Shown piece by piece: positions 1-64,000 of a stretch of DNA of 64,000 bases. The notes under the pieces are model-generated. The model was not told the DNA's origin. It saw only the letters and a program-made list of their open reading frames with translations, and did no database searches. The translations under genes and the position numbers were made by a program. Each line of letters begins with the position of its first letter. The stretch's first letter is position 1. This DNA comes from Phalacrocorax aristotelis (Eukaryota > Chordata > Aves > Suliformes > Phalacrocoracidae): contig NC_134276.1 of NCBI RefSeq assembly GCF_949628215.1, positions 134,850,125 through 134,914,124 on the forward strand. The letters are read 5' to 3'.

Positions 1-1141
1 TGTCTCAGATAATGCCAACAGTAGTCAAACATGTATTTTACTGCTACATTTCACCCCACAGTTTAAGGTGTTCCCAGAAATCTTGCATCAAAAGTTGATT
101 AGGAATCTGTTGCAGATAAATATGTTATTTATGGAGTTTTGAGCTTCACTGCATTTTTAGGTCAATTCAGGATTTAGGGTCTCATGTGACTAGCACATTG
201 TCCTCTCTGTCTCTGATCCAGTGATTCTTCTGAAAGGCTGAAGAATGTGTTATCTGATAAATCTTTGGACCTATTAAAGGTGGTTTGGCTCAGCGTCCCA
301 AATTCCCAGGGAAACCTGAACTCTTGGCATAGGTTAGGCTGAATGGTTGTGGTGCCCTGTGCCTTTGTGACACAAAGATCTGTAGAGAGCCTGCACCTTA
401 TATCAGGGATAGTGCAGGAGATATTTCTTGACCAAGATAAACTTTGAAGATCTGAAAATTACTGAGTCCTGAAGTAGTGGGTTTTCAACCAAAAAGAAAA
501 TCCTTCTGCAGGCAGTGGAGGAATCCTGTGCATATTCTGTCCCCATTGCACAAAGCTGCACTAATTGCTTCACTTCACACAAAAATGCTGCAAGAACATC
601 CTTCCCTTGCACTGTCATGCAACTTGTACCTAGTTACTTTCTGAAAATCGGAAGAATATTGCCTACTAGAAAGAGACATGTTTCTATATCAGCTGTCTCT
701 GTTTCTATTTCTCCTTTGCTTCATTTTTATTATACCCTTTCTTTCACAACTATATTTCTTTTGCACAGCTATTCCTTTCTTTTATTCTTAACCTGCACAT
801 TGTTTTTCTCTCACTTTTTTCCTGTCCTTCCTTCATTTTCTGTAAGACAGATATTTCCTTCCCTTATTTTTTGCTTCAGTTCTTTATCCCTTTTTCCATT
901 TCTCTGTCTGTCACTGTGCTGCCACAAGAAGATTGAGAAAAACAGATGAGGGTTAAAGTTGGAGAAAATGAGTGCTACAGTAGCTGTAGCGCCAGGACAC
1001 TGGCTGGAGTTAAGAAGTAGGTCTAAACAGGCTGTGTACTTTGCCACCACATATGCACACAACATCCTCCCTTGAGAGAGGTTCCAGACCGACATCAAAG
1101 TCCGTCGTAGTTCACCCACCCTTTCTTTGTTCAGCTGTTTT

Positions 1142-1189
1142 ATAGACTCATAGACTAGTTTGTATCGGAAGGGACCTTTTGAGGTCATA
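1142..1189 (-). mobile_element. CR1 LINE 3'-end fragment (short relic)
   Basis: Read on the minus strand this segment carries the CR1 3' tail: a block like AAAGGTCCCTTCC followed by a terminal double copy of an ATTCTATG-like octamer, here mutated (CTATGAGTCTATA). Only about 48 bp remain. Homology stops at both sides, so this is an old 5'-truncated insertion with no coding capacity. Confidence 0.6.
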
Positions 1190-4100
1190 AACAGGAAATG
1201 TACTGCTTGTTATTTAAAAACACACTCAGTAGCTGTCATATACTGGAGGCAAATTTCTGGCATTGATTTATTTCTGAAAATACTGTTTGCACCCCTACTA
1301 GATCAGACATGACATGAAATGCAGTGGTTATTAGTGTGTTTTTACCAAAAGGCCTCCTTGGGAAGCCTTTCTCCCCACTGGATGCAACTGAAGTGGTGGA
1401 GGCCCTAAGAAGTTAGTGATTGCAAATTCTGGGTCAGGACACAACCCCATACAAAGAATAGTTAAGGATTCACTGGGTATGAGGTGCGAGGCAGCCTGAT
1501 TCCTACCTTACCTGGCATAGGTACAGGGAGCAGGTGATGTTGGCTTCTAATCTTTGCTCCAGTCTTTTTTTTTTTTTTCACCATAAGCATGTTTGAATTT
1601 ATTAGGCAGAACATATACATATTTTAAGGACTACCACAGGTAGTTATGAGACCTAATCAGGCATTCAGAGCAGCATGGTGAGTAGGTTTGTGTTCCAATA
1701 GCAACTTGTGGATCCATGAACACCATGCCTAGGAACATAGAAAAAAGAGTTCCATAATGGATAAGCTGAACAGAGGTCTCATGTTCTGGAGTATTGCACT
1801 AACCATAGAGCTACTCTGTCAATGGAGAGAAAGAGCAGGTTCTTTAGTAGCTGCTTTTTTAGAAGTAAAGAGAGGTGAGTGCAGGTTCAGATAGGGACAG
1901 GTTGCAGGTCGCCTCTGAGGGGAGACACCTCCCAGCAGTGCTGAGTACAGCAACATAGCCTGGAGAGTGCTGGACTTTACCGTTTTCCTCTGTGCCATTT
2001 TGCATTACAGCTCCCCTGGGTGCTGGCTTTTTGGATCAATAGTAGCAATATTCATCTCCCCTTCCAGGCTTTTGGTTTCCATTTAAAGGACTGAGAAAGT
2101 ACTTATGCTGCAGTGCTCAGCATTGTGGCATTTCAGTCTGGGATCTACTTTTAGTCTCTCTTTGTTTCAGTCCTGCATCTGAAAAAGACTCTTTCCTCCT
2201 TTCAGTGGGGTGCTGCGAAAAATCAAGGCTGTGAGGTGTCCAGATCCTACAGTGCTGCAAGAGTGGTGTATATGCATACATGCCTCACGGATGGCAGGGG
2301 GGCATGCAAATAGTGACATATTTTGAAGCATTTGACATATTGTTCTGTGATCACCTGAAGGCTGAGGATCTGGCAAGATGCTGCTCTGTGCCTGGTTCCA
2401 ACTGGCTGTACCAGAAGCAGGAATAACCCAGCAGCCCTTCAGCTAGGGACATTTGGCTCAAAGGCACAGTCCCTGACATCATATCTAAATTCCTGTGCTC
2501 AGTCTCACTCAGACAAGTCCTCTTTGGTTTTGGCATTTCTTTTATTTCTACCCCCTAAATTCTTCTACTGTGTTTCTGAGTGGAGGGTGTGTGGATGCCT
2601 TGATGGGAGATATCTGCTCCTTGCTCTTAGCTCTGAAAAATCTCATTCTGTTATGTCTGTCCCTTCACTCTCTCCATTGCCAAGGAGATTCAGTTTCCCA
2701 GGGGGTATGTCTGTCAGACTGACTGCTGTGAGGTATTAACTTCTTTAGAAATTCAACTGCTTGGGGGCTGCAGGGCTGGCATATGCACATATGCACGTGT
2801 GAGTATTCCTGTGTGCATACCTAGGTGGGTGAGAAGTGAGGATTACTGAGGAACTCCATGGTATACTGTGGGAAGGCAAAGACAAGGAGCTTCACTGCAG
2901 CCTAGAGGAACACATGAGCAGTGTGCAGGACTGAGGGGACCTCTGCAGAGTGGCTGAGCACAAGGGCAATGACACTGAATATGTTCCAGCTGTCTAAAAA
3001 AGCAGCAGTCATTCACCATATCAATCCCCTTCGATCCTCATGTTTCCGAGGCTTCCACATGTGGTACTGGCTGTGTCTGCCAAAAAGTCTGCTTTACCTG
3101 GCCTCCCTCCCTCCCTTCCTCCTGCCTGGCACTGGCACAGCTGATAGCAGGGCTGCTGCACTCACCCTGTGTGCTGAGGGCATGAGAGACCACATGAGGA
3201 TGCAGCCCAGCTCCCTCCAGCCACCTCCTGTCTCCCAAAAGGCTGATGGCGCTAATCAAGGACAGAGAAGGGCAGCTTCCCACCCCCACTCATGCTTTTA
3301 ACCCTGTGGTGATTCTAACATCCTTTCCCAAGGGACTTTGGGACAGAAGTGAGTGAAGTACAGCTGCAGAGGCTGGGAGAGCAATGGGGAGTCACAGACA
3401 GTGAAATATGATCAGGGAAGGAATGATGAGAGGAAGCACAGCCGGGGAATGGAGGAGCCACTGATGAGTAGCGGGGTGAAGAGGCAATACATGTCAAGGG
3501 GGGAGTGTGCAGAAAATTGTACATTACTCAGAAGCAGAAATAGGGAAAAGGACAGATGGAGAAACCACAAAGGGATGGAAGGACACTTGACGAAAGAAGA
3601 AGGGAAAAACAAGAGAGATGGCCTGACAGGGAGAAGTCACAAATACAGGAGGTACAAAGAGCTGGCTAGAGGAGGGTTATGTGACATGCCAAAACCAAGG
3701 CACCCAGCCAGTGGGCACAAACATGGCATCTGACCCTGCCTAGGGCAGAGTTTTGTAGAAGGGGAACTACTGATGTTTAAAAATGCTGCTTAGACTGCTG
3801 GCTGAAAAGACCGGGTTTAAAGACTGGATGGATCCCTTGGCCTTTCCCTGTGTGTGGTTTCTCTTCTGTATGTCTCCTCATTAGCAGTCTTGTAGCCAGT
3901 GTTAAGGGACTGGCCATCATGTAGTCCCTGCACTATGGCTCCTTGTGATCCTGGACCTGCCATCTCATTTCTTTAGTTTAATTTCTGAGCTTAGCCAGCT
4001 CTACTTATCTGTGTCATCAACTGAGGAATCTACACTCTTCCTCATGCATCCAGTCTCTGCTTTCCCAGGTCCATTTCCCCATACTCACATTGTTTGCAGA

Positions 4101-7100
4101 GCAATAACAGACTTGGCAGGAGAGCTAATTCGGGAGTATAATCTCTTTCAAACAAAGTGCACCCTGTTCCCACCTGGTCAATTAAACTGGAACAAATCTG
4201 TGCAGAAGCACTGACCTGAGGCCAAGCACTTTCCCTCCTGGAAAGATGTGTGATGGCTTCCCCTGTGAACACCACCTCAGACCTACCTGGAGCTGTGGCA
4301 TGAACAGCTCATCCCCACTGTCCACTCCCTGTCTGCTCAGGCAGATAACAGCAGGGTCAGAGCCAACAGTGTTGGTGTTTTCTGTGCACTACATACATGT
4401 AAATCCACCCCAGTCCCTTGAAGGAATGTCTCCAGGAGTGAAGCCCCTGTTGGAACAACGCTTTATGAAGCTGCTATCATAGACCAAAAGCCACAGAGCA
4501 GTCTTCAGCCTGTTTCTTCCCAGTGGTCCCACAATGTGTGTTACCTCTGGGTGACTCAAATCTGAAGCTTCTCAGTACAGAAGATATTTAAACCATCTCT
4601 GCCTCTAAGCCTATTCTTGAAGGAGTCCCTGACCTTTCAGCAGCTGGCCTGTTCCTTACTGAGAAACAGAGCCACAGTGAGAGCTGTTTGGGGGCAAACA
4701 AAATAGTTTGGGGGAGGACTTTCACTGGAGTATTGTGGATTGGAAGGAGGGAGCTGTGCAGCCAGGACTGTGACCAGAAGACTGACCTCTCTAATTTCCA
4801 AAGCTTTCTTTGGGAGAGGCCTCGGACACAGCAGCCACAGCGCCTGTGCAATTCCCACAGCAGCCTCTGCTGGGAGTTGCCACTGGGGAGTACCAAGGAC
4901 CTCTCCTTGCACTTAAGTGTAAAGTAAAACATAGCTGTGCAGAAGAGCAGTTGTGGCCTACCCTGTTGCAAATGGTGATGTAAAATATTAAAAGTATTGC
5001 CCTTCACATCTTGTTGGAAAAGTACAGATTTCTTTTGAGGATCTGCTCAGTAGTGTTAGTGTTAAGTTTCTTAATGCTTTCAACAAAACTCTTATCTCTA
5101 CTGTTCAAGTTCTCTTTTCTTCCAGGTTTTGAGGCCTTATCACTGCAAAGAGTGATATTTTTTGCACAACAAAATACTAAGAAAAAGCCCTCTTTCATTA
5201 CCTACAGGAGTTTCTGTGTAGGATTTTATTTTGCTAGTATTTTAGTTAAGGTGAATGCTAATGTGAATGTGAAAGTTAATGTTTGGTTTTGGACTAACTG
5301 TGCCCAGTAGAAATAAACAATAAAAATATAGGCTTTCAAATGGGGAATACTGTTACACAGAAATGCTTTCATGTAAACAAATATTGTAGTCACACTAATG
5401 CAAGCAAGCACAAATGAAAATACAGCTATATATTGTGTATCATTCATATGAACATGTGCGTATGTACATACCTTTGTATGTACGAAGCAGCATGTGTGCA
5501 AAAATCTTTAGATATTTAAGTGTATGCTCAGAGATAAAAGCATGTGCATATATATATGACAAAGTAATACATATGTACACATTTTAATATTATGAATTCC
5601 TGCACTGATAATCTCAGACATGCTAGTATTTGTACAGGCATGCAATAGCACACATAGCATATCTGTTTATGTATCAGCACATGAAGTTACTCAGATATGA
5701 ACGTTTTATACAGACATGCAAGTGTAATATGGCCCTGGAGAATCCGTCACCTGTCCACAGAAGCACACCTGAGTAGCTGCGTACACAGCATCCTTGCACA
5801 GCTAGGCTAGGTGAATGTAACCACTCTAGTTTTCAAAAAGATGAGGGCCACGGGCGGGCAAGCAGATACATGTGTGTGTAGGAGTAGAAGTGAGCCATGA
5901 AAGGATGCAGAAATGATCTTGGGGGAGGATGAAGGGTGTGTGGAGCACCCAGAGGGAGCAATGCAAGAGCCAGATGGGTTAGTATGAGCAGGGCGGCATA
6001 AGTGGAGGGTGAGGAACGAGGCTGAGGAAGAGACACAAAAAGAAATCATGAATCAGATAATGTGTGGTATTCCCCTGAAAAGAGTCTGTATAAAATAAGG
6101 AGGTGGTTTAGGGGAGATGCCCACCCTGGCTTGCTGGCACTCGGTTTCCAAAGTGGGGCGGGGCAGAACTGCCAGGATGAGATGATGACAATGTATGCCA
6201 GGATCCCTCCTGCTCCTTCTGGCAGCTGACCCTGCTGGCAATACAGAGTGGGACTGGCTGCATAAGGCACCTCTTCCTAAAGATGGGATTATTCTCATCT
6301 TTCCACATCTGCTCCTCCTGGATCTCAGCACAGGAGCAGAGTGCAGTGTTTTGGAGCACTCTTCACATTGCCATCTTTCTTGTCCTGTGTCAGCTGGTCC
6401 TTGTGCTCCTTGCTACTGAGGAGCAAGTGTGGGGTGCTGTATGTGGAGGGGGAGAGGGAAGCACTGCCACAGGGCAGCTCAGAGCATCTCCTGCTGGGAG
6501 AGGAGTGATAAACCCCTGTGTGTTAGGCTGGCTTAGCCATTGTTGGCCCAGGAGGTGAAACAAGCCTCCATACGGAGAGGCTCAAATCCTGCTGCCTGAG
6601 TGTTTCCAGCTCAACAGCAGCTAATTTTAGATTACAACAGTGAAGGGAGTGGAGATGAGCCAGCCAGGGGCTTTGCTTCTTTCCTGTGAATCCCAGTGCT
6701 GTAATCACATGTGATTTCAGTGAGCCATTTTCACTGTCTCTGCTCCCATTCCCACCGCAGGCCATTGCTAGAAAATATAGCGTGATTCAGGCGGGTACCT
6801 GGGAGCAGAATATGGCATGAGAAATTCCTCCAGAAGCAGAGTTTGTGAATCTGCAGCTCTGCTTGTGCCCAGTTATGTTAGTGTGTTTCTGTGTCTGACC
6901 TTTTGTGTCAATATATATATGTCCAATGTGTGTATTTGCTGGGGAGTGTGTATGTATAGTGGGTGGGTTCGACCCTGTATGCTGTATGTTTATGTGCTGG
7001 CTGTGCCATGTAGTTTTCTCTTACTAATGTTGGGATATGAGAAGTATGCCTAAATAGGGACGTGAGATAAGGTAGCTTACACTGGTGAAATGCCTCCACC

Positions 7101-10100
7101 CCATGCCATGGTGTGCAGGCCCAGACTGGCTTCATGTGCCAGCAGGCAGCATGCCCCAGCACCTATTGCATGGCTGCTGGATTGACCAGGCTAGGCGTAA
7201 AATGTTGCTGTGAGGAAGCCTATGCTTTCTGATTGGTATCTGTGTGCTTGAAACACTGCAGCTGGTTAAGCAGCTAGAGAACATTGTCTAGCTGAATTCG
7301 TCAAACTTCCCATCATCCTTTGTCGGGCTGGCACGGTGCCCTGCACATACCAAAGAGGAATTCTTTTTATGTCTTCCAGAGAAAAATTGTTTCCCCACCT
7401 TAAGAAATAATATTTTTTCCATCTGACAATAATATTTTCTTGAGAACTATGAAGTAAAAGTTAGTTTTGTGAACACTCATCAAAAACAACCCATTTTTTA
7501 TGCATGTGCTGTTCAGCCCTCGGGAAGAAGAGGGGAGAGTCATCTGAGGTCTCAGCTGAATGGCAACCCTGATTTCCTGTATCCCATACCTACTGTGCCT
7601 CTCCAGGCCTCTTCTTGAACTGACCCCCAGCCCAACCACTGTCCTGAACTGGGTGTATTTTCCTGTTGCTAATGCTGGCGCTCAGGACTTTGCTAGGAAA
7701 TTCTCTTTGTAATTTTACTCCTTGGTACAATATTTTTTTTCTCTACTTATGCTGATGGTTTTTAATTGAACTTCGTTAGCCAGGTTGTCTTCTTACATAC
7801 CCCTTCACATGCAGTTTCTTGCTCAGGGTGGAGAAAACCATGGCAAGATGCAGTGGCTGATATATAAAGAAAACCTCACCACATATATTTTGGCCAAAGC
7901 CTCTCACTCCTGCCCTGCAGTGTCCTGCTAGCTCACCCCTGAGCTTCCAACACAGCTCTGCTGGTGCCTCCACCTCCCCAGCTGCTGCAGCATCCCAGTC
8001 AGGACTGGGACATGGGCTTAGGGGCAGTTTCAGATATAGTTCACCTGTTGCCTGTACATTCCAGAAGGCAGAAACTGAGAGAGATCATAAGAAGGGCAGT
8101 TGCTTATGGAAACAATATATTTACAGCATTGTCTATGAATCACATAAATGTACCTCATTATTGCTATTCTTAGATGTGAACCAATATTAGAATAAAACAA
8201 GATAAATAGATAGCACAAGAAAAAGGCAAATGCATAGATACATAGCTCCTCTCTTCACTAGAAAGCCTGTTATGCAGGCAACATCAATCAGGAAAAAGTA
8301 GGCTTGTGGCCTAGATGTTGGGCAGGAGTCTTTTTTCCAATCAGAGCAAAAGAAGAGAAGTGTTATAGGAACCTTAGATAACTTTCTGGGTTTGTCACGT
8401 CTCTCGCGTAGCACCGAGATACATACAGGAAACAGAATTTTCAATATGATGCTACTGCTTGTGGTTTACTCTCCAGAGTGCTGGTTTCTGTAGAATCTAC
8501 AAAGGTTACTTCCCCTTTGCAAATGATTTTTAAAATATTAAAAAACTTTTTGCTTCAGTGATTTGATTAATTTACTAGGTTAATTAGTAAAGTTTTCAGA
8601 TCTCCAACCTACATTTCACCATGGTAGAGGGCAAAGGTTAAAGGCGACTTTGGTTTAATGCCATGATCTCTACAGTGCTGTGTCTGTGCTCTCCCAGTTG
8701 GGTAATTCTGCAGTTTCCTCCTGTACCTCTCTCTGTTTCTGTTCATCTTTTCTATCTGCTCACCTTTTCCTCTGGTACTTTGCTGCTGCCTTTTCCTTCC
8801 TTTTCTCTTTTATTCCTCTGCCTCGCCCTTCTAATTTGTTTTAGTGCTTTCTTTCTTTGCCTCATTATGCCTCTTGTTTGCTTTTTGTTTTTGCCTTCTG
8901 TTTCTCCATTGGTTCTCCTCTCTCTCTCTCAACCTCCTGTTGTCTATGGGCCAACCTACTCTCCACCCATCATCTCTGTTTTTTTTCCTTTATCTTTCCA
9001 GCCTTTTTCCCACTCCTCTCAGCACCTCTCAACAATGGAAGTTACTCATGGCTTGTGGGGGAAGCATCTGGCCCATGCTGGCTCTCATTCTCTCTCCTTT
9101 GTTCTGAATGCTCTTTTGTTATAAACACAACAAACAGAAAAGCACAAAACCATCTCTCAAGGCAAACACTGCATAATAATCCGCCTTATCCCTGCTCCTC
9201 TTATCTCTGAAGAATTTGCTCTCCAGGCAAAATAATAAGAAACACGAGAAAGGATTCACTAAACTTGTGAAAGAGAGAGACTGGGAAGAGCTTCATGGTA
9301 TGGGGCAGCACCACTGAACTGAAAGTTGGGCAGATATGACAAAACACCTAGTGTAAGGTGAAATACAGCTTGCCAGGAACTTGGATAGCAGAATGATGAC
9401 CCTGTGGTTGATCAGTCTCTGTTGATCAGTCTCTGTTCCCATTAGGCTGCGGAGGAATGGACAAGATAATTTTTTTTCTTTACCATCCAATTTATTGTGC
9501 CTTCTCCCAGTTTGTCCCCTGAGCCAAGGCCTTGTATATATGACATGTGTTTGCCAGAGAAATATACCTGTTGGAGCTCCATTGATGTTTTCAAAAAGCT
9601 ACAGTAAGGTGGGGTCACTTGCCAGCTCCAGCCTCTAGGATAAATTAAGGCAAGAACAGGCTTGCCTGTTGTTGGGGCTCTTTCTTAATGCTTAATAGGC
9701 ATTCTCTGATTAAAACAACTTTCCTCTGAAAATGTAAGTTCCCTGGAAATTAAATGTTAGTTGGCATGCACTAGTTTAGACATGCAAGTGTTCTCAAAGC
9801 TAAAAAGAAAAAATTTGTTAAGCAAAAGATAGGCCTTTCCCAGTCCCCATAGCTCTGTGTCTAGGATACTGGTGTTTAATGTGGGGCAACCAGCATCAAG
9901 TTCTACGTGGGGCTGGTTCTGCCTGGCCCTTCCTTTAGAAACCTTAAGTCTGGCTGGCCACAGGCAACCTGCAGTGGGCTTCCATCCTAGTGCAGTTAAT
10001 GCACTTTGAATAATACACAAGTATTATATTCACAAAATGACTAGGTAGTTTTAGTTGGTGCAGTATCAGATAAATCTGCTAAGGAGGTATTATGGTAAGT

Positions 10101-10929
10101 CCCCCAACAGATGATCTTCAGAAGAATTATCTGTGATGTGGAAGGTATGTGTGTGTCCCAGGACAGAAACAAAACTGATACTTGGGAGGAATAGGGTCTG
10201 ATGCAAAACTTCAAATTTAAATATTTGAGCACTGGCAGATGAATTCAGACTGGGACAAAGCTAACTGAAATGGAAGGGTGGGGTATTTTCCCCACATTCC
10301 TTAGGGAAATTTGGTTTTCAGTGATGCATTTTGAACTTGTGTCTCTTCCTCACTACTGTTTACTCTACCAGCTCAGTAAAGATAAGGCAGTGCCACCCAC
10401 TGTGTTCTGCATCATGTGCTAGAGATCTGATTTTTCAGCTAAACTCTTATTGCTTCTACATTGGACTGGAAGCTACCTATATATTTAATTTAATCTTGAA
10501 GTTTGGATTGCTCAGCACTTAAAACAGAGTCATGTGAGTCAAGAATAAGCTAGGAATGAGGCCATTTCAGAAGAATGCTTTTCACAGTCTGGAGATTGCC
10601 TCTGAAATTTGGATATGCTTAGAGCCTCCTCAAATATGGCAACTTCCCATGCTCACCAGTAAATGAATATTTCCAGAGCTAATGCCAGGGTTTGAGACAG
10701 CTGGGTGATCAGATTCAAGGTTGAGTTTGGTACGCTTGTAAAGAAAAGGAAAATAAGCTAGGAAACAGGAAAACAAATGTGAGCCAAGATTACTCAAACA
10801 AAGAATGTTAGGGAATTAGGGTTGGGTCTGGCAGCCTGATAGAGGCAAGGCTGCCACAGCTCCTTGCTTCCAGGTGCAACTAGTAGCAAGGCTGAGTATG
10901 TATCTTGTTATCCTGACTTTGGGATATTC

Positions 10930-11640
10930 TCAGTAGGCACATGCACACAAACACACATATACACCACATATACACACGGCCACCACACAGACCTACACAG
11001 AGACACAGAGCATTTACACAAACACAAACAGTACCAATGGCCTCATCCTGTTCCCCTCCCAGAGTGAGCAGGATGGCAGTCCAGTAATGGGAAATATATA
11101 TTTATGTACATATGGGTATATACACACGCATAGGGTGGATCCTTCCAGGAGCTGGGCTCAGACACTCAGCTGTCCCCAAATCCCAGTCTCCCCAGTTGCT
11201 GGCACCTGGGTATATGAGACCCCAAGGCTGCAGCCCCACTCCTGTTGCTGGTACAGACTCCATCACTCACACACATACAAGCACATGCACGTGCACAGCT
11301 GGCCAGGACTCCCCTGGTCCCTCCAGTAGCCAACCTGCCATGGCCTCATCCTTAGAGACACAGACACCAGTGTGTCCTCTCAGATCTCACAGTCTCTCCG
11401 GCAGCTGACTGGGACTGTCCTGGTCCCTCTGATAGGCAGTCCTTCCCTTACAGCCACCCCCCCCCCCACCCCCCCCCCCCCCACTACCAGGACACTTCAC
11501 CTGCTTGCTGGCTGGTCCAGCTGGATTTTTACTAGTACTCACAGCTTCACCTGCATGCCTGCACTTACTGCCCCAATGGGCACACAGGCCTCTGTGGCCT
11601 GGCACTGAGACCTCCATACACACCACATCACCCCACCCCC
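10930..11640. repeat. CA-rich and C-rich low-complexity block with diverged short repeats
   Basis: The stretch begins with degenerate CA-rich DNA (about 10937-11035 and 11265-11305). It contains imperfectly repeated phrases such as CCTGGTCCCTC (about 11310 and 11420) and a run of C at 11457-11482 broken by one A. It looks like a decayed minisatellite mixed with microsatellite DNA, placed directly beside the CR1 insertion at 11691. No coding potential is evident. Confidence 0.5.
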
Positions 11641-11690
11641 ACATAGAAGAGTACCTCACCCAGGAACAGAAGTAGAAATACAATTTAATA

Positions 11691-12200
11691 ACAGAATCAC
11701 AGAATGGCAGGGGTTGGAAGGGACCTCTGGAGATCATCTTGTCCAACCCCCCTGCTTGAGCAGGGACACCTAGAGCAGGGGGCACAGGAACGCATCCAGG
11801 CGGGTTCTGAATGTGTCCAGGGAAGTGGACTCCACATCCTCTCTGGGCAGCCTGTGCCACTGCTGTCACCCTCACAGTAAAGAAGTTTTTCCTCATGTTT
11901 AAGTGGAACTTCCTGTGTTCCAACTTGTGCCCATTGCCCCTTGTCCTGTCATTGGGCACCACTGAAAAGAGCCCAGACCCATCCTCTTGACACCGGCCTT
12001 TCAGGTATTTATAAGTATTGATAAGATCCCCACTCAGTCTTCTCTTCTCCAGGCTGAACAGACTCAGGTGTCTCAGCCTTTCCTCATAAGAGAGATGCTC
12101 CAGTCCCCTGATCATCTTGGTAGCTTTCTGCTGGACTTTCTCAAGTCCTTGCCCTGTCCTTCTTAAACTGGCGGTGCCAAAACTGGACACAGTACTGACA
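11691..12200 (-). mobile_element. CR1 LINE, 5'-truncated, 3' end intact
   Basis: On the minus strand an open frame contains the conserved C-terminal part of CR1 ORF2: [22 protein letters not shown], then [11 protein letters not shown]-like and [11 protein letters not shown] segments, then the [11 protein letters not shown] block. The sequence then passes into the CR1 3' UTR and ends at + strand 11691 with ACAGAATCACAGAATG, the complement of the family's ATTCTGTG terminal repeats. It starts abruptly near 12200, so only about 0.5 kb of the 3' end is present, as is usual for CR1. The coding frame is only mildly decayed, so this copy is younger than the other CR1 relics in the window. Confidence 0.92.
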
Positions 12201-14075
12201 GACTGTGCTGATCAAGTGTAGGGCAAGGCTGGACACGTGTGCTGGCCAGCCAACAGTTTATATGCAACTGGCCCCTTTTTTCTCCTTATGCCCCCCCTTT
12301 CCCCTCTTTGATTCCTCCCCTTAATATCCCAGAGTAAGTCCTCTGCAATCCCAAAATGCTCTTCCCCTGCATCCTGTAATGCCTCCGGTGCTCCTGTACG
12401 CAGGAGCCCCCCTCTCCCCCGCCTGAAAGATGCTGCAGCCCTAGACTCTTCATGATGGGTTTCACACCGGGACAATGGGGCTGATGGCTCTCCTGGGACA
12501 GCCCTGGGAGGGGCAGGCCCAGGCAGGGTGTCACTTCCTCTCAGTCCGTAATTTCGGTCACCACCTGGCATTGTGCCCCTCTGCTCCTCTGGGCATGTGA
12601 AAATGGGGCCTTTGATGTGTTGATGGATCTTGTGATGGGCCTGGGAGTAGCTGGGGGAGGATGTTATTTGTGGTCCTTTTCCTGCCATTGTCTCTCTGTG
12701 CTCCTTTGTGGGTGTGCAAATGAGCTTTTATCACATAGCCTAAGAAAGAGGACTGTGCAGGCTTCCCTTGCCCTTTTATACAACTGTTGCTCTGTTAACA
12801 CCACCACAGAAATACCTACTGAAGGGCGCAAGTCAAGTGGCCAAGTGCTACCCCATTTGACCCGCAAATTTCCAGTTGTGTGTGGTCAGGCGACCATGCC
12901 AAATAAACAGAAGTTAAATTAAAATGTAATCGTTCCAGTTCCTCAGAATCTGGTGACGAAAGCGATAGCTGGTCCCAAGATAATTTTCCTAGCAACGAAA
13001 ATCTGGCATAAAACAACTTTCTCCCTCTGTCCCTGTGCCCAGCCCCAGCTCTGAGCTGTTGCCGTTTTCTGTAGTCAAAATGCTTGGCAGATTCTTAATT
13101 CAGTGAAGCCTTTTGTTGTTTGACAGTGGTTTTGCCTGAAGTTCAAAGCACAACTCTTTACTACTCTCCTGGAAGAGTTTGGCAATTGTTTTGACCTGAA
13201 GGATGGGCAACATATAAATATGAAGCACAGTAGCGCAGTTTGGTTGAAAGGGAACAAATCTGGAAGTACGTGCAGCTGTAGAATCACAACTCAAGCTTTG
13301 CCCCCATAGATTCTAGCTTTGTAGGAAAAATATATTAAAAACAACAAAAACAAACCCAAAAGAACAACCAAGCAAAAAAAAAAACCAACCAAAACACAAA
13401 ACCAAAAAACACCCAAAGCCAGTTATCTAGAGCCGTGCCTCATCCACAGCTCTGGGCGGTGGGAAAGGCAACCAGGGAGGATGGCGTTTGACTTGAGGCT
13501 TCTGCCCGTGCTATGTGTGCGCCTGCCTCCCCGCCCGTCCCTGCCTGCCTCGCTGCTCATAAACTCCGGGTCGAAAGCAGCTTTATGCCGTGCAGCTCCC
13601 TTCACGCCCATCAGCCGTGTATTCTACCATTAGCTGACATTTGCCTGGCTTCAAACGTGTGTAAACACTTCCCCTCCACGCTGTCACCTCTCCCCGGCGC
13701 TGGGCGGTGGAGCCGCGGCGCACCCCCCCGCCCGCCGCCCACCATGGCGGCCCGGCTGCGCCGCACGCACGCCGGCGGAAGGCCGCTGATGTCAGTTGCA
13801 GTCAGAAAGCTCACACGCTCCGTTTTAGGTTTTTTTCCTTGTAATTACGGGACGCCGGGGAGCTCCTCCCCCGCCCCTCCCACCAGCCCCCCACCCGAAA
13901 CAGAGGCCATAAATCCCCGGGCCTCTGCGGGGCGAAAGCGTGAGCTCGCGCAGGGCTTGGGGCAGCCGCGTGGCGTGGGTGTGAGCGGGGAGCGGAGGCG
14001 CCGCCTCGCGCGTTCCGTTAGCTGGGGCAGCCGTTCGGCAGCCGGTCCCCGGGAGCTCGTCGTTCGTCGCCGGCG

Positions 14076-14090
14076 ATGGATGCCAAAAAG
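14076..14090 (+). CDS. SLC2A3 coding exon 1
   Basis: Encodes only the cytosolic N-terminus, MDAKK. The donor follows directly (GTAGAG at 14091), phase 0. A five-codon first exon is the normal GLUT3 arrangement. Confidence 0.9.
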
Positions 14091-17000
14091 GTAGAGAGGG
14101 AGCGCGGATTTCTTCCCCGCCCCCCTCCGGAAGCTTTGCGGCCGGTGTGAGGGGACGCCCGGGGGACTCGGAGGGGTGTGTGTGTGTGTGTGTGTGTGTG
14201 TGCGGTCGCGACCGGTGGCTGGTCGGGATTCATCGCCGCCTTGCCGTCCGGTGCCACCGGGTGTTCGCTGGTGGCGGTGAAGCTGGGTGCGGCGGAGGTG
14301 CCGGCAGGCCGCAGCCGCGGTTCGCGGCGGCGGGGGGCATGGGCTGCTCGGGAGGGGTTGTTGCAGGTCGTGAGATTGATTCGTTTTCGTTGCCAGTGGC
14401 CCGATGGTCCACATGATGCTCTCCGTGTTTTAGTGTATTGATCACGAGGTTCATTTTGCTGGCAGAGCAGTACTAGTTTGGCTCGGGATTCATGATGCTA
14501 AAAGGGTGATTACTCTTTAAGGCGTTTTTGGGGTGGTATAGCTTATAATAAAGGTGTTTTAAAATTTCAAGAAGAAAACAAAGCATATCCCTTCCCCTAT
14601 CCCCTTTGGAGAGCAGGGGACAGAGCCTTTGTCGGTACCATGGTTCATCTGCAGCTCCGAGTAAGCCGTGCAGCAGCTGAGTGAGCTAATGACTGCGTGT
14701 GTCTGGATGTGTCAAGGGGAAAAAGCGGGCGAGCATGAGGAGAGAATGAGAAGAGACAGCGAATATTCAGCTGGGCCTGGTGCAGAATGCCAGGGGATTA
14801 CAGTTACCCAGGAACAGCAGAATCGGGGGAGCCCGCGGACCTCACCGCCATATTGATGGGAGATGCGGGTAGCGTGAGAAGCTGTGGCAGAGGGAAGGAG
14901 AGCATTTGGTCAAGGTCGCTCAGAGCAGGGCTGGGTTCAACAAGTTGTACTTCTCTGAGGTTCCAGTCGGTGAAGGAGGTGAGGGGGGTGGGGGTGGACT
15001 GGTGAGAAGCATCTCCTGGATAATGAACGCTGCTGATGCTTGTGGTCAGAGGGAGAGGTGGTGGTTTGAGTTCCTTGCTGGTGTACAGACTTCAGCCTTG
15101 AGCCTTTGAATGGTGTCTGTGTGTGTGTGTTGGTGGTGTAGCTGTACTATTTCTGAACGCCCTGTTTGCCTTTTGGGAAGTGAGGCACTTCCAGCAGTAA
15201 CAAATGATCCATACATTAGATCACAGTCTGGCTCACTGGAGGGGATGTGTCAAGCCGTGTGATGTCTAGGGTGGTATGAGACTGGGTAGGAGATAAATAG
15301 TAAGCAACAGCTAGAGAAGGGAGTATGAAAGAAGGTAGAAGAACTAACCTCCTTATAGTTTATATACCTACCCTGTAGGTAAGGGGTACCACAAAGCAGG
15401 TACCCTGAGTCCCTGCTGCACCCAGAAGAAAAAGGCCAGCTGTGACCACTGCAGGCCATGACAAAGCAGAGCCCTGGGTAGAAAGATGATCTTGTGTTGA
15501 GTCACTGTGGAAATGTGGAGAGCGCAGGGTTTTGTCCTCAGTTTTGCTATCCCTGCTGGCTAGGGACAACCTGGCCTGGAGTCCTAAAAGTGCTTAGATG
15601 TCTTAATGCCCTTTTACAGGCATTCAGGTACTTTGAAAGAGCTGTGTTCTTGTGGTTCTGTGCCAAATTTCCTTGCGACAAAAATGAGGGAGCAGTCACA
15701 GGTAGCATGGAGAAGGCCTAGACTGCCTCGGGTGTAAGGTGTGTTCAGGTGTGAATGCTGCTTTGAGAATCATCTGCTCCCTGCAAGAGAAGGACCATGT
15801 CCCCTTTGTCTCCGTTACTAACCTTGTCAGGAAGAGAGCTCATTCTGAGACACTTATGTGCTGTAGGTGGGGGAAGCCATGCCTGAGAGTAATTTCCCCA
15901 GTTTCTGTTTACTGGGGTGTAACTTGTAGTTGTGTGAGGATTGTGCAGGCCAGAAGCACCTACATGCTTGGCTTGAAAGATTGGTAAAGGTGGTCTGAGC
16001 ACTGGCAGAAGCTTATTGGCAAAAATTTTTGGCAGCCTTGGGAGCCCTTGTTCCTGGAGCAGAGCCAGAAGATGAGACTGGAAGACCTGTGACAGCAGGC
16101 CCCATGGAGTACTTCTCTCCACTGCCAGCCTTAGGACAGTAACTGGAAAGCCTTGGAAAAGGGACTGTTATATTTTTTGAAAAGCTTACAATCCCTCCTG
16201 AGACAGAAATATGGTCTTTCCAAATTATGCCAACTCAAGCACTGGTCATCTAAGTGCCAACTCCCAAGTTACCTGCTTCCCGCACCTCCCTGACACAGAG
16301 CTGGCTTAAATGCCGCAAGCTTAAAAATGTAGAAAATGTCAGATGCTTTTCACTGACACTTAGATTTCTATCTGTGGGACTTCTGAGGGTGGACCTTCAA
16401 GCTTCCTCTATGGCTCTGAGGGCTCAGCAGTTTCTTATTTTATTTTAATAAATATGCACATACTCAAAAGTCCAGGGTCTGTGCTTCGTTTAAAATACAA
16501 AGTATTACCACATCATCAAGAAAAATAAATGGGAAGGTTGGCAACACTGCCACTGCCTTTGTGAGGCAGGCTGCCATGCCAGGTGCCCTGGGGCAGGGTT
16601 GGGAAGCTCTAGCCTGGGAAAAGCAGGCCTGTTGCTGAAGAGTGCATGTTTTAACTGTTAGGAGTGACTGCCAGTATAGCTCTTGGGCAGATCTGAGACT
16701 CAATTTATGGGAACTTGTCAGCTGGCATGGGGAAGAGTCAGACCCTTGTTTCATGACATGCCAGAGATCAGCAAAAGCTTTTCTGTAAAGCAGATCAACC
16801 CAAAATAACAGCCACTAATGCAGCCAGTGTATTCATTACCAATGAGCTGAGAATAGTTGATGAAGGTCAGAAGATGATAAAGGGGAGGTTCTAACAGGCC
16901 CTCCTACTTCTCGTCATAGTGTACAGTTGCATCTTCTTTTCCAGGGTCTCTGTTACTGGTACCCACCCTTGCTGGATGAAAGCCCATTCCCTGCCCTTGG

Positions 17001-20000
17001 CACACTTGCATGTGGCACCTATGAGCTGCAGCTGCTGTTTATGCTGAAGAGAAACTCAAGGTGTGTGGAAATCATGAATAACCAAATTAACTAAAATGTT
17101 TTCTCTCTCTTTCCTCAGAAAATCACAGCACCCCTTATCTATGCTGTTTCCATTGCTGCCATTGGATCTCTCCAGTTTGGGTACAACACTGGTGTCATCA
17201 ATGCTCCTGAGAAGGTGAGGGGGAGAATGAGTTGGGGAGATGGTATGAATTGAGGGGCTGATGAGAAAACAAAGGTGCAGAAAGGAGAGGAGCAGTCTCC
17301 CAAGCAGCTAACAATTTTGTTCTGTTTTAAGTCAAGGAAAGAAGACATTGAAAACCCCCTCTCCACTACAACAATGGACAGGAAGGGCAAAGTTTTGGGG
17401 TGGAGAGAGAGCAAGCAGAGAGGCCAGCTCTCTTAATTAGGAGTGAAGAGGGTTGGCTAGGGCAGGAGGTGTCCAACTGCCATTTCCTGGTAGGTCTGTA
17501 TTTGGTGCATGGAGGAATGTGAGCCACTTAAGTTTTGAGGCAGAACAAATCAGCCATGGCAGAAGAAATGTAAAGAGCAGCATGCAGAAAACAGTTGAGG
17601 TTTGGTAAGGATTACAGTTGCTCTAGCTTAGTTTATCTCAGGGACCATCTGGGGCTTCTTTATTTGTTTATTCATTCCTTGTATTAAGTATAGATTCAGT
17701 GCTTGTAAAAGGGTTGTGACTGGGGCACTCTGACCAAATAATCTCATGACTGTAGCCTAAGAAGGAAAAGAAGAGATGAAAAAAAAAAAACTCAAGAAAT
17801 GTGGTTTTCTTGTTAACTATAAGATGGTTCCTCTCTCTCAGGAACTGAGTCACCAATACCACATCCACCCTGTCTCCGGGAATAGATGTCATATCACATG
17901 TTGGGGGGTGGGGTGGGAGGCAGGGGGTTCTCCCTAGCTAATGTCCTGCTGCCATCTGCTGGGGGCAGACACTCTGAGGCCATGCCCCACTTGGCTGTTG
18001 TAGAACATCCCTCACTGTCAAAGAGGATGCCTTGGAAATTAGCAACACAGCCCTGTCACATCCCCATGGGACAGTGAAGGATTGTTTTGCATAATGCTGC
18101 AGTCCTTCAGGCTTACCTCAGTGAAACTTTGTCTCTCTTAAAGTATTTCCATCCTGGAAAGCCTGTCCCTGCTCCCAGAGTTCTGGTATTACCAGAAGTA
18201 TTCTCTTTCATTCTCTGTGATCATGTTTTCTTGTTCCCTCTCACTTCCAGCTGTCTTGCACCCACCCCGCAAGCACCACCAGTGCTCATGTAATCCAGAA
18301 ACATTCAGAAGATAAGCCTGTTTTCCTTAATCATCATTGGCCCACCACCCCATGTTCAGTGAAGCAATTTCTTCTTCATCATACTGCTACCACCTACTGA
18401 ACTTCTCAATGAAAGTTCCTCTTTCTGCACCCTCCTCTTCCCCTTGTTTAACTTGTTGCTAACTACTGAATTTTTAAGGTCTATCCTTGCTGCTTGCCTC
18501 CATGAAAACTGAAGTAATCTCCCGTCTCCCCAGTGCAAAATGTCTCCCACTAGATTGTAACTCTGTCCCCACCTGGTTTCTCTTGCAGATCATCCAGAGG
18601 TTCTTCAACAGAACCTTGTCAGAACGGAATGGGGAAGTTGTCTCCCCAGAGCTCCTCACCTCTCTGTGGTCCCTTTCTGTGGCTATCTTCTCGGTAGGAG
18701 GTATGATTGGCTCCTTCTCAGTCAGCCTGTTTGTCAACAGATTTGGCAGGTAAGTTGGAAAGAGGGATCCAAACCACTGGGGAATTTTTCCCTTCCACAG
18801 TGGAGTGTGGGGAGGTGAGAGGAAGGGAGGAGGAGGAGGAGGAGGAGGAGGCTGGGGAGGAAGCAAGAATGTCTGGGCTGCAAAAAGAGAGGGTTGGAGG
18901 CCAAGGTAGGAGCTGAATGGGAATTACCCATTTCTTCTCCCAGCCCTGAGACTGGGAGGTCATGTGTGGGTTTACCCTTCTCCCAATGATTTTCCAAATG
19001 TATTGCCAGTTTGAGCTCAGTCTTGACATCTTTACCCTGGCAGGAGGAACTCCATGCTACTGGTGAATGTCTTGGCCTTTGCTGGTGGTGCTCTCATGGC
19101 CTTCTCCAAGATGGCAAAGTCAGTAGAGATGCTGATCATTGGCCGCTTCATTATTGGCCTCTTCTGTGGTCTCTGCACTGGCTTTGTGCCCATGTACATC
19201 AGTGAGGTCTCACCTACCAGCCTTCGTGGAGCCTTTGGCACCCTCAACCAGCTGGGCATTGTTGTGGGCATCCTGGTGGCCCAGGTAGGCTTGATACAAC
19301 CTGATCCTGCACTCAGGGGAAAGGGGGGCTGGGGGTGGGTGATGTGGGCAGCACTTGCCATCAGGTGTGATATGTGGTCCGGTCATACTCACTGGTGTGG
19401 GGTGTGGAATCTGAGTATTTAAATCACTATTACTCCCCAATTCTTGCTGTAGATCTTTGGTCTGGAAGGAATCATGGGGACTGAAGCACTTTGGCCACTG
19501 CTTTTGGGGTTCACAGTTCTCCCAGCAATCCTGCAGTGTGTGGCTCTTCTTTTCTGCCCGGAGAGCCCTCGTTTTCTGTTGATCAACAAGATGGAAGAAG
19601 AGAAAGCACAAGCAGGTAAGAACTCATCTCTGAAGTGGCACAGCTGTATTCTGGCTCCCAGCCTGCACTGAACTTGAGTGGGAGACCAGGACTGACTCTG
19701 GAGCCTGTGGTGGATCAGGGTGTGACTCCCAGAGGGCACCATGCCTACCCTCCCATCCTTCAGGTTGCACCAGTGCCAGGAAGTTTGAGAAACCTGGCAT
19801 CCCAACAGACACTCCAGGTGGGATTAAGACATGAGGAGTGGCTCCTGGCCTGGTGGGATGTAGCAGGCCCAGCTGCTGCAGCTCTTGTCAGCCTTTCCTG
19901 AAAGGCAGGAAATAGGCTGACATTGAACAGGGTGCTTGGAGGGTGTTTCCCTCTCCTACTGCAGAGGGTTGGAGTCAGCTCTGGCAAGCACGGGAACAGA

Positions 20001-22692
20001 ATTAGAGATCAAATGTAAATTTGGGGATCAAGCAACATGGGTAGGGCCTGGGCCTGGTTTCTGTGCTGATCTCAGCACCAACCTCTGCGTTGAAAAAAGA
20101 TGAGCAAGGCTGCATGTACGGGCTCAGTCTTTCCCAGGCAGCAGGCCCAAATGCTGACTGACTGGTGGTCCAGTCTTCCCAGGGTGCCCTGCCTGAAATA
20201 GCAGGGCAGGGTCGGGGGAACCTACTGGCTGTGTGTGTATTATATATTTATAATACATTTTATATATATATATATAATAAAAATGATATATATATTTATT
20301 CTTCCTTCCAGTTCTCCAGAAGCTCCGTGGTACACAAGATGTGTCTCAAGACATCCTGGAGATGAAAGAAGAGAGTGCTAAGATGTCCCAGGAAAAGAAA
20401 GCTACTGTGCTAGAGCTCTTCCGTTCTCCAAACTACCGCCAAGCCATTATCATTGCCATCATGCTGCAGCTTTCCCAACAGCTCTCGGGCATCAATGCTG
20501 TGAGTTATCTTACTGTCCCATCTGTTAGGCCTCCCTTATCTCTGGCTACACTTGCACTTGCCGCTAATGTTGAGAGAACCGTGTTTCCAAACACCCCTTT
20601 TTGCACCTTGGCTGGTGGTTGCTGTTCTGTGATAACTGCAGAGATTGCTAAAATGGAGATTATATTGGCTTTCACTTTTCCTGTACACACTCCAGCAAGA
20701 CATTGCAGTCTTGCATCAAGTGAATGAACCTTGACTGGAAGCATACTGTTTTCTACTGTTGAGTGCTTCCTAGAAACTCCTTGTTGGGCCTGCAAGCTCT
20801 CAGGCAGGGAACAAGAGGCATGCTTTCAAACACTGGAAATGTGACATGTCCAACTTCTGCTTCTCTTCCCAGGTATTCTATTATTCTACAGGGATTTTTG
20901 AAAGAGCTGGTATCACACAGCCTGTGTATGCCACCATTGGAGCTGGCGTGGTAAACACTGTCTTCACTGTTTTGTCGGTAAGTGGAACAGAGCCTTATGG
21001 TGAGAGGTAACCTGTCTGCCTGAGCTTTCTTGGGAGATGTGGCTAAGGACAAGTAGCCAGGCTGTGGCAAAGCATTGGGCTAGGCAGTGGCCTGTAAGAG
21101 CAAAGAAAAGAATGCATTAAAAGCACTGTGGAGGAGAGGAGGGGAGAAAAAGAGCTATTGTTACCATTTTAGAAGAAGGGGAGGGTGAAAAGTTGTGCAC
21201 AGGGGAAAAGAATGATGAGAGAAGGCAGGAGCAAGAACCAGAGAAGAAAAACTCATGCCAAGGATGGAGCAGCCTGGTGATCTGCACTGAGATCATCACT
21301 GGCACTGAGGTCTACAGGCAGATAAGAGGTGCAGGGCACACTGAGCAAGGGAGCTTTTTCTGCTCTTGCTGCCAAAATCACAGTTTTTTTTCCTCCTGCC
21401 ATGTTTCTAGCTGTTCCTGGTGGAACGTGCAGGACGCAGGACCCTCCATTTAGTTGGCTTGGGTGGAATGGCTGTGTGTGCTATTCTTATGACCATCGCT
21501 TTAGCTCTGAAGGTGAGTAATTAAGTGTTGTCCAGGCTGACCCCAGCAAGGGACCTATAAAACTGCACACCTGCCTTGCCCTGCAATTCTGCCCTGTAGG
21601 CAGGTACAGCTGGGGCTAGACCTGAGTGTGCAGTGGAGATCACAACTTCCTAACTGTGAATCTGTCTCATAGTGTTCACAGAGGAAGTTGTGGCACTGGA
21701 GATGGTGTTGTGTTGTGCCCGGTTTGCCTCAAAACTGCAGCTGATCACATTTTGTTCCCTCACAGGATGTTGTGGAGTGGATCAGATACATCAGCATTGT
21801 TGCCACTTTTGGCTTTGTGGCTCTTTTTGAAATTGGCCCTGGCCCTATCCCCTGGTTCATCGTGGCAGAACTCTTCAGCCAGGGCCCACGGCCTGCAGCC
21901 ATGGCAGTGGCTGGTTGTTCCAACTGGACCTCTAATTTCTTGGTGGGAATGCTCTTCCCTTATGCAGAGGTAAGGACCCAGCTTGCAAAGCACTGTGAGA
22001 GTGCTGCAGCATTGGAATAGGTGTGCAGAGTGGTTGTAGAATCTCTGTCCCTGGAGACTACAAAACATGACTGTATGACCCTTAACAACCTGATCTTTCC
22101 TTGAAGTTCTCTGTACTTCAAGCAGAGGGCTGGTCAGTCTTCCAGAGGTCCCTGATTTATGCTTTTGATTGTTACTGAAGGTTGAGTGTTGTGGCTCACT
22201 TTGTATTCTGCTGTCTTAACTGCCTGTGGCTTACAAATAGTTGGAAGAGCCATCTTAATTAGCCCATCAAATCTCAATTTTGGTGACCCCATGAACATAA
22301 AAGCATTTCAGAAGCCCACAGGAACCTGATTTCATTTTAAGAAAAAAAAGCTGTGTTGAAAAAGTCAGTAAGGCCATTGTTGAAAGGTGTTTGCTGTTAA
22401 CAGGTCAAAATTCTAAATGACCTTACACTTAGGTTTGTGAGCTTTTTCAAACAAAAACTTCCTGCTTTTGTTCTCCCTGCAGAAACTATGTGGCTCCTAT
22501 GTTTTCCTCATCTTCCTTGTTTTCCTGGTCATCTTCTTTGTCTTCACATTCTTCAAAGTGCCGGAGACCAAGGGCAGGACTTTTGAAGACATCTCCAGGG
22601 GCTTTGAAGGACGAGCCAGCCCCACATCACCTGTAGAGAAGAACCCCATGGTGGAGCTGAACAGCATACAGCCTGACAAAGAAGTTGCCTAA
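14076..22692 (+). CDS. SLC2A3 (GLUT3), facilitated glucose transporter, 10 coding exons
   Basis: Plasma-membrane facilitative glucose uniporter of the major facilitator superfamily with 12 membrane segments. Joined exons: 14076-14090, 17119-17214, 18589-18749, 19044-19284, 19453-19615, 20312-20499, 20873-20977, 21411-21512, 21766-21969, 22483-22692. These give 494 residues, matching the usual 490-500. All introns are GT-AG and the frame is open throughout. Family hallmarks are present: [12 protein letters not shown] in helix 1, an N-glycosylation site NRT in the first outer loop, [26 protein letters not shown], the QLS motif and QQLSGINA of helix 7, [16 protein letters not shown], and [12 protein letters not shown] at the start of the C-terminal tail. 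QLS is typical of class I glucose carriers such as GLUT3. The start codon sits in a strong context (G at -3 and +4). The tail (SIQPDKEVA) and the exon 2 residues match avian GLUT3 as I remember it. GLUT1 and GLUT4 are less likely from the tail and exon 1. Confidence 0.97.
14176..14202 (+). repeat. (GT)13 microsatellite in SLC2A3 intron 1
   Basis: An uninterrupted alternating GT run starts 85 bp downstream of the exon 1 donor, inside the CpG island. Alternating purine-pyrimidine tracts can adopt Z-DNA. The length is likely polymorphic. Confidence 0.9.
14203..17118 (+). other. SLC2A3 intron 1, remainder
   Basis: The first intron is about 3 kb (14091-17118). The CpG island fades out by about 14400. 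Beyond that I see no repeats of note, coding exon or RNA gene. First introns often hold enhancers, but nothing specific is recognisable. Confidence 0.6.
17119..17214 (+). CDS. SLC2A3 coding exon 2
   Basis: Residues 6-37, covering membrane helix 1 and the [12 protein letters not shown] signature. Acceptor TTCCTCAG, donor AAG|GTGAGG, phase 0 at both ends, 96 bp as in other class I GLUT genes. Confidence 0.96.
18589..18749 (+). CDS. SLC2A3 coding exon 3
   Basis: Residues 38-91, covering the first extracellular loop with the N-glycosylation sequon NRT, helix 2 and the start of RFGRR. Acceptor TCTTGCAG, donor AG|GTAAGT. The exon is 161 bp and ends after the second base of an Arg codon. A (GGA)n run lies about 80 bp into the following intron (18826-18851). 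Confidence 0.96.
18826..18851 (+). repeat. (GGA)n trinucleotide repeat in SLC2A3 intron 3
   Basis: Near-perfect GGA repeat of about eight to nine units, strongly purine-rich, about 80 bp downstream of the exon 3 donor. Such purine tracts can also act as splicing enhancers. Confidence 0.8.
19044..19284 (+). CDS. SLC2A3 coding exon 4
   Basis: Residues 91-171, covering helices 3-5, with GRRNS of the helix 2-3 loop, [14 protein letters not shown] and the PMYISEVSP motif. Acceptor CTGGCAG, donor CAG|GTAGGC, 241 bp, the conserved length for this exon. Confidence 0.96.
19453..19615 (+). CDS. SLC2A3 coding exon 5
   Basis: Residues 172-226, covering helix 6 and the cytosolic [11 protein letters not shown] motif at the start of the large central loop. 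Acceptor GCTGTAG, donor GCAG|GTAAGA, 163 bp, ending one base into a Val codon. Confidence 0.96.
20238..20300 (+). repeat. (TA)n-rich tract abutting the SLC2A3 exon 6 acceptor
   Basis: AT-only DNA dominated by TATA repeats ends only about 11 bp before the acceptor AG at 20310-20311. The usual polypyrimidine tract is shortened to CTTCCTTCCAG. The length is probably variable. Confidence 0.85.
20312..20499 (+). CDS. SLC2A3 coding exon 6
   Basis: Residues 226-288, covering the rest of the intracellular loop ([24 protein letters not shown]) and the first part of helix 7 with [11 protein letters not shown]. Donor GCT|GTGAGT, 188 bp as expected for the family. Confidence 0.96.
20873..20977 (+). CDS. 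SLC2A3 coding exon 7
   Basis: Residues 289-323, VFYYSTGIF through [10 protein letters not shown], covering the end of helix 7 and helix 8. Acceptor CTTCCCAG, donor TCG|GTAAGT, 105 bp. Confidence 0.96.
21411..21512 (+). CDS. SLC2A3 coding exon 8
   Basis: Residues 324-357, containing [12 protein letters not shown], the repeat of the RFGRR motif in the C-terminal half, and helix 9. Acceptor TTTCTAG, donor AAG|GTGAGT, 102 bp. Confidence 0.96.
21766..21969 (+). CDS. SLC2A3 coding exon 9
   Basis: Residues 358-425, covering helices 10-11, with [17 protein letters not shown] containing the conserved Trp at the sugar path. Acceptor CCTCACAG, donor GAG|GTAAGG, 204 bp. Confidence 0.96.
22483..22692 (+). 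CDS. SLC2A3 last coding exon
   Basis: Residues 426-494, covering helix 12, [15 protein letters not shown] and a cytosolic tail ending SIQPDKEVA before TAA. The tail type distinguishes GLUT3 from GLUT1 and GLUT4. Confidence 0.96.
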   Translation, partial: KLCGSYVFLIFLVFLVIFFVFTFFKVPETKGRTFEDISRGFEGRASPTSPVEKNPMVELNSIQPDKEVA

Positions 22693-25230
22693 GATTCATG
22701 ACACACCCCTTCTTCGACTCTTACATGCTTAAGGAGTCATTAAAGGAATGAGCAAAGAAAACCATGAGAACTGGGACATTTTTTCCCCCCCCCTCAATTG
22801 CTGCTATTTTCTTCTTTGCACCCACATCCTCACCCATTTTGCCAGGCTTACCAGCATTAAGCAAATCTGATATGGGTGATCCCATTTTCAAGTACTGGAA
22901 GGCACATGGCACTTGGCAAAAATAATCCCATCTTCCCTGTCACAAACATCAGGAGAACAGAGAAGAGCTGTTCAGAACAACAAAAAAAAAAAATGTTCTT
23001 TTGCTTTTCTCACCTGTAATTGCTTTTTGGGGTTAACATACTAAATGCACGTGGTGACCATATGTTTTTGAATCTAACTTACTATTTTTGTAGTGAGTTG
23101 AAGTGACCCACTAAACAAGTCCCTGGCCCTTTGAGTCCACTCTGTGTGCGTGTGTGCAGTGTTACACTGGAACTTAACAAGCCTACCAAAAAGCCATCTC
23201 CTTGCTTTTTTCTCTCCAGTGTGCACTTTATTTTAGCCTCAGGAAAAAGGGGACCAAGTTACGTCGATATTTTTCCTGCTCTTTTATTTTTTTGTATAGA
23301 CAGACTGAAAGCATACTTTTACTTGAGTTTATTTATTTGTATGTCACTTTCTAGATATTTATTTTTTTAATGGTGTACAAAAATGTACAGATGAAATTGA
23401 AGATGTTTAAGAGAAATAGCTATTCTAACAAAAGATGCTGTAGACCGGAAGTGCAAGAAGACTGTAAAGGAGAAATGTGGTACTAAACAGGAGATCGGGC
23501 ATTTTGGATGGTATGTACAACAGAGCCAATTATGCACATCACCTTTAAGTTATTTGTGCCCTCTGGAAAGAAATTCAGAGAATTGCATACAAGTGAGAAG
23601 TATGGTTGGTTGTCCAACAAAATCTCTTATTTGGGATTTTTTTTTGGTGGCAGTTTTAACTATTGTTCCCAAGTGTTGCATGGAAAGTGTGGTATTGCAG
23701 CAAATGGGTGTTAGCTTATATTTTCAGTTATGGTTAAGCATTGTATGGGATGATTGAGGGTGGTGATTGCAAACCAGAAAGTAACTTTTCCTTCCTTCTC
23801 TTTATTTTTTTTGGGGGCTTCTCTGCTGTGTTCTAATAGGTCAGAAGGTCTGAAATTTGCAGATTGTTACTTCAAGGTGTGAGGATAAAGATTATTTTCC
23901 AAAGCTGTGTTTTCTTAGCAATTGTTTTTATAAATATTAGAGGCATGTAACAATGACCCTTCTGGACTCCGGCATGGTCAGTTATGGCATGTGTTAAGTT
24001 CCTAAAGGTAAAGATGCAGGACTAGAGACCAGAGCTACTGGAACTTGGTAGCATAGCAGTGTGAAATGTCTGTAGTGCTCAGTCCACTGATTGGTTGCAG
24101 GCCAGATGTTTTGCCCCATGTGTCCTCTCTGGAAGGTCTGCATGATGTTGATGTTCACCAGTGTGCTGTGTACAGCTCTGTGATAGTGCCCCTCTTGAAA
24201 GGGATATGGCAGACAGTAATTGTACATCAGTAAATGATCTCTCAGCTTGTCATACTGCTAGGTGATCCAGGGTATGTATATATACACCTACCCTTGCTGC
24301 TAAGCTAGCACCCTTCAGTTTAGGAAGGCAAAAAGTACCATGTATACTTGCAGTCAAGGGGTGGGAGCTTTGCTTCACTGACTACCACACTCTGGCAAGA
24401 GAGACTCTAGGCCTGTGTCTCCAGACCTGCACAAGCTATCTAAATGTAGCACAGAGGTAGGTCAAATTTAAACTTCTGCTCTTAAGATCTCTGTTTTGGG
24501 CTTGATAAAACTCAGGTCTACCTGCAAACTCATGATGGAGATCATTGATGGATATCCTAGAAGAGATGCAGGCCCACAAATTCCAAGGTGGGTAAAAGGC
24601 AGAAAGGCAGGAATGGCAGCAAAAATGTTCTTGCATGGACAGCTCAAGCTTTCTTGATAACATGCTGCTTCAGAGCAGGTCAGAGATGTTCCTATTGATG
24701 TATGTTCTGGGGGCATGTATCTGGCATTTTCAGTAACTAGTTATGACACTTCTACCTTCCCTAATGAGAAACAGTTGCAAAGATCAGTAAAACTGCTGCT
24801 GGGAAATACTTCCTGTGACTTCATTTGAAATACTCCAGCTTTGTGCAATGTGGTCCTATTACATCCAGTTTCCCCTAGCTTCCATCATAATCGGGCTTCC
24901 GTGTCAGATATTTAATCTCAGATGTATTATATATGACTTCCATATTTTGGCTCACTTATAAAGATTCTTGTACCCTTCCTCTGACCCTCCAGCACTTCCA
25001 GACAAGACATTTCTGTATGGGCATCTGTATGTTAGAATTTCCCCTACAGCTGTGCATAAGAGCTTTGCATCAGAGATGTGTGTTGGCTTGGACTGAAATG
25101 TGTAGGTAATTTCTCACATGGTATCTCTTTTTTTCTGTAACAGCATTGTGAATATTTTGGATGGGTTTTATAGGCTTATTAATGTGGTTGTTTCCTGTTT
25201 TTAAAATAAAAACTATAGAACTAAAGTATC
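22693..25230 (+). other. SLC2A3 3' UTR (inferred) with poly(A) signal
   Basis: After the stop codon the first canonical AATAAA is at 25205-25210, giving a 3' UTR of about 2.5 kb. An AU-rich cluster at 23328-23363 includes overlapping ATTTA pentamers, which in other transcripts mediate mRNA decay. No competing open frame or repeat is evident. The extent is inferred, and shorter isoforms are possible, for example using ATTAAA at 22739. Confidence 0.6.
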
Positions 25231-28200
25231 TGGTTTGGATTTTACATTTACCCTGTAAGTCTCCTGTTTCTTACTCCTTTATCACAGCCTGGGTCTGTAT
25301 CTTGGAATGTCCCCAGCTTCTGCCCTGCAACCTTTTTGGCTAGCCCAGCATCCTGGATTTGCCATTTCATTTTAGGGGAAATGACCATTTCTTTCAGCCT
25401 CCATGCATATATTTAATTCCCTTACCACTATGACATAGAAGCTAAAAAGATGTACTTCTCTGGCACTTGTTTCCCCAAATCCTTTTGCTTGCATAACACA
25501 GAGCCAGTACAGGCTTTCTGAAACCTGACATTACTGACTGCTGCATGTTCCTAGCTCAGACAAGTGTTTTGCAAAATTTGCTATGCAACCAACCTCAGAG
25601 TTGGGGAGTGCTCCAGGCTAAGCTGTGTATGATTGTTTTTCAACTCTGTGGCTGAGCTGAAAAAAAACCAACTTGGCCATCTAAACTCATAAGCATATCT
25701 AGGTCAGACTTAACTCTAACACTTCTGTTCTTTTGTCAAAATGGGAACAAATGAGAGCAAAATCATTCAGGGCCAAAACACGTGATTCACTGAGCCCTAA
25801 ATTAACATTTTGTATAGTTTTTGTGATAAACTTGGGGAATGAGTATTTGTTTTAGATATGGTTATTTCTGAAAACTGTAAGGAAGCTTCAAAAGGAAAAG
25901 CTGCTTGCAATTAAATAGTTTGAATGGTTGAAGATGTGTTGTTTTCAGCTGAAACTGCTCATCACAATTCAAGCAAGCATGCAGGCAGTTCTTAAACTGC
26001 TGCTGTGAATCCCACACAAGTGTCATTCAACTCAAGAGGGATGGGAGAGCTAGCTTGGACAGGTATGTATTTGAGACTACCCACAGAACTGTGCCCTGGC
26101 TTGTGGTGTGCAAGGCACTTACAGAGATCTTCAAAGCATTGCACAGGCCTCTGAAAAACAAGCTAGCCCCTAGAGTCGTGTGTGAGATTAAAGTTTAACT
26201 GCAGTGGGCTTTCTGCTAATATCCCACATTGCCTCTTGAGTATACTCAGAGCTGGTAAAGCATCGCCTCTGGTGGGAAACAGAACTCCCCAAGCCTGTAT
26301 CCCTAACTGGATCTGAAATAGAAGGGAGAAAGGGAGTACAAAAGGAGAATGTGATAATGGAGGAAGTGAAAATTTAATCAGAGAATAAGTCTTGGAGGAA
26401 CTCCCCTCCATTTGCCACTTCCTCTCTGCCCAACAGCCTACATTACAAAACTTGTGAGTTTCTTAGCACCTTCTCAGATGTCACGCTATTGTCCAGACCT
26501 GGCATGAACTCCATCTCTGCTCACTCGGGATGCCATCTCTATTCCAGTGCATTCACATCTGAGCAGCAGTTGGCAGAGGTGTTACCACCAGAAAAATCCC
26601 AAATGGCATGGAATGTCTTGATGTGTCCTTGGAACTGGAAGGCCCTGGGTTGTGTGTGAGTAGATCTCTGGAGAACCCTTCTAGGAGAGAAACCACTGCT
26701 GAGTGGGCAAGATAAGATCCCTAAGAATTGCAGGTGACATCAACCACATCAAAGGTTTCAGTGCCATTTAAAGGCTGGAGCATAATAGAGTGTCACAATA
26801 TCACTGTACCATTTGTCACTCTTTGCATGTGTTATTTCTGATAACATATTTGTGTACCAAACAAGAAAAGCAGTTAATATCCATGAGAAGAAATGTGAAA
26901 AAACATTTATTGGAGGTAAATTTTACCGCTGCATGCCCTGTGCACAAACCTTTATATCTGCTTTTGTGTCCTCTTTAAGTTCCAGATATCTCAGCAGCTG
27001 GGGATATCATGGGGATGCTTCTCCTTTGGGAACGTACCTGGGTGAGAGCCCAAGTAGTGGTGCAGTCTTACCTCCAAGCAAAGCTGCTAAGTAGCCCTCA
27101 AAGAAGGGACATTTGCTAGCTTGCTGGGGGGCTGCACCATCATTTCTTTCGTTTGAGGGGAAGGAAGGTGTGGACACTCTGCTTATGCCATTGTTGTGGG
27201 GCCATGATGGAGCAGTGGGAGGAGGTGTCTCACTACAACCTTTTCTCCTGCTGTACATGTAATGAGAAAGGTCCTGCCATCAGGTGGGTCAAACACACAT
27301 GGAGTTGCACAGAAAATTTACACCTCCCTGACTGGTGTGTTTTTTGTTTGTGGGTTGTTTTCTTTTCTCCCCAGGCTTTCTGCAGACCAGACCAACAACA
27401 TGGTTCCAAGGTTTTCTTCACCTTGAGAAGGACTTTTTGAAGACATGTGAGATGCTTACTGGAAAACCTGGGGTATGTGGCTCTGGTCTGTCATGCTTAC
27501 GCTTTAGCCTGGCCCTGTCTTTACAATGTGAGATACCAGACAAGAGACAGTTGTCCTCATAATATGCTGCTGGGAGGAGAGAGCACTTGAGGAAATTAGG
27601 CTTGCTTAGACTGGGAGAGAAGAGTACCTTGTTTCCTAAAATATATTGTTAACACAGTTTAATTGGTGCTACTTAAAACTATGCCATGCCTGGTGGAAGA
27701 AGCTGTGTAAATTTTTAAACAATTCACTTGTTGTGGTAAACCTTGTTTCTATGCACTGAAATACACTGAAATACTGAAATACACAGTGTTTACAAGAATT
27801 GGCTTTTCCTTCTTGATGAGACACAGCTTCAGCATGTCTGAAAGACACATGACTGACCTGCTAGGTCTGTTTTCTGTTTGTGTTGCACAACCATTTTTTT
27901 GTTTAGCAAATGGTCACATGAATTTGTGTAAGGCAGTCACATTGGTGCCCTAGTCACTGTAGCATAAAGTGTGGGACCATTGCAGATCATGTAGTGAACA
28001 AATAATCAGTCATCCATGCAGTGATCAACCTGATCAAACATCACTCAGTCTTTCATCTCTGCTCTGGTCTCTGTTTCATCCTGTTTTCTTCTCTTCTCCA
28101 TCATGAACAAATTTGCTTTCAAATACTCAGATGTTTATTGCTTCCTTTATATTCCTGTCACCAACTGCTATTGTCACCCAGACTGTATATTAACTTGTTT

Positions 28201-29049
28201 TTAACTTGTATTCATACATTAAATACTTTAGGGTCTGGACTATCTCTATTCCCCTCTGCTTTGTTAATTTCTTTCAAAGTGTTCTCTCTGATATTGATCA
28301 AAGCTTTCAGTGACATGTCTTAACCTCATAGCTCTGCTTTGAGTCTAGACTATGATGTAAGTCTATGACTTAAAGAGCCACAAGGTTTAAGACAGAGTCA
28401 TCAGAATGATTTTCCACTGAGTAAAGCATAGGGATGCAAAGCCAGGAGAGGATGAAGGTGTGAAGGGGTATGTATGCAGCAGTGTGGCTGGAGAAGTTTG
28501 CAATGTATGGAAGAGCCTGTAGAAGGCTGAATACAGAAGGGAAACAGTGAAGATTATGAGGATGTGCTGAAGCAACCAGGAAACAGAGAATGGTAGGTTG
28601 CTGACCTCCAGGAAAAGGAGGAATGAGATGCAAGCTAAAAAAAAACCCAGGATCTAGAAGGTGAGGAATTCAGAAGTGTGAGAAGGTAGAACAGGGTCTG
28701 AGACAGAGGAGTATGAACTTTGACAGAAGCAGTGAGAGAGTGAGAAAGACTGAAGAGAATGTGTGGTAGAAAGGTGACAGCCACAGCACCAAAGTACAGG
28801 CCCTTGAGCTCATGCAAAATAACATGAAGCCTCATAGGAGTCTGGTAGCTTATGACTCACAGGCAGGAGGTCGTTGGTTCTTGACAGAAAGTGAAATACG
28901 GGTGTCCTCTCCACTGTGAATGCCCATAAGAACCTTTTACAGCTGAAACAAATAGCTATTTCAGAACCACAGTCTTCCTAGCAGTGGAACCTCACCTCTT
29001 GGTCCAAACATTTGGGGTTCTTCTTGCTTGAAGGAGGGCATTAAAAATG
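25231..29049. other. Intergenic, no gene seen
   Basis: I find no exon, RNA gene or recognisable repeat. A short imperfect tandem (ACTGAAATACACTGAAATACTG-like units) occurs near 27758-27785. Otherwise this looks like unique sequence. Confidence 0.5.
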
Positions 29050-30033
29050 CAGCCAGGAAGAAACGACGGGCAGGAATATACAGCTGCTTCAGCTAGACTA
29101 AAGTTAGCAGAGCAGCATATCAGAAGCAGACTTTCCATAGACAAATAGTCAAGGTATATTCCTAGCTGCATTAAGTAATGCAAGACAAGGTCCTGACAAA
29201 CAGCACTGGCCAAGACAAATGTCAGCAAAGCCCCGTTTGGGCAGATCCCACTACTGCATTGAAATCTGCAGGGGCTTATTCACCTCAGAAAAGCTGTTAG
29301 TGCAGAAGCATTGAGAGAAATGCTTTCCAGCTTCCTTATTTCATGCCACAGACAAAACTTTCTGGGAGCGATGGGATGGTATAACACCACCTTTACTGCT
29401 TGACTTTTTTCTCATTCTGACACAAGAGTAATATGCATGCTGATCATACATAGCTCATAGGTAACTGTGTGTGTTACCAACTCCTGACTGGCTGTGTCAA
29501 AGCAGGACAGAGCAGTCAAAGCAAAGACGCAAGGGCTGGCTAGAAATCAAGCTTTAGCAAAGATTCAGTGCACGGTGGGTTTTTTCCTTTGCTGGGACTT
29601 AACCTTTTGTTCACTAAACTGAGCAGAGAGAGCACATTTTCTCCTGCTGAAGGAAGGGTCAAGCCAAATTAGTAACACTTTAAAAGCAGACACTGAGAAA
29701 ATCCGAAGCTCATGGGAAGCCTTAAAGGAGTGATGTGCACCAGATGTGCAGACACCAGGTGTATTTGCTTGTGCAGTGCCCTGACACCAAGGAGACTGTG
29801 GAGGTATAGCAGGCTTGTGGTTCATCATCCCCTGATGTTGCCTGCCATGGAAGTGCAAGGTGGTGCCAGAGGGGCAGAAAGGCAGGCAGTTGTACTGTCA
29901 CTGGTGCCCATGCAAAGGGCTGCAGGAGTTGCTGGTTGACTGGGAAGGTCTGGGAGCCAAAGGTGACGTGTCCCCTGCTCCCAGGCTCTCAGAACTGGGT
30001 GCTCCCAGGAAGGTTTTGAAGCATAGCCATGAT
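29050..30033 (+). repeat. 984-bp direct repeat, copy A
   Basis: This block recurs at 35244-36227, same orientation, same length to the base, and by my reading one difference (T at 29252, C at 35446). It has no recognisable coding sequence, poly(A) tail or target-site duplication, and its ends (CAGCCAGG... and ...GCCATGAT) do not identify an element family. Past its right end, after 88 extra bases, a further 60 bp (30122-30182) matches the flank of copy B at roughly three quarters identity. This suggests the two loci were already related before the near-identical core arose. Confidence 0.93.
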
Positions 30034-31989
30034 AACTTTGTTTGAAGTGGCTTCCCACCAACACTTCAAAATCCGGTTTAGGCTCATATTAGAGGTCAAG
30101 CCTTTCTTCTTAGCTAGAAAAATATCTGATGTGTGGTTTGTGGGTGTGAACACTTTGTTCGCACACATGCAATGTGCTTAATTACTTGCTCAAGGTAGGG
30201 CATTATATGTGCAGTCCAAGGTAGTTGGGATAGAAGATGTTTCTGGTTTTAAACCAGACTTTCTATCTCTCCCATTTTTTTGAAATAACATAATCTGAAA
30301 TTATGTCCCCCTGTCTGCCCCCTAGATATACAATGAAATCTTGATGGACAGGTATGAAACTCTCAGGACTGTTTGTACCTCTTTTTTTCCAGAACTCTGG
30401 AGACTGAAGGGTGCCAATGTCCTCTTGGAGGAGGTAAATGAGACAACAGAGGAATAAATCACACTGAAAGACATGAAGACCAGCTGTATGTGGCCCATTA
30501 CCATCCCTTCCAGCCCTAGGCCAACACCGCACTGTTAGTGTTCAATGCTGTGGTGTAAGCAATAGTCTCATGGGCAGAGAAGGAGCAGTGTCTCGGGGTA
30601 AGGAGGGACTGGACATGAGTTCTTAGCAGCTAGATCTTTGCTGATCATAAAGAAGAAAATGGCGTTTCTGGAAGGGAAGTTTAAGAGGGACAGGTGGTGG
30701 GGTTTTATGAGTGAATTGTGGGGAGGTCTCAACACTGGAGGAGGCTTTGTCATCACTCTGCTCTGTCCTTCTTCCTATTTGCCTTTAAAATCAAATGTTC
30801 ATCTAAAATATTCCTGCTACCTGGGGTTTTCCAGTCTACCTTGATCATCCTAGAACTGGGAGCCATAAGCTTTCTCCTCTCCATATTTCTTGTCTGTGCC
30901 TTTAATGCCAGGTCCTCATTCTTAGTGGACTGGGACAGAAATCTGAATACAGGGTTTCTTTGCTGTAAGCAAACAACAGTGCCTTATTCTCTGAAGCACC
31001 CTGACATGTGAGTCAGAAAATGGACCAGTAGGGTCCCATTTCCAGCCATTCCAGGCCCATGCTAACCTGCAGATACTGGCAGGCTGCTTTTTTGCCCTTC
31101 TACCTCACAGCATCTGACCCACCTCTTCCAGTATTGCTCTAGCCTTTCCAAACCCCACTACACAGCAAAATGCTAGTTAGCCTGTGTGACCTGCTTAGTT
31201 CCTGCCTTCTGAACTGAAGCATCCTGCTTGCTGTCCCATGAGAACAGGCTAGTGGGCCCAGCAGTTTGTGCCTAGATAGCTGCACTACTGGATTTTTCTT
31301 AAGGAATAGCCCATGACCATTATGTATGAGCTGAAGCTAGAGCGAAGCCTTTCTTCCTCGCTCTGTCTCCCTGGTTATGAATTCTCCATTCACGTATCCT
31401 CTAGCCTCATGGGGCTGCCAAATGTTTTATGGACAAATGTATCCTACATGTTCAAGAAAAACAAAATTTAGTAGATGTACATCAGCAGAACATCAGAAGT
31501 ATGTGGTGGCAATAGATGTGGGATACTTCTTCCATTTCTAGACATTGCTCATGAAAAGATTGGGGGAAATCTGCTAATATTTGGTCAGTTGGTTATGGCT
31601 TTGTATAGTTTATCTAGCTTTTCCTCTGCCTTCCATTCAACCTTCAGGGCTACAAAATATTTTAATAGACACTCAGCTGGCGTAGGTGCTATGCTTATTC
31701 TTTCTGCTGTGTTCTACCCTGTGTCAGGGTGCTGAAGAGTGTGATGGGTTGCCCAGGGCACTCTTGGGCAATGTCATGTTGTCAGAACACCCACATGGAA
31801 TTTGGAAGAGCTAGTCTACCGGTGGTGTAATTCTTATTCAATGGGATATTTTACATCTTCCCATTTCCCAGTATGCTGAGCAGTAGTTTGCTGCCATACC
31901 TCCCCCTCACTTCCAAAGAAGTATGCCGTGGGAGACAGTACCTACAACGTAACTCAAGTCAACATGTATTACATCAACCACTCTCCCCT
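30034..31989. other. Sequence between repeat copies, left part, no gene seen
   Basis: No exon or RNA gene is recognisable, and open frames are short and family-less. The 30122-30182 segment is the diverged flank shared with copy B. The rest appears to be unique sequence. Confidence 0.45.
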
Positions 31990-32800
31990 AAACCATACAG
32001 CCACTCCTTTCATTTTGCAAGGCAGTCAGCTTTCCCTTGGTAAACCAGTATCAACCTGTCCTGATTACATTTTTGTCCTTCACATGTTTGGCACTGGGAG
32101 GACATACTGCTACTAAGGATGGCTGGTCTGGAGTTCCCAGAGTCATCCTGCTTGCTTTCCCTACAGTTGGGCACAATGTTGCCCTTTTTCCAGCTGTCAG
32201 GGATGACAGATGGAAGACTGCAACCTCATAAATACATCAGGCAATTCTTTCAGCAGCATCAGGTGTATCCCAGCTTTGAGGTGTAGCCTATCCAGTTCCC
32301 CACATTATGCTATATCCAGGTTCTCTAAGCAGTACTAAGCCTGTTGCTGCTCCACTCCTGGCTGTCCCTCAACTTTCTAAACCATTATGATATGTTTGGA
32401 GATCTGGGAGAAGGCTTTGCTTCTACAGAATGTTGCAAGGAAGGCTTTGAGTACCTCAGCTTCTAAGGCTAAGGCATCCGTTACTAGTTTGTCCCCCATT
32501 CCTCAGCAGACCTGTATTTTCCCTGGACTGGCTACTAGGATAATTACAGACTCCATCTTGTCATCCATCCTATCCCATGCTAGTTTTTGTTCCATTTGGG
32601 CTCTAAGAGACCTTTCTGATTTTGTTCTTCAGTATCCAAGCAGTGCTTCTGTCCTCCTTCTCCATAGCCTATCCTTTTTTTCCACCTCTTGCATATACGC
32701 TTTTTGCATTTGAATTCATTGCAAAACTCTTTCCATAGCCAGGATAGCTTTTGTCCAAAATTCCCAGACCCTCTCCATCAAAATGGGTTGAAGATGTTGT
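31990..32800 (-). mobile_element. CR1 LINE relic, internal reverse-transcriptase region
   Basis: Minus-strand translation in several frames resembles CR1 ORF2. A segment LVTDALALEAEVLKAFLATF (about 32490-32430) matches the CR1 block LVTxDxEKAEVLNAFFASVF. Further along the minus strand (about 32280-32160), GIHLMLLKELPDVF matches GMHPRVLRELADVI, and LEKGNIVPN matches the WKKGNIVPIFKK block. The order of these blocks is correct for a minus-strand copy. The frame is broken several times and neither end is preserved, so this is an old fragment. Boundaries are approximate. Confidence 0.65.
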
Positions 32801-32859
32801 CTTTCATTCCTCATGTCCCTGTCCCCACCAAGATGTTAGGCCAGGACAAACAGTTGCTT

Positions 32860-33130
32860 CTGCGTCACTGTCTTTACAACTCTCTGATGCTGCAAATCAG
32901 TGGAAGAGTGACTGATGCCACAACCGGAACTACCGATTTCTGGGACACAAAGAGTTGCTTATCTTCCTTCCCTGCTGTTACGTGAATGGACAAAAGGGAG
33001 GCTGTCCATGCCGAAGGACAATTCATTCCCAAAGCCCGGCGAGCACTTTCCACCATCTCAGAGCAATCGAAAGAATACATCAGGCTTGAAGAGGCAACGC
33101 GGAGCTGGTGGAACAGGGGTAAGGTTGAAC
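32860..33130 (+). other. Unassigned CpG-containing open segment ending at a GT donor-like site
   Basis: Surrounding DNA is nearly CpG-free, but this stretch has about eight CpGs. It stays open on the + strand (frame from about 32915, with a Lys/Arg/Ser/Pro-rich peptide) and on the - strand. It ends ACAGGG|GTAAGG, a good donor match. I do not recognise the product. It could be a noncoding-transcript exon, a remnant of something inserted, or chance. No function is claimed. Confidence 0.2.
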
Positions 33131-34385
33131 TGAAATTGAAGATGAGGTTTAGGGAACAGAACAAGAGGAAGCCAAGGAAGGATGGTATGGTGTGAAGCAC
33201 TGAGAGATGATGCAGCAGAAGGCCTGGCAGAGACAGTGAGTGACTTCAGAAGGGAGTCCTAGAGCAGGCAGGAGATGGCCACTGTAGTGAACTAGCTAGG
33301 AGGATTATCACATTCCCAGATCATGTTACTTGCTGGCTGTGTGTCCAGCAGTTAAAGCAGGAGGCAGGAGGAAGCTGTGCGTGATAAGAAGAGGGAAGAA
33401 ATATGCAGTGTCGAGTGGTCAGGTCTCTGAAGGCAAAAGTGATTGAAAAGACCTCATGTAGGAGAATCCTTGTAAGTGGTGTGGCTGTGAGGGAAGCTGA
33501 ATGAAGTGAGGTGGAGCAGCTACCAGGCAGTGTTAGCCTGCTACTAGGTGTCTAAGTAGGAAACCCCACTTTTTAGTCATGGGATCATGACTACAAGGTG
33601 GATTGGGAGCAGGCAACTGTGAGGCAGAGAAGGTAAATAAACTCTAGCCTATAACCTCCAAGAATGTGCAGCTCAGCACGTGCTGTTGCCCAGCAGCCTT
33701 TGTCTTTTTGTCATCGTGCTCTGTCCAAAAGAGTTCTTTCATGCCCATCCAACAGTGCTCTGTGGGTACAAAGAGATGGCTGCCAAGCATACTAAGGTGG
33801 TGGGAATGAACAAAAAAATTCACACAGCGTGGCAGTAAGGGATATACTGAAGGCTAATCTTGTTTCAGGAGCTAGAAACAGGACTCAATGTGCTCTTGGC
33901 CTCTTTACCCTGTGGCTAAAGCAGAGCTTGACAGCAGTCAATGAGAAGTGTGGGGAAACACCAGTGTGCTTGCAAATACATTGGATATACAAATGCAGCA
34001 CTGAGCTTGCTGGTTAAAAGCAGACAGCAATACCTAATGACACAGCACTTGTTGGGAGCATCTATGCACTTCTGACAGGTCTGAGATGAGAGGCAGGGGA
34101 AAACAGGGACAGGCAAGGGGCTGATGTTGACAGGAAGAGAAGTGGTGGCTGGGTATTTTGGCTGCAGCAAAATATTGTGCCAGTGTGTGTTTTCTTCTCT
34201 GGGCTTTTGACCTGGACAACCTCATAGGAAGAAGGGACAACTAGGGTGGAAGTTTAGCAAACAGAACCAGGTAGATTACCCAGGTCTTATCACGGGGTGG
34301 TGCTTGGCATGCAGGGATCGAACTGGAACTGCTGGCCGTGCTGCGTGGCCCCGCAAAAATCTTTCCAGCCTAACGCGGAAAGGCT
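33131..34385. other. Intergenic, no gene seen
   Basis: No exon, RNA gene or identifiable repeat. The only notable item is a B-box-like GTTCGATCCC on the minus strand near 34317-34326, discussed among the rejected items. Confidence 0.4.
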
Positions 34386-34555
34386 GGTAGTGCCATCTCC
34401 TGGTCAGAGCAGGGGCTTTGAGTCGAGAAGCTTGCATTTCATTCTGCTGCTGACCAGCTGACTGATCTTGAGCAAACCACTTCCCCTCCTTGCACCTGGG
34501 TCTTTTCATGAAAAAAAATTATGACCCTAAGGAAGTCTGTAAAGCAAAGTTCATG
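34386..34555 (+). mobile_element. MIR-type (CORE) SINE, nearly full length, ancient
   Basis: The order of blocks matches MIR: a tRNA-derived head (GTAGTGCCATCTCCTGGTCAGAGCAGGGG), then a core resembling TCTGCTGCTGACCAGCTGACTGATCTTGAGCAAACCACTTC, where the family has CTGCCACTNACTNGCTGTGTGACCTTGGGCAAGTCACTT, then TTGCACCTGGGTCTTTTCATGAAAA and a tail TCTGTAAAGC. Divergence is high, consistent with an amniote-age insertion. Confidence 0.7.
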
Positions 34556-35243
34556 CCCATCTAAATTAAATCTCGACATCTTCAAATAAAAGTGCAGAGC
34601 TCAACCACAACTCAGCTTGGCAGTCGCTGGTGGAGGGAGAAGGCCAAATATTGTCTGGTGTCTGAGTTTCTCCATGTCTTTCTCACTGAGTTTCTGCACA
34701 CAGGTGTGACGTATTTCTTGGCTGTGGTTCTTTTTAACCGGGGGCTTCCTAAAAGACCTGTCCTGGTCCTATCTCCAGCTACATCACAGCAGAGTTCTTC
34801 AGCCATGTAGCTGAATCATGTTCCCACAGAAATTGTACTTCATTTGATAAATTCGGCACTGTCAACCATCACTGATAAGGGTGTAGTGGGAGATGATGTT
34901 TGGCCTTTGAAAATTTACATGAAGCACACCACACCTATATTTTCACTGGGTTATGAAAGCAACACCTTCAAGACTGCATCTTACCCTCCATGTAGTCTAG
35001 ATTATAACTGTCCACAGGATATGAACAATGAACCTATGCAGAAAGTACTCATGTCCTACAGACTAGAAACTAGAATGCCCGACCGTCTGCAGAATTAGAT
35101 TATTTCACATGAACCCAGAGAAACATGATAAACACTTTTCACACAGCATCAGCTGCTGGAATTTATTGTCAGCTGTTATTCAGAGCCAGATGCATAAAGG
35201 GCTCGGGGCAAACCGGTAAATGCTCAAGACCTGTTAAATGCCA
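34556..35243. other. Sequence between repeat copies, right part, no gene seen
   Basis: No exon or known repeat is recognisable in this stretch leading up to copy B. Confidence 0.4.
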
Positions 35244-36227
35244 CAGCCAGGAAGAAACGACGGGCAGGAATATACAGCTGCTTCAGCTAGACTAAAGTTA
35301 GCAGAGCAGCATATCAGAAGCAGACTTTCCATAGACAAATAGTCAAGGTATATTCCTAGCTGCATTAAGTAATGCAAGACAAGGTCCTGACAAACAGCAC
35401 TGGCCAAGACAAATGTCAGCAAAGCCCCGTTTGGGCAGATCCCACCACTGCATTGAAATCTGCAGGGGCTTATTCACCTCAGAAAAGCTGTTAGTGCAGA
35501 AGCATTGAGAGAAATGCTTTCCAGCTTCCTTATTTCATGCCACAGACAAAACTTTCTGGGAGCGATGGGATGGTATAACACCACCTTTACTGCTTGACTT
35601 TTTTCTCATTCTGACACAAGAGTAATATGCATGCTGATCATACATAGCTCATAGGTAACTGTGTGTGTTACCAACTCCTGACTGGCTGTGTCAAAGCAGG
35701 ACAGAGCAGTCAAAGCAAAGACGCAAGGGCTGGCTAGAAATCAAGCTTTAGCAAAGATTCAGTGCACGGTGGGTTTTTTCCTTTGCTGGGACTTAACCTT
35801 TTGTTCACTAAACTGAGCAGAGAGAGCACATTTTCTCCTGCTGAAGGAAGGGTCAAGCCAAATTAGTAACACTTTAAAAGCAGACACTGAGAAAATCCGA
35901 AGCTCATGGGAAGCCTTAAAGGAGTGATGTGCACCAGATGTGCAGACACCAGGTGTATTTGCTTGTGCAGTGCCCTGACACCAAGGAGACTGTGGAGGTA
36001 TAGCAGGCTTGTGGTTCATCATCCCCTGATGTTGCCTGCCATGGAAGTGCAAGGTGGTGCCAGAGGGGCAGAAAGGCAGGCAGTTGTACTGTCACTGGTG
36101 CCCATGCAAAGGGCTGCAGGAGTTGCTGGTTGACTGGGAAGGTCTGGGAGCCAAAGGTGACGTGTCCCCTGCTCCCAGGCTCTCAGAACTGGGTGCTCCC
36201 AGGAAGGTTTTGAAGCATAGCCATGAT
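35244..36227 (+). repeat. 984-bp direct repeat, copy B
   Basis: Second copy of the block at 29050-30033, offset 6,194 bp, with one substitution seen. The right flank (36234-36293) aligns with 30122-30182 at lower identity after only six intervening bases, against 88 in copy A. The left flanks share at most a few bases around TTAAA(A)ATG. Candidate explanations are a recent local duplication, gene conversion between older duplicates, or an assembly artefact. Confidence 0.93.
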
Positions 36228-36293
36228 GACTATATATCTGGTGTGTGCTCTGTAGGTGTGAACACTTTTTTGCATCCATACAGTATGTTTGAT

Positions 36294-39200
36294 TCTCCCA
36301 AGTAACATAATGAAAAGGTGCAAAGTGTCCATAGACTCATCCAGCTCTGGGGAGGCCTTGTGAGAGATCTTGCAGATCTGTATCTTCCTTTCCCCAGCTG
36401 CGGAAAGTAAGGCAAAACCTGAATCACCATAATCATACAGCCATACACCATGCCTGTCTTTGCAGCAGCAAGAAACAAGGTCTTCACCCAGCTTTGGTGA
36501 TGACCTAGCACCCACGCCACACCCTGGGGTGTCCTTCTGGTAAACGGGCTACAAAGTTGCTGCTGAGCCTGTGGTTCACTTCTGAGGTATGTGGCGACTT
36601 GCAGGAGGAGTCCAACGCAGTGCCAAACTCTTGCAGCAGAAGCCAGAGACCTGAGGCTTCCATGTGCCTTTCCATGTGGAAGCCTCTATTACCAGAATTG
36701 AAAAGACTGCATGCTCCTTGCTAACACTGTCTTTGATTATTTGTCTCAATCAGGTGCCCAGCTACCACAAAAAAAGGGGTGAAACAGTGCAGTGAGGGTG
36801 GTGGAGGCTCTCTTTCCATTCAGTGGAGCAGGGTCTTTTCTAGAACCCCAGAAGCACTACCAGAGTCACTATAAACTGAATATGTTGCACACTCCTTGGC
36901 ACCAACAGGGTCCTTTCTCTCCTTTCTGTGACCTCCCAGGGCCTTGGAAGTAGCTAGGACCTTGCTAACCTCTTCTCCTTCTAGCTCATAGTGGCATTTT
37001 TTGCTCTTCAGAGGATCTCTGATATATCTGTCTCTGAACCTTCTTGTGGATGTCCAGAACTAGGGACCAATACAACATTGGGGTGATCACTGCCCACTTT
37101 ACCTAGGCTGACATCTCTCAGCCTTAGGAAGGGTAGACTGAAAGCATGGATGGAGATGGGCTTGCATTGCCTGGCCAGCTCTGGGCTCACTTTCATACCT
37201 CAAAGCCTTTCTTGTGCCCCTGAACCTCACCTGGTCCTTCCTTCTACCACATGGCATTTTCCCACTGCTTTATGATGGCTCAGTTTCTCCTGTAGCTCCT
37301 TCTGCCTCATGCTGCGTGTTGCAGAGTCTGACTTTATATAGAGCTGAGGGTGACCTGGTGTTACAGTCCTTCATGCTTTGGGGATGCTCTGTATTTTCCC
37401 TGATGTTTCAGCCCATTCCTCCTGCTCTTCCCCACTTTTCTGCTTCCCCTTTACTCTTCCCCATCTCCCCTTAAAGAGCCATTCTTTAAGCCCTGCTTCA
37501 TGCTACTGTCCTTCCCCTGCCGCAGGTTTCTTCGAGATGTCCCCTGTGGACAGTGCTCTGGGGGACGGTATGGAGGTTTGAGGCACATTATCCTCGGCAG
37601 TGACTAAACTTGAATTAATCCCATCCCGAACTCTGCATGACACAGGGGACCTGCTGAGCTTACATACAAACCAAAGCCTTGTCTCACAGGGACCATGCCC
37701 CTGTGGACGCTCCTGCTGCCATCCTTGCATATTTCTAGTCTTGCCCTAGTACAAGGTCACCTTATGATGGCTTCTGCTGTGCTGGAGACAGAAATGCCTG
37801 GCAGGGATGCCAGCAGGGCTGTTGCTGGAGGCAGAGGGTGCACGGCCTGCAGCTTGTTGTGTGGCCATGCCACCCAGGTAGCTCTGCAGCCTACAGCTCC
37901 TCGGGCACCACTCCAGTAAAGCCCTTGAGCCTGGGGCTGGGAGAAACCTGAGGGCTCTGCTTTCTGTAATAAAACCAGGCAACTTTTGCCACACGTCTCT
38001 TCCACTGTGACCAAAAGCTATTTCTTCACCTGGGTTCCAAAAGAACATCACAGCTTTTTAAAAATGCTCTCCTGCTTTTTTTCATGCTGAGATTTCCACA
38101 GGCCACTGGCTTCCCACTCTCTCCGTTGTCTTCCCAATGAGTTAACATTACCAATCCAAAGCTGATTACTGTGGGCCATGAATTGTTTCCTTGCTCCTGA
38201 GGTCTCATTCCTGCTAGAGCACAGTGCCCAGAGGGAGACACAAGCTGCCAAGTGCAGCCTCACTGGAGGGTGCTGACTCTGTGTTACCCTGTCTGTAGCA
38301 TGGAAACATGCCTGGTTAGGTGGCAATACACTAGCTGCATGTATATTTCCCAGGTGACTCACCCTTAGCAAATAATCCATACAGATGGTTACCATCCATC
38401 CCCACTCCTCAATTTTCCTTGCAAAGCTTAGATTCATCTGCAATGTAATTACTAATAACAATTTTTTACAGCTCAAAGAGGTAAATCTTGATGTGCCAAA
38501 ACACCGGGCTACTCTGAAACATAAATGACATGCTACCACCCCCCACCCCACAAAACATGTGACCCCCAAACTCCAAACCACAACCCAAACCAGATTATGG
38601 CAGACTATGGCTCAGCAGCACTTCTGTGGATGCTGGCGTGTACCTGAGCCAGAGCTACAGGACTCAGAGATCAACTGATTTTTCTAGAGTTGACAGTCTT
38701 GCTCCTATTCGCCCTGCAGAGCTAACACAGCTCACAGCAGGGGAGCAAACCCATTAACAACATTGCTTATTAAGATCCAGCAATGATGTGACTGATGCCC
38801 TGGTAAAGACTGCTGGAAGATCATCCAACATAACTGTTGTTAACTGTAATGAGACAGAGGACCAGACCTAGCTTGGCCCTCTGGCTTGTCTTTGTTACGG
38901 AGTGGGCTGATACACAGGTGAGATGATTGTGAAGAACTGGCAGACCTGAAGAGACACACAACCTTATTTACTTCCATCACAGCCTTGTCTCTGGCATTGT
39001 GTCTGCCAGTTCAGCCCTTTCCACCTGTCCTCACCTGCTTTGTGGGAAGGGCAACCTGAGTGGAGCTGGGAGCAGGAATGCCTTCAGACAGATTTGCCCC
39101 TATGTGTACACAGAGATTAGATCCACAGGGTGCTGAGAACCAGAGAGGATGAGATGGTGCAGTTCTGGTTTGATACTCCCTTGACAGATAGAAGCTGTGT

Positions 39201-42200
39201 TTTGTAACACTCCTGTCCTGGGGCCTCCCTCTCCTCCTCAACCCCCTCGTTTTGCAGGCCACACAAACAAGAATGTAACCTTCTTCATGTCATCTCCCCA
39301 TAACGGTGCATAATACCACCCTTTAGCTCTAAGACAAAAGTTTTCTGCATTGTCAACCTGGTGTTTCTGCCCAGCCAAGGTGTGGCCAGTGCTGCACAAT
39401 AACAGGCCCTTTACAGAACCCATGTGGTGCCTCAGTTTCCCCACCCATGAAAAATGAGATTATATGGATATTTGTCAAGTCCTTGCATGCCTGCAAAATA
39501 GTATTACTGTTCCTTGCATTTGGTATACCTCAGTTGGCAAACATGCATCTCTTTTGCCTCTCTTTGTTTTTTTTTATAACCAGGCTGTGCTTTCTAGACA
39601 TCTCCCTTTGATTACTTACCTTTGATATTCTTTCTCCCCAGGTGCATGACTAGCCTCCATCTTTCCTTCTTCCTCCCTGCCCAAGCAAGGTAGGTTCCTT
39701 TTGCATTACTTCTTTGTTCTCTGTGGTATTTGCAACACCCTCCCAGCCTTGTATCACCTGTGAATTCCATTCCTCCTGGTTGTGTTTTCCCTGTCTTTGC
39801 AGCACCTAGAATGATGAAGCCTTTTGTGCTGCTGTTGCTGCAATTGAACCTGATACTTGAAAGGAGGAGAAAAGGTTGGAATAAACTGCTCTGATGATTC
39901 ATCCCCGGGGCTGAGAGATTTGCTCCTTTGATATCAGTCCCTTGATCAGAGCTCTGCTATGTTATCTCTGTTTGTCTGGGGAGACTTAATTCCTGGCACA
40001 TTTGGGCTCGTGGAATCCCAAATACCAGAGCTGGTGACTGGAAAAGGAGCACACTGCATTCTTCTCCCACTCCTAGATATGTCAAAGAGTCTGCAAGGTT
40101 AGATGCTCCAGGGCCTATAAGCCCCTTAAGACAGATTTGGTCTGCATTTAATGCAACTGAGAAACCTCTAACTTTCTTCCACCTGCCAAAATCCATCAGT
40201 TGCTTTTTCTGTATCTTATAACCCTGCAGAGGTGCCCCACCAGATACCTATTCCTCCTGCCTTGTTCTGTGGACAGATTTCCCTGCCAGCTCATCCTCTA
40301 CTTGTGTGCCACATGCTCACAAGATATTGAAGACCCTTTCACCATTCCTATATGACTGTGCACTGATCCGCTGGTCACGAAGCAGGATGAGTGAAAACCA
40401 TGGAAGCAGCATGGAAATCCTAGCTTGAGCCTAGCCTACCTCAAATATCTTGGTCATAAGCCTAGTATCAAAGGACTGGATGAGTGGGATGGGTTACCAG
40501 GTATTGACAGCTGAGCTGGAAGAGGGGACATGGAGACCCACAGTTCTGCAAACTGGGCTTAAGTGGGAATTCTTTGGAAGATTTGCCTAGGAACAAGTAG
40601 GGGGGTCACACAAGGGCCACATCTCTGTAGGACCAAGTGGGGTTTCCAGTGGTAGGAGAGTGTTTTCTCTATGTATACCTTTTGATTAAAATGCTCTGCA
40701 TTACACTCAGGGCTCTGAAATGGTTACATGAGATTTGAGATTTCAAGACCTCAGACAGCTTGGTGTCATGGCACCATTGAAAATCTTCATAGCTTTTGTT
40801 AAAGCAAAGGGGAAACAGTTCAAGTACTAAAAAAAATAAGTATTAGAAAAATCCCTCATCCCCTTTCTTTTTAGGGAGAAAATATACCACAGAAAACATT
40901 AACAACAGTTCAGATCCATTATTCTAGGGAAGTTAGTCATGATGGACCTTGCTGTTAATTTATATACAAACTTCTTTCTTCAAAGACAAAACACACATTG
41001 GGTAGGGAAAGGAACACCAACGAAAGAGGAAAGTGCACCTTCCATTTCTGATGCTGGACTCTCTCACCACTTTCTGCTGGTGGCACACACATTGTATGGA
41101 TAGACGCTCTGGGAAGTGGGAAACACACAGTAACATCACGCTGGCCAAGAATTTGCTGTACTTGCGTAGTGCCTGCAAGCTTGTGGCCATACAGCAAGAG
41201 ACATTGCTTTGGCCGGTTACCACAGATGCCTTTTAAACATGTAGTCAAGAGACAGAAGGTAGACAGAAAAAGCTTTGTGAATGATTGTTGAGAACAGAGG
41301 AGTCATCCACTACATATAAAAAGATGTTGGAATGAGGCTGTTGGAAGTGGTAGATGTGGTGACACTGTCCAGGGCCTTCTTTTCACCCTACCCTCATCAC
41401 AATTTTTTTAGCAGATCAGGGAAGTAAAATCCTAAACATGAGGCCCAGGAGACTGTGGGAGCGCTGGCAACACTGGCAGAGTTCTTTTCTTCCAGTTTCA
41501 CCTTCCTCTTGGCATCAGGGTCAAGTTACACTTCTCTCGGAGGGCCTCACTTTGTGAAGGACTTCAGGAAGGATATACAAGCAGAAAAATAAATCTCATG
41601 ATAGTGATCAACAGCTTGTCCTAAACTGCTTTGTTGGAAACTAAGCTCATGCTTTTCTCGGCCCTTACATTTTTTTCCACTGGGCAGATTTTAAGAGACA
41701 GAGGGGGGGAGGCTTTAAATATATGTGTGTGTGTCTGTCGCTGGATGTCACTTTTACCTTTTGTTGATTTTACTGAAAAATTTTGCACAGCAAAATAAGC
41801 TGGGCTTCTGTTACTCTGACTAATTTACGAGAAGAGGCCTCTGCAGACTGCACCATTCCTTCATGAACCAAAACCACTTAACATGGGAAGTTGACTCCTA
41901 AATTACATTTACAGAAGGGAAAATGGAAGGCAGCTAGGAAATACCGATGAATGTTATTTAAGGTTTGCAGACTTTCTAGTCCCTCCCTCAGTCTTTTTTA
42001 GGTAGGTGTTGCCATAGCTCCCCTTATATCTTCCATCCCTGAGAAGTCTTAACTTACTTTTTTGTGGTTCTGGATGGCCGCTATGTACAGCAAAGTACCA
42101 GCTCTGACTCTGTTTATCTCTAGGCCCAGAATAGCCTAAGAAGAGAAAGGGAATCCTTTTCCTTTTTCTTTTTTATTACCCAGCTGAAATTTGGTTATAT

Positions 42201-45200
42201 TCTTTCACTAGGAATTTATTTTACCCCTTTCAGAAATTTTTCAGTCCAACATGACACACATTAAAAAAAAACAACCAACAACAAAAAACCAGCAGCATGT
42301 TTATGATTTTTCCTTTCCAGTGGCTGTCCTCAGTACAACAAAACAGTGTATGTTAGGGGGAAAACCCCCTCCTTTTCTGGTACAGACTCATTAAGAATAT
42401 TTGCAAGGAGGACAAGGCAGTTGTGAGAACAGGCAGACACATGGATCTGACTAGATTACAGCAAAGTCTCACACAAAGCAAAGAAAAAAATGTAGAAAAT
42501 GATCAATCACCAAAAAAGAAAAGTCTTTGGAGAAAAATATGGTGCTTTAAGAGAAGTAAATTCAAGTTCAAGATACAATTAAAGAATTAACACACTGAAC
42601 TACGTGGTTAAAAGGGGGACAGAGTGGGAATGTTGTAATGTGTGAATGTTTTAGCTATGTTGCTTCCTGTCATTCAAACTGTATTTCTTTTCCGCTTTTT
42701 TGCTTTTAAAATTGTCTTTAGATTAAGCCATTACTATCAATGTCAATCACAAAACCCCTGCAAATCTTCAATCAAAGCAGGGCGTTTTCTTAAGGCTTCA
42801 GAGAAAGGAGAAATGCTATAAAACAAGACCGTCAAAGTCTTTTTCTTAAAACAGCTACATTAATCATCTTTGAATGCTTAACCAGAACCACATTCAACAA
42901 GTTCAAGGACTGAAAAACGTAATTTTTTAAAAAAGTCAACTTGGACACAAAAAAAGCGCTTGTTTGCCAATATTACTAGTAGCAGAAAGCAACTGCATTG
43001 CCCAGAAAGCCTCAGGAGGGTTGCCGGCTGCTCGCCTGCTGCTAGCAGCAAGTCTGCAGTGAAGGTCCCTCTTGGGAGAGGTACACCTCCACCTCCTAAC
43101 TGGGGTGTGGTCAGACCGAGCCTCCAAGAAACTTGGTATTTTCCTGGTATAGTGGTAGCAATAAGGACTTCTAAACTGTTGCAGCCCGAAGTGCCGCTAG
43201 CTCTGCCAGCTAAATGTGAATGCAGATGTAGCAATACTCCTGTTTGGTGGCATCAGCTGTAACTTCACTGAAGAAGCTGTTGGGCAGAGCTACAACAAGA
43301 AGAGATGAACCACAAGGGCTAAGTTGTGATTGAACATGTGAACCTAGTCAGGGTGTTGTGAGGTTTAACTTTCAGTTCTTGCTCTGTTATGTCCATGCTG
43401 TACACATCAAGCCTTGTTTGCATGTTAGCTGTCACGGGACACTTTGCTAGAACACAGACATCTCAGAGTCAGGTCTGACCAGTGTCTTTTTCCAGATTTG
43501 AGCTTTCCCATTTGACCCTGTCTTATTCCTCTTTTAGGAGAAAAGAGCAGCAACTGACAAATGAAGAGGTCTGAAAGGTAATTACCTAAAACCCCAGTGA
43601 AAAGCAGAAGCAAAAAAAAGAAAAAACCCAAACAGAAGCTGCTGCCTGGAAGGATGATTTTACTGAGTTTACTTACAAGAGGTGTAGAAGAAATTGGGGC
43701 AGTGGCAAAACACAGCTAGGAAGGGATTGTTATAAGAAAATCAGGTTGTTGCAACCATATGGACAGTGCCAGTGAAAGGAGCTAGTTACAGAAACCATTT
43801 CAGTGAGCGTGTTGAACATCTTCTGCTCTGTCTGTGCATCTCCTGAATGGTGTCCACAATCCCAGCCTAGTTGCCAAGGTTGTTTTTGCAGCCTCTCCTG
43901 CCTTCCATGTCACTGGAGTTACCCTGACAATAGCACCTGCGTTCACTAGCTTGTGGCTATCTTGGACAACTCAGCATGAGCTACAACCACATCGTGGAAG
44001 GCATGGGAACATAAAGTTAGGACTTTTCCTCTTCTCTCCTGGTTTTTTTACCTCCCTACCTTTATGGAGGAAACCTGGTCATTTACAAGCTACTGTTTAA
44101 TTTGTTGTGACTGTTGCACAGTTCAGTGCCATCTCAGAGAAAGGCTGTTGATGAAAGATCATGTTACTAACATGCTTGTGAAGAATTTACCCTCTTTTTA
44201 TTGGAGCGTGCTTTCAGCTTCATGGTACAGAAGAGCAAATAAAGATTAAGATACTAGAAAGCCCTCTGAGCCAAGAGCATGAGCCTGGGAAGGCTCTCAT
44301 GGAGATCATTGTGGGATAATAGTGAGTAGCCAGGCCCAGCCTGGAAATATACAGTACCAAAACAACCAGGGTCTGGCTCAGTTTGATGCCCCACCACATC
44401 TGTCAGCTGGCTGCAGTGCTGGTTTTAGGGAGCTGCTCCCTGCGCCACAGGCTGTGTCACGTGCTGCACCAGGGAGATAAGCCACCTGGTGAGAGGTGGT
44501 GCTGCTCTGAAACCACAGGGTGTGTGTGGGGTGTGTGAGGCCCTGAGGTTCCTCCCGCTCCTCTGCCTCTCAGTCCCCCTCCCGCTTCCCGGGAGGTGAC
44601 TCCCTCTATGCTGTCCCACTCACTGGTCCAGTTGGGCTGGTGGCTCTGCTCCCAGGGGCAGCACCACCCTCCTCCCCGGACTTTGTAGTGCAGGTGACTA
44701 TACTAGTTTATTGTGGCCTCCGGGCACTTTGCAAGTAAGATCCCAGACACCTCCAGAAGTAGCTGAAATCAAGGAGATCAAGTGCAAAGTGCTCAGCCAG
44801 TCAGACTCCCAAGTACGGTTAAGCCACAGATACCCACTGTCACTAATGCCAGCACAAGATCTTTGCCATGTTTTCTGCCAGGTCTTCAGATTAAACAGTG
44901 TGTTAACAGTGTAAATATGTTGATATCCTCCAGGTCTACTCCCTTGTTTTCATTTTCTAACTGCATCTAAAGCCATGAGAATTTGAACACCAACATATTG
45001 TCAGGCATGAATAGGAAGGAGCACGTGTCATTATCCTTGACTGGAGCTGCCTAGTGGTGTTCCAAGCTCTGTACAGCTCATGTCATTGGTGTCTCTCCCT
45101 TTGCTTAATTAGCTAGGGACTGAGGGCAGGTATGAGGGGCTGTGATCTGACTTCTTGTGGCACTGCAGCTCTGAAACATGGCATGATTCAGAAGTGAGGC

Positions 45201-47200
45201 ATGAGCCAAAACCACCATGTAGAGGCTGTTGCAGGGTAATTGCAACAGGATGCTCTTGGGATTCTATCAGGGCAGATGCTCTCAAAAGTCCTTTTTTGCT
45301 TTAAGTTTTTCAAGTTAATTTTGTATTTAAAACGTCATTTCTTGTGCAGAAGGATGTCAGTGCCTGCAGTTTGTAGGCATAGAAAAGTGTTTCATGCAAA
45401 TGGAAAACATAATACTGAATGCATGTTAAAGATACCCCATCCAGGCCATTGGTTCCCTCCAGTCTGCATCTTATGGGAAAGCAGGTGGTCCCAAGGCAGC
45501 AGAATCATGCTGTGATGTGGCAAGTGTGTTGAATAGTCTGCCCGTGGTGGCTCAAGAGCAGCTGCATTGATTTTCAGATTCACTCACAGGCCAGTCCTGA
45601 AGTTCCTTTCGGCTTCCCATGCAGGGTTATCAGAATGCTCCCAAGTTGCCTCTGGTCTACAGACAGGGAAGCTGCCATGGGACACAGAGCGGTGCCAGAA
45701 GTGCCGGAGGAAGTGGTGCTCTACATCCTTTTATACTGATCCAAATCCTATTTCCTATGGGCTTGCTCACCCCCACTTGTCTGTTTCTTCTCCCTGATGA
45801 TACCTGAACGCTCACAGCAACAGGTTCCCCTCTCTGGCCTGTTGGCCAGGTACTGGGTGTTAGCACATGCTTGGGAAGACGGCAGCAACAAGCACCTGTA
45901 GAGCAATGAGGCACAGAGGGATGCAGGGACAGTCAGATTAAATAATTTTATACTTTTGTGGATTTGCACCCTCAGCTCTGAGCTTCTTACATGAGACATG
46001 CACATGTCCTGGTGCCAAGGCAGGGCTAGTTCTACCAAAAAATATTTGAATTAACTCTGGGACTTCAGTCTGTGCATTGAGAAATACGGACATTAGCAGG
46101 TGACTAGCAATGGCTCTCAAGATAAAACTATTCAAATCATCTTAAACACAGGCAGAGCAAAACCTCCTGAGGGGAAGGAACTGATCCCCATAGAGCAGAT
46201 CAAACTGCAGGCCCATAGCTGAATTCTGTGCCTCACTCACTCACCTCTAGTTATTTAATAAACAGCTCTGCAGGCCCCTGTCCCCCTTGGGTGGGGGCCA
46301 TATGACAGCAAACATCAGCTAACCCTACCTTAAAGGAAACACTTACTCTTACCTTAAAGGAAACCCTTCACCTTCTTTATTCCAGACAGTTTGGGACAGC
46401 CTGGAAAAGGCCATAGCCAAGACTATGCAAATGAAATGTGTCTTTGAAAGGCCATGGGGGAGCAAATCTATTACCTGTGGACCTTATCTGCACTAAATCT
46501 TTTCCTACCTTCAGAGTGAAAAAGTCTCTGCTGATTGTCCCTCTGTAGACTGGTCAGCTGAGATTTCTGAATCTGCTCTGTAAAATGAGATCTGGTGTTG
46601 CATGTGACTTGTCCAGTGTTTCTGAGCTTGCTCTGGCACAGACATATGGAAGATGGGCCAGACACATTTTCAGCTGGCTCCCTCAAATGCCTGTGTGAAG
46701 TAAATTCCTTCTCAGTTTCAAAAAAATGTAGTTTCTAGACTCCAGGTCCCCCTTGCCCTGTCTCTGACATCTGTGAGTGTGGGAAGTGCTGCCAGGTCAG
46801 GAGGGTGTGTGGATGTGTGTGTGGGTCTTGTAGGGGTGTCAGTGTGACACAAGCCATGAAGCAGAGGTCTCAGAACCCTCCCCATAACCTGGAGCCAGGG
46901 CTTGGGTTTGCTTGGCATGGTACTATGCAGGTCAGCACCAGATCTACATCCTGTCCACTGTCATGTGGTGGAGATTGGTTGGGTTTTTTTCTCCCAGTGC
47001 AGTGAACAGCTCTTGTCTACAGGACACCTGTGCTCATAGGATTATTTTGTGACGGGATGATTTGAGCTGACCCCAAAGAAGGAAGCAGGAGGAGGTTTCC
47101 TGGGGCTCTGGATCAGAACCCTGCTCAGGTGTGACTGAGAAACCTGCAGAATGGGAAGAATTCAGAGGGGACATATTTTAGCTCTGATGCCATGTGTGGC
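36294..47200. other. Intergenic, no gene seen
   Basis: No protein-coding exon or RNA gene is recognisable in about 10.9 kb. The 3' part of a MIR SINE lies at 39425-39480. A GC-richer stretch occurs at about 44400-44680 and AT-rich DNA at about 42480-42960. A short tandem pair of ACCTTAAAGGAAAC occurs at about 46327-46365. Being upstream of the + strand NANOG paralogue, this may hold its enhancers, but none can be identified by eye. Confidence 0.45.
39425..39480 (+). mobile_element. MIR-type SINE 3' fragment
   Basis: GTGCCTCAGTTTCCCCACCC followed by ATGAAAAATGAGATTATATGG matches the well-known MIR segment TGCCTCAGTTTCCCCATCTGTAAAATGGGGATAATA. Only the 3' half is identifiable. Confidence 0.65.
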
Positions 47201-47208
47201 TTTCTCCC

Positions 47209-47345
47209 CACACCCCACCCCCACCCCCCCACCCCCGCTCTGTCCCCACCCCACCAATCAGCCTCTTTAACATGACAAAGAGCCTCAAGCTGCAGACAAT
47301 GGTGGATATTGCAGTCCCAGGCAGGATATACCCAGCTATAAAGGT
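47209..47345 (+). promoter_or_regulatory. Proximal promoter of the NANOG paralogue: CACCC tract, CCAAT, OCT-SOX, TATA
   Basis: Four elements lie in order upstream of the start codon at 47439. They are a CACCC/C-rich tract (47209-47255, a KLF/SP-type target), a CCAAT box (47254-47258), TTTAACATGACAAAG (47266-47280), and TATAAAGG (47337-47344). The third is, on the opposite strand, CTTTGTCATGTTAAA, close to the composite SOX-OCT consensus CTTTGTNATGCAAAT. The same CCAAT, OCT-SOX and TATA-like order occurs in front of the - strand NANOG, with a 14/15 match in the composite element. Direct OCT4/SOX2 control of NANOG through such an element is established in mouse and human. Function here is inferred. 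Confidence 0.7.
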
Positions 47346-47438
47346 AACAACCTGTCTACAATTTAGGGCTACTTCAGCTTGCTGGTGAGACCTGCCCCAC
47401 AGGCGGAGGTAGGGGAGCCACTCTTTCACCTGCTCCCC

Positions 47439-47619
47439 ATGTGTGCACACTTGGCTCTGCCCCCTTACCAGGCTTACCCCAGCGGGACTGGCATGGGGTA
47501 CCTGGAGTTTTACTGGAACTCAGCAGGGGAGGCAGGACATGCCCCCACTTTGGCTGGGCCAGCAGGAGCCACCAGTGCCAGTCAGTCTCCGGACACAGGA
47601 GGGAAGAGGCAGATGGCAG
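47439..47619 (+). CDS. NANOG paralogue exon 1
   Basis: Residues 1-60 plus the first base of codon 61. MCAHLALPPYQAYP at the start is the only part that clearly aligns with NANOG exon 1. The rest is Gly/Ala/Ser-rich and divergent. Donor GCAG|GTAAGG, phase 1, exactly as in NANOG. Unlike NANOG exon 1 it is not in a CpG island. Confidence 0.8.
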
Positions 47620-50600
47620 GTAAGGCATTTCAGCTAAGTCCTAGAGCTGATCCCCAGAATACCTGTGGTCCCAGGTCAGCCACTCACTCAATGACCTTGA
47701 GCAAATTTTTCTCTCTTCCTGCCTTGGTTTCCTAATGTGTGAGCTGGGCAAAGTGCAGTGTGGTAGGCAAGGAGGATGGGTGACCTTGGGCAGTCACACC
47801 ACCTTTCCTTTGGTGACTGTGAACCATTTTCTTAAACCTCAACAGAGCCTGTGAGAGTCCAGGCACTGGCAGGTCTGTGCTCCAGGCTGAAGGGCAGTGT
47901 GGCCACATGGTCTCATGGAATTTTGTGGTTCTCAGGGCAAGAATGTCTTGGGCTCCTTTTAGTCAAATGCTGTCATGTGTGCTATGGAGAGAAACAAATC
48001 CTGAAAGTAATTATTCTCGTGGCATCCCTTATCCCCTTACAAATCTTTGCGCCCTTCATGTGCTCATGAAACTTGAGCCAAGGCATGCTCTGAATTACTG
48101 ACAGGAAATCTGCTCCCTTTAAATGCAGCATTATTACTTTAGTTTTAATTTGCCATTTTTTGCCATTTTTCTCTATCACCTTCTCCTTTCCATCCGCTTG
48201 TTGTCTTGCCTTTTCCCCTTTGCAAAACAGTCCCAGGGCCCACCGTGGTGGCATTTATGGTTCCTGCCATTCCTCTCCCACTCCAGTGAGTGGCTGATGA
48301 AAGCAGCTTTTCACCCACCCCACTGTATGGTCAGCAGGGTAATGCTTTTGTAAGGTGAATGGATGGGAGGAGAGTGAGCTTTTGGAGCGCCGGTTTCAAG
48401 CTGTCAGATGCTATAGAGAGCTACAGGCTCCGGCAGAGTGGCTAGCAGCTACTTCATATGTGGTTACTTGCCATGCAGTTTGGAGAAAGGCTTAGGTTCT
48501 CTGCATGCTTCCTGCTCCACAAAGGCAGCAGGCAGTCAAGACTCATTCATGCCCCCAAAGGACCTGGTATATAGACTTAAAACCTGTCTTCAAACACTCT
48601 CCTCTGGTGTTTCTTTCTACAGAGACCCATCACGGAAGCAAAGGCCTACAGACTTCAAGGGCCTGTGGGAGTGGGTCTGTCAGATATTTGTGTTTATGTC
48701 TGTTGCACTGCTGTTTGTGTTTCTTGCTTCCTCTTTCCTTCACTCTTTTCTCATGGGAGAGGGCGCGCCTTTGTCCCGAGCTTGAGCTGCAGGTGGTAAA
48801 TTACCTGGGGGTTTGGGATGACAGGCTGAGTGGGAACGTGTGGGAGCTTTAGCTCTATGGTGTCTTGCTGTGGTTCCTTCTAGCAGAATACTTGCCTGTT
48901 TTCCAAGCCCACATTCTCAGCATACTAATTTCCTACCTATAAGGTTTTTACTGCACAGCCTGCAGGAGCCAAGCATCCTGTGGTCTCACACAAAATTTTA
49001 TCTTCCCGTGCATCCAGGTCACAGATGTTCAGCTTTCTCTCAGGCTCTGCAGACTAGCCCTATGCACATAACACCTCAGACCCTTGCACCTCTTCTATTG
49101 AAAGCCCCTTTCTGCCTTGTAGGCAGAATCCCTTTGTAATCCTCATTGCCCTGCTCCCCAGCAACAGAAATGTGCTCCACTATACACCTGCCTCTTCACA
49201 TATCCTGTGCTCTGGATGGTTATAATCTCCTAAGGATAGGAACTAGCTAAGAGTAGGCCTACAAAAGCAGGCAATCCTCGCGTGGCAGGCACCACAAAGA
49301 CAGGTGTGCCTCTGTCAGGAGGGTAACAAGGGAAAAGATACCACAGACATGGCCACTTTTCTGAGGCCCAGCAGCACTGCAAGGCTGTTGAGTGATTGCT
49401 TAGTAGCCTCTCAGCTTAGGATAGAAGAAGGAAGGCTTTGGTAGGGTGGACAGGGAGCCCATTCCTCGGGGGGTCTCTGTACTTTGCATTGGACATGCAT
49501 TCGGGGGGGTTGAAGAAGAGGTCTCAGTGGGCTTCAGTCACAGCTCTCAGGGTCACTAGGAAGGAGATTAGGAGCTACTGGTTTGGCTCAGTAGTGAGAA
49601 GCTGTGTACTGAAAATGGCACTGCAGCATTCGCTGCACCCCCTCTCTCCTGAAATGTCAGTAGGAGGAGAGGGGATGGACCATGCAGAAAGGTTTGCAGA
49701 GGAGTGGCTGGAGGAAGGAGGGATGGACAAATTTATTACTGCAGTTATGGGGAAGGGGAGGAGACTTACATTGTAGCCCTTCAGTCAGGGCTGGCCTGAG
49801 AAGGTCTCAGCCTCTCACAGACCCCAGCAACCAGGCACCTCACAGAAAGGTGCTGGGGTAATCTCTCTTGTTAGCATTTTCCTATTCAGGATGCCTGAAT
49901 GACTGTGCATCTTGGCACCTTTTGTCTGGACTAGTAGCCCAGACTGTTTAGGAAGTTTTTCCTTTAGATCTTTATCTCAACTTTGCCCTCAACAGAGATC
50001 CCTTATCCCTTAAGACATGTACCAGAACAAATGAAAAGGAGCTTGGACACCTTCCTGTGCACTCTTGAATTTTGTCCCCTACGACCCTGGTACAAGATTA
50101 CTGGCTCTTCTCACCTCTCCCACACATCCATCTTTCCTCTCTTCCTCCACACTTCCATGTCAAATTTCTCTCCTTCATTCTCTTTCACCAGAAGCCCCCC
50201 TCAGCCGAATATGTCCCTCCATCTATACATATGTTTCCAGCAGTGGGGTGCTCTGTGGTGGGAGCCACAGGTAAACAGGATTAAGCCAATATCCAAGGCC
50301 TGACTGATGCTCTTTACCTGCCGCTCCATCATTGTGAGCACCGGCTTCTCTGCCCCACCATACACCCTGGTTGGAGGCTGCTTTGCCACTGTCTGTCAAG
50401 TGCGCTGAGATTGCTGGGAGACAGTTTCAGTGAGCCCAGACACCAACCCAAAGCTATGTTTGCAGTCATGACCAGGCCTCTTTACACCACACTAAGACCA
50501 AAATATTGCTGGGGACTTTTGGAGGAGGATAGTAACACTGTAAGCTAATGTGCACCATTCTCTACCCCCTGCCCTGAGTTTTCTGCCTGGCAAAAGAGAA

Positions 50601-53302
50601 CCACAGGTACCTCAGAGAGCTGAGCTGGGAAGCTGCTTGCTGTCAGTGGGCTTGTCTGTGCTCACGGATCCATGAAGGAAGGAGGGTGACACAAGCCTTT
50701 GCTTCAACAAAGCTGCTGTCTGGTAGGCAAGGAACTCTACAGCTGGCAGAGATCATGCTTATACACATACAGCTGTGCATTGTGTCTTGTATACATTTTC
50801 CCATTGTCTTTTTATTTCTAGAAGTATCCCCAGCTTCGTCCAGTTCTGGGAATTTCAGCCAATTCACACCAGATTCAGCCACCAGTCCACATTCAGCATC
50901 CTCGTCCCCACCACCTACAGCTAAGTCTCAGAAGGGCAGAGAAGATGGCATGGAGGGGGTGAGGAAGGCCAAGAGCCGCACGGCTTTCTCCAAGGAGCAG
51001 CTGCAAACCCTGCACCAGCGGTTCCAGAGCCAGAAGTACCTCAGCCCCCAGCAGATCCGGGAGCTGGCTGCTGCCCTGGGGCTCACCTACAAGCAGGTGA
51101 ACAGAGACTTTTACCCATGGTATATCTGTCACATAGTGGCTCAATGGTCACATAAGGCAGTGACAGGATGGAAAAATAAGTCCCTAGCAGAGAGTAGAGG
51201 CAAAGGTACCAGCTAACAGTTGCTCCCCTGCCTATTCATGCCCAGAGATCAGGAGGACTTCTGGGGAACAGCAGTCAGTAGCACCTCACTGGGGCCTCCC
51301 CAGTGAGGAGTCAGTTGAGGGTGCTGTTGCCAACACTCGTAGTATAATTGCAAACATAGTGATGAATATGTTGTTTGCCTCCACCCTGGGCTTGACAGTA
51401 CTTCAGTACTTGTCAGTACTTCACATAGTTTTTCCATGCACTGGTGAACTTCACAGAACTTCACAGAACTTCACAGAAACCCTGGCATGCGTCAGGTCTC
51501 TGGAACCCAGGGCTGCAATATGCTAAAAGCTATGGCTAATGTTACCCAGGGCTGATCTTGTCCAACATCCAATAATGTCCCACACTCAGCACTGCCTGGC
51601 TGCTTTACATCCACTACCCTCTCCATGTGGGTACTGCTAGGTTCATACATTGCAGACCTTCAGGGTCTCTGCTGATGTCCAGGTAGTTTGTGTGTAGTAA
51701 ACTGGTACTGGCTCAAATGATGCCTTCCTAAAGCAGAGCAGGCTGGGCAATGGGGCACAAGTACTTAACAGTTATAAATCCAAAATCTGCCTGGAATTTG
51801 GATCTCAGAGCTGGGCATGATCATCTGGATGCCCCTGGGATACCCTGGGACTTAAAAAGTTATATATATACATACACATGCACATATAGAACTGGTTCTG
51901 TGAGGAACATGACCAGTGGTACAATCTGCTCTTTCCTTCAATCCACATCCCGGCAAAGGCTGCTTGCAGAGAGCAGACACAGCCCTGGGGGGAAATGGCT
52001 CTGGAATTCACCCCAGCAAGAAGCTTTGAATTTGGGAACTGCTGGGTACCAGGAGCAAGCCTCTCACTTCTCCACTCACAAGCATGCAGAAACAGTCTTA
52101 GAAGTTTGCCTGTACTGCAGGGGGCTTGTAGAGACCTAGATGGGTCTAATTTTCACCATGCATTCATCTCCATGATTGAAATGAATCAATTTGTCACAGC
52201 TATGGCTGTCCCGTGGACATAATGCTGCTCCCTCCCCCCACCATGCAGATGCACTAGCCACCTGCTGAGGCTGCTAGACAGACATCTCTCCTTGGCAACA
52301 ACTCCAGGGAGCTCTCAAAGGACTTTATCTGCTGCTGCCCATATATCTATGCCATCTGGTCACTCTTTGCTGCTTGTGAATCTGATAACATTTGCTCTTC
52401 CCTCTCCTTTGCTTATGTTTTCTCTGCTCTCCCTTCCCCACCCAGGTGAAGACTTGGTTCCAGAACCGGAGGATGAAGCTGAAAAGGTGCCAGAAGCATA
52501 GCCTGTGGACTGAACGGGCTCAGTGCCTCACACAAGTAAGAACATAGCAAATGGCTCAGCATGGCCCTTCTATCTGGGCAGATAAGTCCTGTGATATATT
52601 TCCTCCACAGGGGCAAGTTAAGGGTAGAAGTATCAGTGTGCCCTGCCTTCTGGTTTGTTCAGTGCAGAGGCATGACTCTCTGTGTTCTGTAGGTAGCCTA
52701 GCAATGGGCTGACTACGTCACTGAAATGTTTCCAGACAAAAGCTGTTTTCCTCTTATATATTTGACTGTGTATCCACCCTTGAGCTATGGGGATGGATAT
52801 GGTTCGTCTTGCCCTCCCATGCCATTGCTGTTGATCAAGAGACAACATGAAATGTGAAGGGACAGAGCCTCAGTATGAGTTAGGCTGCAGACACCAGTTG
52901 AGAAACTATTTGTTCTGACTCACTGTCTTTCCCTTTCAGAGTGGCTTCCAGCCAAGTACTTACCTGGATGTGCACCCCAAATTCCACCAGGGCTACCCGA
53001 TCACTGCAGCCAGTAACATACAAACCATGCCTCCCCCCCATCAGCATTATGGAGCAGGGCAGAATGCTTACACAATCATGACCGGAGAGGATGGAGGAGT
53101 CTTTGGAAAAGGTGGGGGCACCTGCAGCGTCCAGCAGACAGTAGGCTTCATTGCCCAGCACAAAGTAGACTTTTACCACAGCTGTCCTGGCAGTGTGGAA
53201 TACCCAGGCGCAAAGACAGGTGACAGCTGTAACTTTCACCACTCGGCTACCATGGGGGCTCCTTTCCCAGCCACTGCTGGCCACCATCTCTATCATTCCT
53301 AA
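47439..53302 (+). CDS. NANOG paralogue (second NANOG-family homeobox gene), 4 exons, intact
   Basis: Nuclear homeodomain transcription factor of the NANOG family. Exons 47439-47619, 50822-51096, 52446-52535 and 52940-53302 give 302 residues with an open frame and GT-AG introns. Intron phases (1, 0, 0) and positions equal those of the - strand NANOG. The N-terminus MCAHLALPPY parallels MSAHLAYLPY and sets the start, although the Kozak context is weak (C at -3). A Ser/Pro-rich segment EVSPASSSSG...PDSATSP precedes the homeodomain (residues 109-168, four differences from NANOG; WFQNRRMK with Arg at position 52 instead of Gln). The C-terminal part keeps TYLD, FHQG, GAGQN, FGKGG, QQ and FYH landmarks but diverges elsewhere and ends about 14 residues short. 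No premature stop, so it is not an obvious pseudogene. It lies tail-to-tail with NANOG. Likely expressed in pluripotent or germ cells (inference from the promoter). Confidence 0.88.
47668..47830 (+). mobile_element. MIR-type SINE fragment(s) in intron 1 of the NANOG paralogue
   Basis: CCACTCACTCAATGACCTTGAGCAAATTTT and CCTTGGTTTCCTAATGTGTGAG match the MIR core and 3' part (CCACTTACTAGCTGTGTGACCTTGGGCAAGTT, CCTCAGTTTCCTCATCTGTAAA). A second partial match, GTGACCTTGGGCAGTCAC, follows at about 47780, perhaps another fragment. It begins about 50 bp past the exon 1 donor. Confidence 0.6.
47831..50821 (+). other. NANOG paralogue intron 1, remainder
   Basis: The intron spans 47620-50821 (about 3.2 kb), far longer than the 369-bp intron 1 of NANOG. 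Apart from the MIR at its start I see no known repeat, exon or RNA gene in it. Confidence 0.5.
50822..51096 (+). CDS. NANOG paralogue exon 2 (homeobox 5' part)
   Basis: Residues 61-152: EVSPASSSSG, PDSATSP, a basic/acidic linker, then homeodomain positions 1-44 up to TYKQ. Acceptor TTTCTAG (phase 1), donor CAG|GTGAAC. The last 99 coding bases plus six intron bases are almost identical to NANOG. Confidence 0.92.
51446..51478 (+). repeat. Short tandem repeat (GAACTTCACA)3 in intron 2
   Basis: Three exact 10-bp units plus three bases, preceded by related AGTACTTCA/CAGTACTTCA phrases (51397-51423). Local slippage product in intron 2 of the NANOG paralogue. Confidence 0.8.
52446..52535 (+). CDS. 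NANOG paralogue exon 3 (homeobox 3' part)
   Basis: Residues 153-182: VKTWFQNRRMKLKRCQK completes recognition helix 3 and the basic end of the homeodomain, then SLWTERAQCLTQ. Acceptor CCACCCAG, donor CAA|GTAAGA. The 90-bp length is identical to NANOG exon 3, but nucleotide identity is clearly lower than in exon 2. Confidence 0.92.
52940..53302 (+). CDS. NANOG paralogue exon 4 (C-terminal transactivation region)
   Basis: Residues 183-302 and TAA. Shared with NANOG in order: SGFQ/NGFH, TYLD, KFHQG, HYGAGQNAY, MTGEDGGVFGKGG, CSVQQTVGF, DFYH and VEY. Rich in His, Gly and Tyr towards the end (HHLYHS). Acceptor CCTTTCAG, phase 0. Confidence 0.9.
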   Translation, partial: SGFQPSTYLDVHPKFHQGYPITAASNIQTMPPPHQHYGAGQNAYTIMTGEDGGVFGKGGGTCSVQQTVGFIAQHKVDFYHSCPGSVEYPGAKTGDSCNFHHSATMGAPFPATAGHHLYHS

Positions 53303-54020
53303 GCACTGTGGATGTGGGGTACTTGGGCACCTGGGAATCAAATCTCATTCTTATCTCTCCCTTTGTTGTTCATGTGCTCTTTAAATCAGGGGCATTGGCA
53401 TCATGTAGCGGAACCTGTTTTGGCAACCAAATATGTGCCTGCAAGCATGCACAGACACACAAACATGCCTGTTTGCCCATATACATCCATACAGCCCTCC
53501 ATTTGTATGCCCTTACACATGCACACACGCACCCCCTTCTTTACTCACATAGACAACTCTGTTTCCTTATAGCAAGACCCAAGACCTGGCTACCTAGATT
53601 ATCCGCTGAATCTTCTAAATTATTGTAACTTTTCTCAGAGGAGGCACAGATTCCTTTGGGGATCTCATTTATACGTATCACTGTACAGTTGTCTATAACT
53701 AACCCTGAAGCCATGGGCTGTATGGAGAGGTGCTGGTAACATACCTTTCACTGAAGTTGAAGGAGTTATTGTCACAGGCCAGGCATCCATCTGATGGCTA
53801 GATCACCAGTTCTGTAGGTCAGCCACAAGGTACAGAATTGATGAAGTGTCTAGTGAAGCGACACGTGACTTGTAGCTTGCAGAAAGGCTGGTAAGATGAT
53901 CTTATAAGCATCAAAGTGATAAATTTTGTTTATTTGTTCTGGTCTGTATCTTCCTGTGCCTCCCCTGAAGAAAACCAAACAGTGCATTCAATTTGGCAAA
54001 TAATAAAATATTTTTTAAGG
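53303..54020 (+). other. 3' UTR of the NANOG paralogue (inferred)
   Basis: The first AATAAA after the stop is at 54002-54007, giving a 3' UTR of about 0.7 kb. It includes a CA-rich segment (about 53441-53530). The end point is inferred. Confidence 0.55.
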
Positions 54021-55362
54021 TGGATTACATATTTTTATGGGTTTTTTTTCTTCCACTGTAATAGAGCATTGCAAAATGAAATCCAGATGGAACACAAATA
54101 GCCATAGCAACCATATGCCATTGTTATTACTGATTTGACTCTGAAACTATAAACAGAGATTTTTCTGTGTTATTAGTGGATCGGCTTCATGACTTTTGGC
54201 AATGCCAGATACTTAGAGTCAAAGATGAGGTGAGTAACTACTACCTACCTTAAGAATTTCCCCTACCCAGCAATATGTAATACTGGGACTGACTAAAACA
54301 TAGACAAACCCTCATTTCTAAACTTATATAGTATTAAGTGCCTAGGTACCTAAAAACAGATGTGTGTATCAAAGTATATTTAATAACAGAGCCCCAGTTC
54401 CCTGAGTCACAGACTTTCTATCACTCTTTGACAATCACAATGACTTTATCATAATGCAAATAAATATCTGTCATGGTTAAAAAAATAAGCATAAAATGAA
54501 GGCAATTGGTGGGTGCAACTGCTGTAATAAGAGGCGTGGTCTTCTATTGATAAAGATGGTTTATATCCCTGTGCCTTGCAGCTGTTTATTCCCACCCCAA
54601 CTCCCACATGCAGCCACTCTTTGTCCCTTTTGTTGTTCAGCTTCCCTGTTTTTAGAACTGCACTTAACTGTATGACCAGCATGATATGGGGAAAAATAGG
54701 GCCTTTTGGAGGGCAAATTTCCAAGTCATACCATTTTGGAGATCCATTTTAAAGCGTAGCTCAAATGTGCATGTCTCCTACACCCAGCAAGTGCCTAAGC
54801 TTGGGAAAGATATGTTCTTGCAACCACTGAACAATGAGAGGGGTGGGGATCAATCAAGTTAGCTTAACTGAAAGGTGCTGGGTGGACATCTGAAGGTGGA
54901 CTATAATAGCAACAATTATCAGGGCTCTCACATGAGTGAGAGGAGTTTTTTCAGCTCCTTTGGAGCCAACAGTGCTGCTGCTACTAACCTGAATATCATC
55001 TGGATCCTTTCTATGCCACCCCATCAAAGGCTGCTGTAGGTGCAAATGTTGAACTTGTGACTGCTCCTCACTAATAGTTCTCTAGAGAGGCTTTAGGACA
55101 GACAGGATCTTGGTGTGAAGTCTCTGGGACTGGCTTGCAGAAGGATGCTGACTATAAGAGCAGCAGTTCTGATCTCCCTATTATTGACCTTCAGCAAAGC
55201 TGTGTTACCAAACACTACCATATCTTTCAGTTTCCTCAGAAGACCCATAAAATTTTTCAAAGGCCATTATTCAAAGACAGAGCTTATTGCCACAGGTGGT
55301 TCTGGAGACAAAAAGCCTGCAGCAATTCAAATAGGCAACTTCCAGGAAGGGAGTTCATTGAC

Positions 55363-55438
55363 GTCTGCTGTATCAGGAGCTGCATTCCCAATGCTCTGTG
55401 TAATAACAGCAGGAATGCAGCTCCTGATGCAGGCAGTC
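55363..55438. other. Long hairpin (17-bp perfect stem, 23-nt loop), pre-miRNA-like
   Basis: Arm ATCAGGAGCTGCATTCC (55372-55388) is exactly complementary to GGAATGCAGCTCCTGAT (55412-55428). Pairing continues outward through a G-U pair and about six more pairs with one bulge, so about 24 bp of stem enclose a 23-nt loop in about 75 nt. The size and shape fit a microRNA precursor or a palindromic element remnant. I do not recognise the sequence as a known miRNA, and either strand could be the transcript. Confidence 0.45.
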
Positions 55439-57162
55439 CCTTGGCCACTGTCAGCCACAGAGGGACAGCAGGGACTTGCTTTCCTCTTCTGCTCTTTTCC
55501 TACTATCTAGGAATGACTTGGATGGATCCTGGGGCTCAGCCAAGGCAGCAGTCCCAGTGTTGTAATTTGTAAAAGATTTCATGATCCAGACATAGCCCAG
55601 CTGCTAGGGACACACCCTGTCTGTGAGCAGATGGACTTTCATTACATATCAGAAATTAATTCTAGCCTGGTTATGAGAGACATTCACAGATATGACCTGA
55701 GGGTGCTCTTCAAAACTTTGGACAGCCCTCACAGGAAAGAAAAAATTTTTTTGTTGTTGTTATCTAAGACCAGTGCCATGATTTTTGGCTCCTTCATGCC
55801 TCTTAACTGTTCAGTATCAGCCAAGATGCTGCTGGCCACTAATGATGAGCCAAGCAAGCGATGTGTGGAAATGCTTTACTGAAAATTTCTGAAACCCTGT
55901 TAGCTCAGCATTTGAGTCATACAGTGTAGTTAAGACAACTAAATATAATGGTTACATATGCCTGTAGGCAAAAGCCTATTAAAGCAAAGATCATGCCTTT
56001 TACCTGCAACAGAAACACAACTGGGTCTGTAAGCCCTTGCTTGTGGGCCACTCAGAAGAAATGTGTAGCTTGTAAAATATTGCTGCAGGCCACATTGACA
56101 CAGAGAGCAAGGAATGAGGTTGCTTGCACCATTTTACTTGCTTGGTATTTTGCCTATAGGACAGTAAAGGCTGGAACCCAGTAAACTAGAGAATGAACCC
56201 TAGCCTATGTAGTCTGTACTAGACATAATTTCTTCTGTTCAGGTGGGATTCTCTGCACCACTGGAGCTACACTGCTCTCCAGCATTGGCAAGCTGGAGGG
56301 CTGACACTGCAGAGACACTGTGAAAGTGCAGTGTATTCTCACAAGCTATAATACACATAAAAACCTCCATATAAGCTTACAGCTTGATTCAAAAAAGATT
56401 TACTGGCAAGGCACACCATGTTTGCAGTATGGAGAAATCACTGTTACACAGCACCATCACAAGAAGCAGCAGTCCTAACAGATGTGATGTATGCCAACAG
56501 AAAGGGCTTTTGCTGACATCCACTCACTTCCTCTGAGGAACCGATATAAACTCCTTTGGAAGTGTGAGTCTGGAAGGATTAGTTGCAGCTCTGTTGTTTT
56601 GGTAGTAGCACTGCAATTACCTGGGCAGGTGTTCACATAATGAGGTGACTCAGGCTTGTCAGGGTAACAGGGGAGATGTCCAGTACTGTGGAAAGGCAGA
56701 GTTGTACTTCATTCCATAGCTTCTAGAAACCCTTCCTGACCTACTAGCAGTCCTCTCCAGTGAATGTGCCAAAATTCCAACAGCCACTCTGTATGTTCCA
56801 TCCAGCTCTGCAGATATGTGTGCCTGCCAAACCTGTGTGCAACTCAGTCTGAGCAACCAGGGGAATAACAACACCCATGAAGGAACACTCCATTTCTGCA
56901 GAATGATCCCATGGTAAATGCAGTAATGCAAACCACAGCATGCAGAGCAAGTCATCTCAGTGCCAGGGCTATTTTAGCAACAATATCTGTTTCTGCAGGA
57001 AGACGTCTGCCAGCAGAGCTCTGGCTACCTACTTACCCTTCTGGCAGAAACATGAAAGGGAAACACGCCCAAGCAACACAGGTAATCTGTAGCAAACATC
57101 CTCCACAATCATTCTGTAAAGACCTGTACACCTTGTCACCTTGTGTATATTTAGCCTGCATC

Positions 57163-57262
57163 AAAAAAAAAAACCACCACCAAAAATCAAACACCACCCC
57201 ACCACCCCAAAAAAACCCATACCAAAGCCTACTAACAAACAAACCCCAAAATCCAAAAACCT
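57163..57262 (+). repeat. A/C-rich low-complexity tract
   Basis: About 100 bp almost entirely of A and C with short CCACC and AAAAACC runs and an A11 run at the start. A simple-sequence tract with no coding meaning. Confidence 0.75.
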
Positions 57263-58674
57263 GGAAGCTGATAATTTTAAAGCTGAAAAGCAAGGCTTCG
57301 GTATCTATGCATTTTATAGGTATATGGTTCAGCTTTGTTTATTCAAGGGAATTGTTGAAATCAACACTACTAACTACAGCATTACCCAGAATTCATCCAA
57401 ACTCTTGCTGGGACATGAGACTCAAGTCAGGATGAGAAATTATCTCTATTTTGTAATATAGGAAACTGTGTGAACCTAGCATTTCCCCTCTTACAGGCCA
57501 GACTTATGTTTTTCTACTAAAAGTTGGCAACCCACACATGGACGACAACTCCTCTACAGGCTCAAACCTCCACTCCCTCTCCTTCCTGCACATATTCCAC
57601 CTCACCCTAAGAAGCAGAGCATTACAGTATTGCAAAAGGAAAGCAGACCTGTAGCAGTTTGAGCCTGAGCAGTCAGCTGCCAGTTTAGGAGTACCTGTTG
57701 AACTATCCCTTTCACACAGATGAAGAGCTTTTGTGGTATACTGTAGTTTAAGGAACATGGGATTAAACCCAAACAGGTAATAGCCATAGTTTAAACTAGC
57801 AAAAAATTAAGAGGAGCTTGGTTCTGCTGACCCAGCAGTAGCATCAGCCTTTGAATACAGAGAGCTGCTTTGTTCCATGACAGCTGCTGTCCTTCAGCAC
57901 ATGCAGCCCTTGGCTGCATGCAGGTTGCACAGGTGTTCAAACTAAGAGTTATATATGGAAAGCAAGGCTTTGATGAACCAAAGCTTACTGAGCAGAAAGA
58001 GGTTCATTGAGTCTCTGAATTGGTGACTGCTGATGCATTGCTTCAGCCCCAATGTTCGTCTCGCATACTTCAGTACCTTTTAAATGTTTCTCCCAGCTGC
58101 ATTTACCAGAGGAGGTAAATGCAGTCTTGGGGCAAAGGAATGAAAGAAATAAGTTTTTGAATATTGCCTCCAGCACTGAGACAGTAACTTACACACAAAC
58201 TTCTGCTACCATTTGAGGTTAACACAAGAACCAAGAGAGCTGCAAGCCTCAATGAGGCAGGACTTCCAGACCTTTAACTGTGACATTCTGGAGCAGCAGC
58301 AGGTGGCCACACAATCTCAAAAGACACTTTCTTTTGCTCCTACCCTCATACATAGTTATTTTGAATCATTGCAGCTTAAGGACTAATACAAGCATGTTAT
58401 GGGGCTGCACATTACTGCAAGCCAGCAGCTAGCAGTACAGTTGCCTACCCCTGGAGCCCACCTTGCACTAGGCAATACACCCGCATGTTTAAAACAAGGC
58501 TGTTCCTTTTAAACAGATGCTTGATCCTACTTCTGGGAGAAACACAGTAGGATGACTTTTTTTTTTGCGTTTCCTCAGTACTGCTGGCCTAATCTGTGCA
58601 GAATAACCATGCTCATGGCACAGAATGGTTCCAATGCAAGCTAGCAACACTGTTTCAACATTAAAATAGAGTAA

Positions 58675-60481
58675 TTTATTTTCAATTCAAACAAGTTTGT
58701 AAGAACATTAAGCAGAAACAAAGTAATAAAAGACAACATGCACATAACCTGAAACATGCTTGAGATCACTGCAAGAAAATACACGTTAAGAAAAGTTATC
58801 TGGAACAATAACAAATATTTGCCTCCTTTGCAGTGAAAGTTTAACTACAACATACAACCCGCGTGCAGCCATTTGAAGACAGGGTTGTAGTAAAAATTGT
58901 GCACCAACCACAAAAAAAACCCCAACTCTACCACAGAAATAGGTATGCTTTTAGAATCTCATTTACTCTTGCGAGCTCATGCCATTTTGTATTCTTGGGC
59001 AGTGGCAGACTGGAGTCTGCAATTCCACATCCTGTAAAAAAATTCAGTTTCACATAGGTTGGAGCTGATTTCCAGTTTCTCCATACTGGACAGGATGATT
59101 CAGTTATTTTAAAAAAAGAAACTGAAAATGTTAATTGGTATTTTCCTCATTTTGTCTAACTAGGTTTCTCTAAACCTCTTGCCTCCCCCAGAGCTTGGAT
59201 ACTTATGTCAGATGAGGCAGCCAGTGCCCTTTTCAGCAGAATAATACAGAAAAGATCCAACTAAGCCCTGAGGAAGTGACATAAACCCTACCAGCTTACA
59301 CTCTTAAAACTGGGACTAGACAAGAGTGGGGAACCATCCTGCTCTAGCCCCCTGGATGACAACTCCACTGGGACCCAACAGGATTCCTTGCTCCCAACAT
59401 CCACATTCCAGGATAAGTGACATTAAACTTGACCTTTAAAACAACAAAATCCTTTACCAAGCTGCTCACCTCTACCCCAGAGAAAGCTGCACTGTAGCAG
59501 TGCTGTGTTTGTGAAGTGCTAGGGGACCATCACATACAGGTAAGCACTGTTCTCACCATTCCAAAGATGATTATGCACAGCACTCCTCACACTTCCAACA
59601 ATGGCACTTTGGGCTACCCTCTGCTACAATTCACAAGCTTGGGACAAGTCAACAGCCTCTCAGCAGAGAGATGTAGAAAGGCAAGATCTAAACTGGGTGG
59701 GGAGAGTCCCACAGACACCATCCTGAATGAGCTGACAGGCAAAAGTAATTTAGAAACATCAGTTTCCAAAGCTGCTATGTGAGATATGGCTAATACTCTA
59801 CCCCACTTTCTCTCCTCTGCTTATCCCTTCCTCTCCACTGCCCTGTGTACACAGGAGAGCAGCAGGCAAGGGGTGGGGAGGTGCTAACCTCTCCAGAAGG
59901 AGTTGCTGAGAGTAACTGGATCAAGTAATCTGAAATCAGATGATCTAATGTAGCTTTTTAGTGGGGGAGTAGACAATGCAGATGATGAACCTATTAGCAG
60001 TTAGCTGACTGAGGTAGCAACAGAGATAGGCAAGACAGCAGGAAAGATTCTGGGCTACAACAGGGTATTTCCAGTAGAAATATGCTGAAGTACAGGGCTT
60101 TCTTTTCCAGCAAAGCTCTGCTGCAAGACACACAGGGCAAGGATCAGAGATCACCTACTAAAGAGGCAGCAAAGGTGAGACTTGGACAAACACAGACCAT
60201 TACCAATTCTGCTGCTCCTGGCTGTGGCATTGCATATTCCCCTCCATGAATGAAGTTTCATCTATCCACATACAAAACACCCTTGCCAAGGGTTAGCTAT
60301 GAACAAACAGGTGCCTTTACATAGAAAGCTAGCCCGAGGCAGCAGGGTGCTGAGCCCCACCAATGGTTAAAACAGGAGTAAGTGAGGAGGGGCAAGAGAA
60401 AGGAATAGCTGGTGGATCCCGAGTCTAGATCCTAGAAACCCCATGACAGAAAACAGGAGAAGGGAGAAAAAATACTTAGAC
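58675..60481 (-). other. NANOG 3' UTR (inferred) with poly(A) signal
   Basis: On the minus strand the first AATAAA after the NANOG stop is at 58680-58675, implying a 3' UTR of about 1.8 kb. No repeat or exon is seen in between. The end point is inferred. Confidence 0.5.
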
Positions 60482-60898
60482 CTAAGGCTCATAACCACTC
60501 TGGGTCCCCAGGGGAAGCCAAGGGGCCTGGTACTGATGCCGTACAGGAGAGCTTGAGAATGGTGTGACACTGTCAGAGGTGGTCTGGAAGCTGTTGGTGT
60601 CTTCTGGCTCCAGGCTGACGTATTCCATATTGGCAGGGTAGTTGTGATAGAAGTTCATCTGCTGGCTTAAGAAACCCATGGCTTGCTGAGTATTGCAGCT
60701 TGTCCCACCTTTTCCAAAGAGGCCCTCATCCTCCACAACCATGAATGAGTACAGGTTCTGCCCATTCCCGTAAGTCTGGCCACTGCTGTAAGGCTGGTGC
60801 ACTTTGGTCATGGACTGAAGGTTTATGTTGGCACTGACAGGGAAGCCCTGGTGAAATGTAGGCGTTATATCCAGGTACGTAGCCTGATGAAACCCATT
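60482..60898 (-). CDS. NANOG exon 4
   Basis: Residues 174-311 and stop TAG: NGFHQATYLD through SGYEP. Transactivation region rich in Gln, Ser, Tyr and Asn. Acceptor CTTTCCTAG, phase 0. Confidence 0.95.
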   Translation of the reverse strand, partial: NGFHQATYLDITPTFHQGFPVSANINLQSMTKVHQPYSSGQTYGNGQNLYSFMVVEDEGLFGKGGTSCNTQQAMGFLSQQMNFYHNYPANMEYVSLEPEDTNSFQTTSDSVTPFSSSPVRHQYQAPWLPLGTQSGYEP

Positions 60899-63039
60899 CT
60901 AGGAAAGACAGAGAAGGCTGTTCAGTAATGCAGGGCACGACACATTCTGACTGTACCCATTCTTTTGGACAGGTCCTCCTTTCTCCCCTGCCCCTCCTAC
61001 AAGCCAAACAACAGTGTCTTTTTCATACTTGTGGTCCTCACTATAGACTAATCCTAACTTTAATAGATATGACAAGATATTAAGTCTCCAACTCAACAGG
61101 TCTGGAAACACCATGCTGGAGAGAAAACCAGCATGAGTAGCCTTGCTGGTCCTCTTTGGCTGTTTTGTTTTCTGTCTAGTCTCAGCTGGGAGATTAGTGA
61201 ACTGGAAACAAAGCTCTTTCAGTGCCAGGGGCAGCTGAAAATAGATGTCACTGTAAGTCCAATTACAAGAAATACAACTGGCTTGGTAATATGGAGTCCT
61301 GTGCATCGTTCTGGTTAGTAGTCTGGACATAATGGACTTCTCCCCACAGACTGGAGGGACAGTAACTGGTGGTGATGGGGGGAAGGGAGAATTCTCTCAC
61401 CTGTGGTAGATACACCCCTTTTTCCACCCACTGGCTCTCCTTTTGGCAACGTTTAAATTTCATCCGTTGATTCTGAAACCATGTTTTCACCTAGAAGTGA
61501 TGGGGAAAGGACATAACGCATTAGAAATTCATTCTCAAAGCTTACTACACATCCTAAAGATGTTTTGCTTTCTACTACAATCCAGTTTCTGCTTGGTTTC
61601 TAATACTGTACATAATTTCAGCAGCTAACAATATGCAGCAGACCTAGGTAGGTGTAGAATCATAGAGCTGAGACTTGAAAACAAACTCTCTTACTTCTCA
61701 GATCACCATGTGGTCTTTCATGACACCAAAAAACCCCACCTGAAACACAGGCCAAGACAACTGCAGCAACGCAGTTTGTACAAGCAGGAGCTGTGCCAAG
61801 ATCAGTGCTGACTGAGGAGTCATTCCTTCAGTCAGACAGAGCAGCTGGTGGGGCAAGGATACCCTCTCTCTAGGGAGAGACCCAGGTGCCACTCAGACTA
61901 AGAAGGGCAACTTGCATAGCAGTACAAGTATCTGACTTCATGTTTGGAGACAACACATGCCTGCACAGAACAGTAACCTGACTCTGCATAGCCCTGCTCT
62001 GTATGCACTTTCAAACACCTGCACAGAGTGGGTGGATAGTGCTTGAACCAAACATAAGAGGAAAACTGAGTCATAAGTTTTCACACCCTCTGCTCTCTCA
62101 TATAGGCAATGGAATAAACAAGACTATGAAAGAAACTCATCTCTGGGGTCTAAGAAAAAAAGAAAAACCACCAAAACCCCCTGTTCACAAAATCACTTCA
62201 CACCAGGGATGCAACTCAGCTGCTCAGAGCAAGATGTTCACCTGCTTGTAGGTGAGCCCCAGGGCAGCAGCCAGCTCCCGGATCTGCTGTGGGCTGAGGT
62301 ACTTCTGGCTCTGGAACCGCTGGTGTAGGGTTTGCAGCTGCTGCTGGGAGAAGGCTGTGCGGCTCTTGGCCTTCTTCACCACACCCTCACCTTCCTCCTT
62401 GACCTTCTGGAAAGAGGGATGGGGAGATGGGCGCTCTGCGGTGGGGCTAGTGGCAGAGTCAGGGACGTACTGGATGAGTATCCCAGAGCTGGAGGAAGCC
62501 GGAGAGACATCTGAGGAGAAAAAAGAACTGGGATGAGCAGGGTCAGGGGGAGAAGACTCAAAGACTTCGAAGCTCATCTTCTCGGGAGAATTTAAGATTG
62601 CGGGTGCCCTGGGGACTTTGCAGGGGCTCCGCAGCCGCAGGCAACGCGGTGCGGAGAAGCCGGCACAGGCACCCTCGGCTCGAGGGAGCGGAACCGAGGC
62701 CCCTCTCTGCTCGCACCCCCACCCCGCCCGGGCACCAGGGCCGCTGCTTTACTGCGGGGCAGCCGGCGGAGCTCGATCTTCCTCGCCGGGACGGCACCGG
62801 CATCGCTCCCCCCCCCGGGACAGGAGGGACGCGAGTGACACGACCAGCCCCCCGGGGTCGGCCGGGCCGGGGCGCGTACCTGGGTGGCTGGGCGTCTTGG
62901 CCGCCGCGGAGAAGGGGAGTGAGTCCGCCGCCGGAGCCTCCTCGGCAGGCACGCTGTCCATACTCCCTGGGGAGAGCCAGCAATAGTCCCCACACCTGAC
63001 CGCGCCGCTGTAGGGCAGGTAGGCCAGGTGGGCACTCAT
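60482..63039 (-). CDS. NANOG homeobox transcription factor, 4 exons
   Basis: Pluripotency and germline homeodomain factor acting in the nucleus. Exons in transcript order 63039-62880, 62510-62242, 61490-61401 and 60898-60482 give 311 residues, close to the avian length. Start MSAHLAYLPY as in avian NANOG with G at -3. An in-frame ATG at 63120 lies about where transcription should begin and is disfavoured. Order of parts: Ser/Pro-rich N-terminus (DVSPASSSSG, VPDSATSP), homeodomain at residues 100-159 with WFQNQRMK (Gln at position 52, the NANOG-type residue), then a C-terminal region with TYLD, FHQG, YSSGQTYGNGQN, EDEGLFGKGG, CNTQQAMGF, FYHNYP and RHQYQAPW. The mammalian Trp-repeat is absent, as in birds. 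All splice sites are GT-AG and the frame is intact. This copy, rather than the + strand one, matches chicken NANOG as I remember it. Confidence 0.96.
61401..61490 (-). CDS. NANOG exon 3
   Basis: Residues 144-173: VKTWFQNQRMKFKRCQKES completes the homeodomain recognition helix, then QWVEKGVYLPQ. Acceptor CACTTCTAG, donor CAG|GTGAGA, 90 bp. Confidence 0.95.
62242..62510 (-). CDS. NANOG exon 2
   Basis: Residues 54-143: DVSPASSSSG, Pro/Ser linker, KVKEEGEGVVKKAKSRTAF, and homeodomain positions 1-44. Acceptor CTCCTCAG (phase 1), donor CAG|GTGAAC. Its 3' 99 bases and the first six of the intron are nearly identical to the + strand paralogue. Confidence 0.95.
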
Positions 63040-63110
63040 GGCCAGGCCGGGACCCCCAGCCCCAAGCGGGAGGCGAGCTGGCAGTGGAGAGTGCAGGCAG
63101 CCCGCGGGCA
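62580..63110. promoter_or_regulatory. CpG island over NANOG exon 1 and intron 1
   Basis: Dense CpG and GC over exon 1 (63039-62880) and the 369-bp intron 1, in contrast to the CpG-poor exon 1 of the paralogue. Such an island implies low germline methylation at this copy. Confidence 0.75.
62880..63039 (-). CDS. NANOG exon 1
   Basis: Residues 1-53 plus one base of codon 54. MSAHLAYLPY, then a Ser/Ala/Pro-rich segment ending KTPSHP. Donor CCAG|GTACGC, phase 1. Confidence 0.92.
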
Positions 63111-63139
63111 GGTACCCCATTAGGTGGAGGTGGGGGATG

Positions 63140-63216
63140 CTTTATGTCCTCCCCAGCCTGGCCTTGGCTAGAAGGGATTGTCATGGCCATTGTCATGTTA
63201 AAAGTCAGTTGATTGG
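63140..63216 (-). promoter_or_regulatory. NANOG proximal promoter: CCAAT, OCT-SOX composite, TATA-like
   Basis: Reading the minus strand towards the gene there is a CCAAT box (63216-63212), then TTTAACATGACAATG (63202-63188), then CATAAAG (63146-63140), about 100 bp before the start codon. The second element is, on the + strand, CATTGTCATGTTAAA, a SOX half-site joined to an octamer-like half-site as in mammalian NANOG promoters. A second SOX-like half-site (ATTGTCATG, 63178-63186) repeats the first with 11-bp spacing. Composite-element control by OCT4 and SOX2 is established for mouse and human NANOG. Use here is inferred. Confidence 0.72.
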
Positions 63217-64000
63217 AGGGGAGGGGCTTTGGGGGTATTCGGGGAGTGGGGGAGGGCAGGGACACCAGGCCCCGCTTCCCGACTTGGCTCCCTGTGCGGC
63301 GGTGGGGGACAGGCTGCCAGCACACCCCTCCCTGCTGGGGGGTGGGAGGAAAAGCCTTGCTTCCCCCTCAGGGCCAGAAGGCCTGAGCAGGGCCGCCTGG
63401 TGAGTTGGACGGGGCTTAGCAGACACCCCCCACCCCCACTTTTAGCACTCCTTCTCCCCACCTCCGCCTCCTCACCGGTCCACACCCAAACGCAAAGAAT
63501 AGGAGGGGAACCCAGAGCCTGCCCGGGGGCATACGGAGCCTCTGCGTGTCTGCATTGCAGATCGCAACCGTCATTGCAAGCAGATAAGCCCTCCACATCC
63601 ACGCAAGCGAATACAGACTTGGGGCACGGTGCTACGGAGCGGTGTCTGTATTGCAGGGAAGAGGGCTCAGAGAAAAGCAAGCTGCTTCTCCAGCGGCCAG
63701 CCCAAGACCGAGAAAGGCAGGTCTGTTTTGCAGGGGCACAGAGAAATGGCACTTCACTCTTTTTCAAGATTCCCTTTGCCGTCTGACACTTTTTTTAAAA
63801 AAAAAGTAGGAGCTAAAAAAAAAAAATTATCTTTTCCACGCACCAGGGAGAGGTGGGAATCACCCCGTCAGATCCCAAAGGAAACAAGAGCAGCACAGCT
63901 GTAAAAAAGCCTTGTAGATATTAGAGATTTGAAGCCAGGGTCTACAGTCTGCTTGGGGAAGATAAACACCCACCCCAACTATTACTCCTTCCTTTAAGGA
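63217..64000. other. NANOG upstream region, no gene seen
   Basis: GC-rich DNA with G/C-rich boxes (about 63290-63370 and 63425-63475), then ordinary sequence and A-runs near 63795-63830. No exon of a neighbouring gene is recognisable before the window ends. Confidence 0.5.

Follow-up and report, generated by a model that had tools for sequence, protein, structure and literature searches.

In sarcopterygians, NANOG has been located in the region between SLC2A3 and AICDA, with named exceptions, and exons 2 and 3 have been described as its homeobox exons (PMC3894937). According to the same source, all archosaurs and turtles studied there, alligator included, carry two NANOG genes in inverted tandem, and older literature with a single bird NANOG is cited and corrected (PMC3894937). 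The NANOG duplication is described as first reported in chicken and later as prevalent across birds (PMC5413911). In the finch, Nanog was cloned and told apart from Nanog-like, and transcripts of both were reported in the early blastoderm, Nanog-like later becoming concentrated in peripheral cells that are destined for extra-embryonic tissue (PMC4608004). Nanog-like was also reported to be higher in the finch than in the chick blastoderm at laying (PMC4608004), so its role may differ between birds. Strong expression of Nanog-like has been reported in iPSCs of several birds (PMC9592614).

Published ages for the duplication conflict. One report gives it a recent origin within birds (PMC4608004), another places it in the ancestor of archosaurs and turtles (PMC3894937) and a third puts it before reptiles and mammals split (PMC5413911); the last two describe trees built from exons 2 and 3. 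Tandem relatives of NANOG are also described in mammals. Human NANOGP1/NANOG2 is likewise a tandem, unprocessed NANOG duplicate but is reported to stem from an independent hominid duplication that included SLC2A3 (PMC3894937). NANOGNB of eutherian mammals is described as a sister gene that lies in tandem with NANOG at this locus and has been proposed as the counterpart of one of the reptile and bird NANOG genes (PMC5413911).

The window analysed here is a stretch of 64,000 nucleotides from contig C1 (219 Mb) of the Phalacrocorax aristotelis genome (1.279 Gb, 352 contigs). It carries a pair of NANOG genes, NANOG2 on the + strand and NANOG1 on the - strand, between SLC2A3 and AID/AICDA, with neighbouring exons matched to structures or families. 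To the left of NANOG2, at about 18.6-22 kb on the + strand, is a GLUT exon nearest to GLUT3/SLC2A3 structures, with GLUT1 close behind; the SLC2A3 exons at 18586..21975 (+) are the outer limits of the sugar-transporter matches and not the whole gene. An APOBEC1-like exon lies 22 kb beyond the window end (C1:134936599, +), and an exon nearest to AID lies 48 kb beyond it (C1:134961831, -, E 7e-57). The order along the locus is thus SLC2A3 (+), NANOG2 (+), NANOG1 (-), the APOBEC1-like exon and the AID-like exon, which places the pair in the SLC2A3-AICDA region where NANOG is found in sarcopterygians. When the genome was searched with the + strand protein, the two NANOG loci came first and ordinary homeoboxes followed from E 2e-11; among the 130 of 171 candidates that were scored, no third NANOG copy stood above the ordinary homeobox level.

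Each gene has four exons, and the second and third divide the homeobox between them. NANOG2 (47439-53302, +) encodes a protein of 302 amino acids. Its exon 1 (47439..47619) starts with MCAHLA and ends in phase 1, exon 2 (50822..51096) encodes homeodomain residues 1-44 and ends in phase 0, exon 3 (52446..52535; 90 nt) encodes residues 45-60, and exon 4 (52940..53302) includes the TAA stop. An AATAAA at 54002..54007 (+), about 700 nt past this stop, is the likely polyadenylation signal. NANOG1 (63039-60482, -) encodes 311 amino acids in exon 1 (62880..63039; start MSAHLA), exon 2 (62242..62510), exon 3 (61401..61490; again 90 nt) and exon 4 (60482..60898; TAG stop). The intron phases are 1, 0, 0 in both genes, GT..AG is present at 6/6 introns and both frames are open. 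An earlier note, made from the letters alone, had proposed a second intact NANOG gene of this structure, convergent with its neighbour and not processed; its exon coordinates, phases, 90-nt exon 3 and matching protein starts were all confirmed, as were the intact introns on opposite strands and the stop-free C-terminal frame. A processed copy was accordingly rejected, as three introns are intact and the frame is open.

The predicted fold of both proteins is settled by homology. Both match the Pfam homeodomain, and the best structure match of each is human NANOG 2KT0 (E ~2e-20), followed by 4RBO, 2VI6 and 8YDD, all of them NANOG; the two-domain engrailed construct 6M3D ranks among these hits. 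Structure alignments place the segment YKQVKTWFQN in common with human NANOG, as is characteristic of a NANOG homeodomain. The homeodomains of NANOG1 and NANOG2 are identical at 56 of 60 positions, as the earlier note had counted, and differ at positions 10, 11, 52 and 56; position 52 is R in NANOG2, whereas it is Q in both NANOG1 and human NANOG. Exon 2 holds 42 of the 56 identities, and 14 of the 16 homeodomain residues in exon 3 are identical. The pair is far closer than NANOGNB is to NANOG, for which a homeodomain identity of only 20% has been reported (PMC5413911).

The + strand gene, as the inverted tandem partner of NANOG1, is very probably NANOG2 (Nanog-like) of birds, a member of the pair that an old inverted tandem duplication of NANOG produced between SLC2A3 and AICDA. 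This confidence concerns the identity of the gene and not the cause of the exon 2 likeness described below; the gene was identified by its position and by the assignment of its neighbour as the chicken NANOG counterpart. That assignment draws on a primer published for chicken NANOG (NM_001146142; PMC5891889). It matches exon 4 of the - strand gene at 18/20 positions and the + strand gene at 12/20, where shuffled sequence reaches up to 14. Because this primer fits the - strand gene, that gene is likely NANOG1, the counterpart of the cloned chicken NANOG, and the + strand gene NANOG2/Nanog-like. Four chicken primers were compared in all; of the other three, two fit neither gene above shuffled sequence and one fits the - strand gene only at the shuffled maximum. 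The locus resembles NANOG2/Nanog-like of birds, crocodilians and turtles in its inverted tandem arrangement with NANOG1 between SLC2A3 and AICDA (PMC3894937, PMC4608004, PMC5413911) and in having two copies whose homeobox is divided between exons 2 and 3; no decisive difference was found in this comparison with published descriptions. The earlier note had given bird NANOG as usually described as single-copy, which would make a second copy surprising; this view is not supported, given the inverted pair described in archosaurs, turtles, chicken and other birds (PMC3894937, PMC5413911, PMC4608004). NANOG2 of birds is an already known gene, real and ordinary, and is expected in a bird. The details added here are a 13-nt promoter word and the likeness of silent sites in exon 2, and the near-identical homeobox exon is the sole new lead.

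Outside the exon 2 homeobox, the two copies have diverged strongly. The two proteins differ at 33 to 69% of their aligned residues in exon 1, in exon 2 before the homeobox, in exon 3 and in exon 4, and the introns and 3' UTRs of the two copies gave no alignment above shuffled sequence. Silent divergence is at or close to saturation everywhere but in the exon 2 homeobox, and the Nei-Gojobori dS is saturated for exon 3 and for the part of exon 2 that precedes the homeobox. In exon 4, dN is 0.43 and dS is 1.27 (bootstrap 0.77-4.02), and the resulting dN/dS of about 0.34 (bootstrap 0.11-0.56) is a pairwise value that describes both genes jointly. In exon 1, which aligns poorly, dN/dS is 0.24 by Nei-Gojobori or 1.13 by YN00. 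A dN/dS away from 1, which the earlier note had looked to exon by exon, was thus found for exon 4, and exon 1 gives either answer according to the method. Because both frames are open, at least one NANOG copy has been kept by selection, and most likely both. These results support the + strand gene as an intact, unprocessed, old NANOG copy that is under constraint at least in exon 4.

A decaying pseudogene would fit the exon 1 ratio above 1 that one of the two methods returns. It is nevertheless very improbable in view of 302 open codons, intact splice sites and the exon 4 ratio; a simple drift simulation over half the exon 4 silent distance, run without indels, left exon 4 open in only 11/2000 runs, and the orthologue is reported as expressed in finch (PMC4608004). 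An assembly artefact or false haplotype duplication has to be considered with a single assembly but is scarcely credible here, given unalignable introns and UTRs, the high residue difference across the four coding parts, a window that contains no N and the same gene order already known in other birds (PMC3894937). A haplotype artefact was rejected because the non-coding parts of the copies do not align. The earlier note had also read the pair as the product of long selection on two genes. The age of the copies and the constraint on exon 4 agree with this; the 56/60 homeodomain identity is not a simple measure of it, because 42 of the 56 identities sit in one exon with unusually alike silent sites. 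Identity in the exon 2 part of the homeodomain may partly reflect homogenisation or silent-site constraint.

Between positions 40000 and 64000, the single repeat of at least 30 nt reported is an inverted repeat of 175 nt at 90%, and because it is the only one, the similarity of NANOG1 and NANOG2 is not chance. Its arms lie at 50929..51103 (+) in NANOG2 and at 62235..62409 (-) in NANOG1, and within it the silent sites hardly differ between residue 107 and the end of the exon. Conserved degenerate residues use the same codon at 39/43 sites inside the exon 2 homeobox versus 46/103 outside it (Fisher 1e-7). A segment scan of silent sites delimited residues 107 to 153; this segment begins shortly ahead of the homeodomain, extends one codon beyond exon 2 and has a score reached by 0/20000 permutations. 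The dS of the tract is 0.138 (bootstrap 0.034-0.304), versus the 1.27 of exon 4. Likeness between the copies extends 7 nt into intron 2 and then ends. Such a bounded tract of low silent divergence amid saturated flanks is what gene conversion between the copies predicts, and it is also expected under exon-specific silent constraint.

How unusual is this likeness for a homeobox? The null used at an earlier stage pooled all of exon 2 (24.7 expected, 39/43 seen); as GC3 is higher in the homeobox part, this null was not strict enough and gave way to one that keeps the GC3 of each gene, under which 23.7/42 identical sites are expected and 38 are observed. As controls, 52 pairs of homeoboxes with a similar protein identity were taken from the same genome, for which 60 stretches were fetched, 55 had a usable frame and 5 were dropped. 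In GC3-corrected silent identity the NANOG pair has a z of 4.85, and among these 52 pairs, which share members, one is higher (4.96) and one is a tie (4.84); a HOX-like control pair of low GC3 (0.61, 0.64) reaches 4.44. The GC3-matched null and the 52 paralogue pairs weakened a claim of conversion from identity alone, and a contrast between exon 2 and exon 3 was therefore sought. Within the one homeobox, same-codon sites number 38/42 in the exon 2 part and 4/12 in the exon 3 part, where only 12 codons are informative. Such a fall occurs in 0/52 control pairs (largest control fall 0.38, versus 0.57 for NANOG), although the controls are read through in one exon and so do not control for exon-specific effects.

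Two explanations of the exon 2 likeness carry most of the weight. Protein-level selection acts equally on both parts of the homeobox and does not explain the fall from exon 2 to exon 3. Either gene conversion ending in intron 2 or a constraint on silent sites that is limited to exon 2 would account for it. The reading as constraint or codon bias at silent sites, through GC-rich codons, splicing signals or a regulatory element within the exon, is given about an even chance. It draws on the high GC3 of the tract in both genes (0.91 and 0.86, versus 0.73 and 0.50 in exon 3) and on HMX-type and NKX1-type pairs that lie on different contigs and still reach a silent identity of 0.86-0.95, as well as on the low-GC3 HOX-like pair. 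In addition, six 15-letter words from the homeobox were looked up in the literature, which gave three papers whose title or abstract concerns mouse cells. One of these prints a mouse NANOG primer (PMC9343426) that has a 15-letter word of exon 2 in common with both copies, so part of the exon 2 silent likeness reaches beyond birds, to mammals. What such constraint does not readily accommodate is the excess of identical codons over the GC3-keeping expectation, the end of the likeness with exon 2 although exon 3 encodes the rest of a homeodomain that is nearly as well conserved there, and the A/T-ending codon columns, of which 3/7 are identical, a small number, versus 155/915 in the controls. The other explanation is recurrent gene conversion, in which successive bird lineages exchange the exon 2 part of the homeobox between the two NANOG genes and the other coding parts, including the rest of the homeobox, diverge. 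This is a tentative reading, held at somewhat short of even: the sharing with the mouse primer lowered it from an even footing and raised its rival. The high GC3 of the tract is compatible with GC-biased conversion as well as with codon bias, and plain selection would give the same left edge near the start of the homeodomain. Gene conversion between tandem NANOG genes has been raised as a general possibility (PMC3894937), and a literature search at the level of titles and abstracts found no demonstration of it in bird NANOG.

The likeness might also be taken to show the true age of a recent, bird-specific duplication. This is very improbable, as silent divergence in the coding parts beyond the exon 2 homeobox is at or close to saturation, introns and 3' UTRs no longer align and alligator and turtles are reported to have the pair in the same inverted order (PMC3894937). 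A recent duplication was rejected on the silent divergence outside the exon 2 homeobox. Neutral sites in birds change at a rate near 2e-9 per site and year. At this rate, if conversion did occur, the last exchange would lie about 35 million years back (limits roughly 10 and 75 million years). Homogenisation of exon 2 between the copies would be a simple cause for the conflicting published ages, and trees that include exon 2 would misdate the duplication. If conversion is true, one shared DNA-binding specificity would be kept in two otherwise diverging pluripotency factors. In practice, primers, guides or antibodies against the exon 2 homeobox may not separate NANOG from Nanog-like.

NANOG2 of this species most likely acts like NANOG. 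It would serve in the early blastoderm and epiblast as a homeodomain transcription factor that helps to keep cells uncommitted; its expression in the early blastoderm is predicted from reports on other birds. By analogy with the finch, later expression would shift to cells that form extra-embryonic tissue (PMC4608004). NANOG2 and NANOG1 are probably activated together, by way of a CCAAT box and a SOX-like site that both promoters share. In the proximal promoter of NANOG2 (47254..47280, +), CCAATCA is followed by TTTAACATGACAAAG, and in that of NANOG1 (63188..63216, -) it is followed by TTTAACATGACAATG. The two 250-nt upstream stretches have in common the 13-nt word TTTAACATGACAA, which CCAATCA precedes in both promoters and which starts 173 nt (NANOG2) and 163 nt (NANOG1) before the ATG. 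The word runs into what we take to be a SOX-like site (ACAATG, ACAAAG), and mammalian NANOG promoters carry an OCT-SOX element whose layout may be similar. Since the word is shared while introns and 3' UTRs cannot be aligned, the duplication probably included the promoter, part of which was retained by both copies. Sharing of 13 nt was reached by 0/1000 random window pairs, among which the maximum was 11.

The homeobox stretches that served as control pairs for the silent likeness of NANOG1 and NANOG2 include loci that we take to be of HMX type (L058, L060, L065 and L076) and NKX1 type (L055 and L059), located on contigs C4 and C12 of the same genome. Between these paralogues, 0.79-0.95 of the silent codons were alike over the first 44 codons compared, and their GC3 was 0.95-1.0. 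This high likeness was found in C4-C12 pairs and same-contig pairs alike. It reflects extreme codon bias or silent-site constraint. A HOX-like pair from this genome (L066 on C23 and L070 on C2) has low GC3 (0.61 and 0.64, respectively), and 28 of its 39 silent codons were identical vs. 15.1 expected. For the duplication of NANOG in birds, three papers give three differing ages (PMC4608004; PMC3894937; PMC5413911).

Homeodomain residue 52, compared between window 52446-52535 (NANOG2) and 61490-61401 (NANOG1), is R in NANOG2, whereas NANOG1 and human NANOG carry Q. This substitution could cause a small difference in DNA contact.

An open frame on the - strand (window 11387-12211) had no match in a Pfam search; its N-terminal part resembles the tail of a CR1-type LINE reverse transcriptase. 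Past the window end, two additional AID/APOBEC-type exons (L027, C1:134936599, + strand; L028, C1:134949243, + strand), the former APOBEC1-like, lie between NANOG1 and AICDA (L026, C1:134961831, - strand).
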